Shown one piece after another: positions 1 to 64,000 of a stretch of DNA of 64,000 nucleotides. Made by a program: the position numbers and the translations under genes. Origin of the DNA: Agarophyton chilense (taxonomy: Eukaryota > Rhodophyta > Florideophyceae > Gracilariales > Gracilariaceae); NCBI GenBank assembly GCA_030374765.1, contig JARGXX010000095.1, forward strand, positions 310,001 through 374,000. The letters run 5' to 3'. The notes below the pieces were generated by a model. The model made no database searches. It worked only from the letters and a program-made list of their open reading frames with translations, and was not told the DNA's origin. Every line of letters begins with the position of its first letter. Position 1 is the stretch's first letter.

Positions 1-1
1 T

Positions 2-883
2 TGGGTCTACCGGTATGGTGCACCACTGTACCTACTTACCGATAATGGTTCAAACTTGGCATCGAAGTTCTTCGAAGCAGTCTCTAACATCTTGGGTATC
101 AAGAACTATTTCACTACTGCCTACTACACGCAGACGAACGGACAGGTCGAGCGCTTTAACCACACATTGGTATCAAGGCTACGACACCATACGGAAAAGC
201 ACCAAACTGGGTGGGATGAGCTGGTACAACCGCTCACCTACTCCTATAACCTTCAGGTACACTGGTCAACGCAGACCACTCCCTTTGATTTGGTTCTTTC
301 GCGACACCCCCCAGGTATTGTAGTGCAGGGAGATCATACCACCAGCACTGTAGCTGGCACACTGAACCCTGCCCAAGTCAAGCGAAATACCCTTGTGAGG
401 TTGAGGAGGGCTCTCAAACACGCAGAGAGCCGCCTCACTGCAGCCCAGAAGCAGTACAAGGCCGATTGTGACCGTAGGGTAACCAAAGTGGTCTCTGTTT
501 CGTCGGGACAGTATGTCTTCATAGACAACCCATCTTCATGTAAAAGACCACGACCGGGTGATGAAGCGGACGATGAAGTTATTGATAGAGATATCAATTC
601 GAAGCTTCTACCCAAATCATTGGGACGTTATAAGGTATTGAACGCACCATACCACACCGTTACGGTTGACCAGGACGGAATACCGAATATGATATCAATT
701 GACCGTATCACGGTAGCCCCTGAAACGGTTCAACATCGCATGGAGGCGGACACCTCAGCTCGAAAGCCCAGAGCTGTAGCCCTGCGTACTCGACCCTCGG
801 AGGACCCCGCCCCAATTGAGGTGAACGATGACCAACAAAGCGATGATCCGGATGACAAACCTCTAATAGGAACGGAAGTGTAA
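2..883 (+). CDS. Ty3/gypsy pol, integrase C-terminal part (element D, 5'-truncated by window)
   Basis: The reading frame is open from the window edge to a TAA at 881-883, so this is the 3' part of a pol polyprotein. It starts inside the integrase core: LTDNGSN holds the second catalytic Asp and NGQVERFNHT the catalytic Glu, followed by a typical helical stretch ending FDLVLSRHPP. The C-terminal part has a GPY-like region (LPKSLGRYKVL...HTVTVDQDG) and then an acidic tail. Integrase would insert the reverse-transcribed element cDNA into host chromatin. No stop lies within the visible part, unlike most pol copies in this window. The chromodomain follows in another frame (1006-1182). Protease, RT and RNase H lie outside the window. 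Assignment to Ty3/gypsy rests on the integrase motifs and the downstream chromodomain. Confidence 0.93.
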   Translation, partial: WVYRYGAPLYLLTDNGSNLASKFFEAVSNILGIKNYFTTAYYTQTNGQVERFNHTLVSRLRHHTEKHQTGWDELVQPLTYSYNLQVHWSTQTTPFDLVLSRHPPGIVVQGDHTTSTVAGTLNPAQVKRNTLVRLRRALKHAESRLTAAQKQYKADCDRRVTKVVSVSSGQYVFIDNPSSCKRPRPGDEADDEVIDRDINSKLLPKSLGRYKVLNAPYHTVTVDQDGIPNMISIDRITVAPETVQHRMEADTSARKPRAVALRTRPSEDPAPIEVNDDQQSDDPDDKPLIGTEV

Positions 884-1005
884 CCTCACACGGTAACAGC
901 GGAAGCTCCCGACCCGGCTTCCACACACGAACTTTCCAACTCGGAGCATATGAACCCTCGAGGTGGCGTTCCCCCGAGAGAGATCAGGACCAAACCTCAG
1001 AGTAA

Positions 1006-1182
1006 TTTACCGTTTACCGTCTTGTGGGCCACACGCGAACCTACAATGGTCTGAAGTACACCGTCAGATGGTATGGCTGGAGATCAGAAGGGGACACCCT
1101 CGAATCCCCAGCCACAATACCCCCACACTTCCTTATCAGGTATTGGCGCCGTCGCAAGAAGCCGATGCCTGCAGACGGCTAA
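1006..1182 (+). CDS. chromodomain of element D, out of frame with pol
   Basis: Between a TAA at 1003 and a TAA at 1180 this frame reads FTVYRLVGHTRTYNGLKYTV and continues RWYGW...DTLES...IPPHFLIRYWRR, the usual chromodomain layout of chromoviral integrase tails (V-x-R-L at the start, Y-x-V-R-W-x-G-W in the middle, D-T-x-E-S then an I-P helix). Such domains are known to direct integration to modified histones. It is in frame 1 while the integrase ORF is in frame 2, and no ATG opens it. It is either a frameshifted tail of pol or, as in element A of this window, a separately read chromodomain. Confidence 0.85.
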   Translation, partial: FTVYRLVGHTRTYNGLKYTVRWYGWRSEGDTLESPATIPPHFLIRYWRRRKKPMPADG

Positions 1183-1531
1183 CCTTAGACCTTCGTGGTA
1201 CTCAGGCCTAAGAAAGGGGCAGAAAAGACGCCGTTTTCCGCAGAAGGTGGACGCATATGCGTTTCAGATTACCTACAAGGGAGGACACGAAAGAACAACC
1301 AACTGTAACAGTAGAGGAGACAAGAAGAGACAACAATTTACTTTAAGAAGGACCTGTCGGTTTAGGAGCAATGGAATCAGGAATACCCGGGTTATTGACT
1401 ACCCACGGAGAAAAACCCGCGGAAATGCTAGGAGCCATCAACCTCAGAGGTAGCGAAGGAGCGGTAGCCCCACCACTGGGGAGAGGAGTCGAAACCAAAA
1501 GAGGATGAACGAACGGACCCGCCGGAGCAGA

Positions 1532-3397
1532 TTACGAAACCGCAGGGTTCAATTTTGCACCTAGAAGGGGATCCGTCAAAAGATCAGATGGCGCAGCAGC
1601 AGAAACGCCTGCCAGATTGGCAACCTGACGGGGGCCCAGCTGGTACATGTCTAACTGGAACTGATTCCGGAACTCACAAAGTTGGTTCAGCGCCTTCATG
1701 TATTGCGCATGGCGCGGCAGCAAACCTTCAAGGAGCGTTTATGCAGCAACCACGGAGGTAGGGCCAGCCCTCTGAAAGTTGGTGACGCAAGACTGGCGAA
1801 TTCGAGCCAGCAAACCGACCACGGCCGGAGAATCCATCATAGGTTGAGGCGGAGGACGAGCAATACCCGCCAACAGAGGTCGAACCGGACTAGCAACCCG
1901 CGAGGAGCTCGGTTGAGTAGGAGTCACACCCGTAGGAATAGGCGACTTACGACCTTGAGGTAAGGGCTCGGACGGGAAGGGACCAGCATAACGACCAACT
2001 GGTGTCTCCACAGTACCGTGATGAGGTTAGGGGCTCGCGGGAGCTCCATAAACAGGAGGCTCCCCGGGATAGTATTGGGCGTGGCGAGGCACAATCTTCC
2101 AAGTTGCAGGATCGAAAGCCTCCCAACCTTGATGGGAATCCCAGTGGTACTTCTTGCTCTGCTCGAGATACGAGTCCAAATCCTTTACGGTATAATCGGT
2201 CCCCTCCACGATGTTCTCGTAACCAAATCGGGAAATATCCTGGGCAACCCTCAGAGGTATGAAGAAAGTGCGACCTACAGGTTGAACACCATCTCGGTAT
2301 ATGTCAGAATCGGGATTGCGACAATCGCAATCGATACCGTAACGAGCGGCCTCCAGAGCCAGGATGGCAACCAATACGGTCAACTCCGAGAGGGCGATTG
2401 ACCAAATGAGGCAATACTGCTCTAGGTTCCTGGAAACCTGACTCCCGAAGTACGCCAAAACCGGCGGAGTGGGCACGCTCAGTGATAACGGAACCTCATA
2501 GGACTCCCACCACTCTGGTCAAAGCACGTACCAATCGCGTCTGTCCTTCGTAGGTTGTGAGAAGTACTCGAAGTTATGAAACATATGCATAACGCGAGTG
2601 TACGAGTTGCGAGTGCGAACGCGACTCTCCGTCGCTGCATCCTCGCCCCACCTACTACGATCAGCCCAATTGATAGTGGTGAAAGGCCGATTCAGGGAAA
2701 CCAAGTCAGGTGAAACCGGAAGGTAAGTCTCCGGAATAGACGGGTACTGGCACACTTGTACCACCAATCGACGGTAATAATCCAGCTCCGGTTCGAAGCG
2801 CACATACGGCAAGTAGTTCGGATATATCGGCAGGATGAAATACCTCAAAGGTGTATGACGCTGCCGACTCTGGAAACATCCCAGTCGACCCTGACGAGGT
2901 TGAGACTCTTGGTCCCGTTTCTTCAAGAGCAAGGGAACGGAGCGAAGGCGCTCGCAGTCCCAACGGGACAAACCCAAGTAGGTATCCAATTGTGGTCAGG
3001 TAAGAGCCGCCGGCAACGACGAATTCCCTACCGCCACAGGCCAATCGTGCTTTAACAGGTCATTGTTCGTCACCTGGTCGAAAGTAATACCAAAAGGTCC
3101 ATACTGACTCGTCGTCCGGTTCGCCGCACCAAACGCGAGATTGTGAGCCCGATTGGTTTGGTTCGTCGAAGGAAGTCCACCACTGCGTTGGTGCGGGTCA
3201 GTCGGAGTCCCAGGGGAGAACTCAGTCGCAGGGACAGGCATACTGCGAAACCCAATGTTGGTAGGCGTTCGCGAGGTCGAGCTAGTTACCCTCTTCGTAA
3301 TACCACCGCGTCCACGGCCACGAGATGGGCCGCTACCTGACATGGTTGGGAAGGCCGTAGCTCGACCCGACGAACGAGGTGATGACTCGACCTCCAC
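1532..3397 (-). pseudogene. antisense accessory ORF of element D (decayed by nonsense changes only)
   Basis: On the strand opposite to pol, one frame runs 622 codons from an ATG at 3397 to 1532, broken only by four stops: TGA at 2996-2998, TGA at 2519-2521, TAA at 2027-2029 and TAA at 1739-1741. No frameshift is needed. It aligns to the antisense ORFs of elements A and C: PEWWESYEVP (just past the 2519 stop) matches PAWWSKVEVP in A, then PPVLAYFGSQ matches PPCIYYIGSR, and DLDSYLEQ...WD...GW..FDP matches DLYPILDV...WD...NW..YNP. The N-terminus is Arg/Gly/Ser-rich and low in complexity, and the C-terminus is Pro-rich, as in its relatives. Function unknown. The homology is clear in the middle third and weak at the ends. 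Confidence 0.75.
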
Positions 3398-4503
3398 CGC
3401 CGCGGTGAATACCAGCGGGTATACATCCTTCTAAAGTAGAGCCTCCTCGGTCCGTTCTGAACAGACGGCCAACGGATCCAACCTTTCCGGTAGTACCGAC
3501 ACTGATCATTCGGGTACAACAGTAGCCGGTTTGCGGTCGCGAGCGGGCCCAGACCTTTTATGTATCGTGGAACGGGACCAACCCGACCTTAAAGGCATAA
3601 CTGCAGTGGTTTCAATCCTCTCGGAATCTCCGACTTCTTCGACCTCAATGGTAACCGGCATCTCACGTCTCTCGAGCGCTGGTGCTGCTTGTGGGGACGA
3701 ACCACCCCTTCGAGGTATCGGTGACGAATCCACGAGGCGGCGTGAGGTGCACCGACGTGGTACCGAATGGGTTCGAACGCGTGCGTGGAGGTGGCGCGAT
3801 CCTGTCATTACCTTGAGGGTACACCGGAATGCAAAACCGGAAAAAGGTCGCGTGCTTACCAACGGGGCCGCTCAACACAAATAAGGTCTCACAACCGGAA
3901 GGTTCCACCACGGACCCAGGCCAACACCTCAATGGTTGTATCGACGCAGGCTCAGGCCCCACCGGCGCCGCGAGTCAATCCTTACAAGGTAGACGAAACC
4001 TGAAAGGTCGAGAAGCCAGGAAACCGTCAGGGAAAAGCCGGACAGTACGGTTACGGTCGCGACGGCGCCAATTAAGGGCAGTACTACCTGACGGGTTGTC
4101 GAGCCGTGGGAACGACCAGGCGGAACGGCGCTGCGCAGAGACCTATGACGGGAATGAAGTTGGAGTAACGGGGAAGGATGCGATACCAACTTGGTTAGAC
4201 AGTGGGCGATGCAGAAGCAGAATCGCAAGCAAACAGGGCCACTACCGAAAAGGTGTCCGAGGGCGTGCCAAGTACACTGCATCGCCCTCATGACAGTCCT
4301 TACCTGAGTGGTTGTCGCTCAATTCGTGCGCCAACGTCGTCGCGCGCCCTCCCCCAACCGATTCTGGTGCCGAGTTCTGAACCTCAAGGGACCCAGCGCC
4401 GCGCCCAGAAACTACTCCGATGCCTGCGCCGCTGTCGCTCGCTAAAACTCCATGGTGTGATGAAGGGAGACACGGGGCCTGCCTTGCCGGTAGGAAGGGG
4501 ATC
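3398..4503. other. non-coding spacer of element D between antisense ORF start and 3' LTR
   Basis: No convincing coding sequence. The frames here are short and lack recognisable motifs. One minus-strand frame (3862-3506) lies in the same phase as the antisense ORF and could be a 5' leader or N-terminal extension of it, but a stop separates them. The stretch ends in the purine-rich tract at 4491-4503 just before the LTR. Confidence 0.5.
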
Positions 4504-4748
4504 TGTCGTATAGTGGCGAAGGGCTGACCTTTGAAATGTCAGATACATTATGCTGACTTTGTAGGTGATGGGTGCGAGGAATCATCGGCCATGTAGGTCC
4601 GGGCGAGCTACCATCTAGGTGTTGCCAGCCACGTGTAGTGTTGACATGTACATTCTGGTTGAGTAGTTGTTAGTGATAGTAATTGTAATTATGTGTATTT
4701 TAATACAGTAGTTGAGTGGCCACCAGGCACTGTAGCCAGTAATGGCCA

Positions 4749-4773
4749 GGTCTCTGACTCTAGGTCAGAGACC
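4749..4773. repeat. 10-bp-stem hairpin in the D LTR
   Basis: GGTCTCTGAC (4749-4758) and GTCAGAGACC (4764-4773) are perfect inverted repeats around a 5-nt loop. Smaller hairpins follow at once (GTGCC...GGCAC; GCAGT..ACTGC). The position inside the LTR suggests a role in transcript structure or 3'-end formation; this is inferred. Confidence 0.7.
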
Positions 4774-5052
4774 GTGCCTTGCTGGCACCTCCCGGGTAAT
4801 CTGCGGAGTGCAGTCCACTGCATATAGGGAACTGCACCTCCCCCATCCTAATCTGATAAAGACAAACATCACCTGGGTGACGACTATACCTTTTGGTTCA
4901 TCGCTTCTGAACTACCACACAGTCTTTCCCGCTCGTCTACGCCTACCATCGTTCACCTACACGGTATAGGCTAGTTGCCCCGCCGTTTGTTCCTGCGGGT
5001 TTTTACGGTGCCCTATTACCATCGAGGTTTACTACGTGTACCTTCTAAGGTT

Positions 5053-5093
5053 GAGCGTCAAAACGCTCTCTACGGTTGAGCGTCACAACGCTC
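5053..5093. repeat. two tandem copies of a palindromic hairpin
   Basis: GAGCGTcaaaACGCTC (5053-5068) is repeated as GAGCGTcacaACGCTC (5078-5093), two identical 6-bp stems 25 bp apart near the right end of the D LTR. Confidence 0.75.
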
Positions 5094-5136
5094 CGGAGAC
5101 AAGACAGTTGCATACCCCAGAGATGATTGTACGACA

Positions 5137-6715
5137 GGCGCGATCGGATAGCGAAGAATACGGTTCTGCTTCAAGTCGGGGCGCGCCGGGAGTGCGAGGG
5201 CTTTTAAAACTTGGGCTGGCTGTTGGTAGCAGGTTGACAAACTCCGATCTGGATGAAAATAGCCGAGATATGATAGTCTGGTCGGGTGCTTTCTGAATGC
5301 AAAAAGTGGGTTGGGCGTAAATAGACAGCGCACGCTGTGTGTTTGATTTTTTCAGGGCGCGTCGACGGTCATTTTAAGGAATGATGCGCTGTTTCTGCTG
5401 CACAGTAAGTGGCTGACCCATACTATGACGCTGTTTCGTGAGAGGAATGTAGGAGGGCGGTGTTTGGTGTGTAGCCATTGCGTGGTGCGTGCCGAATGGT
5501 AGGGACGATGTTCTTTCTGGTGCAGTATTCAACGTTTAAATTTGAATTTCAATCCGGAGACGGGGACGGATAGCTTCAAATTTGAATTTGTATGCATCCG
5601 GCGGGGGAATACATTCAAAAATATAATAGAAAACAGGTGTTAACCCCGGCACGGTATGCAAGTAGGTATGCATTACATCACGATTCCGGCTCACATTTTT
5701 TTGACGGTTGCATTCAAAAGGATGCTGCCTGCGGGGGTATGCTTCCAGTGAGAGATGATATGTGAGGGGGAACACTGTATAAGAAAAGAAACTACTCTTT
5801 TTGTGCAAAAGTCAAAAGTTTTCTTTCACCAATGATATGGTGCCACCCGTCTTTCACGCGTGGATTCACTTTGAATCCACGCTTGTTAAGAACGGCCCTC
5901 AGGAATTGGTTGTTGAGGTTTTGTTTGAATAAAGTAAATTTACCAAAACGGTTTTCGGGATTTCACTCGCCTCCTCGATTGCCGTCTGGAACGCTGATCG
6001 TCGCTGTAGCTTTTACTCCCACCCCGCCCATTGCTATCTCCTGCTACTGGGGTTGCTGGAGCCCTTGTCCACGGCAAAGCTCCGATAGACCGCTCGGGAC
6101 GCCAAAGCATTCTCTACTAAAGACCGACCACGACACTAGAAGAACTAATGCTTTCTGTCAGTAAGAGTAGAACTCCAGTTCTAGATGTTCATGAACACAC
6201 CACACGCCACATCCATGATGTCAGAGTATGATTAGTTCCGCTCTTGCCTTCGTAATTTTGCGCACTAAAAGAAATAGATCCTTCGCTACTAGTAGACATT
6301 AGTGTCTTCGCATCTTTTGATATCATGGCCGTTACACTGCCGTAACGCTAGGATAGCGTACTCAAACCGAAAAGGAGACGACACTGGCAGGCTAGTTTGT
6401 GTCGCATGGCGTCGCTCGCATCCAGTGCATTGTGTGCTAGAAAAACTGCTTTACTAAAAGGTTTACACTCACTCAAAAACATCCATTTGAGCCCTTGCTT
6501 TGTATAAGAATTCTTGTCTAACCGACCAGGAAACCCCTATCTTTTTGACGTCCATTAACCATCCAGGTAGCACTTCCGTCAAACTCAAATTCCCTCCAAA
6601 AAGAAAAGGACTTCAACAACATTGGCAAAACGCAAGACTCATTACTCAATCAGCACCGCTAGTGAGTGCTCACAAAATCAAGACATACACATTGGTTCAT
6701 CCTTTGCCTATCCGA
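5137..6715. other. intergenic, AT-richer, no gene seen
   Basis: Only short frames without motifs. It contains repeated words such as AAATTTGAATTT (near 5535 and 5577) and TATGCATC/GTATGC segments near 5590-5740 that may be remnants of a small repeat. It forms the 3' flank of the HOOK-like gene. Confidence 0.5.
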
Positions 6716-9700
6716 TCAGAAACCCACCGCGCGGATGCTTTGACCCTCCCCTCGACTATGTGGGGAGCTGTGCATATACGGATTAGAGCCTTGAGACGGT
6801 GGTGTTCTTCGGGTATTAGATCTTGGAGTTCCACCCCTTGCAGAGGAACCCGAACCATTTGAAGTCCTAGACCGCGTAGACCGAGAAATTACATCTTCAT
6901 CACGATTGGAATTCCTCGAACGTGTTTGAGAAGTTTGACTACCGGTCGCTGTCCTGGACGCATCCCTACGTGCAGGGTTAAGATGGCCACGTCTCCTGGA
7001 TGCACCCATGTCCCTATTTGCAACAATACCTCCAATCTTATCCTTTATGACCAACCATGCTTTCTGCGCTGGCGTAGGACTGCTGACTGCTCCTCTTGTC
7101 CTGTTCAATCCATGATACCGACCGCCGGGGCCTCCATGATGCCTGGGTGCCCGGCCAGCCTCTGAACTTCTATAAGAGCCCGATTCTGACCCGTCACGCC
7201 TTTCAGGATATCGACCTGCAACTTGGGCAGCTTCATCTTTGATCCTCAGATCCTCAAGTTCCTCGGCGCGGCGGATGGCCTCCCACCCCTTCTTCTTGGC
7301 CAATTCCGCCTCCCGTCGAAGTCTCGCACATTCATCGTTCGCTCGAGTGACGGCTTCACGCAACTCTTTGATTTGTCTCTGACTGACGCCCGTAGTGCTT
7401 GTGATATGGGATAGTTTATCCTGATAATGTAGAACCTGTTGGCGGAGATTCTCTGTTTCCCTGAAGTTGTCATGTAGCTTCTTGGAGAACTCATTCACAA
7501 GCTCGACCTGTGCTGTAACGTGAGACATTTCCAGCTCGTAGCGATGCGTGGATTTTAGATTCTCTAATCTCATTTCGGACGCTTCAGCCTCGCACTCGCG
7601 GTTTCTCTCCACCAGCTGAGAGCTTGTTACTTGCAGATTCTGAACTTGCATCTCCCTGCTCTCTAGTTCCTTACGGAGAAGCTCGAGCTCCATGTCCCTC
7701 TTCTCTGTCATTTCGACCATTTTTTCCAGCATTGCCCGTTGAACTTCGGACCACAAGCTTTGCATCTCATTTGAAATCAAATCTGTTCCCTTCTGTTGCT
7801 TTAGTTCCGCTTCTCCTATTCGAGTTTGCAGCTTTGCATGACCATCTCTGATCAGTTGACCTAGATTCTCACCGGCACCTCCCATGGATGTCTTCGAAGC
7901 CAGAGACGAACGATCTTGTGTTGAGACATTTTGAATTGTAGTACTCAGTCTGTTTCGAGCTTCTTTAAGCTCTTCCTCGCGCTCAGCAAGAATCCTTTTC
8001 ATAGCCTCAACAACTGACTCGGCATCTTGCTTCTCCAGAAGCAGAATTTCCTGTTGCTCGACGCGTTGAGTCTCCGCAAACGTCATTTGAAGTTCTTTTC
8101 TGGAGATTGAATCCCGTGCTGCCAGAAGCTCCCGTGTCAGCCAATCCAGACGGCGCTTGTCCACTCTGACGTGATGTCCATCTGTATTAATCGCGGTCGA
8201 ACCAGTATGGACTTGACTTGATTCAGTTCCTGATGCCGTAGCTGTACCCTCCTTCGCATCTTGTGTGATTCTCCTTGATCCCTCAATACTACTCGACGCT
8301 TGGTTTACAGAACCGGATCGGCTTAAGAGATGTGTCGCTGACGTCTCTCCCCCCAAGATTCCTTCCCGACTGCACTCTACGCTAGCTCGAGCTTCCTCCA
8401 CCCACGACTTCTCTTTATCATCCGGGTAAGAGTCACCATAAGATGCAACCGATGTTCCTTCACGAAGCTCTTGAAGTTTCGAATGTATCTCCTCATCTGG
8501 TGACAGTAGGTTTTCAACACTAATGTGATGTGGCTTGTCAGGGAGTCGGACCCCTCTTGGCCGTCGACCTCTCGAACTATCCGTAGATGCGGAACCTCGT
8601 CCAAGTCCTAGTTCGGTATCTCCAGATGGTAAGGTTGATTCCTGCGATCCCGACCCAGACGGCTGCAGTAGCATCGATTTGGGCGTCAATCCTCCATCGA
8701 GAATATTGGAGCGAACTGAACCGTGTTCACGGCCCTCCTCATCAGAATTTTGCCACACAGATATCAATTTCTGGAAGAGGCCCGCTGAAGGTTCCATAGT
8801 ACTGATCGGCCGGCTTCCTGAGTCAACGGATTCTGGAGGCGGAGTCTGGTCGCTAAACTTCTTAATCAAGGATTCTATAGACGGAGGGGACGGAGGAGTT
8901 GGCGGTACTCCACGACGTCTTTCAGTGGGGATAACTGGTGTTGAATACATTGGTGGTTTCCGAGAGCTTGGGCGAATTGCAGGAGATGACACGTCAGGAC
9001 CGAGAGGCGGCAATGCGGCAGACGGCTTGATTTCAGGTGTCGCCACCGTTGATGAGGCGGCACTAACAACGGCCGACGGTCGCGCTTTTGCAGGCTTTGG
9101 TTGACTGGCGGGCGGATTGGTACCACTGGTCCTCGCAGTACGGATCGGCGTCTTGGGGCTGGGAACCGGTGAGTGTCTCGAGCTGGGAATCGGTGACTGT
9201 GTAGCGCTTGAACCCCGACTAGCTTGGCGGCGTTCCCTTGTACGAATTGGCCTCCTTTCAGGATAGCCCATTTCATCAAAGGTGATATTCGTGTCACTGC
9301 CCGTGTCAGGACTCATGGCCGCCTGCGAAGCTCGATAGTCCGTGGTCTTCACCAGCACCTCTTCCACTCGCTGGAATAATGCTCGGTCCGACAGCGCCTC
9401 CTCAAAGGCAGAGATATCAAATTCGTCATCAAGCGGTTCTAGTTGGACGTTTTGAGGAGTGGCCATGGGATCACGACCAAGCAAACTATCATTTTCATCG
9501 CCAAGATCTGATTCTCGCGAATCTCTGACCAAAGTTGGTACAGGGGAGCTGCTCTTACTACTTCCCCGACGATGATCGGATGATTCAGATGTCGATGGCG
9601 GCAACGAAAAGCTTGAAGTGGACTTCATCGCCGAAACCAGAGGTTCAGCCTCCACCTCCGCTCTGGGTTGGCGTTCAAGCGATCCAGATCGCCGAGAACC

Positions 9701-11860
9701 GGACGAATTCGATGATGGCCGAGAGGGTCCCGCACCGCGCTTGGAAGAATCAGAGGTACCTGGTCGCTTGGGTGCCGAGCTGCCTCCTTCAGCACCTCCA
9801 TACGACCTCGTCCCAGTGGAGGACACAGAGAGCTGGGGAGATGAACTACCGGAACGGAACAGCTTTGGGGCCGGCCGAGGTGCAACTTGAGCTCTAGCCG
9901 TGGCGCGGCCGAGTCTGGTTGGCATCTTTGGGGGAGAAAACAGAGTCTGCGGCGAGAGAATGTCGTGACCCATAGCTTTGGATCGAGGCACTTGCCACTG
10001 GTTGAATGGCGACGGCGCGTCCGCAAAGGCAGGACTGAGGTTCAGGGCCGGATTCGTAAAGTCAAAAGATGATGTGCGCGTCGAGTCGCGGTTCAAGCGT
10101 GCATCATCGTCTCTCTCAGCGCCGTGGTCCACGGAATTTGAGGAGACGGTTGGCAGAAGAAGTTGAGGGCGTGAAGTTTGCTGCGTGATAGAAGTGGATA
10201 TTGCCTTTCGAACCACTTCATCTACCTTTGATTCCGAGTAATGCTCGGATGTTTCTATGGCTGGCGGCGCTCCAGAAGGAACCGATGCTGTGATGGCGAA
10301 GAACTCGTGAGATACAACTGATTGCCTCTGACTGTCAGTTTCAGAGAGGCTCTCATTCGGGGTGAAAAATTCGTCTGAGGACTTGCCGCCGCTTTGATTC
10401 TCGCAGTCCACGGCGGTGGTGTCGGCGGGGGCGGACTGGGCTTGGAGCGGCGAGCTCTTCGACATGTCCGCGACGCCAACGGACTCCCCTTGCTCCGTGA
10501 CTGCGGACATGTTTCGAAAGTCGTCAAACTCAGAAGCGGTGGAACGGCTTTGAACATTGCTAAATGATCCCTGAAAGGCCGGAAGCGGGGAAATCTCCCT
10601 CGAACGCGTGCCGCTGTCCTGAGTGACCAACGAGAACTTTCGCACACCGATTCCGTCCTCAGTGGACAGGTGCAGGGCGGTGGCGTCCAGCGGGGACGCC
10701 GGGGCATCGGGGACATTGCGTTCGGCTATGCGCACGAGCGGTTGTGAGTGTGTCGACGGGTTTCTCGCGGAGCTCCCCGCACGCGATGCGGTGGTGGTGG
10801 TGGTGACTGACTTGAAGTGGGCATCAGCGCGGGAGGAAGCGTTGGTTGGGCGGGCGGGAGCGGCGAGTGGAGGAGGTGGACGGTGTGGGGTGGGGGAAAT
10901 GGGCATGGACGACGATACGTGCGGCGGCGGGGCGGCGGCATAATGCTGAGGGCTGAATGGTGGGCCGTGGACCGGCGTGCGCGGAGAATAGGCATAGTGT
11001 GGACTAGGGGGTGTTGGAAGGGCATGGGAAGCAACGAGCGGCTGCGGCGTGGCAATGTAGGCCGGAGAGAGCATGTGGGCGGATGAAGAAGTGCAGGAGG
11101 GAGACATTGGCTGGAGCGGAAGCGGGCTGAGATGGGGGCTGTAGTGGGCCATCGGGGGCGGCAGAGCGTGGGGAGACATGACGGTGGGCGACGGCGGGGG
11201 TCCAGCCTTGTACAAAACCTCGGGGGGCGGCAGACAGACGGCGCGGGCGACGGAGGCCATGGAGGCGTGGAAGGTGGTACGAACAATTTCGGTGGGGAAG
11301 CGCCACAGCGAATGGCGAAAGTGGTGGTGACGTGGACCATACACAGCACAAGCAATGACGAGTTGGGCAAGATGAAGCGCCGGCCAAATGTCGGTTTCGG
11401 GCAAAGTGTCGGCTACGCGCGGCGCATAAGTGTCGACGGCGCCGGGGGGTGGGTGGTGGGCGACGAGGGCATGTCGACGCACGTCGGGAAGCATGTTCTT
11501 GAGGGCGTCGACGACGCGACGTGTGTTGTTCCTGTATTGTACGTGACGCTGTCGGGCGTCGATGTTGGCGATTGACTCGGTGGGCGACACGGGAAGCGGG
11601 GAGGACATGGCGGCGCGGGCGGTGGATCGCATGACGGCGGCAGGCGGGAGACGCATGGGATCCAGAAAGGAGAGAATGTCGGCGAGCACGACGGCGTCGC
11701 TAAGGACGGCGGCTAGGGCTTGGGCGGGACGCTCGTTTGCGGGGCGCGTGGTGGGATGACCGGCGTTGTGGAGGATGGAAGGCACGGCCGTGCGCAGCCA
11801 GGACAGAATCATGGAGGCGGTCTCGGTGAGACGCGGCGGTTTGGAGGCCGACGTCGCCAT
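6716..11860 (-). CDS. HOOK-domain, long coiled-coil protein (1714 aa)
   Basis: The frame is open up to 12106, but the ATG at 11860 sits in an ideal context (cgtcgccATGGcg) and starts the first folded-looking segment, so it is preferred. Residues about 12-205 resemble the N-terminal HOOK domain of HOOK/CCDC88 adaptors: MILSWLRTAV; LSDAVVLADILSFLDP; YRNNTRRVVDALKNML; then LAQLVIACAVYGPR followed by EIVRTTFHASM. A Pro/His-rich stretch follows (about 210-360), then about 850 Ser-rich disordered residues. A strong coiled coil runs from about 1230 to 1536 (for example ELELLRKELESREMQVQNLQ), and the Arg/Ser/Gly-rich tail is basic. This order (HOOK, linker, coiled coil, tail) fits a microtubule-motor or vesicle adaptor. 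Animal and fungal HOOK proteins link dynein to cargo; here that role is inferred. No intron is needed over 5.1 kb. The low-complexity middle is unusually long for the family. Confidence 0.72.
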   Translation of the reverse strand: MATSASKPPRLTETASMILSWLRTAVPSILHNAGHPTTRPANERPAQALAAVLSDAVVLADILSFLDPMRLPPAAVMRSTARAAMSSPLPVSPTESIANIDARQRHVQYRNNTRRVVDALKNMLPDVRRHALVAHHPPPGAVDTYAPRVADTLPETDIWPALHLAQLVIACAVYGPRHHHFRHSLWRFPTEIVRTTFHASMASVARAVCLPPPEVLYKAGPPPSPTVMSPHALPPPMAHYSPHLSPLPLQPMSPSCTSSSAHMLSPAYIATPQPLVASHALPTPPSPHYAYSPRTPVHGPPFSPQHYAAAPPPHVSSSMPISPTPHRPPPPLAAPARPTNASSRADAHFKSVTTTTTASRAGSSARNPSTHSQPLVRIAERNVPDAPASPLDATALHLSTEDGIGVRKFSLVTQDSGTRSREISPLPAFQGSFSNVQSRSTASEFDDFRNMSAVTEQGESVGVADMSKSSPLQAQSAPADTTAVDCENQSGGKSSDEFFTPNESLSETDSQRQSVVSHEFFAITASVPSGAPPAIETSEHYSESKVDEVVRKAISTSITQQTSRPQLLLPTVSSNSVDHGAERDDDARLNRDSTRTSSFDFTNPALNLSPAFADAPSPFNQWQVPRSKAMGHDILSPQTLFSPPKMPTRLGRATARAQVAPRPAPKLFRSGSSSPQLSVSSTGTRSYGGAEGGSSAPKRPGTSDSSKRGAGPSRPSSNSSGSRRSGSLERQPRAEVEAEPLVSAMKSTSSFSLPPSTSESSDHRRGSSKSSSPVPTLVRDSRESDLGDENDSLLGRDPMATPQNVQLEPLDDEFDISAFEEALSDRALFQRVEEVLVKTTDYRASQAAMSPDTGSDTNITFDEMGYPERRPIRTRERRQASRGSSATQSPIPSSRHSPVPSPKTPIRTARTSGTNPPASQPKPAKARPSAVVSAASSTVATPEIKPSAALPPLGPDVSSPAIRPSSRKPPMYSTPVIPTERRRGVPPTPPSPPSIESLIKKFSDQTPPPESVDSGSRPISTMEPSAGLFQKLISVWQNSDEEGREHGSVRSNILDGGLTPKSMLLQPSGSGSQESTLPSGDTELGLGRGSASTDSSRGRRPRGVRLPDKPHHISVENLLSPDEEIHSKLQELREGTSVASYGDSYPDDKEKSWVEEARASVECSREGILGGETSATHLLSRSGSVNQASSSIEGSRRITQDAKEGTATASGTESSQVHTGSTAINTDGHHVRVDKRRLDWLTRELLAARDSISRKELQMTFAETQRVEQQEILLLEKQDAESVVEAMKRILAEREEELKEARNRLSTTIQNVSTQDRSSLASKTSMGGAGENLGQLIRDGHAKLQTRIGEAELKQQKGTDLISNEMQSLWSEVQRAMLEKMVEMTEKRDMELELLRKELESREMQVQNLQVTSSQLVERNRECEAEASEMRLENLKSTHRYELEMSHVTAQVELVNEFSKKLHDNFRETENLRQQVLHYQDKLSHITSTTGVSQRQIKELREAVTRANDECARLRREAELAKKKGWEAIRRAEELEDLRIKDEAAQVAGRYPERRDGSESGSYRSSEAGRAPRHHGGPGGRYHGLNRTRGAVSSPTPAQKAWLVIKDKIGGIVANRDMGASRRRGHLNPARRDASRTATGSQTSQTRSRNSNRDEDVISRSTRSRTSNGSGSSARGGTPRSNTRRTPPSQGSNPYMHSSPHSRGEGQSIRAVGF

Positions 11861-12904
11861 GGCGACGGGCGCGATGTAGGGCGACGCGTGAACAAGTCGG
11901 GAGGCGGGAATGGTGGATACGGTGAAGGGGGCTCGAGCGAGCCGGAAGAAACAAAAGTAAAGTCGGCGGTCGGGGCGGTCAACGGTGGACGGTCGACGAC
12001 GGGGACGGGCGATGACCAAGACAAGACAAGACAAGGTGCGACACGAACAAGCGCGGAAGGCGGATGCGAAAGCAGACGGGAAGTGGCGACAAGTCGGTGG
12101 ATGCAAAGCGAAAACTCACGCCAAGCGAAAGCAGCGAAGCGAAAGCAGCGGAGCGAAACGCAGGGCAAGCAAGAGCGTGCGGCGTGGAACGAAAACGGCG
12201 GCGCCGCAGGCAGCCACGGGCCAATAACAAGACGCTGGCGCACGACGCGCGCGCCAACAGCTGCTGTGTCAAGCGGCGTTGTGCGCCAGGCAGTCGGAAA
12301 GCAAAACTGGCGCAAAGCGGCTGCCAAGTCAGCGCGGCTTACAGTCGCGCCACTTACAGCCGTGGAATGTGGACGGCGCGTGGCGCGAACGCGCTCGGAC
12401 GCGCTCGTGGCGCGGACGCGCTCTAAACGGTGTGGCGCGGCAGAAGGACGGGCGCAGAGCGCGCATCCTGCGGCGGCGAGTTGGGCGACGGCACGGCGAT
12501 GAGTGCAGCGCCGGCGACGACGATGGGCGGGCGCGGCGGCGCCGTTAATGGCGGGGGGCGCCACGCGATGAGCGAGCGGCCCGACGCACAACGTCCCACG
12601 CGGCGCTCGCGCCAAGTACACTTCAGCGCGCGCGCCGCGCGCCGCCAAGTAAATTGGCGCTTTGGCGCCTGTGACGCAAGCGCCCCAGCGCGCCAGTGAA
12701 CGGCTCTGAGCTACGCAACTGAATTGGCCTCAGCTCGCGCTCCCCTTTACTTTATTCGTCGCCGCTGACGACCCCCCGCCCGTCGAGTCGTGTGCGTGCC
12801 AGCCAACGCTACTTTTGTTGCGCCCCCCCCCCCCCCCTCCCTTTCTCAGAGCGCGTCTTTCTTTCCTCCCCCTTCTTCCGCAGTTTGCGCGCGCGCGCCG
12901 CGTC
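11861..12904. promoter_or_regulatory. shared divergent promoter region of the HOOK-like gene and the basic-protein gene
   Basis: About 1.04 kb separates the two divergent start codons (11860 and 12905). It is very GC- and CpG-rich with repeated CGCGCTCG/GCGCGG words and a CCAAT motif near 12220. No clear TATA box was seen on either side. A run of 15 or more C lies just upstream of the + gene near 12825. Frames that look open here are a consequence of the base composition. A bidirectional promoter is inferred from the geometry alone. Confidence 0.55.
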
Positions 12905-14161
12905 ATGGCGCCTGTCGACGAGCTGCGCGCAGCCGCGCCGCAGTCCGACCCGGATGACGATCCGTATCAGGTGTACACGCTGCGTCGTCCGCACGAGCGC
13001 GCCTCCTCCATCGTGCCGCAGCTGCCCAAACAGCCGGAGATGGCCGACACTCGTCTACGCTATCGTCGTATTCCCGCCGCCGCCCGCTCCGGCTCCTTCG
13101 GCTCACTTGGCAATCACTTTCCCGCCCGTTTTCACTTCCCTGCGCGCTGTTCGCTGCTCGACTCGCTCACCAGCGACGACGAGTCCGTGTCGCTTGCCGC
13201 CGCCGCCGCTGCCACCAAGCCGCGCCCCAAGATTGTTCGCAAGCGCCGCCGTCGCGCACGCGACCCCAAGCGCCGCTTTCCGTCCCCCGATACCGTCCTG
13301 CATGACTTTGCTATCTCGGACGACGACAGCGTTGCCGAGTCCTCAAACGTTTCGCCCGACCCCCTTAACCAATCCACGTCCGCCAAGCCTCCTGTGCTGC
13401 CAAACAGCTGCCACAAAGCCCCATCGCACGCCGCCAACCTGCGTCACAGTCACAACCCCGACCCACCCTCGCTCTCGTCTTCATCCGCATCCTCACCCTC
13501 ACCCTCACCCCGACCCTCATGCTCCGCCGATCCCATTCCGCGAGTCGCCACCGCCGCCGCCGCCGCCATCGCGCCAGACGGCGCGCGCGTGCGAGCATCA
13601 AAGTCCGCTGACGCCGCCTACATATCGCGCCACGTCGCGCCCACCAACGCCCACCCCGTACACGAGCCACCACGCAACGTGGTGCCCACCGTGCTGGACC
13701 CCGCGCGCACGTCAATTCTGCCCGTCACCATCGTCGCCCCGCAAGCCATGTCCGAGGAGCAGCGCCAAAAGTTCGTGCTCGTACCGGAGGAGCCCGTCAG
13801 AGTCACCAGAGGCGGTCGCACTGACGCCGCCGCCAAGAAAAAGAAGGCGCAGCGAAAGAAAGCGACCAAAACCGCCGCCAAGAAGGAGTCCAAGCGCAAA
13901 CAGGTCGCGCCCAGCGCGCCCAGCGCGCCCAGCGCGCCCAGCGCGCCCAGGCGCCCGCCCAACGTGGTGGCGGAGCGACGAGCGGAAAGGGACGAATTGG
14001 CCGGCCTTAGGGACAAGGAACTTAGTGTGTCATTCGCGCAACCGAGGTACACGGCCGAGCAGGCGGCCGCTGCCAAACCGCTCAACGCCGTGCAGAGGCT
14101 GTTGCACATGCTGGCCTTTGTGCGGTTGGGAGGCGTGCGACGCTCCTCCCACCGTCGATGA
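12905..14161 (+). CDS. unrecognised basic, low-complexity protein (418 aa), possibly nuclear
   Basis: The frame is open from 12815, but the ATG at 12905 (cgcgtcATGGcg) mirrors the start context of the divergent neighbour and avoids an artefactual poly-Pro leader, so it is chosen. No known domain was recognised. The protein is rich in Ala, Pro, Ser and Arg. It has an RKRRRRARDPKRR-type basic patch near residue 120, an acidic Ser patch (SDDDS) close after it, a Lys/Arg-rich block at about 309-332 (KKKKAQRKKATKTAAKK) and four to five APS repeats from a 9-bp unit at 13906-13950. The C-terminus (about 350-410) looks most ordered, with an Arg/Glu helix and NAVQRLLHMLAFVRLGG. The basic clusters suggest nuclear or nucleic-acid-associated location; this is inferred. 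It ends 307 bp from the convergent membrane-protein gene. Confidence 0.65.
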   Translation: MAPVDELRAAAPQSDPDDDPYQVYTLRRPHERASSIVPQLPKQPEMADTRLRYRRIPAAARSGSFGSLGNHFPARFHFPARCSLLDSLTSDDESVSLAAAAAATKPRPKIVRKRRRRARDPKRRFPSPDTVLHDFAISDDDSVAESSNVSPDPLNQSTSAKPPVLPNSCHKAPSHAANLRHSHNPDPPSLSSSSASSPSPSPRPSCSADPIPRVATAAAAAIAPDGARVRASKSADAAYISRHVAPTNAHPVHEPPRNVVPTVLDPARTSILPVTIVAPQAMSEEQRQKFVLVPEEPVRVTRGGRTDAAAKKKKAQRKKATKTAAKKESKRKQVAPSAPSAPSAPSAPRRPPNVVAERRAERDELAGLRDKELSVSFAQPRYTAEQAAAAKPLNAVQRLLHMLAFVRLGGVRRSSHRR

Positions 14162-14468
14162 ACCGTCCTTGATGACGTTTGCGACTGTGCATCGCGCGCC
14201 GCTGTGCGCTGCCGTTGCTACTCTTGGTGTGTATCGTTTAGCGACGAAAGGTAGTTTAGCGTACCGAGATGCCATCGGTGCATCATGCTCTACCACCGAT
14301 TCGTTGTTCCATCATTGTCGATCCTTCGCCAACTGTAACCCACGGTTAGCAATTACTAACCCGCCCGCGCCGAGCCGCTCGACAAACATCCCCTTATTTT
14401 TGCGTAAATCATACAGTAACAATCTTTTTCATTTGTTCTTGTTCACCACCAACAAAAGAGCCTACTAG

Positions 14469-16154
14469 CTACCTTAAGCCCCGACGTCGCACCCCACCGC
14501 TTCCGTGAGCAAACTTCAACCCCTCGGGAGTCACCACAAGCCCTCCACCGACCGCGCCGAAATGCAGCTCACCCGCTTCAGACCTCGTCACCCCGAGCAC
14601 AAGCTCGTCGCTTCTAGGTTTCAAGCATTGTGCACGATGCAGTTCGCTGTCCACCAACCGAGCCACCATGTCCCGGAAGCTTCCATCAAAGCTTGTCACC
14701 GACCTGCATGCCACTTTTACCGACACCCACAAAAACACTAACACCACCACTACCGCACCCAACAAAATTAACCCATACTCCTCTACCACAGTCACCGTCT
14801 TTTCAAATCTCCGTGAGCCCGCTCTTCTGGAGGCCACAAACCCCTCTCCGCTTATCCTCAGCTTGTTGCGTTCAAAATAGCGCAATCCCGAGTACATGAG
14901 CTTGCGTTCCGTCTTTCTATCCAACGACGCCGCCTGGAAACTCTCTGGTTCACCTGATAACGATTGCCTCAACATCAAGGACCTCAGCACATGGAAGTAA
15001 TCCGGTATGTCCCTAAACTTCCACCCAGGCTCCCACAACCATTCATCCGACGGTCGGATGAAGAGTGTGTGCACCGCTCTGCCATCAAGCGTCGCATTCA
15101 GGATACCCGGTGATCCCATATCAGTGGTGGGATTCACAACCGACATTGTCAAAAGGCCGTCCTCCAGCTCGAACTGAACCAACGTGATATCTTGCTTGTC
15201 CCATGCCTCCGGCTCCGGCCAAAAGTCAGTCAGAATATAGTCTTTCGGATAAGCTCGCAACTTGATGGATGATGCTACATCTCCTCCCACTGCCACAAAT
15301 TTGTTTTCTCCGAATGCTCCCGATGGATCTGGGCTGGTAGCAGGGAGCAGGTCTGCCTCAAACCAGCCGAAATCAACGAAATCTGTGAACTGTTCGTCAT
15401 CCGAAGGACGGGGAACAATGACTCGTCTGACATTGTCCAGGACCCATACGCCACCTCCGATAATTATGAGGTCTTCTCTGTCGGGAAGCATTCTGAGGGT
15501 ATCAAAGTCAGAACCGGAAGGAAGACGCCTGCATTGGCCGCCTAGAATACCAGCATCCCCGAAACACACCCTGTCCAAAGGCTCCGAAAGAACAAGGTCT
15601 TCAGGTTCCGCATCGCGATTGCATGAGAGCCTTTCTCCTTCTGTGATCACGACACCTTGATCAATGGACGACCCTGAGAACGTTGTGCACTCAAGTGCCG
15701 TGAATGACACAATCTCAGACTCTAGAGTGGAAGAGCTTCTAGGCAATCCGGCATTCAAGTTTGAATTGGAACCAGTAATATTAAACTGGGCTGGTGCCCG
15801 TGCGACAACATTCGCAGAATCAAAACTGAATTCGATAGCCAGCTCAGAAGCCTTCACGAAAAACACCACTAGTAAGTTGATAATGAACAGCATACCAAGA
15901 CGGGATCGTGCGTGTAGTGCGCCATTGCTGACCTTCACAAACTTGAAACTACGCAAGTCGGGAAGAATGGCTTCTAGTACTCTGTAGACAATGCCCGGTG
16001 CGAGTTTTAAGCATCCCTTTCGTAGTTGAACATTTGAAACTGCCTTGAAGATGACTGCAATCGTGAGAGCTGCTAGTGGATTGACGATGAGCAATTCAAA
16101 CGCAAATCTTAAGACATTCGTGAGCGGGACAGAAAGATGAGTGGTGATCGTCAT
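14469..16154 (-). CDS. unrecognised membrane protein with large exoplasmic domain (561 aa)
   Basis: A complete frame from ATG 16154 to TAG 14469. Hydrophobic spans lie at about residues 14-36 (FELLIVNPLAALTIAVIF), 86-104 (LGMLFIINLLVVFFVKASEL) and 460-482 (GLILLGAVVVVLVFLWVSVK). Between the second and third lie about 355 polar residues with four cysteines (156, 178, 197, 208) and N-glycosylation sequons at NIT 125 and NAT 353, consistent with a lumenal or extracellular beta-rich domain. A positively charged stretch (RKTERK...ASRRAGSRRFEK) precedes the last span, and about 80 C-terminal residues follow it. I do not recognise the family. It may be lineage-specific, perhaps a receptor-like or cell-surface protein. 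No intron is required, and codon use looks like a normal host gene. Confidence 0.75.
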   Translation of the reverse strand: MTITTHLSVPLTNVLRFAFELLIVNPLAALTIAVIFKAVSNVQLRKGCLKLAPGIVYRVLEAILPDLRSFKFVKVSNGALHARSRLGMLFIINLLVVFFVKASELAIEFSFDSANVVARAPAQFNITGSNSNLNAGLPRSSSTLESEIVSFTALECTTFSGSSIDQGVVITEGERLSCNRDAEPEDLVLSEPLDRVCFGDAGILGGQCRRLPSGSDFDTLRMLPDREDLIIIGGGVWVLDNVRRVIVPRPSDDEQFTDFVDFGWFEADLLPATSPDPSGAFGENKFVAVGGDVASSIKLRAYPKDYILTDFWPEPEAWDKQDITLVQFELEDGLLTMSVVNPTTDMGSPGILNATLDGRAVHTLFIRPSDEWLWEPGWKFRDIPDYFHVLRSLMLRQSLSGEPESFQAASLDRKTERKLMYSGLRYFERNKLRISGEGFVASRRAGSRRFEKTVTVVEEYGLILLGAVVVVLVFLWVSVKVACRSVTSFDGSFRDMVARLVDSELHRAQCLKPRSDELVLGVTRSEAGELHFGAVGGGLVVTPEGLKFAHGSGGVRRRGLR

Positions 16155-16589
16155 GATTGGTGGGCCAATGATATCCCTCGCCCTTCGCTCTAGCTAAGCA
16201 TGTAGAAATGGGCGCGCAAGGCATGTCATAGGATTGCCATTAAGCTTTTCCCAACAATCGCATCAGATAATTCTTTCGAAGGTGCTCGACATTGAGGGCC
16301 TACAGTCTGCGAGACAAGAACAAATCCGTTACTGTATACCCAAGCCAAGGTAGTGTTTCGCCAGTTCCCAAAGCTGTCTACCTACGCAAGACTGCTGTGA
16401 CGCGTAAGTCGCACGTGTGAAACGCGTGCCGCTTCATGTACATTACCTGCCGAATGACACAGCGTAAAAATAATTGAAAATCCCCCAGAACCAAAAACTC
16501 CCAAGAGGAGTCACAACCCCTAAATGACCCCTACTCTACGTAGACACCCCTTCTGTAAAAGAGGTCAAACAGCCAAATAATCAAACATG
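16155..16589. other. 5' flank of the membrane-protein gene up to element B
   Basis: No ORF or RNA gene seen. It contains the promoter side of the minus-strand gene and ends at the target-site copy AGAGT (16590-16594) of element B. Confidence 0.5.
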
Positions 16590-16594
16590 AGAGT

Positions 16595-17188
16595 TGTGGT
16601 GGCGGTTTTGGCGCGGGTGCGTGGCACGTGCAACATCGCTGGCAAATTAAAGCGCGTTGCACGTAGGCTGAATGGAAGGATGGATATAAAGAAATAATCT
16701 GTTTGTTTCAGAGTAGAAATACAAATTATTAGATACTGCACGCTTGTTGCGCAACACAAGTGCGTTCTGCGTCGATAAGGTTCCAGAACATAGTCGTGTA
16801 TCGGGCGGCGCGCGAATTCGCGCGCCGGCCGGCCGGAAAATCGTCTATAAAAGGCAGCCTCCGGCCGGCTCCGACCAACTCTGGTCAAGTCACCTCGACT
16901 CACCCCACCTCATCAATATAAGTTTCAACCCGTGGCGTAGGCCTTTACCTTTTCTATCCTCGTATCACTTTTATATCTTTGTTTTTGCCTGCCACCTTGT
17001 CGTCATCTATTTGGGTTCACGTTCTACCTATCAATTGCATTTGTTTCTTCTCTTGCCGCGTCTTTGACACACTATTTCAGCCCTCTGTAGGGCTGGTACT
17101 CTCGAGAGCATTACTATTTACTTGTGTCCTTTTGGGTTGTTGCCACCCGCGTTGTGTCCTTTTCTGATCTACGGACATGACGTTCACA
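16595..17188 (+). repeat. 5' LTR of element B (594 bp)
   Basis: Starts TGTGGTGGCGG and ends GTTCACA. It is matched by 33177-33771. It contains a TATAAAA box at 16846-16852, and a 20-bp palindrome about 20 bp upstream of it. The candidate primer-binding site TGGTACTCTCGAGG starts at 17189. The same 13-mer TGGTACTCTCGAG also occurs inside the LTR near 17095. Confidence 0.95.
16807..16826. promoter_or_regulatory. 20-bp perfect palindrome upstream of the B LTR TATA box
   Basis: GGCGCGCGAATTCGCGCGCC reads the same on both strands and is followed by GGCCGGCCGG, then TATAAAA at 16846. It is preserved in the 3' LTR at 33389-33408 (TATA at 33428). Its size, symmetry and position suggest a dimeric activator site for LTR transcription; the factor is unknown. 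Confidence 0.7.
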
Positions 17189-17792
17189 TGGTACTCTCGA
17201 GGAGGCCCGAGCTCCCCTGATGTTCCTGGATTGAGCCACTTTGATGGATCTGGCGTTGATATTCGCAAGTTTCTTTTCTTTTATGAGAATGTCGCAGCTC
17301 GTGGAAAATCTGACGAAAACCGCGCTCTTGAATTTCTCGGATTCCTGGAGGGTGCTGCATTTGAGTTCTACTATGAGACGTTTGCCTCGGAGGGAGACTT
17401 GACGGAGGATGCAAAAGATTATGGGATCGTGAAGAAAGTGTTCTTGGATCGATTTGGAGTACCGGAAGAGCCCAAGGAACATATCAGAAAAGCGGTTAGT
17501 GCACGCTTGTCATACGATGATCTGTTGGGATCGATTAAAAGCATGGACGATTCGTTCGAGAGAGCCGGATTCAACGAGAAGGCTCGATTTGGACTGCTGA
17601 GAAACGCTGTCATTCAGTACGCGGATCTCGCTCAATTCGTGGTGTTCCGTGGAGCTTCCGATTATAGAACTCTGAAGTCGCTTGTGAAAGAATTTGTTTC
17701 TAGAAAGAAGATCTTGGGAGATCATCACCCATTCAACATGAGTCCCCCACCAAAGAAAGTGATCTCTAGAAGCAAAACTCCGGAAGCCCCTC
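17177..17792 (+). CDS. gag of element B, N-terminal 205 codons (interrupted by A1)
   Basis: The only ATG of this frame lies at 17177, inside the last 12 bp of the 5' LTR, so the frame begins MTFTWYSRGG and reads straight through the candidate primer-binding site (17189 on). The following residues (FDGSGVDIRKFLFFYENVA ... ALEFLGFLEGAAFEFYYETF ... VFLDRFGVP) fit the helical capsid domain of gypsy Gag. No other Met occurs until about residue 123, too late to start the domain. The frame is cut at 17792 by the LTR of A1. Its continuation resumes at 28048. No CCHC knuckle is present in this part. Confidence 0.85.
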
Positions 17793-18708
17793 TGTGGAGC
17801 AAAACCCGGCGACAGGAAGTGCTCTCAAGGTGTTCGAAGCCTTGCTCCCTGGGGGAGGCAGACTCAGAGACAGAGCCCTCCGTTCCACCCGTAGTGTGGG
17901 GTGTAACTCCCACGGGGGATTCCGGCGGTACCGACGGAGGTGAGGGGTAGAAACCGTTGGATCTTGAATGGGTATGGGTATCCCAAAGAATGGGGGAAAA
18001 TCCGGCGAAGAGGAAAAACGGGGCGAGGGTCGGGCACTAACAGGCACCGGACCCGAGAACCAGAAAAGGGGCGAAACAACAAAAGAAACCCAATACAGGG
18101 GCGAAAACCTGTCCTCGAAAGGAAACACAAAAAGCACGCAACAAGTAAGCAGAACCCCCACGGGGTATCGTGCACGCAGGTCGTCTGAGCGGTCCCAAGG
18201 GGGTGGTTGCACGGAACCCAAACGTGGGCACTCTCCAAGTGGAGTCGTGTCCCTACGCAGGCGTTGCTAACCAGAGCCCGTTCCGGGTTGTAAGGCCGAA
18301 ACGATGGCGACGAAGAACCTCTAAAGGTATCGAAGACCAACCTTGGTTTCCATTTACTCTGAGCTTCGGACTTTCAGATCTCATCTCCCTAAGTAGGGCC
18401 CACTAACTAAACTCTACAGTAGTGCACACCTGCTCAGGGCCATACACGTGGAGATCCCACTGTCAGGGCCCAAAAGTCCAACGTTTTAACAAATATCCGA
18501 AAATCGGTGCCAAAATTAAGCCACGTGTATCACGGGGTCAATCCAACCATGGGCCATCCGAATTTTCCCTTCATAGGCGAACTCTAACCAGAAAACAGTG
18601 CCACCTCAGCACACATTAGAGGGGATCATAGTCATAACCCTCGGAGGGTTCAACCCTCATTCTATGAGTTGCATCTTCAAGTATCCCCTAACTGGGCGTT
18701 GCTCTACA
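17793..18708 (-). repeat. 3' LTR of A1 (916 bp)
   Basis: In element orientation it begins TGTAGAGCAACGCCC and ends GCTCCACA. Family-wide terminal inverted repeat TGTRGAGC. It is preceded (element sense) by the polypurine tract AAGGAGGGGGAGA at 18709-18721. Open frames inside (up to 158 aa, repeated in all four A LTRs) are not considered genes. Confidence 0.95.
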
Positions 18709-18789
18709 TCTCCCCCTCCTTAAGACGAGGAAGAACATTCCGAGCCGCGGGTGTCTCGCTTTCCGGTCACTATATATACTTCTCTCCCA

Positions 18790-20646
18790 ATGGGGTCCTT
18801 CACCACTTCTGAGGATCGCCACAAAACCGGCACATCGGTACAACTTTCTTCTACTCCTCCGACTTTCGGCGATAAGCAACTTCTCGCAACAGCAGTCTCA
18901 ACCAGCCCTCTCAAGGGAATGAACCCATACGTCATCAACCCACTCTCGGGGCCGTCGGCCTCCGCGCCGGCGGACAACGAAGCTCCCCAGCAGGGTGGAT
19001 ATTTCTCCGGTTTTGATGCGGCTCCGTCAGGTACCGAACCTTCCGCCTCGGCGAGCAACCGACATCCTTAGGAGGATTTGGACATTAACGCGGTGGCGTG
19101 GAACTCCGCTCATGCGATGCCCTTGGTAGCAAACTCCAGAGGTTGGATCTCAAACGAATCCTTTCGAAGGTGGAGTCCCCTTACCGATCCGGTGATATAT
19201 TCCCGCGCTCCGTGGTTCCATCCGACAGCGGTTCGCGACGATGAGCTCATCGACTCCTACGTGGAGGACGGCTTATTGCCGGGTGGCCTACCTGTCGAGG
19301 TTGTACGTTCTCCCGATTGGAGGGCGCGGGTAGCCATAGAGCCTCAGTATCTATACCGCAGTCGCGGGGAGTCCCTGGACAAGGCGCGCGCAGCGATGGC
19401 GGCTCTGGCCTACCAGCGATTGGAGAGGTCACGCTTTGACCATCTGGTTCCCCCGGAGTACGGGTTCGATGTCGCCTATTACCGCACGTACGGTGAGGTC
19501 TCCTACGGGGATAACCTGGCAGCCTTTCCTGAAGCCGAGTTCCGCGGACCGGGTTTTCCTCTCCGAGAAGATATGCTCCAATGGAGTCGTCCCATCCTTC
19601 GGGCTGAATTCAGGTACCTTCAACGGCAGTTTACCCAGTATGGGTTCGATCGACGCGTGCGCTTCGAGCGCCGCTCGCGCTCCCGTTTCGGGTTCCTTGT
19701 CCCGTATCCTCACGTGGAACTGGAGCGTATCCGTAACACGGCGAAGGTTGGGCGATTCGTGCCACTTCCAGCTTGGTGGAGTAAGGTCGAGGTCCCCCGA
19801 GGGTGCTTTGCTGAACTGCCCCCATGCATCTACTATATCGGGTCTCGTTTGATGCACGACCCGAACTCGGGATACTGGGCCCTCGTTGCAGCCGAGTGGG
19901 CAGCCCGCGTAGCGGCGCACCTCCTCTGGGATGCTCATGACCATTTCCGTATCTGGTATATTCCTCCGATGCTACGGACCATCATGCGTCAGATTGACCT
20001 GGTCCCAGCGTTGGGTTCGGCCAGCAGCGTGCAGGACCTGTATCCAATCTTGGACGTGATCGACAACACCCAATGGGATCGAGTTCCAGTGGAAAATCAG
20101 CCTGCAGGGGAAGGATCCGCGCGAGACAAGTCTCCTGGCCGGTACGATCCGGGCTCCGGTAACTGGGTCTGTTACAATCCCTTCGAAGGGGTTCGCATCA
20201 GCGCGGCGCAAGCACGGGCGCTGATTGACTCGCCTCGACCGATGCCGGTGGGACACCCGACGGGGTTCATTTATACCGACGATTACGAGTACGAGCCTCC
20301 AGTAGACCTGGACGATCCAGCGTTGGATAACGACGTGCCAGCTCCTAGTGGAGTACTCCTTGTGGTGCCATCTGCACCCTTCCAACCAGTGGGAACGACC
20401 TCAGCTGCGGCGGCGAATGCATCCGGTGGCGGTCCATCTGCTCCCCCCGGGTGGGGTGTGAACACCCTTGCGCAGGCGCCGGTTGCCACTCCACAAGCGG
20501 ATAGTGTGCGACAAGGCCTCGTGAACGCAGGCATTCCGATTCCCCCGGGTATGACGGATGTGAGCCAGATGTTGGCTTTCGCCTCGGCGTACCATCAGGG
20601 TCAGAATCCCAACGGTGGGGTGGGTCCCTCCTCGGGCTTTCCGTAG
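18790..20646 (+). CDS. antisense accessory ORF of element A1 (about 618 codons, one internal TAG)
   Basis: Lies between the chromodomain and the 3' LTR and runs opposite to gag-pol. From ATG 18790 one frame reaches TAG 20644-20646 with a single interruption, TAG at 19069-19071, which A2 shares at the same codon. A TATATATA box is at about 18770. The predicted product has a low-complexity N-terminus, a conserved core and a Pro/Ala/Gly-rich C-terminus. Core motifs shared with the element C protein include LRAEFRYL, RFERRSRSRFGFLVPY, VEVPRGCFAELPP, YIGSRLMHDPNSGYW and LLWDAHDHFRIWY. No catalytic signature, zinc finger, membrane span or coiled coil was recognised. The family is unknown to me. Translation could be by readthrough or could start at a Met after the TAG (first at about 19113). 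Confidence 0.8.
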
Positions 20647-20689
20647 TTCCGCCTTCGGGCAATTGTGGAGTCCATAGCTTGGCGACAAT

Positions 20690-20880
20690 AGTAAACTTCT
20701 GATATTTGCATAACTTCTTTTCTTCTTCCTTCCTAGGATCTTAACTTCTACTTCATCTTCTTCATTCTTTCTTAGGATCTTCTTCATCTTCGTCTTCATC
20801 TTCTTCCCTTCCTACGGTCCAATCTTCTTCTTAATCTTATTCTCCACTTCGTGGGTCTTCTTTTCCTTTTTCATCATAAA
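20690..20880. repeat. pyrimidine-rich spacer (purine-rich on the element sense strand) between convergent ORFs of A1
   Basis: Irregular CTTCTTC/CATCTTC repeats separate the 3' end of the accessory ORF from the chromodomain ORF. Read in pol sense it is GAAGAAGATGAAG-like. The same tract occurs in A2 (43320-43510), and an analogous tandem tract occurs in C (58623-58755). Confidence 0.7.
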
Positions 20881-21047
20881 CTGACCCGATAACCGGTGTT
20901 GTGTTCCCCGGTTAAAGGCGCTAGGCCGAGGGCCAGTAGACCTTTCCTCTCAATACGTGTTCTTCGGGATACTCTCCTCAATTCCTCTTCAGAGGTCCAA
21001 CATCTTCCTCACTTTGAGGTCCCATCCATAACAGTTTCCGTGGTGGC

Positions 21048-21287
21048 TTACCCGACTTGGGCACGATCCAGACTTGGAGGCAAGGTTACCCGAGCGCGTC
21101 GGTGATAGGATAAAACCTTAGACCTCGGAAGGTGCTCAATGGGTTCCACTGTATCCTCATCAGGCGAGAATCCGTACCATCGGACGTGGTAGCGGACTTC
21201 TCCCTCGGGGGTGTAGATGTGACGCAAGATGCGATCGATAACGAATTCCTGCGGGTACCCTTTTCCCTGTTCGGGGTTCTCTTCCAT
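21048..21287 (-). CDS. chromodomain protein of element A1, own ORF (79 aa)
   Basis: ATG at 21287. The product reads FVIDRILRHIYTPEGEVRYH, then VRWYGFSPDEDTVEPIEHLP and SKVLSYHRR, a complete chromodomain of the chromovirus type. It is not fused to pol: pol stops at 21889 about 600 bp upstream, and A2 shows the same arrangement. Expression as a separate product (spliced, reinitiated or subgenomic) is inferred. Confidence 0.85.
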   Translation of the reverse strand: MEENPEQGKGYPQEFVIDRILRHIYTPEGEVRYHVRWYGFSPDEDTVEPIEHLPRSKVLSYHRRARVTLPPSLDRAQVG

Positions 21288-21623
21288 CTTGGAACGCTCT
21301 AGTTCCCTTGAGGGTGTCAACGTAGGGTCTAGACACACCCCGGTGGGTTCTTTTCCGTGTTGCGAGCGGGTCTCAGCACTTCGTCCAAACGGCGCCGAGT
21401 GGCCTGTGGGCTACGTTGTAACTTCTGGTCTACGGAGTCAAAACGGCCCAGTTTTGGATTCTTCTTAAAGCTGAGATCTTCCCGATAACAACGGTGTTCT
21501 TGGATTCCGTGACGGCTGAGAAACCGCGACGCGGTAGCGTCTCCAATCTCAGGGGGGTAAGACTTCAACGTCAACCCGAGCTACGGGGACGAAGGTTGCT
21601 CTTGTGCAACGCGCCGTGCGACG

Positions 21624-21723
21624 GAGGCGGTTTGCGCGACGGTTGGTCGTCAGCGCCTTTTGATTGGCTCGGTGAGGCGGTTTGCGCGACGGTTGGTCGT
21701 CAGAGCCTTTTGATTGGCTCGGT
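21624..21723. repeat. 50-bp tandem duplication in A1
   Basis: GAGGCGGTTTGCGCGACGG starts at 21624 and again at 21674. The 50-bp unit is near-identical and present once in A2 (about 42530-42580), so it is a recent A1-specific duplication between pol and the chromodomain. Confidence 0.85.
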
Positions 21724-21888
21724 GCCATTCGACGTGTGCCACATAAATGCGCGGGCGCCGGTTTCCACTCCGCAAGCGGATGTGAGGTGGCTCTTCCGAC
21801 ACGCGCTAGCACTCTCCTGAGCTGTCCCCGACGGGTCTCACTCATTTCTTTCCCATTCCTGAGGGTTCCAGTGTCTCCATAGGAGTTC

Positions 21889-24800
21889 CTATTCCCATTC
21901 CATAACGGAGAGCCAAATTTGGGCAACCTCGTCGTCGAGATCTTCCCCGTGCGGGTACGCTGACACAGCTCGATCCCGAGAAAGCGGGGTTTGAGTGTGC
22001 GACACCTCAGTGTCTCGTCCGCGGCGGCGGGTGATCGTCAGCTCTGTATGCGTTCCGGGTGCGGAGTTCTCCACACGACTCTCCCTAGGCGGGTTTTCGT
22101 CATCTTTTCTGACGTCGTGCTCGGCTGGGTCGGCGGTGATGTCGCTACCCATACGCTGGGGTTGTGACCTCTCTGTCGCCGGCTCGGTCGGGCTCGCCGT
22201 CTCACTGTGAGAACTAGATTCCCTGTTAGGGCGACTGGCTGACGCCGAAACATCGTCCTGCGAAGGAACTAAGTCCTCCTCCCCCTCCTTAGGCGGAGAG
22301 CCAGGAGGCTTGATTACCTCCGGTGGGGGAGCAACTCTGTAAGAGTTCGTTGACTTGGCCCTTGAGGGAGCGGGCCCAGGTTCGGGAGCATCCGAAGTTT
22401 CCGCTGTGGTTTCCAAGCGGGATAGTGCATCAGCCTAAGTGTTCAGCTTCCCTTCCTTGTACAGGATCTCAAAGTCAAATTCCGACAGTCGGAGACGCCA
22501 GCGCATAAGGCGGCCCGAGGGTTCGGAGATCTCCAGGAGCCAACGCAAGCATGCGTGGTCCGTATGGACTTTGAAACGAGTACCCATCAGATAGGGGCGA
22601 AGTGTAGCTAAGGCCCACACAACGGCTAAACATTCTTTCTCGGAGACCGAGTAGTTCCTTTCATGGACATTCAGGGAACGTGACCAGTACCCAATAGGGT
22701 GACGTTCACCATCCTCAGAGGATTGGAACAGTGCACACCCTACTTGGTTTGCACTAGCATCGGTGTCCACTTCGTAAGGGAGCCCAGGATTGGGTAGAGC
22801 CAAGATTGGCGGTGATGTTATGGCATTCACCAGTGCCGTGAAGGCAGACGCTTCTGCGTCGCCAAAAGGTTTCAGTTCAACTGGTTGTCCCTTCGTCAGG
22901 AGCCTGTTGAGGGGGGTGGCAATATCCGCAAAGTTCGGGACGAATCGGCGATACACGTCACACAGACCTAAGAAGGATCGCAACTCCGTTTGAGTTTTCG
23001 GGTGTTTTGCTTCCTTCAAGGATTTCACTCGTACTTCATCGATTGAAAGCTGTCCGGGACGGATGATAAGACCCAGATACTTAACCGAATCGGTGAAAAA
23101 CTCGCACTTCTTGAGTTTCAAGGTGATTCCCGCGTCGCGGAGTATCTTCATTACGTCCCTGACGTGTTCGAGGTGGTCATCCAGGTTGTTGGAGAAGACA
23201 ATAATGTCGTCTAAATACACTAGACACGTCCTCCACTTGAAGGGAGCCAACAGAATGTCTATCGCCCGTTGAAACGTTGCGGGGGCATTTGTCAACCCAA
23301 AAGGCATCCTCCGGAATCGGAAAAGTCCTTGATGACACACGAAAGCCGTTTTGTCTCGATCTTCCTCCCTAACAGAGACTTGCCAGTAGCCTGAATTGGC
23401 GTCGAGGGTAGAGAAAACAGTAGCGCTCCCAAGGGAGTCGATGTATTCGTCCATCCCAGGGATCGGGTACACATCCTTAATGGTTACCTCGTTTAGGCGT
23501 CTGTAATCGATGCAGAAACGCCACGATCCATCCGGTTTCGGAACTAACACCACGGGTGAGGCCCAAGCGGACTGGGCAGGTTCCATTACGCCCGCTTTAA
23601 GCATCTTCTCCACCTGAGATTTCTCCTCTTCCCGAGCTTTCGGTCCAGCCCTGTAAGGGTGTTGGGCAATAGGCCGAGTGTTCGGTAACAAGTCGATGCG
23701 GTGTTCTGTAATCCCAATAGTTCCAAGGGAACCATCCCACATGGGGGTAAATTCACGAAGCATGTGCCTCAGCTTCTCCCGATGAGATGCGGGTACATGG
23801 TTGAGATCCCATTTCTCCAATTCCTGAACAGGATCCGTCTGGTCTGCTCCTGTGATAGGGGCCGTAACCTCCTGAGGTTTAAAGCGTTCAGCGTGTGGAG
23901 CTGCAGTCGTATGCTCACCGTCTTCCGCGATTTCGGCAGTGTCCTCCCCCTCCTTAGGGTCCGCCACACCAAGGACCTCTGCGATAGAGATCTTTGTAGG
24001 TACGACCGCATGCGGGTGTGGAAGAACAGAACCCAGGACCTGGTGTTTGACCAAATGCTGCGTTGTCTTTCCAAAGTTGGCTACCAAAACCTTGAAAGGT
24101 TTATCCGGTTCCACGGAGACAACCCCATTCGCAAGGGCGAGTTGACGCCGCGTATACAGAGACGGGTTCGGTTGTACCACATGCACACCAATTTGCTTGG
24201 TAACAACTGTGACCCAAACCTGGGTTTCTGGCGGGATAGCCACTGACTTCGCAACCTTTACCCGTGTAGACACCGGGTCCTTTTTCGCAGATTTCTGCGC
24301 GACAGGGAGAGGAACGCGTGTTCGCGCTGCTCCCTGTAAGGGTTTACGAACGATTGGGATCGTAGATCCATCTTCGAGTTCCACAGTTCTATTCCGAGGA
24401 CGGATGGCTTCCACGAAGCGGTCGCAAAAGTCACAACCCAGTGTGACCGGTGCTGCAAGTGACTTGCATACGATAAACTCTAGCTGAACGAGATAGGAGC
24501 CTAACCTCACCATGAGGGAAATTGTACCCAGTGTCCGTAGCGGGTTGTTGTTCGCATCGGCGATATCCAAACGTGGACCGGTACGAACTTGAACCCGGAG
24601 CAGCGGGGGTAACAATTCAACATGAATTAAGTTAGGAGCGGCTCCTGTATCCAGGACAGATATTTGACGAACCATAAACTGGTTGGACAGGCCGAAGTCG
24701 GCGAATACTTTATAATTCCGCTTGGCCATTACCATAACTCGATCCGGAATACGGAGATTACGGGACCGTATCCACGGGCGACGGACGACACTAAAGTATC

Positions 24801-24927
24801 CCGAGTTAACGTCGGTGTCAGCCGTTTTCCTTGAAAGGATAGTCACAGCTGGGGAGCGAAGCTGGAGCGCCTCGGGCGTCTTCAACTCCGGCTTAGGAGA
24901 CGCCCCTCTCGCAGGGGAGACTCCCAA
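21889..24927 (-). pseudogene. pol of element A1 (protease-RT-RNase H, integrase deleted in frame)
   Basis: The frame follows gag in the -1 phase. Protease: VLDTGAAPN at residues about 91-99. RT: FCIDYRRLNEVTIKD, YLDD in LVYLDDIIVFS near residue 569. RNase H: EVDTDASANQVGCALFQ and TDHACLRW. After ILYKEGKLNT a TAG (22435-22437) interrupts, and the frame continues ADALSRLETTAET directly into the Pro/Ser/Glu-rich tail that follows integrase in A2, ending MEWE at 21889. The whole integrase is therefore missing through an in-frame deletion at a 7-bp repeat CGGAAAC. Apart from that TAG the frame is open, so RT and RNase H may be intact. Product function: copying of element RNA into cDNA. Confidence 0.92.
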
Positions 24928-24929
24928 GT

Positions 24930-26904
24930 TTAGTTTTTCGAAGCGGACCCCACCGAATTCGGTGCAGCTGCCTCGAAGGGGACTGGTTGTTCCCCGTTCG
25001 CGGGTACATGTTCTGTATCCCTGTCAGCAAGGTGAGCTCGGAGTATTCTTTGTTCTTCATAGGACCTACTCGAAACTCGAGCTTTCTCCTCAGGGGTCAG
25101 AGTCTCGTACTGAGCGATAATTCGTGAACCCTCCCGCAGGGGAAATGTGCAGTCTGGTGCTTTGTGACCACGGAGGTAACACAAATAGCAAATCAGCTCT
25201 GCCGGGTTCGGTTGTGGACGTGAATCCACGCGACATGGTGCTGTATCCCTCCATCCGGGGCGAGAGAACCGAGCAGCGGTATTCGCAAAAGGTAGCGATG
25301 CGGCCGGCACCCTTCGTCCTTGGGTATAGAGCGCAGGGTCTTCATCCGTAGTCGGAGCGGATGTCGACGGCAACTCAGACGTACCCATAGATTTGGGGTT
25401 ACTTCCCATGAAGTGAATGTTACCATTGACCCCCACAGGGGCAGGGCCTCCTGCGAGTGACAAAGACGAGTTACCTCCATCGGCGAGGAGTGCACGTGTC
25501 GGCCGACTGTTTCGGTTCTGCCGGGCACGGAGAGTATCCCCCTCAGCCTGGGCGTACTGAACCAGTTCCAAGTAGGTCAGCTTGCGCTTCTCTTCCCGAT
25601 GTCGGGCAACCAATGCCCTTATCGAGGGGTCCAAACCATCCACAAACATGGAGCATCTCTCGTAGACGGGGAATACATTCCCGCATCGGTGAAACGCTTT
25701 ATTCAAGCGAGTTGAATACACCGTTTCGGTTTCCATCGGCTTCTGCCGCGTATCCCTTAATGCAAGGAATGCTTCCTGAATCGCATTTCCAGTAGCGTAT
25801 GACCTCAAGAGGTACTGCACCGCTTCGGGCCAGCACGTGACTCCCCCTTCCGAGGCTCGGGATGATCCACGGACGGAGTTGAACTGGTCTTCAGCCATCC
25901 CCTTTAAGAAATAGGGTAATGCAAGATACGCTTGTGCTTCACTCATACCGAGGATGTCAGCCTCCTGGACGAACCTCGCAAGGAAATCGAGCACCAGAAT
26001 TGGGTCTGTTCCTGTGAACTCCCTCTTCTGTAGGGTGATTCTCAGCCTTTTGATGTAGGTAATAGCGGTACGATAGCAGCTTACGATAGAGAGGATTCGT
26101 CGGCTTCAGCTCCCTTAATCCAAGGTGTTTCCTACCCTTCGTCCGGGTACGGATTGCCCCTTGAGAGGTGTAAGTAGCCTTCGACCGAGTCGCCCGGGAT
26201 GACCGGCGCCCATCTTCACTATCCGAAGATTCGGAGGACGAACTCGATGACGAGCGATTGGGATCGGAATCCGATAAATCCTCTTGGAGTTGAACCCTCT
26301 TCTTGGAGTTGCGGCGGTCCCGTTTAGCGGAGCGGTGTTCTTCGTCTTCCAAAACGTCGGGTTTATCCTTCGAGGCTTCTTTGTCTCCGTCCATACGGAT
26401 AATGGCCTCGAGGGTGTCCAGCCGAGCTCGGAAGCGTTCCGCTTGCACGCGGTGTTCCTCCACGAGGCTCCGTTACTCCTGGATAAAGACCCCAGGGGTA
26501 CAAAAGCTTTCTAAAAGGGAGTTCACATCCCTCCTCAGGGTACGAAGGTCATCGGCGACTCCCCGCACCTGGGCGTCCTCCACCTTGCGGCGGAGGGTAG
26601 TAACCTCCTGAAGGAGCTCAACGTGAGCCGCGTTGGCGATATCCATTCGAGTCTCCAGGCGCTGTAATTCAGGGTCGGCCCGACTTCCGGGTGCTGCTGA
26701 GGGGGTCTCCACCACTGGAGCTGGGCCCACAGCCACGACCTCTCGAGGACCTGAAACCACTGAGGGTGCTCTCCGAGTGTCCGGATCGATACCGGAATCG
26801 TTCCGACCTTCAGAAATTGAGCTCCTCGGCCTAGGCGGGGCCGGGGGCACTGAATCCGCTTGACGGTTCGATCCAGTCCTGGAACCACGGGTAGGCGGCG
26901 ACAT
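24930..26904 (-). pseudogene. gag of element A1
   Basis: ATG 26904 begins MSPPTRGSRTGSN as in A2. The N-terminal part has a coiled-coil-like segment (LQRLETRMDIANAAHVELLQ...), an acidic Ser tract (SSSSSSSESSDSEDG), then the capsid region (FLARFVQEADILGMSEAQAY) and a CCHC zinc knuckle CYLCYLRGHKAPDC near the end. Two lesions are visible: TAA at 26473-26475 where A2 has Tyr, and a deletion of about 60 bp near 26058 that shifts the frame. It ends at TAA 24930-24932 right after the GAAAAAC motif. Gag would package element RNA in virus-like particles. Confidence 0.92.
24933..24939 (-). promoter_or_regulatory. candidate -1 ribosomal frameshift site, A1 gag-pol
   Basis: On the minus strand the last gag codons read TCG AAA AAC TAA. 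The heptamer GAAAAAC abuts the stop, pol continues in the -1 frame, and a CCCCT...AGGGG stem-loop lies about 15 nt downstream. The same arrangement is kept in A2 (38680-38686). Confidence 0.55.
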
Positions 26905-27131
26905 GCAGCAGACACGACACCGACGATTCGGGGAAACGATGAAATTCAATCACGAGATTCCCGGAGAACGGATGACGTAACACAAAACAAAAATAAAAAC
27001 CAATTCCACCCTTTCCAAAGGGGACCACTAAAACAAATCTTCACGACGGTGCTTCCTCTTCCAAGAGATATTCCAACACGTGGATGACCAGCCCAAAAGT
27101 CCGAGAACGGATTCTAAGTCGGGAGACCACT

Positions 27132-28047
27132 TGTGGAACAAAACCCGGCGACGGGAAGTGCTCTCAAGGTGTTCGAAGCCTTGCTCCCTGGAGGAGGCAG
27201 ACTCAGAGACAGAGCCCTCCGTTCCACCCGTAGTGTGGGGTGTAACTCCCACGGGGGATTCCGGCAGTACCGACGGAGGTGAGGGGTAGAAACCGTTGGA
27301 TCGGGAATGGGTATGGGTATGCCAAAGAATGGGGGAAAATCCGGCGAAGAGGAAAAACGGGGCGAGGGTCGGGCACTAACAGGCACCGGACCCGAGAACC
27401 AGAAAAGGGGCGAAACAACAAAAGAAACCCAATACAGGGGCGAAAACCTGTCCTCGAAAGGAAACACAAAAAGCACGCAACAAGTAAGCAGAACCCCCAC
27501 GGGGTATCGTGCACGCAGGTCGTCTGAGCGGTCCCAAGGGGGTGGTTGCACGGAACCCAAACGTGGGCACTCTCCAAGTGGAGTCGTGTCCCTACGCAGG
27601 CGTTGCTAACCAGAGCCCGTTCCGGGTTGTAAGGCCGAAACGATGGCGACGAAGAACCTCTAAAGGTATCGAAGACCAACCTTGGTTTCCATTTACTCTG
27701 AGCTTCGGACTGTCAGATCTCATCTCCCTAAGTAGGGCCTACTAACTAAACTCTACAGTAGTGCACACCTGCTCAGGGCCATACACGTGGAGATCCAACT
27801 GTCAGGTCCCAAAAGTCCAACGTTCTAACAAATATCCGAAAATCGGTGCCAAAATTAAGCCACGTGTATCACGGGGCCAATCCAACCATGGGCCATCCGA
27901 ATTTTCACTTCATAGGCGAACTCTAACCAGAAAACAGTGCCACCTCAGCACACCTTAGAGGGGATCATAATCATAACCCTCGGAGGGTTCAATCCTCATT
28001 CTATGAGTTGCATCTTCAAGTATCCCCTAACTGGGCGTTGCTCTACA
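27132..28047 (-). repeat. 5' LTR of A1 (916 bp)
   Basis: Direct repeat of 17793-18708. Ends (element sense) GTTCCACA, followed by AG and the candidate primer-binding site TGGTCTCCCGACTTAGAA on the minus strand (about 27112-27129). Confidence 0.95.
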
Positions 28048-28226
28048 CTCCCCTCCCGAAACAGATCAGAACGGAAGATCGGATGGGAATCCGCTCCCTT
28101 TTGAATTCCAACCCACAGTCTAGGACAGTCAGGCCCCAGGGTGACGTCACTGGTAGAGGCAAGCGCTCAGAGAAAGCAAGGAAAACGTCTTCGAAGAAGC
28201 CCTCGAGTAAATTGATGCTTGAGTAG
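28048..28226 (+). CDS. gag of element B, C-terminal part after the A1 insertion
   Basis: Continues in phase with the protease frame and ends at TAG 28224-28226. It is basic (KRSEKARKTSSKKPSSK), as expected for a nucleocapsid tail, but has no CCHC knuckle. Whether the TAG is a natural gag terminator or a mutation cannot be told from one copy. Confidence 0.6.
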
Positions 28227-31200
28227 CGCACAGGGAAGTACAACGTTCTGGAAGAATTAGCCAATGCGCCATCTGGACTGACCTTTGGACAACTGATCCG
28301 CGGAGATGCTGACGTGGCGAAGAAAGACATCCGTAAAATTATTTCAGGAAAACATTCTCGTCGAAGGGTTACTGCAGCCCAGGTACCCAAGGATGAGCGC
28401 AGACTAAAGGTGGTGTCAATCAAGGTCTATGGCACTACAACCCAAGCATTATTAGACTCTGGAGCCATACCTAACATTATGTCCGCAGAATTAGCTGATG
28501 TGTTGTCCTTGGAGCCGAAAGCGACAGACAGAAAGATCAAAGTCACCGACGGAAGCATAGCTGTCGTGGTCGGCATGTTGACTGAGGTGCCCGTTCGATT
28601 TGACAACGTGAGGGTTCCGCTTGACTTTCTTGTCATTCAGAAGCCGCCATTTGACGTCATAATTGGCTGTCCAACATTAGAGAAGTTACATGCATGCATC
28701 GATCTTGGCGCGCAAGAAGTTTCAATGAATTACGATGACAAGTCAATTACACTGGGACTAGACCTCGATCGCGCTGGGCTGGAATCCTACGCCCTACTTT
28801 CTGACACTGATAGCATAGACTTCACATCTGACTCAGATGCGGTTCCATCCGATTCGGTGGAGGTGGGAGACGCAGACTTTGTCGAGATAATCATGGACCA
28901 ATCAGCGGAAATAAACGCAGATGTCACCCTCGTTGCAATTGATGAAGAAGCGCCCACACAGGACAACCCTCCCGATCCAGAAGAGAGTACAGGTCAAGAC
29001 AATGACGGTGTGGCAGAGCCTCAAAATGATGACGTCACAGGCCCCATCCTCATCCGAATCCCCATACGAGCTTTGGTCCCGAATGGTCCGGCTTTTCGAG
29101 TCCAGTCGGATGATAGTTACGAAGTTGCCTCCCAGGCTCAGTCACCCGTTCGAGATGATGACCGCAGATTTGAAGATGCCGAGGAAAACGCCTCTAGTGA
29201 CGAGGATAGCGGCCCCAATACGTCCTCTTTCCAAAGTGCGCAGACGGCAGTCAGCGTCAGCCCTGAACGAGAAGTAGTCGAAGCAAGTGACGACAGTAAG
29301 TCGGATGATGATGAAGAAGATGAAGATGATGATGAAGACGATGAAGATGGTGAAGATGACGAAGAGGCTGGAGGAGTTGGAATCCCGCTTTACCGCGACC
29401 CTATCCTCACAATCCCTATACGCGACGAGATCATTGTGATTCATCCTCAAGATGAAACAGCCGGAAGAGAACATGTTGACATTAGAGTCCGCCTTAGGCG
29501 GCACGAATATGAACCCCCGATCGACCCTTCGATACTAACACCAGGACGTAGGGGACTTATTAATGATGACGAAGACGGAGGATATCTTCTTGAGTTCGAG
29601 GAAGAGCTCCTGCAAGATGAATACGTTGTTCAAGAGCCACCAGATATTGTAAATGAAGCATTTTTAGATGGTTCAAACCCGCAAATCGATGAAGAGAACA
29701 GACAGAATGGACAACAGGAAAACGGGGAGGAGACAGACGTAGAAGAAGTAGACTCTCATGGCTTCGTACGCCACTGTCTTAGTTGCAATCGTATTCCCCA
29801 CGAACCCTTTTGCAGATCTTCACATTTGCAGAAGTCAGCTGACAGAAGCAATCAGAGCGAATCAGAATCAGTTGGCCGCTTATTGGATCGCGCACTCTCC
29901 ACACTTGGATCGCGTGATAAAGTCCTGTCGAAGTTGATTCATCTCACCGAATCCCCTCAGATGAAAATTGGCGAGATTCTTTTGGACTCAAATGAGATCG
30001 CATGGTCTTTGCACGACTTGCGCCCTTCTGACGTTCCGATTATGCATGATTTCGAAGTAACAATTGATAAGCCCATTCAATTTCGCGTCAGAAGGTTGCC
30101 GCCAAAGTACAATGACGTGGTTCGGAAGGAAGTGGACCGCATGTTGGAAGCCGGGATCATCCGCCCCTGCTCTTCTGCATGGGCCTTTCCGGTCGTAATA
30201 GCCATGAAGAAGGATGGGAACCCGAAATTTTGCGTGGACTATGGCACTCTGAACGAGAACATGAAGCCGGACCGCTGGCCACTCCCACATATGGATCAGA
30301 TCTTTGACGATTTAGGTGGATATTGCTCCTTTACTACATTGGACTTGTTTTCTGGTTATTGGCAGATTCGAATGTCCGCAAAATGCAAAGAAATGACCAC
30401 TTTCATCTGCAGCCAGGGAACTTTTCAGTTTGAAGTCATGCCTTTTGGATTGATGAATGCCCCAGCCACGTTTCAGAGAATGATGGACTCGGTTCTCGGG
30501 AAAATCCCCTTCGCTCGGGTTTATATTGATGATGTTGTAATATTTTCTAGAACATTGGGGGAACATGTTCAGCACGTCTCTGAAGTAATCAAGATCATTT
30601 CCAGCTATGGCTTGAAGATCAAGATTTCGAAGTGTGAGTTTGCACGCCCTCGTATCTCGCTTTTGGGTCACATCATTGATGAGTCAGGAGTCTCAGTGGA
30701 TATGAACAAGATTTCTTTGATCCAAGAAGCTCAAGTCCCGACCACGACCACAGAACTCCGAAGTTTCCTTGGATTGGCCAGCTACTACCGCCGGTTCATC
30801 AAAGACTTTGCGAAGACCTCCACTCCGCTCCATGCGGCTACATCCGGGAAGCAAAAGTTGGCCTTCACCCCAGAAATGATGGAAGCTTTCTTGGCATTGA
30901 AAAAGAAGCTCGCATCACCGCCGGTGCTGGCCTTTCCAGACTTTGAATCTCCATTTTAAGTGGAGACGGACGCATCTTGCTTGGCCCTTGGAGCCGTATT
31001 GGCACAGAAGAAGGAAGACGGGATGTTTCACCCAATTCAGTATGCCAGCCGAACCATGAATGCAGCTGAGCGAAACTATTCTGTATGTGAGAAAGAGGCT
31101 CTGGCAGTTGTTTTTGCTTTGAAAAAGTTTCGTTTCTACCTTCTTGGAGCAAAGCCATTCCAGCTCGTTACGGATCATCAGGCACTTAGCTACGCGTTCA

Positions 31201-33165
31201 AGAAGAAAGATATTCATGGACGCCTGGCCCGATGGCTCGATCTTTTGGCCGAGTATGAGTTTGAGATCGTCTATCGGCCCGGAAAGGCAAATGCAGCGGC
31301 AGATTATCTCTCAAGATATGCGAAAGGAGAGGCGCCGGAAGTTTTGGACTGCAATTTTGCTGAAAACAATAGTGAAGAAAACATTTTCGGCAATCTTGAT
31401 CCTTTTTGTGCGGACATCGGGCGCTATCTCACCAACCTGTCTTTGGGGGAGCGTGATCCGAAACAGCGAGCTACTCTGAAGAGAAACGCCAAAAAAATTA
31501 TATGTCTGGGAATCTCAGCTCTTTCGCCGCACGAAGAATGGACTACGAATTGTCCCCCCTGAATAAGAGCGTCGAGGAATTCTGAAATCATTTCATGATG
31601 ATATTGGGCACTGGGGTCTCGAATCTACTAAGAACTTTATTCGTGATCGGTTTTGGTGGCCCCAGATGTTCTCTGATATAGTTGGATACGTTCGAAGTTG
31701 TGAAGGCTGCCAGCGCATTTCTCCATTGCTTCATTATCGATCGAATCAGAGGGCTCCTCTGACAAGTCTTTTCGCAACGTTTTCCATGGGCTTTGCTGGT
31801 CCACTGCCTCGGTCTAAGCTAGGAAAACGTTTCATATTGATTGGCGTCGGACACCTAACTGGATGGCCGATCGCCATAGCTACCAAGTATCAAACGGCTT
31901 CAGTTGTGTTGGATTTCGTTCAGTCTCAAATTGTTGCTTCATTTCGACCACCGTTGACCATAGTATCGGATAATTTCACTGCGTTCAAAGCAGAAATTGT
32001 CAAGAAATTCATGCAGCCAAAGGGAATCTCTCTTCGACCAGTTCTGGCATACGCCTCTATGTCGAATGGTAGGGCGGAGCGCATGGTGGGTACAATCAAG
32101 AAAGCAATTGGTAAAATGGTATTTGACAAGAAAAAGGATTGGGATGAGGTTTTGGAGGATGTTCTTTTTGGCTACAGGCGCCGCAAGATGATTGGAGGAG
32201 CTTCACCGTTTGAGCTTTTGTATGGAATACCGCCTAGAATGCAAATTGAAGACCCGCTTCCACTCATCGACCACTCCACGCCAGACAGTCGGAGACATGA
32301 AGTTATGGCTGGGAATATCACTCGTGCAGCGAGAGTTGACAAGCAGCCGCAAAGAGAAGATGATACAAAATATAACCATCATTTCAAGGGAGAAGATGAA
32401 GTTTTGGTTATCCATGGAAAAGCATTGAATCCGAATGTGAAGTGGCCTGCTTTCCAGTCCAAATTCTATGGGCCGTGCCGCGTGGTAAAGGCCATGCATC
32501 CTAAATATGTTCTGGTCTCACCGAACCAACGATACACTCGACAGGGTGTGCACGCCAGACGCCTCAAGCCTTACACTAGGAGACCTGGACATCTTCTTGA
32601 TGATGTTGTCATGACATTGGACGAGGACAAGTATGCAGAGAACCATCCAGTGCAGCAAAATATTACGTTGCTTCCTATGAGAGTCGATTTTGATCAGCTG
32701 GTCTCAAGGCATAACCTCAGTCAGCACATCGTCGCCGGCTCAACTATACAAGATTGGATGGCTCCACTTCGTCTCCCACCACCTCGGTTAGAGAAAGTCG
32801 TTTGGAATCTGTTCCAACTATACGTCGCACTGTTCAGGATATATGCGCCGTACCTCACTGGCTCTGATGGAAATCTTCCTATGGAAATGGCTGACAGGGT
32901 CCACACCGGAGTAGGAACCGTTTTAGACATCCGCTTTACGGTATTTCTGTACCATTATGCAGTCGCGCAGTATGGGTACCTCCCCGATTCTCAGTTGTAT
33001 CTAGAAGAAACGAAGATATTTCTGACCCCTCGTGTTCCGGTGTCCAGGATCGCCTACACTCCTCATATCGACCGTATGGAAATCCCTTTCATGTTTCTCA
33101 TGGAGCACGAACCGGGATCGGCCTCTGACGCACCAATGCCGATCGCCTGGCGTAGCGATCGCTGA
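28227..33165 (+). pseudogene. pol of element B (protease, acidic insert, RT, RNase H, integrase)
   Basis: Protease: ALLDSGAIPNIMSAEL near 28450. Then about 370 residues, very acidic (DDDEDDEDGEDDEE), ending in a knuckle-like CLSCNRIPHEPFC near 29776. RT: FCVDYGTLNEN, YIDD in VYIDDVVIFSRT. RNase H: VETDASCLALGAVLAQ and TDHQALSY. Integrase: HHCC (HDDIGHWG...CEGCQ), SDNFTAF, NGRAERMVGT. Lesions: TAA 30957-30959 between RT and RNase H, a frameshift near 31555, TAA 31564-31566, and MGFAGP where the first catalytic Asp (usually MDFVGP) is Gly. About 150 unrecognised residues follow integrase up to TGA 33163-33165. No chromodomain. Confidence 0.93.
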
Positions 33166-33176
33166 GTCCGGGGGTG

Positions 33177-33771
33177 TGTGGTGGCGGTTTTGGCGCGGGT
33201 ACGTGGCACGTGCAACATCGATGGCAAATTAAAGCGCGTTGCACGTAGGCTGAATGGAAGGATGGATATAAAGAAATAATCTGTTTATTTCAGAGTAGAA
33301 ATACAAATTATTAGATACTGCACGCTTGTTGCGCAACACAAGTGCGTTCTGCGTCAATAAGGTTCCAGAACATAGTCGTGTATCGGGCGGCGCGCGAATT
33401 CGCGCGCCGGCCGGCCGGAAAATCTTCTATAAAAGGCGGCCTCCGGTCGGCTCCGACCAACTCTGGTCAAGTCACCTCGACTCACCCCACCTCATCAATA
33501 AAAGTTTCAACCTGTGGCGTAGGCCTTTACCTTTTCTATCCTCGTATCACTTTTATATCTTTGTTTTTTGCCTGCCACCTTGTCGTCATCTATTTGGGTT
33601 CACGTTCTACCTATCAATTGCATTTGTTTCTTCTCTTGCCGCGTCTTTGACACACTATTTCTGCCCTCTGTAGGGCTGGTACTCTCGAGAGCATTACTAT
33701 TTACGTGTGTCCCCTTGGGTTGTTGCCACCCGCGTTGTGTTCTTTTCTGATCGACGGACATGACATTCACA
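33177..33771 (+). repeat. 3' LTR of element B (595 bp)
   Basis: Direct repeat of 16595-17188 with one extra T. It ends TTCACA and is followed by the target-site copy AGAGT. It retains the 20-bp palindrome (33389-33408) and TATAAAA (33428-33434). Confidence 0.95.
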
Positions 33772-33776
33772 AGAGT

Positions 33777-34150
33777 CTACGAAAAACAAGGCTTCGCTTC
33801 ACCGCCAAATTTCGTGACACGTAGTAATACCTGTGCCCTGTAAGATGCAAAATGCGAGCGAAGCCATTTTATTTTTCACTCCGGAGGCGAGTAAGCGAAA
33901 TTTAAAAAAACACTCGCCAAGCGCCCCCTCAAGACAATGTCATTTTGAGAGGTGGCGCTCCCGCAAAATTGCATGCCCGAAACATTGCGGAAGTGCAAGA
34001 GACTTCATACCCGACATCCATCGTCACGCCGCATAGCCCGCTTGCACCGGGAAGCATGGCCTCTCCGGAGCCCAACTAAACACCGAAGGAGCCCGGTACC
34101 AATTTTGGTGCCATCACAAGCTGCAACCGCAGATCAAGTGCCCTTTCAAC
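33777..34150. other. left flank of the Harbinger-like element, no gene seen
   Basis: AT-rich sequence with short inverted words (GGCGAGT near 33892 and ACTCGCC near 33911). It may contain a terminal repeat of the DNA transposon; no boundary could be fixed. Confidence 0.4.
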
Positions 34151-34955
34151 CAATTCGCCGCTGAGCAAGAAGCGCTTAATTAGGTTTTCTAATGCATTAG
34201 ACGTCACACTACTAAAAAAATGGTTCCGCAGTTAATGCGGACCTTTCTCTGCATGTAAAAAAGCATTTTCACTTTGAAGAAACTCTATCCGTCTTCAAGT
34301 GCTCTCCCTTTCCATTTGTTCAACATCTTAGCCGAACCCATCTAGAATCTTTTAAACGATAGGTTTGATAAGATTTTAAACTACCATCGCAAAGCATTCC
34401 AACAAAAAAAGACCGCGTTAGGCACTATTGAGGTTAGAGGAGATCCAAAGACGCTGCTTGATGATATTATGCTCGCTTAAGACGAATAAAATGAGCACCA
34501 TAGGATGTAGAGAAACTAGCGAAAAGAGTTCAACAAACACTTGAAAACAGCCTAGAAAGAGATACTTCAACGAGTTCTATCCACATCGCAGGCGCAAAAT
34601 GGGGATTCGTCAAAGGTCTTTTGGAGCGGTTGTTATCGTTGTAGTACTCCAAACTCACGGTATGGTCGGAAGCGCAACTTTACGTCGGGTTTGGACGAGG
34701 AAAGTGGTTATCTCATAAATGAACATATTGCGACTCGAAAAGCGTTCGAGGAGAAGAGACTCAAAATCGAGGAGAAGAAACTCGGGTTCGAGATACAACC
34801 GGAAGAGCTTCATATAAGTCGTCAAGATGCTGTACAGGTAGAAGAGTCCCGGTGAATCGAGTTAAAAGAAAAGAGGATAGAACTGGAGGAGGAGCGACTG
34901 GAGTTGGAACGCGAGGAGCACATAAGAGGCTCTGCAGGAGAGAAAACTTGCCGCC
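34150..34955 (+). pseudogene. decayed Myb-like/coiled-coil accessory ORF of a PIF/Harbinger-like element
   Basis: Pieced from one strand with many stops. Near 34170 RFSNALDVTLLKKWF recalls the start of the Myb/SANT-like domain of Harbinger accessory proteins, and near 34370 RFDKILNYHRKAFQ with TLLDDIMLA fits the region after it. At 34720-34950 a clear charged coiled coil is readable (AFEEKRLKIEEKKLGFEIQ ... IELKEKRIELEEERLELER) with one TGA. Such proteins bind the element ends and help bring in the transposase. It is convergent with the transposase fragment at 34985-35515, so the two probably form one two-gene element. The assignment is by motif memory and context. Confidence 0.5.
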
Positions 34956-34984
34956 GCTCGCAAGAGGCAGGCAGGCGGCTTTCT

Positions 34985-35515
34985 ATACTTAACGTTCATA
35001 TACCTCGTCATTTTTGGCTGTGCACATATGAAGTAGCCACTTATCTGCCCACTGCCACGGTAAATGCAACTCCTATGTTTCACTGTTTCACAAGAGTGCT
35101 GCTGCCTTGTCAACAAGCGCAATTGGCGATTTGCGAACTCTTAACTGCCGTTTGAAATCTTGCTGCGGCTATATGTGCTTCTAATCTTTATATGTTGACT
35201 CCACTGCTTCTCTAACCGCACTCATTTCTCCGATGTACACTAATTCCGCATTTATAGCTCCTGTTCTATCATATGCAACCTGAATCAAGGCTCGTTTTAC
35301 ATGAACAGCATTTCCGTACAGGCAGTACTGTCGTCCGCCTATTTTCATGCTGCTTGCAGGCTTTCATCCATACCACTTTGTCTATAGAGCTTCATGTCAT
35401 GATGCCGTCCCAATTTTGGTCCATTTAAATGAAAGAGAAGGCCATCAAGGGTAATTTTATGTTTGGTATAGTAAGCAGTGATGGCGCATGTGTCCAGGAT
35501 AGCATGAGCGCTGCA
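34985..35515 (-). pseudogene. PIF/Harbinger-like transposase, C-terminal half (split by A2)
   Basis: Immediately left of A2 the minus strand continues the transposase broken at 46411. After the shared CTGCA it reads YPGHMRHHCLLYQ (compare Y-x-G-H-K-R-x-H-x-L in Harbinger), then in another frame ITLDGLLFHLNGPKLGRHHD (second catalytic Asp), YCLYGNAVHV and MSAVREAVESTYKD (catalytic Glu). Further weak matches reach about 34985. Stops (TGA 35345-35347 and later) and a one-base shift show decay. The enzyme would cut and join transposon ends with a DDE nuclease. Confidence 0.75.
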
Positions 35516-36431
35516 TGTAGAGCAACGCCCAGTTAGGGGATACTTGAAGATGCAACTCATAGAATGAGGGTTAAACCCTCCGAGGGTTATGACTATGATC
35601 CCCTCTAAGGTGTGCTGAGGTGGCACTGTTTTCTGGTTAGAGTTCGCCTATGAAGTGAAAATTCGGATGGCCCATCGTTGGATTGGCCCCGTGATACACG
35701 TGGCTTAATTTTGGCACCGATTTTCGGATATTTGTTAGAACGTTGGAATTTTGGGCCCTGACAGTTGGATCTCCACGTGTATGGCCCTGAGCAGGTGTGC
35801 ACTACTGTAGAGTTTAGTTAGTGGGCCCTACTTAGGGAGATGAGATCTGACAGTCCGAAGCACAGAGTAAATGGAAACCAAGGTTGGTCTTCGATACCTT
35901 TAGAGGTTCTTCGTCGCCATCGTTTCGGCCTTACAACCCTGAACGGGCTCTGGTTAGCAACGCCTGCGTAGGGACACGACTCCACTTGGAGAGTGCCCAC
36001 GTTTGGGTTCCGTGCAACCACCCCCTTGGGACCGCTCAGACGACCTGCGTGCACGATACCCCGTGGGGGTTCTGCTTACTTGTTGCGTGCTTTTTGTGTT
36101 TCCTTTCGAGGACAGGTTTTCGCCCCTGTATTGGGTTTCTTTTGTTGTTTCGCCCCTTTTCTGGTTCTCGGGTCCGGTGCCTGTTAGTGCCCGACCCTTG
36201 CCCCGTTTTTCCTCTTCGCCGGATTTTCCCCCATTCTTTGGGATACCCATACCCATTCCCGACCCAACGGTTTCTACCCCTCAACTCCGTCGATACTGCC
36301 GTAATCCTCCGTTGGAGTTACACCCCGCACTACGGGTGGAACGGAGGGCTCTGTCTCTGAGTCTGCCTCCCCCAGGGAGCAAGGCTTCGAACACCTTGAG
36401 AGCACTTCCTGTCGCCGGGTTTTGCTCCACT
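35516..36431 (+). repeat. 5' LTR of A2 (916 bp)
   Basis: Begins TGTAGAGCAACGCCC. The last base is changed (CCACT instead of CCACA). Candidate primer-binding site TGGTCTCCCGACTTAGAA starts at 36434. Confidence 0.95.
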
Positions 36432-36658
36432 AGTGGTCTCCCGACTTAGAACCCGTTCTCGGACTTTTGGGTTGGTCATCCACGTGTTAGAATATCTCTT
36501 GGAAGAGGAAGCACCGTCGTAAAGATTTGTTGTAGTGGTCTCCTTTGGAAAGGGTGGAATTGGTTTTTATTTTTGTTTTGTGTTACGTCATCCGTTCTCC
36601 GGGAATCTCGTGATCGAATTTCATCGTTACCCCAAATCGTCGGTGTCGTGTCTGCAGC

Positions 36659-38689
36659 ATGTCGCCGCCTACCCGTGGTTCCAGGACTGGATCGAACCGT
36701 CAAGCGGATTCAGTGCCCCCGGCCCCGCCTAGGTCGAGGAGCTCAATTCCCGAAGATCGGAACGAATCCGGTATCGATCCGGACACTCGGAGAGCACCCT
36801 CAGTGGTTTCAGGTCCTCGAGAGGTCGTGGCTGTGGGACCAGCTCCAGTGGTGAAGACCCCCTCAGCAGCACCCCGAAGTCGGGCCGACCCTGAATTACA
36901 GCGCCTGGAGACTCGAATCGATATCGCCAACGCGGCTCACGTCGAGCTCCTTCAGGAGGTTACTACCCTCCGCCACAAGGTGGAGGACGCCCAGGTGCGG
37001 GGAGTTGCCGATGACCTTCGTACCCTGAGGAGGGATGTGAACTCCCTTTTGGAAAGCTTTGGTACCACTGGGGTCTTTGTCCAGGAGTATCGGAGCCTCG
37101 TCGAGGAACACCGCGTGCAAGCGGAACGCTTCCGAGCTCGGCTGGACACCTTCGAGGCCATTATCCATATGGACGGAGACACAGAAGCCTCGAAGGATAA
37201 ACCCGACGTTTCGGAAGACGAAGAACACCGCTCCGCTAAACGGGACCGCCGCAAGTCCAAGAAGAGGGTTCACCTCCAAGAAGATTTATCGGATTCCGAT
37301 CCCAATCGCTCGTCATCGAGTTCGTCCTCCGAATCTTCGGATAGTGAAGATGGACGCCGGCCATCCTGGGCGACTCGGTCGAAGGCTACTTACACCTCTC
37401 AAGGGGCAATCCGTACCCGGAAGAAGGGTAGGAAACACCTTGGATTAAGGGAGCTGAAGCCGAAGAATCCTCTCTATCGGAAGCTGCTATCGTACCGCTA
37501 TTACCGGTTGGATAACCCTTCGGGAGATCGAACATCCTGCGGAACGGGTAAGGTCAAGGACTACATCAAAAGGCTGAGCATCACCCTACAGAAAAGGGAG
37601 GTCACAGGAACAGACCCAATTCTGGTGCTCGATTTCCTTGCGAGGTTCGTCCAGGAGGCTGACATCCTCGGTATGAGTGAAGCGCAAGCGTATCTTGCAT
37701 TACCCTATTTCTTAAAGGGGATGGCTGAAGACCAGTTCAACTCCGTCCGTGGATCATCCTGAGCCTCGGAAGGGGGAGTCACGTGCTGGCCCGAAGCGGT
37801 GCAGTACCTCTTGAGGTCATACGCTACTGGAAATGCGATTCAGGAAGCAATCCTTGCATTAAGGGATACGCGGCAGAAGCCGATGGAAACCGAAACGGTG
37901 TATTCAACTCGCTTGAATAAAGCGTTTCACCGATGCGGGAATGTATTCCCCGTCTACGAGAGATGCTCCATGTTTGTGGATGGTTTGGACCCCTGGATAA
38001 GGGCATTGGTTGCCCGACATCGGGAAGAGAAGCGCAAGCTGACCTACTTGGAACTGGTTCAGTACGCCCAGGCTGAGGGGGATACTCTCCGTGCCCGGCA
38101 GAACCGAAAGAGTCGGCCCACACGTGCACTCCTCGCCGATGGAGGTAACTCGTCTTTGTCACTCGCAGGAGACCCTGCACCTGTGGGGGTCAATGATAAC
38201 ATTCACTTCTTGGGAAGTAACCCCGAATCTATGGGTACCTCTGAGTTGCCGTCGACATCCGCTCCGACTACGGATGAAGACCCTGCGCTCTATACCCAAG
38301 GACGGAGGGTGCCGGCCGCATCGCTACCTTTTGCGAATACCGCTGCTCGGTTCTCTCGCCCCGGATGGAGGGATACGGCACCACGTCGCGTGGATTCACG
38401 TCCACAACCGAACCCGGCAGAGCTGATTTGCTATTTGTGTTACCTCCGTGGTCACAAAGCACCAGACTGCACATTTCCCCTGCGGGAGGGTTCACGAATT
38501 ATCGCTCAGTACGAGGCTCTGACCCCTGAGGAGAAATCTCGAGTCCCGAGTAGGTCCTATGAGGAACAAAGGATACTCCGAGCTCACCTTTCTGACAGGG
38601 ATACAGAACATGTACCCGCGAACGGGGAACAACCGGTCCCCTTCGAGGCAGCTGCACCGAATTCGGTGGGATCCGCTTCGAAAAACTAA
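36659..38689 (+). pseudogene. gag of element A2 (676 codons, one stop)
   Basis: ATG 36659 (gcATGtcgccg) to TAA 38687-38689, broken only by TGA 37760-37762 where A1 reads Arg (CGA to TGA). Order: Pro/Ser-rich N-terminus, helical segment at about 80-150, Ser/acidic tract near 218-232, capsid-like region (DFLARFVQEADILG ... YFLKGMAEDQFN ... TVYSTRLNKAFHRCGNVF), then the CCHC knuckle CYLCYLRGHKAPDC at about 38429-38470. It keeps the segment of about 60 bp that A1 has lost. Gag forms the particle and binds RNA. Confidence 0.93.
38680..38686 (+). promoter_or_regulatory. candidate -1 ribosomal frameshift site, A2 gag-pol
   Basis: GAAAAAC immediately before the gag TAA. The pol frame is -1 relative to gag with no ATG at its head (TTG at 38692). 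A possible stem CTCCC-ctgc-GGGAG or CCCCT...AGGGG follows. Confidence 0.55.
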
Positions 38690-38691
38690 AC

Positions 38692-41600
38692 TTGGGAGTC
38701 TCCCCTGCGGGAGGGGCGTCTTCTAAGCCGGAGTTGAAGACGGCCGAGGCGCTCCAGCTTCGCTCCCCAGCTGTGACTATCCTTTCAAGGAGAACGGCTG
38801 ACACCGACGTTAACTCGGGATACTTTAGTGTCCTCCGTCGCCCGTGGATACGGTCCCGTAATCTCCGTATTCCGGATCGAGTTATGGTAATGGCCAAGCG
38901 GAATTATAAAGCATTCGCCGACTTCGGCCTGTCCAACCAGTTTATGGTTCGTCAAATATCTGTCCTGGATACAGGAGCCGCTCCTAACTTAATTCATGTT
39001 GAATTGTTACCCCCGCTGCTCCGGGTTCAAGTTTGTACCGGTCCACGTTTGGATATCGCCGATGCGAACAACAACCCGCTACGGACACTGGGTACAATTT
39101 CCCTCATGGTGAGGTTAGGCTCCTATCTCGTTTAGGTAGAGTTTATTGTATGCAAGTCACTTGCAGCACCAGTCATACTGGGTTGTGACTTTTGCGACCG
39201 CTTCGTGGAAGCCATCCGTCCTCGGAATAGAACTGTGGAACTCGAAGATGGATCTACGATCCCAATCGTTCGTAAACCCTTACAGGGAGCAGCGCGAACA
39301 CGCGTTCCTCTCCCTGTCGCGCAGGAATCTGTGAAGAAGGACCCGGTGTCTACACGGGTAAAGGTTGCGAAGTCAGTGGCTATCCCGCCAGAAACCCTGG
39401 TTTGGGTCACAGTTGTTACCAAGCAAATTGGTGTGCATGTGGTACAACCGAACCCGTCTCTGTATACGCGGCGTCAACTCGCCCTTGCGAATGGGGTTGT
39501 CTCCGTGGAACCGGATAAACCTTTCAAGGTTTAGGTAGCCAAATTTGGAAAGACAACGCAGCATTTGGTCAAACACCAGATCCTGGGTTCTGTTCTTCCA
39601 CACCCGCATGCGGTCGTACCTACAAAGATCTCTATCGCAGAGGTTCTTGGTGTGGCGGACCCTAAGGAGGGGGAGGACACTGCCGAAATCGCGGAAGATG
39701 GTGAGCATACGACTGCAGCTCCACACGCTGAACACTTTAAACCTCAGGAGGTTACGGCCACTATCACAGAAGCAGACCAGACGGATCCTGTTCAGGAATA
39801 GGAGAAATGGGATCTCAAACATGTACCCGCATTTCATCGGGAGAAGCTGAGGCACATGCTTCGTGAATTTACCTCCATGTGGGATGGTTCCCTTGGAACT
39901 ATTGGGATTACAGAACACCGCATCGACTTGTTACCGAACACTGGCCCTATTGCCCAACACCCTTACAGGGCTGGACCGAAAGCTCGGGAAGAGGAGAAAT
40001 CTCAGGTGGAGAAGATGCTTAAAGCGGGCGTAATTGAACCTGCCCAGTCCGCTTGGGCCTCACCAGTGGTGTTAGTTCCGAAACCGGATGGATCGTGGCG
40101 TTTCTGCATCGATTACAGACGCCTGAACGAGGTAACCATTAAGGATGTGTACCCGATCCCTTGGATGGACGAATACATCGACTCCCTTAGGAGCGCTACT
40201 GTTTTCTCTACCCTCGACGCAAATTCGGGTTACTGGCAAGTCCCTATTAGGGAGGAAGATCGAGACAAAACGGCTTTCGTGTGTCATCAAAAACTTCTCC
40301 GATTCCCCCGCTTGGGAACCACAGCGGAAACGGAACCCTACGAGGACGATGACATCCCATGTTTTATGGTATCGGACCTCGAGGGAGGAGCTCAACCGCT
40401 GACGGATGATGTTTGTGACGATATACTCGTCAACGAGAGTCTGGATTCGCCGACCGGCTCTTTTATACCTATCTCTCCAGAGGAGATGATACGCGATTAA
40501 CAGCTCGACCCATTCTGTACACGGATTCGGGCTGGCCTCAGCGGAGGATTTCAGTTACCTTTCGAGGAGGACGATCAGGTATACCTAATCAGGACCGTTG
40601 GACCTCGCCCGAGGATAGTGGTGCCGCACACCCTACAACAGAGGGTATTACACCTCACTCACTATGTGAAGTTTGGCGCCCATCCCGGGGGAAGAAAACT
40701 GTACCTCACGTTGAGAAGGGACTTTTACTGGCCGGCAATGGCATTCGATTGTTACGCCGTCAGACGGGCCTGCGCCAATTGCGCCAAGAATGACGTCAAA
40801 CTTCGGAAGCACTCTAAGAAGTTCACGCTGTTCCTGGCACGGGCTCCACTCGAATTCGTGGCCATAGACATCCTAGGGGAGTTTATCAGGACGCTCCGAG
40901 GTCATCGGTATCTGCTTGTCATTTCTGACAGATTCTCTAAGCTAACGAGAACTGTGCCGCTGAAGCGGATCACCGCCGCTACCGTCGCGCAAGCGTTCGT
41001 GACCCATTGGGTGTTCGTATATGGACCGCCGGTGCAGTTTTTATCCGACAACCGAGGGCAATTCGCATCAAAGTTCTTTCAGGATGTATGTCGAATCCTT
41101 GATGTAAGGAATTTATTTGTTACTACGTATCACCCTCAGGGGAATGGCCAGGTGGAGAGGTCTAACCGCACGATACTCAACGCTTTGAGATCGTATGTTG
41201 CGGATCACCCCAAAAATTGGGACTTGTACACAGACGCTATCACGTATGCATACAACACCCAGGTACATCGGGTTACATCGTTATCCCCATTCGAACTGGT
41301 ACTGTTGAGGACACCGCCGCTGGTTGCCATCGAGGCTCAACCGACGCTGTCTACGTACCAGGCACCGGGATTGTACCGAAAAGCCTGGAAGGAGTGGCTT
41401 ACAAAGATGGTGCCGATAGCCCGGAAAGCAATGGACAAAGCTCAACGCGCCTACAAGAAGGACTTTGACAATCGGGTTCGCAAACCTCTACCTCAGGTGG
41501 AGCCCGACGACTTCGTCTTCCTTCGAAAGGAATACTACCATCCTGAAAAGGAACGTAGGCACAAGCTTTCGCCAATTGTGGACGGACCCTATCGTGTGGT

Positions 41601-42333
41601 TTCTGTAGACCCGGACACGGTGGTATTGGATATCGCTAACCGCCACGAACGGATCTCCAGGGACCGCATCACACGAGCGCCCAACCCAAATGTGGAAGTG
41701 GTGTCGGCACCAACGCCCTCCACAGGGGATGATTCAACGGAAGTTAACCCGTCAGGCGGAGATTTGAACACCCGCCCCGTTATACTTCCGCACCCGGAAC
41801 GTGGTTTAACCGACCTACCGGAAACTTCGGATACTCCCGAACCTGGGCCCGCTCCCTCAAGGGCCCAGTCAACGAACTCTTACAGAGTTACTCCCCCACC
41901 GGAGGTAATCAAGCCTCCTGGCTCTCCGCCTAAGGAGGGGGAGGAGGACTTAGTTCCTTCGCAGGACGATGTTTCTGCGTCAGCCAGTCGCCCTAACAGG
42001 GATTCTAGTTCTCACAGTGAGACGGCGAGCCCGACCGAGCCACCGACAGAGAAGTCACAACCCCAGCGTATGGGTAGCGACATCATCGCCAACCCAGCCG
42101 AGCACGACGTCAGAAAAGATGACAAAACCCCGCCTAGGGAGAGTCGTGTGGAGAACTCCGCACCCGGAACGCCTACAGAGCCGACGATCACCCGCCGCCG
42201 CGGACGAGACACTGAGGTGTCGCACACTCAAACCTCGCTTTCTCAGGACCGAGCTGTGTCAGCGGACCCGCACGGGGAAGATCTCGACGACGAGGTTGAC
42301 CAAATTTGGCTCTCCGTTATGGAATGGGAATAG
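38692..42333 (+). pseudogene. pol of element A2 (protease, partial RT, integrase)
   Basis: A single frame with stops at 39133 (TAG), 39532 (TAG), 39799 (TAG) and 40498 (TAA). Protease VLDTGAAPN; RT up to KTAFVCHQKLLRF, then an abrupt jump to sequence that normally lies after RNase H (LGTTAETEPYEDDD). The YLDD box and RNase H are therefore deleted. Integrase follows from about 40618: HHCC (HLTHYVKFGAH...CANCAK), VAIDILGEF, LSDNRGQF (Gly to Arg next to the second Asp) and NGQVERSNRT. The catalytic D, D and E are all kept. A Pro/Ser/Glu-rich tail of about 170 residues ends MEWE. The chromodomain is separate, downstream. Confidence 0.93.
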
Positions 42334-42908
42334 GAACTCCTATGGAGACACTGGAACCCTCAGGAATGGGAAAGAAATCAGTGAAACCCGTCGGGGACAG
42401 CTCAGGAGAGTGCTAGCGCGTGTCGAAAGTGCCACCTCACATCCGCATAGGCAGATTTTCTCGCACAAGGAACGGTCAGCCCACACGGGGCGCCCGCGCA
42501 TTTGTGTGGCACACGTCGAATGGCACCGAGCCAATCAAAAGGCTCTGACGACCAACCGTCGCGCAACCCGCATCCGTCGCACGGAGCGTTGCGCCGGAGC
42601 AACCTTCGTCCCCGTAGCTCGGGTTGACGTTGAAGTCTTACCCCCTGAGATTGGAGACGCTACCGCGTCGCGGTTTCTGAACCGTCACGGAATATAAGAA
42701 CACTGTTGTTATCGGGAAGATCTCAGCTTTAAGGAGAACTCAAAACTGGGCCGTTTTGACTCCGTAGACGGAAGTTACAACGTAGCCCACAGGCCACTCG
42801 GCGCCGTTTGGACGAAGTGCTGAGACCCGCTCGCAACACGGAAAATAACCCACCGGGGTGTGTCTAAACCCTACTTTGACACCCTCAAGGGAACTAGAGC
42901 GTTCCAAG

Positions 42909-43148
42909 ATGGAAGAAAAGCCCGAACAGGGAAAAGTGTACCCGCAGGAATTCGTTATCGATCGCATCGTGCGTCACATCTACACCCCCGAGGGAGAAGT
43001 TCGCTACCAAGTCCGATGGTACGGATTCTCGCCTGATGAGGATACAGTGGAACCCATTGAGCACCTTCCGAGGTCTAAGGTTTTATCCTATCACCGACGC
43101 GCTCGGGTAACCTTGCCTCCAAATCTGGATCGTGCCCAAGACGGGTAA
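42909..43148 (+). CDS. chromodomain protein of element A2, own ORF (79 aa)
   Basis: ATG 42909 to TAA 43146. Reads FVIDRIVRHIYTPEGEVRYQ, VRWYGFSPDEDTVEPIEHLP. It is in frame 3, whereas pol is in frame 1 and ended 576 bp upstream. The arrangement is identical to A1, so the separate ORF is a property of the family and not a defect of one copy. Confidence 0.85.
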   Translation: MEEKPEQGKVYPQEFVIDRIVRHIYTPEGEVRYQVRWYGFSPDEDTVEPIEHLPRSKVLSYHRRARVTLPPNLDRAQDG

Positions 43149-43319
43149 GCCACCACGGGAACTGGTGTGGATGGGACCTCGAAGTGAAGAAGATGTTGGA
43201 CCTCGGAAGAGTAATTGAGGAGAGTATCCCGAAGAACAGGTATTGAGAGGGAATGTCTACTGGCCCTCGGCCTAGCGCCGTTAACCAGGGAACACAGCAC
43301 CGGTTATCGGGACAGTTTA

Positions 43320-43510
43320 TGATGAAAAAGGAAAAGAAGACCCACGAAGTCGAGAAGAAGATTAAGAAGAAGATTGGACCCTAGGAAGGGAAGAAGATGA
43401 AGACGAAGATGAAGAAGATCCTAAGAAGGAATGAAGAAGATGAAGTAGAAGTTAAGATCCTAGGAAGGATGAAGAAAAGAAGTTATGCAAATATCAGAAG
43501 TTTACTATTG
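43320..43510 (+). repeat. purine-rich GAAGAAGATGAAG tract of A2
   Basis: Counterpart of 20690-20880 in A1. It lies between the ends of the chromodomain ORF and the antisense ORF. Confidence 0.7.
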
Positions 43511-43549
43511 TCGCCAAGCTATGGACTCTACAATTGCCCGAAGGCGGAA

Positions 43550-45405
43550 CTACGGAAAGCCCTAGGAGGGACCCGCCCCACCGTTGGGATTCTGACCCTG
43601 ATGGTACGCCGAGGCGAAAGCCAACATCTGGCTCACATCCGTCATACCCGGGGGAATCGGAATGCCCGCGTTCACGAGGCCTTGTCGCACACTATCCGCT
43701 TGCGGAGTGGCAACCGGCGCCTGCGCAAGGGTGTTCACACCCCACCCGGGGGGAGCAGATGGACCTCCACCGGATGCATTCGCCGCCGCAGCTGAGGTCG
43801 TTCCCACTGGTTGGAAGGGTGCAGATGGCTCCACAGGGAGTACTCCACTAGGAGCTGGCATATCGTTTTCCAACGCTGGATCGTCCAGGTCTACTGGAGG
43901 CTGTACTCGTAATCGTCGGTATAAATGAACCCCGTCGGGTGTCCCACCGGCATCGGTCGAGGCGAGTCAATCAGCGCCCGTGCTTGCGCCGCGCTGATGC
44001 GAACCCCTTCGAAGGGATTGTAACAGACCCAGTTACCGGAGCCCGGATCGTACCGGCCAGGAGACTTGTCTCGCGCGGATCCTTCCCCTGCGGGCTGATT
44101 TTCCACTGGAACTCGATCCCATTGGGTGTTGTCGATCACGTCCAAGATTGGATACAGGTCCTGCACGCTGCTGGCCGAACCCAACGCTGGGACCAGGTCG
44201 ATCTGACGCATGATGGTCCGTAGCATCGGAGGAATATACCAGATACGGAAATGGTCATGAGCATCCCAGAGGAGGTGCGCCGCTACGCGGGCTGCCCACT
44301 CGGCTGCAACGAGGGCCCAGTATCCCGAGTTCGGGTCGTGCATCAAACGAGACCCGATATAGTAGATGCATGGAAGCAGTTCAGCAAAGCACCCTCGGGG
44401 GACCTCGACCTTACTCCACCAAGCTGGAAGTGGCACGAGTCGCCCAACCTTCGCCGTGTTACGGATACGCTCCAGTTCCACGTGAGGATACGGGACAAAG
44501 AACCCGAAACGGGAGCGCGAGCGGCGCTCGAAGCGCACGCGTCGATCGAACCCATACTGGGTAAACTGCCGGTGAAGGTACCTGAATTCAGCCCGAAGGA
44601 TGGGAGGACTCCATTGGAGCATATCTTCTCGGAGAGGAAAACCCGGTCCGCGGAACTCGGCTTCGGGAAAGGCTGCCAGGTTATCCCCGTAGGAGACCTC
44701 ACCGTACGTGCGGTAATAGGCGACATCGAACCCGTACTCCGGGGGAACCAGATGGTCAAAGCGTGACCTCTCCAATCGCTGGTAGGCCAGAGCCGCCATC
44801 GCTGCGCGCGCCTTGTCCAGGGACTCCCCGCGACTGCGGTATAGATACTGAGGCTCTATGGCTACCCGCGCCCTCCAATCGGGAGAACGTACAACCTCGA
44901 CAGGTAGGCCACCCGGCAATAAGCCGTCCTCCACGTAGGAGTCGATGAGCTCATCGTCGCGAACCGCTGTCGGATGGAACCACGGAGCGCGGGAATATAT
45001 CACCGGATCGGTAAGGGGACTCCACCTTCGAAAGGATTCGTTTGAGATCCAACCTCTGGAGTTTGCTACCAAGGGCATCGCATGAGCGGAGTTCCACGCC
45101 ACCGCGTTAATGTCCAAATCCTCCTAAGGATGTCGGTTGCTCGCCGAGGCGGAAGGTTCGGTACCTGACGGAGCCGCATCAAAACCGGAGAAATATCCAC
45201 CCTGCTGGGGAGCTTCGTTGTCCGCCGGCGCGGAGGCCGACGGCCCCGAGAGTGGGTTGATGACGTATGGGTTCATTCCCTTGAGAGGGCTGGTTGAGAC
45301 TGCTGTTGCGAGAAGTTGCTTATCGCCGAAAGTCGGAGGAGTAGAAGAAAGTTGTACCGATGTGCCGGTTTTGTGGCGATTTTCAGAAGTGGTGAAGGAC
45401 CCCAT
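43550..45405 (-). pseudogene. antisense accessory ORF of element A2
   Basis: Near-identical to the A1 ORF, from ATG 45405. It carries the same TAG (45121-45123) as A1, a one-base deletion near 43906 that shifts the frame after DDYEY, and a TAG near 43560. The core from AWNSAHAMPLVANS to DDYEY (408 codons) is open. TATATATA lies upstream near 45415. Unknown function, same family as 18790-20646 and 56684-58510. Confidence 0.8.
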
Positions 45406-45486
45406 TGGGAGAGAAGTATATATAACTACCGGAAAGCGAGACACCCGCGGCTCGGAATGTTCTTCCTCGTCTTAAAGAGGGGGAGA

Positions 45487-46410
45487 TGTAGAGCAACGCC
45501 CAGTTAGGGGATACTTGAAGATGCAACTCATAGAATGAGGGTTGAACCCTCCGAGGGTTATGACTATGATCCCCTCTAATGTGTGCTGAGGTGGCACTGT
45601 TTTCTGGTTAGAGTTCGCCTATGAAGGGAAGATTCGGATGGCCCATGGTTGGATTGGCCCCGTGCTACACGTGGCTTAATTTTGGCACCGATTTTCGGAT
45701 ATTTGTTAGAACGTTGGACTTTTGGGCCCTGACAGTGGGATCTCCACGTGTATGGCCCTGAGCAGGTGTGCACTACTGTAATTAGTAGAGTTTAGTTAGT
45801 GGGCACTACTTAGGGAGACGAGATCTGACAGTCCGAAGCTCAGAGTAAATGGGAACCAAGGTTGGTCTTCGATACCTTTAGAGGTTCTTCGTCGCCATGG
45901 TTTCGGCCTTAAAACCCTAAACGGGCTCTGGTTAGCAACGCCTGCGTAGGGACACGACTCCACTTGGAGAGTGCCCACTTTTGGGTTCCGTGCAACCACC
46001 CCCTTGGGACCGCTCAGACGACCTGCGTGCACGATACCCCGTGGGGGTTCTGCTTACTTGTTGCGTGCTTTTTGTGTTTCCTTTCGAGGACAGGTTTTCG
46101 CCCCTGTATTGGGTTTCTTTTGTTGTTTCGCCCCTTTTCTGGTTCTCGGGTCCGGTGCCTGTTAGTGCCCGACCCTTGCCCCGTTTTTCCTCTTCGCCGG
46201 ATTTTCCCCCATTCTTTGGGATACCCATACCCATTCCCGACCCAACGGTTCTACCCTTCACCTCCGTCAGTACTGCCGGAATCCCCCGTGGGAGTTACAC
46301 CTCACATTACGGGTGGAACGGAGGGCTCTGTCTCTGAGTCTGCCCCCCCCCCAGGGAGCAAGGCTTCGAACACCTTGAGAGCACTTCCCGTCGCCAGGTT
46401 TTGCTCCACA
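45487..46410 (+). repeat. 3' LTR of A2 (924 bp)
   Basis: Preceded by the polypurine tract AAAGAGGGGGAGA. Begins TGTAGAGC and ends GCTCCACA, then CTGCA. It carries small insertions relative to the other A LTRs, such as a C run near 46346. Confidence 0.95.
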
Positions 46411-46968
46411 CTGCATGCTGCTTGCACCTCCCGGCCGACTTATTTGGATATTAGTACAGTCTATGAATCCTCTGCGATTTTCAAGCGGTGCTCTTTTGTC
46501 CTTGAAACCTGCTGCATAGGTAGCAACGCGCTCCAGCATCAGATCGGCTCAGAACGTCTCCGAAAGGTGACTACGATCGTCCATAAAGTGCTCAAGCACC
46601 TCGTAAAATATCTCATATGAAACTGACGCTCTCATGCCAAGCAATGGCTCAAGATCGCATCACCTGGTAGGAAAGAAACGGTGTCGGAGGACGATGCATG
46701 TGCCTGTCAGTGCGTCACATCGGTAGCCGTTGCGAATAGTAGGCCCACCAGGCCAATCGATAACATTCCCAACTTTACCTATTTCGCTACAACGGAAGCG
46801 AAAATCGCTTAAAGCTTGCCTATCACTATATGCGTTATGGATATAGCGTGTTGCAAATACATGACGCGAGCGACGAACAAGGCGGCGAACGTCATGTCGT
46901 GTCTCAGACCAGAAGCGGGGTAGCTTGATGGTGATAACGGGGTTCACCTCCCCATCGATGGTAAGCAA
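46411..46968 (-). pseudogene. PIF/Harbinger-like transposase, N-terminal half (split by A2)
   Basis: A single minus-strand frame with a TAG (46660-46662) and a TGA near 46546. It reads DFRFRCSEIGKV, NGYRCDALTGTCIVLRHRFF, then CDLEPLLGMRASVSYEIFYE, VLEHFMDD and GFIDCTNIQISRPGG. This follows the Harbinger order: regulatory helices, DLE-x-x-FG, then G-F-I-D (first catalytic Asp) and R-P. The frame stops dead at the A2 LTR and continues at 35515 on the other side. Confidence 0.78.
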
Positions 46969-47230
46969 AATCCTGCGCCTTCCAGAGCGCAGGCGGCGTA
47001 TGGATTTGCCGATGGTAATGATTTTTTGCCTTATAGCGGTTCGTGTCCAGTACAGTCTGCGAAGTTTTGTAATCTCAAATATTATTCTTGATATAGAGCT
47101 TGCAATTCAACACACTCTTTGCGCTGCTGACAACTGCTGAAAGAAAAAAACGCCAGCAATGCTCTGATATATGGAAAACGTAGTTGCCGCGCTGTAGGAT
47201 ACAGAATACCCACCACAAAAAAAGAACTTT
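46969..47230. other. spacer between Harbinger-like and Tc1-like remnants
   Basis: No gene seen. Probably the 5' end of the Harbinger-like element; terminal repeats not resolved. Confidence 0.4.
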
Positions 47231-47231
47231 A

Positions 47232-48440
47232 CATATATCTGCGAAGTTTTATACCTTCATTTCCAAGAATAAACACAAATGGCGCGCTTTTTGAACTTCT
47301 AGTCTCATATACCTGCCAATATACGCAGAGTAGACCTGTAGTCAGACTCTGAACACCCTTTAACACACCGATTCGAACCAAAATGCCTCGGGGCCGTCTC
47401 CTTTCCGATGTGGAAAAAGGCCAAATTGTAGCTCATGCTGCACATGTCGCACCAAGAAATGGCCAACGAACTGGGACGACACCGCACTACCGTACAGCAA
47501 TTTTTAATGCGGCCAAAAAAGTCTCAGCAGAAAAAATGGAAGGCGAGGAACCAGAAGATTACCGACAAAACCAAACGAACAATCATTCGGGAGGTCGTGC
47601 TACATCAATCTAGTGCCACTGAAGTTCAAAAAAATATGACTTGAACATATCTATACGACGCATTTAACAGATACTTCAGGAAGTGTCGTATCTTAAGTAC
47701 AAGAAGATGAAGTCCATACCATTTATGAACTGTGGTCACAAAAAGAAAAGACTAATGTGGACCAAAGAGAAGCTGTGTTGGAACTCTATCAAGTGGAAGA
47801 AAATTAATTTTTCGGATGAGAAAAAGTTCAATCTTGATGGTATTGATGGTTTGGCATACTACTGGCATGACTTGAGAAAAGAACCTGAGATTTTTTCTAA
47901 ACGTGTGCAGGGAGGTGGATTGCTGATGAATTGGGGATGCATTTCTTACTATGGAGCAGGAGCAATAACTTGCTTTAATGGTTCTGTTAATGCGGCAAGG
48001 TACACTGAAGTTCTGATTAAGGATTTACTTCCGTATGCTGCGAAGACTCTAGAGGAACATTGGGCGTTTATTCACGATGGAGCGAGTCCACATCGTGCAA
48101 ATATTACAAATCAATGGTTGAAGGATCATGATGTGAAGGTTTTGTTCTGGCCAGCAAAGAGCCCAGACTTAAAAGTTATAGAATATGTCTGGGCTTGGCT
48201 TGCTAGGAATTTTTACAAGGATAACAAACAGTTTGAGACGATCGAGGAATTGGCGAACACTGTGGAAAATGTGTGGAATCAACTACCAGATCTTTTGGTG
48301 CAGAACTTGTACAAGTCAATTCCAGATCGTCTGATTACTGTAGTGAAGAAGAAGGGTGAAACAACTGGCTATTAGGCATTTGCAGACTCTATTAAACTAT
48401 ATTTGCTGCTATAAACTTTCGCTGAGGTATATATGTTTCG
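47232..48440 (+). mobile_element. Tc1/mariner-like element (remnant)
   Basis: Flanks of the transposase carry imperfect inverted repeats: ACATATATCTGCGAAGTTTT at 47232 against the complement of 48410-48440 (ACATATATACCTCAGCGAAA). An A-rich stretch just outside each repeat is also similar. The outer ends are uncertain. Confidence 0.55.
47383..48375 (+). pseudogene. Tc1-like transposase, DD34E
   Basis: Starts MPRGRLLSDVEKGQIVA. A frameshift near 47430 leads into the second helix-turn-helix region (MSHQEMANELGRHRTTVQQF), a TGA at 47642 and another shift lead into the catalytic domain. Catalytic residues are FSDEKKFNLDG (D), FIHDGASPHRA (D) and SPDLKVIEYVWAWL (E), with 34 residues between the last two. 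The 230-residue catalytic part (47683-48375) has no stop. The product would be the cut-and-paste transposase; with two shifts and a stop upstream this copy is dead. Confidence 0.9.
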
Positions 48441-49470
48441 TTTTGTTTTTGTTGGATGAGCGTGAATGTGGTTTGCGTCGTGTATTGTGCGTGTATCAGG
48501 CGATAATATTGCTCCGACGAAGTGCAAAGCCGAAAGCACTTGTGTGCTAAATGCTGTTTTGCACACTGAACGAGCAATTGGCCTGGCGAGGTTACAGTAT
48601 TTCGCAGAGTGTAGTATCACAGAAACATTTGCATGTAATACTCATTTGCATCTTATTTGAGATCACATGCGGAGCCCCGTAATCGTGCTCGTCTGCAAAA
48701 TTCGGCAAAAAATGACAACTCGTGAATATCTCATATTTGCCGCACAAGGTGATCTCATTTTTTTCGTAAGCTCTCTATAAGTGCAAGCAACGCACATCCG
48801 CAGTACAGTTGCACTCAACAAATTATTTAATTAATGTCGACAAACACCAATATTCAACAGTGCAGCTCGAGCAATCTGTACAACGAGATCCTTGGTAACA
48901 GACGGCGCGCTAATCGAGTAGATGCTAGATATAGATAATTAGGGGTGAGCGCATCTCTTCGCTCTCCGTTACAAGAGTTCCATGGATGCCTTTTTGTTTA
49001 AGCCAAACATATCCCTCGCTTCACAGCAGTTGTAGCGTTTCGGAGCGCAGTGAAACATTTATTCAACTCTATGGTGCCGTTTCCTCGCCAACACTATCCG
49101 TCGGCGATCAAAAGGAGAAAAATTTCTAAAACAAAATAATTATTTCAAAAATGCATCGGAGATACGTTCCGCAAAATACAATTAAAGCCAACCCGCTTTT
49201 TGTTGATGGTCTCTATTTCTTTCGTGTTTCCCTCAACCTGATCTCTTGCACCGTTTAAAAAACAATTGAAACACTTTAGATGCCATTAATAAAACTTTTC
49301 TACTTGTCTACACTGCCAATAACACTATTTACAAAAACACACCCCTAAAATCTAATAAAATTTCTCTACAGTATTCTTTTTTCCTTTGAACAAACGCACT
49401 CGCATTTTGAATAAAAGAAAGCTTTCAAAATATTTTCCTCTACATTTCCCACCTCTTCAAATTCCAAAAA
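48441..49470. other. intergenic between two Tc1-like remnants
   Basis: AT-rich, no ORF with motifs and no RNA gene seen. Confidence 0.5.
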
Positions 49471-49744
49471 CATAAGAATGGGACGTGGAAATTTTTTGAC
49501 GAATATAGAAAAAGAAATGATACTTGCAGCATCATTTCATTGTTGTTCTTAAAGAAAGACTGCTGAAACTATTGGATGCTATCGCATTGTGATCTTAAAT
49601 TTCCTCAAATATCTTGAAAAATACAAAAAACGCCAGAAAGTCTCTAAAAACAAAGAATTGAGTTTGACGGCTGACAGAGCTCTACTCCGCTCGGCGTTAA
49701 ACTTGTCTAAATCAGCCGGAAAACTACTGATTGATCTTTCTGTT

Positions 49745-50241
49745 TGTGAAGAAGCGATAATAACGGTTGAGCCCGGTAAGCCGCCGGGCCCTGAAGAATC
49801 TTGCAGAGGACATGTGTACGGGTCGACCTCAGACGCCGGGCCCTGGATCTTGCAGGTGACCCATATACGGGTCGACCTCAGGTGGACTGATGTAGATTAT
49901 TAATTTATTTTAATTAGTGTAATTGATTATCACTACAGTGCCAAGGAGATCTCAGCGCCTAGCCAGTACTATTTACTTGGCTCGAGTGACACTTCTCGCT
50001 TAGAGTACGGTAGGCACCGTTAAGATATCAAAGAACCCTCTTTGGTATAATAGGTCTACCCTTTGGTCTTCAAGCCATCGTTTCCGTTGCTCCAACCTGT
50101 AGGACTACGCAATAAACGCCAGCCCATTGCACCAAGTACTCCTGGGAGTGCCGCCGTCAAGGATTCGAACCTTAGGACCCGGCCTACCACGCTATCACCG
50201 GTCGAGACCCGTACGCTGACTTAACTTGTCATTGCGTTACA
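49745..50241. mobile_element. 497-bp solo-LTR-like insertion with tRNA-like motifs
   Basis: TG...CA ends (TGTGAAG...GTTACA) and a perfect 5-bp duplication CTGTT at 49740-49744 and 50242-50246. It contains no ORF. On the minus strand it has TAGCGTGGTAGG (50194-50183, fits the A-box consensus) and GGTTCGAATCC (50171-50161, perfect B box), with a full T-arm fold (TAAGG/CCTTG). It could be a solo LTR with an internal Pol III promoter or an atypical tRNA-derived SINE. No second copy is in the window. Confidence 0.75.
49782..49882. repeat. 52-bp tandem repeat inside the solo-LTR-like element
   Basis: CGCCGGGCCCT ... TACGGGTCGACCTCAG occurs at 49782 and again from 49834. Confidence 0.8.
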
Positions 50242-50893
50242 CTGTTCCTGTTTATTTCAGAGGTATACAACAGGTGTTACATGATGATCCAAATTTAATC
50301 TATGTGAAGATGAAAAAAGCACCAATGATGAATAAATGCAAAGAAAGAAAAGGTTTATATGGGCTCGAGAGAAAATGTATTTCTTATGACGAAATGGAAG
50401 GAAACTATTTATTCGGATGAAAACGGCAAAATGAGGTAGATTCTGTGATGCTAGTGGGTGCCTGTTCTTACTATGGTTTATTTAATCTGGTCGTTTCCGT
50501 TGGTAAAATGGACTCTACGAATTACTGCAACGGGTTGCGGAAGAAATTGGTACCATTTGCGGCCGAAACAATTGGAGAAAGTTTTTATTTTCAGGAAGGG
50601 CCTCTGTAAATCGTTATGTGTATACTACGAAGTGGTTGGCTGATAATATTTTTAATTTTTTACAGTGGCCGGCCAAGTCACCTGACTTGAACATTACGGA
50701 AAAACATTGGGGGTTTTAAGCACGCTGCGTTTACGCCAGTGAGCGCCAATTCCAAAATGTTGAAACGCTCTTTGAATATGTGATTGAATATTGGAATAAT
50801 TTGAACGAAGAGTTTATGAAATCACTTTAGAGCTCCATCCAGGAGCGCAATATCCAATTGGTAGAGAAGAAGGGTGAAATGACTAAGTATTGA

Positions 50894-51550
50894 ATGATAT
50901 AAATGTGTTTCTTTGTTTTGGCTTTTACTTTTATTTCGTTATCTTTTTCAGGATTTTTTCAAGTCCAGAAAGCTGTGTGTTTGGACTGGTTCTGAGAAGC
51001 TCTCAAACTAGTTTCTTAATGTTTTTGCAAGTACTGCCTACGATAAAAGGTCCGTTTGGCGACTGTAGATGGCAGTCAGGACGAATTGGGTGGTGGATTT
51101 TTCCTGTTTTCGAACACTGTCGATTGAGCTCTCTGACAGATTTTTGTTCGGTATATGCAACCCACAGGCAATCCCTTTATTTCTCGTTTTGGTACTGCAG
51201 CAACACTCCGCATCTTGCCTATCACGCAGCATCTTTGTCCATCGCGCAGCTCTTTGGCCCATCGCGCAGCGTCTTTCCAGTCGCCGAACTTTGGCCATCT
51301 GCCAGTATTTTTTCTTTCTATCTTGGCGTAGACTAGACTTTTTGGGTGAGGTCTTGTCCCAAAATAAAATACAGCCAAAGAAAGCAAAAATTGTGAGAGT
51401 GGCGTTGGCAAGTCATAACCACATTTCAGAAAGTCACCGGGTATAAAAGGTTATGGGCGGAGACTTCTCTATCATTAATGGTAAATTGTTCGCAGTGGGG
51501 TATTTCTTTTCTACCACCAACGCTCAAAACGGGAAAACGGGGCTGAATCG
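50894..51550. other. intergenic, no gene seen
   Basis: Frames on both strands are short and without motifs. It contains repeated GGCCCATCGCGCAGC/CATCGCGCAGC words near 51238-51270. Confidence 0.4.
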
Positions 51551-51551
51551 A

Positions 51552-52270
51552 TGTTTGGTATTTGCATCGTTTCCCTCCAGACGTGTGGTTGGATAAATGT
51601 TACATACAGCATTGGAGGCAAAACTGTGCAATACAAGTCCCACCCAGTTTCTATCGCTCCATCACTGCGAATTACGAAGGCGAATTGCCAAAAGGCGTAT
51701 ACAATAATACAAAATATCGTTCGCAAATAGTGTTTGGAGCATCCACATTTTTCAACATCAAAAATCGAAACCATTGCATGTGTAAAAAGCTCTCATGCGG
51801 AGGCGGTCTTCTTTCCTACTGACATCAAAATTGCCCGTATTCGTGCAAAGACCTTTCGTTTGTCGTTTTCTATCTCGAAAGGAGTATCAAGGATCATGGA
51901 TATTACGGGTGCGCTGTGCGGGGAAAAAGAGATGAAGAAGAAAGGTATGGCAATCAAGTGGAATGGCGCCTGTCAACGGTTGCTTCACAGTGTACACGGC
52001 GGCTTGAGCTTCTCCAGAGTTCCAGATCCAGCTTTCACTGCAAACAAGAGAGAATTGCTTGCGACCCGGAATGATGGAATATGTGTAATTCGATTGGGTG
52101 CCGGAAATAACGTCGAGAATTGTGTTGTGATCGATGGTAATCGCCGGGAAATAGTCGATATCGAAGAGAAGCAATCGATGCAACTCCGTACAGAAGCAAT
52201 TGTTTCCTGTGGTGGAGATGACATAGAAAAGCTGTGTGTTGCTGAAGTTTGCCTTCTTCAGGACTCCTAA
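51552..52270 (+). pseudogene. unrecognised decayed ORF (about 238 codons, one TAG)
   Basis: One frame with a single TAG near 51727. It reads GGKTVQYKSHPVSIAPSLRI before the stop and ends with GICVIRLGAGNNVENCVVID, then IEEKQSMQLRTEAIVSC. The beta-rich end resembles the C-terminal part of transposon-associated hypothetical proteins, but no family can be named. Its setting among dead transposons suggests a further element remnant. Confidence 0.45.
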
Positions 52271-52349
52271 TCTATCAAGAAAAAAACGACCTAGTTACGA
52301 AAGATCTATGGCTCTGTGCGCACGTTCAGCACACCAGTCGAGATAAAGA

Positions 52350-55300
52350 CTCGTAGGAATGCCTGTTGCATGCTTTTCGTGAGATTATTGGCAATATTCT
52401 CTGAGCTTCTCACAAATCCAATGTTGGAGATAACCTTTTCTTTGAATCCTTCTCTGGAAGCAGCGATATCGAATATCGTTCGCTTTTCCGATGTGCGTGA
52501 TCATTTTGATATAAAATCAAAAAGCGATTTGCTGTCGGTGAACAAGTAAAATGGGACCCTTTTTCGGACATTACGGCTGCGTTCAATGGCCATTCCCTCT
52601 TCGACATCAAAGAGCTCACTAAAAGAAATCATCTCATGTGGTATTCCACGAAAGACTGTGTGCTTCTCGGTAGCGGGTGTCTGTCCACCGAAAACACTGC
52701 AGAAAGCGGGCGTCGCCTTGCGAGGGACTGTTCTTGAAAGAAGAAACAAAGGCGTGAAACAGGATGGTCAAGGGAGCGTGAGAAAAAGAACGATGCGTGT
52801 AGTTACGACATGTGATTATAGGTACGGCGGTACGTAAGACACACGAGATTGGCTGAACAATCCTTGTGCACTGACAAAAAGAATAACAAAACAACTAAAA
52901 AAATACAAAAAACAACACTTAAAAAAAGCGTCACACAGCGCAGAGCAGAGAATAGCCTCAGAACAAGAGCTGTAGCTCAAATACGATTAGCACAGAGGCT
53001 CTAGGGGCTCCGGTAAGTTGGTTGGTTGTCGGCCTCTGCCTTCCTCACCCGAAGCCAAGCGCCATTTATTGCGCCAGGAGGCAAAATAGCTACTCTACTG
53101 TAGTGTATGCATTGTGGCGTGCCACAAAACTAATTATTCTAAAATAAACGAATTAATAACTTGGTGGTCACGCCATACAACTGTACAGTACTACAGTGCT
53201 ATGAAATTAATCCTAATTCCCAATCTTTCCCTGAATTATTCTTCTTATAATATCTCGTTACCGAGTACAGTACCAAGAATAGCTTATGAATACCGTATAT
53301 CGACTTTGGTACGTTTCGATCATTGGAATCAAAGTGCCTTCCAAATGCTACACCTCACCGACCATAGTTTAGCGGGTTACTCTTTAGGATTTTTAGGACT
53401 TGAATAGATGGGAAATACCTTCCCAGTATCGTCACTTTAGAAACAGATATGGGCAAGCTGCGAAAACAAATCACGATTATTGGCGAAAGACCAGTCTGAA
53501 AAGCCAACATTCTGTATAGAGTCCAGTTGGAGGTGGGAAATACGAAGAGACATCGCGTTCGATCTGGCGAACCGAACTCCCGGTTCAGCTGATTAATAAT
53601 CTTCACTTTCTCTTTCTCGATTTATTCCTTTGTGACTTGAGCAAGTTGTGATATTTTGAACTGGCAATCTACCCTCGTGTTGAAACGCTAAGCGAGTTTT
53701 ATGCGCATTGACCGGAATCCAGAGGTCGATGAATTACTGGAAACTTCTTTGAGCTTCTTAAGATAGACATGCTGATCTTGTATTACTGTTCCATCGCTTT
53801 TCCGTGGGAGCGGAAACCTAGTGAAGTTGCAGGGTTAATACATATCGTCCGTCATGTCAAAATATTGTTTTAGTTGTATTGCAGTTTTCCTTGAAGAAAC
53901 AGTCACTGCATCGCAGAAGATCATCTACACAAACACATTATATTCCCTTTAGAATACCGTCCTTCATGAGGACGTAAAGAGCCTGGTCCGATCGAGTTCG
54001 TACCATCCTAAGATCCTTTGTATGGTGATCGTCTGTTGTTTTGTGACAAAGATCCCCAGCTTCACACATATCATATAGAGGTTTCAACAGCTGTAGAGAT
54101 TTTGAATAGTCCAGTTGAAACTCTGGAACCGGATTCCTGATAAATACTTCGCGTAGAATAAGTTCCGATCATTGAAGTTACGCTTGACTAATATCAGAAG
54201 TCCAGATGTCTAACCTCTACATGTCAGCTAGAGCTGGTACCAATCTGATCGAAGATGGTTGCAGGGTAGTTGTTGAAGGCGCCATCATGTTTTTCATGCG
54301 ATCACGATGACCACCGATGACGTATCTAGCTTTTTACTTCACCTTTACATCGTCATTAGACATGATGGAAAGTACAAATTTACCAGGTAGAACGTTTGAA
54401 TTTCCAGATAAGTCCTCTCTCAGTATGAACCTGAAAGTTCCCTTCTCCAAGAGGTTCTTGATCTCTTTCTGCTTTGCAGGAATCATGTCCAGTGACATTG
54501 CCCTTCGCTTGTTCTTGTCTAGAATCTCATTCAGGTAAACTTCGGGACCATCAGTGTAAGCGAAGAAATGTAGACTTTGTCGCAGTGCCATGAAGAACGA
54601 GTGCGCCAAAGATTCAGGTTCATAGTATCTCTTGGCTTGTGAAAGTGAAAATGGCTTTGCTGCCCCAACTTGAACGTCTTGGATGTACACGAGTCACATA
54701 GTCTCATCGCCACTGCTCATTCTGAAAGGGCCAATCCATTATTTAATACAACTGTCTACGATTCTTCCTGGCCAAATCAGGACATTGTCTCCAGTTTTAT
54801 ACGTTTTGTTAGCTGCAGAAGATGTTCTGAGCTTCAGAGCCCGGTCAATACGGGGCTTTATCATAATCTTTTCCTTTTCTTCTCTTGCCGACTTAGCAAA
54901 CTTTGCACTACTTTCCAACGTTGCTCGTCTGTGAGCTACCTCAGACCGAGTGCAAAGTTTTGGGTATTCTCCAAGAATTAGCGCAGAAGGAAAAATTCCC
55001 TCAGGTCCTAAAGTGTCATTCATTGTTTTGACTGCAACAGTAAGAGCAATTTCGGGGTTCGTACTAGAGTCTTGAGCAATGATTTTCCTGTAAGTCTGTT
55101 GCAAGGACTGGTGATATCGCTCACCAATACCAAGACTTGACTGTGCTTCTATTCCAGTTTTGTCAACACGGACATTACATGGGGCTGATATGTTGATGAA
55201 AAGAGGACCAAAAAGCTGTTCCCTGGTCAACTAACACCCGGTTTGGCAGTCCAGTGTATAGAGCTGGCCAACATAAGAGTATCGGTAGGACAGTGTTTAT

Positions 55301-56020
55301 ATCCAAATACATGATATTTAGAAGGATTCTCTCATTAAAGCGAATTTTCTCGGCACCAAATGCAACTCTGGAGCCAGTTGGAGCGTTTTGAATACTTTAA
55401 CAGGGATCATTTGTCTTTGTTAGTTCCTTTAGAATAGACAAAGACTCTTGTTTAGTTTCTTCCGGACGGGACCTTTTTTCATAAGGTTGAACAGTTTCTC
55501 AGCAGAGGGGTGTAAAGACTGTTTGTGTAGCTTCATGAGTTAGGACTTAGTGAAGAAAGTACGGTTCTGAAGAGCGGAATCAACGAACACATGTCCACTT
55601 ATGGCTTTATGCAGAGGAATATATTATTTATCGATTTACTGTTCGGAACCACCATCATGACGAATGCATAATCGTTTGGTTAAGCGACTTGAAACTGTAT
55701 CCGCTATCAACAATTTTTTTCCAGGACGTCTATACCTAGGAGATCGTGTATGCCAGCTTGAGAAACATCAAGTTTGATCAGTATAGGATGGGAAGTAGGT
55801 GGTGTTTCTAGAGATATAACGACTTGCCCTATTGAATCGGAGCTGTTTTAGGCGAAGCGAAACATTGATATCGATGGTCTCTTTGAATGGATCGGCATGT
55901 GAATTTTTGTTTCATGATACATTCTTTTTCCTTCCATGATTCCTGTATTATCCGCTCTAACGGAGAGAGCAGACACCTGCGACAGCGTTCGGACTGCCGA
56001 TGGGTCGCTTGCGGCGAAAA
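52350..56020 (-). pseudogene. Ty1/copia-like pol remnant (protease-integrase-RT-RNase H)
   Basis: Read right to left in several frames. Protease-like GQVVISLETPPTSHPILIKL with HDLLGIDVLEKNC near 55740-55840. Integrase: VLVDQGTAFW near 55220, SSLGIGERYHQSL and MNDTLGPEGIFPSALI (55230-54739 open for 163 codons). RT: NVLPGKFVLSIMS, LDIWTSDISQA, LYVLMKDGILKG, VDDLLR (copia-type x-V-D-D). RNase H: NVGFSDWSFANN near 53480, then FTDSKSLFDFISK near 52520 and SNIGFVRSSENIANNLTK near 52400. The order protease-integrase-RT-RNase H is diagnostic of copia. Many stops and shifts. About 700 bp that do not fit (about 52665-53380) interrupt RNase H. Confidence 0.85.
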
Positions 56021-56029
56021 AAAAGGGGT

Positions 56030-56659
56030 GGTAGAGCTACAACACCAGCGAGCTAGAAGTGGGGTGTAAGGCCACTACTCGCCAGCGAGGGTGAACAGTG
56101 CAACTGTAAAACGTTGATGGAACATAGGTACGAGACGGCTCGTGAAGTGGTTGGGGGCTGACTATCTATTATAGCTCGTCCGGATCTCCGGTTAAGGAAT
56201 CCTAAGCGATGAACAGAATAGTCATGATGCCCATATTGTCTCCTTTACTTGGAGTCGGCGCTCACCTCTGGTACACTATATACTGTGTACCAGTGTGAGT
56301 GCCCAAATAAATATATAAATAATACCCAGTGGTCAGCCACTTAGCCAAACCACTGTATGGGTATAGTCCCTAATGGACGTCTAGCTACCAAGGGTAGTAA
56401 AGCCCTCCACGTGGATCGCCACTTCATGCGCCGTTGCCAATATGGCATTCCCCTAGGAAGGGTCGCAACTATGCGCGCACCGTGGTAAGCCACTCGACCC
56501 ATGGCGTCACGTGTTCCACTAAGACATTCTGCCTCTAGACATCCTATGCGGGATGCCGTTCCATATCACAATGCTGATGATATCACTCACTTATGAGTTC
56601 CAACCGCGACTTCGCGAAAAACCAGCCTATCGGATTCCCCGACATAGTAGAATACTACA
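56030..56659 (-). repeat. 3' LTR of element C (left boundary approximate)
   Basis: On the + strand it ends GAATACTACA at 56659, followed by TATCCCCCTCGTTAAG, the complement of a polypurine tract matching that of A. It contains a 9-bp-stem hairpin CTGGTACAC/GTGTACCAG (56268-56293) with a TATA-like loop and AAATAAATATATAAATAA at 56305-56322, usable as TATA or poly(A) signal depending on the strand. Confidence 0.6.
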
Positions 56660-56683
56660 TATCCCCCTCGTTAAGCGCGAAGC

Positions 56684-58510
56684 ATGGGGGACGCAAGAAG
56701 CGTTTATACGCAATCGAACCGATGTTCCGGGTACTCATCGTCATCACGAATTCCTCGTCGCCGGACCAACTCTTACAGTTCTCAACAGCATTCTGTTCCT
56801 CACCGCTCTTCAGCTCAATCTCTCGCGATGGATCCGAACGCCGGGTCCAACCCGTTCCAGACCTCCTCTGAGGATGTGCCTTCTGGGGCGCCGTCCAACA
56901 CTGCTGGTTCTGCGTCGCAGCCTACTGCTCAACTCGGTCCATACCGTTCGTTCCACACCCCGTACACCGGATTCCGGTCGGTACCGTTACCTCAGCCAAC
57001 CGTGGCTCCCATGCCGAACGCGGCTTACGTCGCCTCTGCAGGTTTGATTCGAGCTCCTTCTCGTCGTGCTCAGCGGAGCTACCCGCACACTGCGGATTTC
57101 TATGGACGAGATCCTCTCGTCAACGTTGAACTTTTCGCGCAAGCGCCCTGGTTTGATCCAGTTAAAATACGCGATGACGCGTTGATACAACAGTATATAC
57201 ATGGTGGGTACTTCCCTGACGGTATTCCGGAACACGCGATTTATAGAGACGACTGGGCGAGCCATATTGCTTTGCCAGACAACGTGATTGCGCGATATTC
57301 AACGGAAACCATGTCCGAAGCCCGTACGCGGTTCACCAAGCTGATTTACCAGCGTCTTCACCGATTCATCAGTACGGTTCTTCTCCCGCTGAACTGGGAA
57401 CTAGATACCTGGAAAGCCCGTACCAATGGTGAAGGTTACTCGTATATCAAGACACTCGTTGAAGTCGATGTTAGCGGTTGCCGCGGTGTGCGCGGTGTGC
57501 ATGATGCAGCTCTCTGCTTTCAGGAACCTCTTCTACGTGCGGAGTTCCGCTTCCTTCGAGAGCGTGACATTCCCTATTGCGATTGTCCCCGTTGGGAACG
57601 TCGTACTCGATCACGTTTGGGCTCTTTGGTGCCGTATCAAATGATCGAGATTGACTGCATCTGGAGGAACGCGCGCTTCGGCCGCTACATCGGTATTCCG
57701 GAGCATTGGGCGGCGATCGAGAGCCCTCGTGGTTGCCCTGTGGAGCTCCCACCGGCGATCTCCTACATCGGGTCCGCGTTGGTTAACGACCCGTTCTCGG
57801 GATATTGGACTGTGGTTTATACCGAGTTTATCGCCAAGATGACCGTCTTCCTCCTGTGGGATGCTTATGATACCTTTAGAGTTTGGTACATGTCGCCCAC
57901 AGCGCGAAAGTATGCGAGAGAACTCGATCTTTCCGTTGTCCTCGGATCCCGTGCGAACCATGCCGACTTCCTCCATCTTGTGGATTTGATCGACAGTGTC
58001 GATTGGTCTGGAGTGCCAGCTGATCAATCCGCTCGCGGAACCCGTGCAAGACACCACGACCATTCTCCTGGACGAACAGCAAGTGCTGGAGATTCTGTTT
58101 GGTACGACCCCTGGACGCGACAGTTGATCACCTCCGAGCAGGCTCGCTTTCCTCGGAAGAACCCGCGTGACATGCCACCGAACCAGCTTACTGGATACGA
58201 GTACGATGCTACTCCATCCGATAACGGAGAGGAATCGTATGAGGAAGCCACGGGAGCTGAGGCTGAACTCGATTACGAGGACGAGCCAGAGCTAGTAGGC
58301 GTAGTGACTTCCGTCGATCAATCCGCAGCGGCGGGAGTTGCTCAAGAGAACTTTCATTTGTTTACCCAACAACCGAGTGCAGTGCCGGTCGAAGATCCAG
58401 GCTTGGATCTGCTGAGGCAGTTCCTCTTAGATGCGGGCTTTCCCGTGGACCAAGTTGAGGGTGATCGCGCACAACTTCTTGCGAACCTGCGTGCTCGCAC
58501 GTCTCTTTGA
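56684..58510 (+). CDS. antisense accessory ORF of element C, uninterrupted (608 aa)
   Basis: The cleanest member of the family: no stop or shift from ATG 56684 to TGA 58508. An alternative start at 56828 (tcgcgATGGat) has the better context and gives 560 aa. The Ser-rich N-terminus is followed by the conserved core at about residues 137-405: LFAQAPWFDPVKIRDDALIQ (A: YSRAPWFHPTAVRDDELID), LLRAEFRFLRER, RWERRTRSRLGSLVPYQ, ESPRGCPVELPPAISYIGS, DPFSGYW and LLWDAYDTFRVWY. The C-terminus is acidic (GAEAELDYEDEPELV). Trp, Tyr, Pro and Gly are the best-kept residues, typical of a folded domain under protein-level selection. It runs opposite to pol between the chromodomain and the 3' LTR. No known family recognised; function unknown. 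Confidence 0.85.
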   Translation: MGDARSVYTQSNRCSGYSSSSRIPRRRTNSYSSQQHSVPHRSSAQSLAMDPNAGSNPFQTSSEDVPSGAPSNTAGSASQPTAQLGPYRSFHTPYTGFRSVPLPQPTVAPMPNAAYVASAGLIRAPSRRAQRSYPHTADFYGRDPLVNVELFAQAPWFDPVKIRDDALIQQYIHGGYFPDGIPEHAIYRDDWASHIALPDNVIARYSTETMSEARTRFTKLIYQRLHRFISTVLLPLNWELDTWKARTNGEGYSYIKTLVEVDVSGCRGVRGVHDAALCFQEPLLRAEFRFLRERDIPYCDCPRWERRTRSRLGSLVPYQMIEIDCIWRNARFGRYIGIPEHWAAIESPRGCPVELPPAISYIGSALVNDPFSGYWTVVYTEFIAKMTVFLLWDAYDTFRVWYMSPTARKYARELDLSVVLGSRANHADFLHLVDLIDSVDWSGVPADQSARGTRARHHDHSPGRTASAGDSVWYDPWTRQLITSEQARFPRKNPRDMPPNQLTGYEYDATPSDNGEESYEEATGAEAELDYEDEPELVGVVTSVDQSAAAGVAQENFHLFTQQPSAVPVEDPGLDLLRQFLLDAGFPVDQVEGDRAQLLANLRARTSL

Positions 58511-58622
58511 TGATCTTAGAAAAGACTCCTAGTCAACACCCTTGCGGTGGTATCTGGATACCAATAAAACTTCGGTGACTTCGTGTCTTCACGTTCCCTT
58601 CTTATCTTCTAGTCTTCATCTC

Positions 58623-58755
58623 TTCTCGCTTCTCGAGTTCTTAACTTCTTCTTTTCGCTTCTCGAGTTCTTCAATCCTTCTTCTCGCTTCTCGAGTTCTT
58701 AACTTCTTCTTTTCGCTTCTCGAGTTCTTCAATCCTTCTTCTCGCTTCTCGAGTT
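58623..58755. repeat. 58-bp tandem repeat with CTTCTCGAG motifs
   Basis: TTCTCGCTTCTCGAG starts at 58623, 58681 and 58739 (period 58), with half-unit TTTTCGCTTCTCGAG in between. It sits between the ends of the antisense ORF and pol, the place of the purine tract in A. Confidence 0.85.
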
Positions 58756-58869
58756 TTTCATAGTAGATAATCAGTAAATGTCCTTTGCTTGCGTGTCTTC
58801 ACGTTTCCTCTTCATGATTTCTTGTTTTCTTCTCGCCTTTCGAGTTTTTACTACCTTTGTAGCCCATAC

Positions 58870-61800
58870 TTAGAAATGGAATGTGCCCATGAGCCCGACT
58901 ATCGAGGAGTCGATCTCCCTGGGGAGTGGTAATCGCATGCGTCGATGATATCGCACGAGTTGCGAACGGGGGATATGAGCTATAGATTCCCACGTATCCG
59001 CTTCCGGAGGAAAACCGTACCAACGGACTCGATACAGTAATTCTCTAGTAACTTCATGCTCACCATGTTCACATATGCGATCCATAACATATTCCTGGGC
59101 GTTTCCCAATGCTTTCGCTGTTGGCGCAAGGCTCCTGTTAACAGGTTTGAAATGCCTTAGAGCTGACCCAAGCGTCTCTGTGTTAGCAGTCTCAGCGTCG
59201 CTAAGCGTTTGCTCGTCGACTAACTGTCGTTCTGCCCGCAGGGGCAGTGTACTCATTCCTTGAGAACCTTTCTCAGATAAAGAGCTATCCTGTTTTCCAG
59301 GTTCCATAGAAGCGTACTTCTTGCTACTTCTCAATTCCAATCGTGGATGAACTTCCTTCGGGTTATCCGATTCTGACCGCTGTTCGGTGGAAGATGGTGC
59401 TTGCACCACGACAGGAGGCCATACCTCTTCTTCTTCCTGCCCACGAGGGATGGGAGCCGATATCGGCGGAACAGCAAGTGGCGCTTCACCTGACGGTTCA
59501 GTCTGAAGCGGTAAAGGCGCGTTTTCGCGTGCACTCGTTTCCAAGTCCTTGGGGCCAAATAACAAAACATCTTTCCTGCATTCAGGTTCCATTTCTGTAC
59601 TTACGGGTGTGCGCGTGCCACGGGGCATATCCCAATATTTCGGAAGCTGTCCGTGATTGGCGTACGTAACCGCCGGCGGTGGGAGATCAGGAGCTTTCTC
59701 CTCCGCTCGAGCCATTGGTGGTGGTTCGCTCTCCCCAGAGTCACTTGGGCTTTTGCCTTGACGTTCCGTCGCACTTGCCTCCTTAGTTCTACCAGATACC
59801 TGGATTTCCACTTGCGGGTCAGGCGCGACTTCAACGCGATCGCGCGATACACGTTCATTGTCCTCACCTGTCTTGATCACCACTGTGTCTTCATCAAGGT
59901 CCACCACTTTGTGGGGTCCAGCCATTATCGGCAACAACTTATGATGCGATTCTTCCTGTTTGTCAGGTCTTTCGACTCGCACGAAGACGTGACCTCCTAC
60001 TTGGATTGCCGGATTTCCTCTTCGCCTTCTGGCGTCATAGTTTCGCTTATAGCGAGCTTGTGTCTTCGATAACTCTTTAGCGGCTTCTTTTGCTCTGGCC
60101 TTCAGGTCATTCCTCGATTTCAGATGGTACTTAGCCGGGGTCGGCGCGTTCAATTCGGTCTCATCGTCGAGCGCAACCGGTAAAGCCGGAGGGTTACGTG
60201 AGAGCACGAGGTCAAACGGTGCCGTCTTTGTAGAGGTATGCACTTGCGTGTTGTACGCGTAGCACAGAGTATCTGTAAACATGTCCCATTCTTTCGGGTG
60301 GTCCGCGATGTAGTATCGTAGTGCTGCTATCAGCGTGCGGTTTAAATGCGCCACCTGACCGTTGCATTGCGGATGATAGGTCGTGGTAAACACCTTTCGA
60401 ATGGCCATAATGCGGCAAACATTCTGAAAGAACTTCGCAACGAATTTCTTCCCATTATCGGATAACAGAACTTCTGGTGGTCCGTATATAAATACCCAAT
60501 ATTTGATAAACGCCTGTGCGATTACGGTTGCGGTTATCCGCTTCAGCGGAACAGTATGCAATAGCTTCGAGAAGCGGTCGGTGATTACCGATAGGTAGCG
60601 ATAACCTCGCCTTGAGCGAATCAATTCCCCTAGGATGTCGGTACTGATGTATTGTAAAGGCGCTTTCGCCTGGAATAACGTCATCGGTTTCCGCTTCCTG
60701 TAAAGCTTAACGCGATTCTTCGCACATGTTGTACACAACCTCACTGTAGCATGGCAGTCCATTGCCAAAGTAGGCCAGTAAAAATCTCTTCTTAGAGTCA
60801 TGAACAACTTCGTTCTTCCTGGATGACCAGACAGCCTGCTGTAGTGAGCCAGATGGAGTACTCGACTCTTCAAGACGTGTGGAATCACGATTTGATCATG
60901 CTTTTCGACATGTCTTAACAGTATTCCTCTTGAATTGAGTGAAAAGAGGAGCTCCTCCATCCCGTTAAGACGAGAGCGTTTCGACGCACAAAACATATCG
61001 TCGTGTTGCTCATTGAGGAGCTCAGTGCACGAGATTCGCTCGAGTTGAACTGAAGGGTCAGTGTCTGCTAATGCAAGGAACGGGTCTGCATCCGAATAAT
61101 CATCAAGGGTCTCTTGTTCCTCTTCTTCAAAAGATGGTGGATGGGTCTCCATGTAGAAGCAAGGTATCTCTTCATCGATTTCGCCTTGGGTTCCGCCCGG
61201 TGTTTTGAGTCGCGATAGCGCTTCAGCTTGGACATTGGCCAATCCCTTCTTATACTTCACTTCGAAATCGAATTCAGAAAGGCGTAAGCGCCATCGTGTG
61301 AGACGACCAGACGGGTCTGTAATGGACAGTAACCATCGTAGAGACGAATGATCCGTGTTGACGGTAAAACGTTCTCCTTGGAGATAAGGTCGCAATGTGG
61401 TTAGAGCCCAAACGACTGCAAGGCATTCCTTTTCTGAAACTGAATACTTCTTCTCAGCTGTGTTCAGCGATCTTGACCAGTAACCAATGGGGTTGCGTTC
61501 ACCATCAGGGTGTGTTTGAAAAAGGGCACACTCTACTTGGTACTCGCTAGAGTCAGTATCCACTGAGTATGGGAGGTTGGGGATGGGTAGCGCCAAGACT
61601 GGGGCTGTAATAATCTTTGTCTTCAGCGTTTCGAACGCTTCCGCTTCAGCTTGTCTAAATTGTTCCAGCTGTACTGGTTGTTCTTTACGAAGCTTTGCGT
61701 TGAGCGGTGCCGCTATATGTGAGTATCGCGCCACGAATCGTCGATAGACGTTGCACAAGCCGAGGAAAGAACGCAATTTCTTCTGTGTCGACGGAGGTTG

Positions 61801-63465
61801 TACTTCGCGGAGAGCCGCTGTTTGGGCCTCTTTAATGGCAAGCTGTCCGGGCTTGATCACACGTCCTAAGTACCGGACGGTGCCAGCGAACCATTCGCAT
61901 TTCTTGAACTTCAAGGTGATACCTACGCTCTGTAGTGCTTTGAGGATCTCCTCGACATGCCGTAAATGGCTTTCCACATCCTGGGAAAAGATGATCACAT
62001 CGTCCAAATACACTAAACAAGTCTTCCACTTGTATCTTGAGAGCAAGATGTCCAGAGTACGCTGGAAAGTAGCCGGTGCATTCATTAAGCCAAAGGGCAT
62101 CCTTTTGAAACGGTAGAGACCGGTGTGACACGCAAATGCGGTTTTATCTTGATCTTCTTCCGCTACACGCACCTGCCAATAGCCAGAGTTGGCGTCCAAC
62201 GTGGTGAACACGTTCGCTTCTCCTAAGCTGTTAATACATTCGTCCATTCGAGGCAACGGGTATGTATCTCGAACTTTAACTGCGTTCAGTTTTCGATAAT
62301 CGATACAGAATCGTAAGGAACCATCAGGTTTTGGAACCAGCACCACTGGGGAGGCCCAAGCAGATTGAGCTGCTTCGATTACTCCTTCTTCCATCATTTT
62401 GCTGACATTCTCCTCCTCGATTTGGCGAGTTCGCGGTTCCGCTCTGTAGGGTGGTTGGGAGATGGGTCGTGACCCTGGGACCAAATCAATGTGGTGTTCC
62501 GTAGCGGAGATCTCTCCTAGTTTTCCACTCCACATGGATGTATGCTTCTTCAGCATAGACCTGGTCTTCGTTCTGTAGTGTTCCGACACATGTGCTAAGT
62601 CTAGCTCATCGAACAGGCTCTCTGGATCCTTTGCCGTTTGAAATTGATCTCCAGAGGGAGTTTGCAGTTCTTCGTCTGTGTCACGGACATGGGTTAATCC
62701 CAATACTTCAGCAGTAGAAATATGAGTAGGGACCACCACTGTGGGATGAGGCAAAGCTGTTGCAACAACCTGATTCTTCGGTATCTGATAATCGTTATCG
62801 GTGAAGTTACTCACTATTATCCAAAAGGGGCTACCAGGATCAACCTGAACCATGCCGTTAGCGACTAGCAATCCACGGGATTCGTACATCCATGTATTCG
62901 GTTGAATTACCATGAGTCAGTGTCGTTCTGTTCTTACTTGAACCCAAATTTGGGTTTGCACCTTCAGCATAGCACTCTTCGCTACTCGAATCCTCGGCGA
63001 GACACGTCCTCGGGATTCCCTGTATTCCATAGACGGAGAAAGTGGAGGTGCTTCAGAGCAACGACGCAATGGCTTGCGAACAATTGGTACCATTGATCTA
63101 TAATCTAGTTCCACTAGTTTTCTTGGCGAGCGAATGGCTTCGACAAACTTGTCGCAATAATCACATCGCAGTACCACTGGTGCAGCTAACTTCTTACAGA
63201 CTATGAAGTCGACTAGGACTACAAAGCGTCCCAAACGCACCACGAGTCGAACTGTTCCCAGTGTCTTCACAGCATTTTTGTTGGCATCCCGGATGTCCGG
63301 TAAAGGACCGTATCGAATACGTTCTAAGTCAGCAGGAGCGAGCTCCAATTCCCGTATAAAGTTCGGACCAGCACCTGTGTCCAGGATAGTCAATCGACGA
63401 GATAACAGATTCCTGTCAGAGCCGATGTCGGCATAGACCTTATAGTTTCTTTTAGACACTACCAT
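58870..63465 (-). CDS. pol of element C with fused chromodomain (about 1530 codons, one TGA)
   Basis: ATG 63465 to stop 58870-58872, interrupted only by TGA 62917-62919. Protease ILDTGAGPN; RT FCIDYRKLNAVKV, YLDD in LVYLDDVIIFS near residue 485; RNase H SVDTDSSEYQVECALFQ and TDHSSLRW; integrase HHCC (HLAHYSRLSGH...CTTCAK), STDILGEL, LSDNGKKF and NGQVAHLNRT, where Ala replaces the catalytic Glu. After a Glu/Pro/Ser-rich linker the chromodomain is in frame (YVMDRICEHGEHEVTRELLY, VRWYGFPPEADTWES). Unlike A and D, the chromodomain is part of the polyprotein. Otherwise the best-preserved pol in the window. Confidence 0.93.
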
Positions 63466-63736
63466 GAGGTAACTTTCCCGTTTTTACGGACAAGTATAAC
63501 GTCTCCAAGGACGATGTAACTCACAGTCAAACTGTACTCCTTTTCCGTCCGGCGGATTGATTCCGTACGGCAGAAATTTGGGAGGCCTCAAGGGAATCTT
63601 GGGCTTTCAAGCGCGGGAGCAGGGAGGCGAGCTTTCCCTGGTCAGCACTACGGGATCGACTAGTGCCGACCCCCTAGGGGCTTCCTCACTTAGTTTTCCG
63701 GTTGCACCGGCTGATTCGCCTCAAAGGCGCCTCTTC

Positions 63737-64000
63737 CTACCGGGTTCCGGGTTGTGACACTTCAGCATTATGAGCAACCGGCTTGTCCGTCCGGCGCATT
63801 GGTGTCTGAGAAAACCCACTTTTGGCTTTCCAATACATGCCCGCCGGTACGCGGCTCCTTTCCTCTTCTGAGAGTGCTTCATAATTCGTCATGATACGAC
63901 TCAGATCCTTTGCAGGAAGCGTGCATTCTGCACTCAAATGGTGTTTTCCATAACATGAATAACATATCAAACCGTCACGACGGTTGGTCAACATAGGTTG
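63737..64000 (-). CDS. gag of element C, C-terminal end (partial)
   Basis: Open from the window edge to TAG 63737-63739. Contains the CCHC knuckle CYSCYGKHHLSAEC and, after it, IMTNYEALSEEERSRVPAG, which aligns with IIAQYEALTPEEKSRVPSR in the A gag. Between this stop and the pol ATG (63466-63736) the frames carry stops, one a TAA just upstream of pol, so the gag-pol junction has decayed. Confidence 0.85.
   Translation of the reverse strand, partial: QPMLTNRRDGLICYSCYGKHHLSAECTLPAKDLSRIMTNYEALSEEERSRVPAGMYWKAKSGFSQTPMRRTDKPVAHNAEVSQPGTR

Follow-up and report, generated by a model that had tools for sequence, protein, structure and literature searches.

The window analysed here is a 64,000-nt stretch of contig C95 (positions 310001-374000) of the red alga Agarophyton chilense; genome-wide searches covered the assembly of 79.8 Mb in 135 contigs. 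The window contains four chromodomain LTR elements or parts of them (A1, A2, C and D) and another Ty3/gypsy element, B, in which A1 is nested. A fifth chromodomain element, E, lies outside the window, to its left (Table 1). E ends at position -146 and the match to the D integrase begins at -145, showing that E inserted into the integrase region of D. Ty3/gypsy pol order and a chromodomain located C-terminally after the integrase (by Pfam in C, E=6e-6 for Chromo; by tblastn in A1, A2 and D) place these elements among the chromoviruses. The two LTRs of E are 97.2% alike. Element C has its second LTR starting at 66057, beyond the window, with the outer part missing. Target duplications were clear in A2 and B, and not clear in A1 or E. 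A Pfam search with the gag of A1 gave no match.

All five chromodomain elements of the region carried an additional gene on the strand opposite to gag-pol, in the interval from chromodomain to 3' LTR. For the four elements in the window, this place and orientation had been proposed by a first-pass annotation and were found as described. The orientation of E led us to expect such a gene beside its 3' LTR, where an intact ORF of 597 codons was then found. The gene was absent from B, the only other Ty3/gypsy element of the region. There is no room for it in B, because the pol ORF stops 11 nt before the LTR. No chromodomain was detected in B by tblastn or Pfam.

Table 1 Features of the elements in and beside the window (window positions unless a contig is named).
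Feature	Position	Strand	Evidence and remarks
D integrase part of pol	2..883	+	tblastn; left side cut by insertion of element E
D chromodomain stretch	1027..1170	+	tblastn with C pol, E=5e-6
D antisense gene	1343..3808	-	ATG at 3808, stop at 1343; 7 internal stops, decayed; tblastn with L045, 87.5% over 3871-1349
D 3' LTR	4504..5136	+	~695 nt from antisense ATG
Element B	16595-33771		Ty3/gypsy; LTRs 16595-17188 and 33177-33771; target duplication AGAGT; A1 nested within
Element A1	17793-28047	-	LTR pair and pol matches; nested in element B
A1 3' LTR	17793..18708	-	antisense ATG 81 nt inside LTR edge
A1 antisense ORF	18790..20646	+	in-frame TAG at codon 94 (19069-19071); 522 codons open from next start at 19078
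A1 chromodomain stretch	21051..21269	-	tblastn with C pol
A1 pol part, protease-RT-RNase H	22435..24927	-	Pfam, tblastn; C-terminal pol partly lost
A1 gag	24930..25994	-	ORF and tblastn
A1 5' LTR	27132..28047	-	LTR pairing
Element A2	35516-46410	+	LTR pair; target duplication CTGCA at 35511-35515 and 46411-46415
A2 5' LTR	35516..36430	+	LTR pairing
A2 chromodomain stretch	42945..43145	+	tblastn with C pol
A2 antisense ORF	43550..45405	-	TAG at codon 94 as in A1; frameshift near C-terminus, giving 5 more stops
A2 3' LTR	45487..46410	+	antisense ATG 81 nt inside LTR edge
C 3' LTR	55944..56659	-	antisense ATG 24 nt inside LTR edge
C antisense ORF	56684..58510	+	608 codons, open; blastp to A1 E=4e-67
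C pol	58870..62913	-	RT, RNase H, integrase, chromodomain ~58954-59091; Pfam
Element E	C95:298437-309854 (window -11563 to -146)		loci L063, L009; outside the window, left; intact-looking

Other features of the region were noted in passing. A primer-binding-like sequence common to A, C and E lies beside the 5' LTR (27114-27129 in A1 and matching places). In C, a short tandem repeat (58613-58755, unit ~55 nt) separates the stop of the antisense ORF from that of pol; tandem repeats have been reported in the same region of Retand. A Tc1/mariner-like transposase ORF was found at 47683-48375 (PF13358 DDE_3, E=9e-18). An intron-free ORF of 1796 aa at 6716-12106, probably a host gene, had no Pfam match at E 0.01.

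The antisense frames had been described as ORFs of 608-622 codons in all four elements. The frames exist, and only that of C is open. Those of A1, A2 and D are broken, and the D gene is longer: the frame noted earlier for D (1532-3397, 4 internal stops) is an inner part of it, and two intact relatives of D are open over 842 (L045) and 861 codons (L048). Nor are the four elements four separate lineages. A1 and A2 belong to one family, being 98.8% identical (blastp, 501 aa), which leaves three lineages in the window, A, C and D, and these are distinct. The absence of a coding sequence opposite the antisense frames was confirmed, the longest opposite open stretch across the four frames in the window being 226 codons; it reached 286 codons in L052, a relative of D outside the window.

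Genomic matches to the antisense gene numbered at least 83 for A, 72 for C, 150 for D and 73 for E. These are the best-scoring part of 1843 (A), 1814 (C), 1101 (D) and 1906 (E) first-look candidates, and thus the copy numbers are lower bounds and the shares of intact copies are biased upwards. Among the copies fetched, neither stop nor frameshift was present in 15 of 30 from family A and 2 of 20 from family D, and 2 of 8 from family C had no stop, one of the two without ATG. Counted by eye among the matches listed, 14/72 in C and 49/73 in E had no internal stop. The gene also stays with pol: 21 of the 54 listed A pol matches had one of the 83 listed A antisense matches within 6 kb, on the opposite strand in every case, the remaining 33 being no proof of absence. 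The gap between the two was 3.2-3.35 kb in 18 of these pairs and 1.7-1.8 kb in three, including A1, where pol is partly lost.

The antisense proteins form one conserved family, as the first-pass annotation had claimed for A, C and D, with E as a new lineage sharing place and orientation. A1 and C were 33.9% identical over 475 aa (blastp, E=4e-67). Identities were 39-41% for A-E, 34-35% for A-C and 32-35% for C-E. The decayed D gene of the window matched A1 weakly (blastp, E=4e-4 over 35 aa). An intact D relative was securely related to A, its local score of 150 comparing with a mean of 44.8 (sd 5.8) and a maximum of 80 in 300 shuffles. It was less securely related to C (score 74; shuffle mean 45.9, sd 6.2, maximum 69), and D matched E by tblastn at 2e-10. 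The core motifs reported for all three lineages do not hold for D, which retains PEWWESYEVP..PP..YFGS..W..E and little else. Invariant residues in the five aligned proteins include, in C numbering, R309, R311, W342, E346, P356, P357, Y361, G363, S364, W375 and E381.

The other genes of the elements diverged in the same order. For gag, A and E were 56% and A and C 42% identical, and for RT the values were 63-67% and 54-60%. D was the most distant lineage both in the antisense ORF and in the integrase (33-36%). The order was identical in gag, RT and antisense ORF, by a ranking of identities and not a tree test, as expected if the antisense gene travelled along with the elements.

The N-terminus of the antisense protein is rich in Ser, Pro, Gly and Thr, and its core is rich in aromatic residues, with a basic ERRxRxR patch. 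The A, C and E proteins have an acidic stretch (net -9 to -15 per 60 residues), and no membrane span was found in them. The highest hydropathy over 19 residues was 1.08 in C, 0.93 in A, 1.17 in E and 2.09 in D. Basic clusters at one common place, as a clear nuclear signal, were not seen. Pfam searches with the five antisense proteins up to E=10 returned no match, neither a bZIP nor PF04195 (Transposase_28), which the library should include; this is consistent with the earlier statement that no relation to the antisense ORFs of plants could be recognized. A genome profile search with PF04195 was empty, but the control profiles were silent as well. NCBIfam held no relative, and PDB searches by sequence and profile up to E=10 gave nothing convincing. 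From IMG/VR and from bacterial and archaeal genomes we obtained 13 and 20 pattern matches, respectively, none confirmed as a relative. Two AlphaFold2 models, built on alignments restricted to window sequences (3 and 5 of them), were unusable (mean pLDDT 36.6 and 33.0). These searches and models gave no known domain and no usable structure, and with them no link to DNA, RNA or transcription.

To assess selection within families, sites with two alleles were split into private (variant in one copy) and shared, and changing versus silent variants were compared with the neutral expectation, using Fisher tests that treat sites as independent. Family D was represented by 18 of 20 copies, the others having too many gaps; its private variants had an omega of 1.12 and its shared variants of 0.58 (p=8.8e-5). 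Stops followed the same pattern, with 25 private ones against 23.9 expected, and a single shared one against 7.4 expected. Omega fell to 0.33, 0.29 and 0.28 for variants present in at least three, four and five copies. When the D frame was divided into four segments, shared omega was 0.47-0.68 in all, two of them being significant singly. The alternative two frames gave shared omegas of 1.33 and 0.97, so that the selection is specific to the frame of the antisense gene. Nearly neutral private and constrained shared variants fit copies that decay freely after insertion, in lineages that need the protein to propagate.

Families A (30 copies: private 0.76, shared 0.52, p=0.17; 2 shared stops, 2.4 expected) and C (8 copies: private 0.82, shared 0.71, p=0.83) pointed in the same direction as D, without significance on their own. 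The pooled test (p=2e-4) was driven by D. Selection on the protein, as postulated at first, is thus supported in D, and not in A or C taken alone. Pol yielded no valid benchmark: A pol (29 of 30 copies, 208 codons) had private and shared omegas of 1.18 and 1.01 (p=0.81), in a reference frame with 4 stops that is largely non-coding outside the chromodomain; an earlier A pol comparison had rested on a single copy. C pol, with only 6 of 8 copies, gave 0.83 and 0.52 (p=0.43). We are almost certain that the antisense gene is a real gene under selection.

The antisense ATG is close to the 3' LTR in A, C and E (46 nt from the LTR edge in E, counted by eye; the others in Table 1), and the two are separated by the element's purine-rich tract. 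At 24-81 nt, the start of an antisense mRNA would have to be in the LTR or in those few bases. Judging from this geometry, the antisense promoter is probably located in the 3' LTR. Of 30 copies from family A, three lacked the ATG, and in one it was unaligned. The argument is weaker for D, whose leader is ~695 nt long; conservation is lower in the first part of this leader than in the sequence around it, and the leader may be spliced.

The LTRs also contain CACGTG boxes (18445, 18522, 27784, 27861, 35697, 35774, 45668, 45745, 56408, 56508, 4630, 16625 and 33207), two per LTR in A, C and E and one in D and B. Paired boxes as a shared bidirectional enhancer of A, C and E were given little weight, because B has a box without having the ORF, and 3 of 100 shuffles reached the window total of 22 (14.7 expected).

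Antisense extra ORFs are an established class. Zhao et al. are said to have described, in Virology in 2011, Boty-like elements of Botrytis cinerea with an antisense gene, brtn. Such ORFs have been known in LTR retrotransposons since the 1990s, their function being given as not known in the review excerpts (PMC7264820), and examples named there and elsewhere are Grande, RIRE2, Retand and PvRetro13 in plants and brtn of the fungal Boty (PMC7264820, PMC8365987). Elements A1, A2, C, D and E carry the ORF in the position typical of this class, in many copies and with a conserved protein, selection being significant in D only. Boty, too, belongs to Ty3/gypsy and has its extra gene antisense in the interval from pol to 3' LTR, according to the parts of the sources available (PMC7264820, PMC8365987). 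It differs in its fungal host, and BRTN was set beside the algal protein by description only; in Monilinia, similarity to BRTN is named for a chromodomain-containing transcript (excerpt of PMC5987419). Maize Grande gene23, rice RIRE2 and PvRetro13 have the same place and orientation, as far as the excerpts tell (PMC7264820), but are plant elements, likened here by description and not by sequence. The antisense ORF of Retand is described with a TRP28 domain (PF04195; excerpt of PMC11963269), which was undetected in the algal proteins, and Retand elements are non-chromoviruses, whereas the algal elements carry a chromodomain.

The best explanation, to which we assign a probability of roughly 55%, is that the chromodomain elements possess a third gene, antisense and inherited with gag-pol, that is selected for its protein, with an LTR promoter and a regulatory role as its inferred parts. 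The gene would have accompanied gag-pol since before the divergence of lineages A, C, D and E, and its mRNA would initiate at an antisense promoter within the 3' LTR. Less surely, the protein would act in the nucleus and regulate the expression or integration of its own element. It probably helps the elements. Among the functions suggested by the first-pass annotation (regulation, integration, evasion of host defence), regulation is our best guess. It was chosen because of the analogy with HBZ of HTLV-1, which the provirus encodes antisense and expresses from its 3' LTR (excerpt of PMC10186651), and because reviews propose regulatory roles for the antisense ORFs of plants (excerpts of PMC7264820 and PMC11963269); for the Grande product a nuclear location is reported (PMC7264820, in part). 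HBZ serves as a functional model only, being a retroviral bZIP protein, and the algal proteins have neither a bZIP nor another recognized domain. The regulatory role, suggested by analogy, is hence put forward tentatively, at somewhat under even odds. A further-reaching version, which we consider rather unlikely, makes a protein family unrelated to those described the third core gene of chromodomain retrotransposons in red algae. Produced antisense out of the 3' LTR of integrated copies, the protein would sense copy number or chromatin state and toggle the element between expression and silence, a self-regulation that would have arisen independently of HTLV HBZ and plant TRP28.

Among the alternatives, an unlikely but not far-fetched one is an accessory factor of particle structure or replication. 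As a component of the virus-like particle or pre-integration complex, it might bind nucleic acid or assist nuclear import or, with the chromodomain, chromatin targeting. The conserved basic patch of the core and the inheritance together with gag-pol fit this; the separate antisense mRNA that it requires would be an odd route for a particle protein, and hhalign found no resemblance to gag (E=0.49, probability 0.1), a result on which a Gag duplicate was also rejected.

Somewhat less probable still is a protein that counters host silencing by RNA interference or heterochromatin. Such a protein would be needed because the antisense mRNA, as the complement of the genomic RNA, could pair with it into double-stranded RNA. 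By geometry the sense RNA overlaps the entire antisense gene, and the fast divergence of the protein (A-E identity 39-41%; gag 56%, RT 63-67%) is in line with this role.

That the antisense RNA matters and not the protein, the frame being incidental to self-limiting double-stranded RNA, is very improbable. Antisense transcripts do limit other retroelements, according to excerpts of PMC7264820 and PMC4007536. Against an RNA-only role stand the frame-specific selection in D and the protein similarity across lineages, which persists although third codon positions are saturated between them (0.68-0.72 different), first and second positions not being so (0.40-0.49). We see hardly any chance for an Env-like protein or a spurious ORF: env would lie in this interval too, but the antisense orientation and the hydropathy maxima given above speak against it, and homology across lineages rules out a chance ORF as the lack of a long opposite ORF in the window rules out coding constraint from the other strand.

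Returning to the antisense third gene, its architecture is known; its protein family is without a recognized relative, with BRTN compared by description only, and its host group is new. In the excerpts of the open-licence PMC literature available, no such gene is described for red algae, and none for non-plant hosts other than Boty. Red algae are far from the plants and fungi in which such antisense ORFs were described. Here a single genome holds one protein family across four diverged lineages, each in many copies, with frame-specific selection in one of them; with its invariant residues and high copy number, the family lends itself to experimental tests.

As a side observation on the assembly, a profile search for chitin synthase (PF03142) gave no candidate, and one for Zn_clus gave none either, though with silent controls; together with the photosynthesis domains named next, this led to the rejection of a fungal host. 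Contigs C39, C88, C10, C68, C16, C1 and C80 carry phycobilisome linker domains (PF00427, 13 matches over the cut-off). All of these except C39 are noted as large contigs that also host the elements described here, and the light-harvesting domain PF00504 gave 9 matches.
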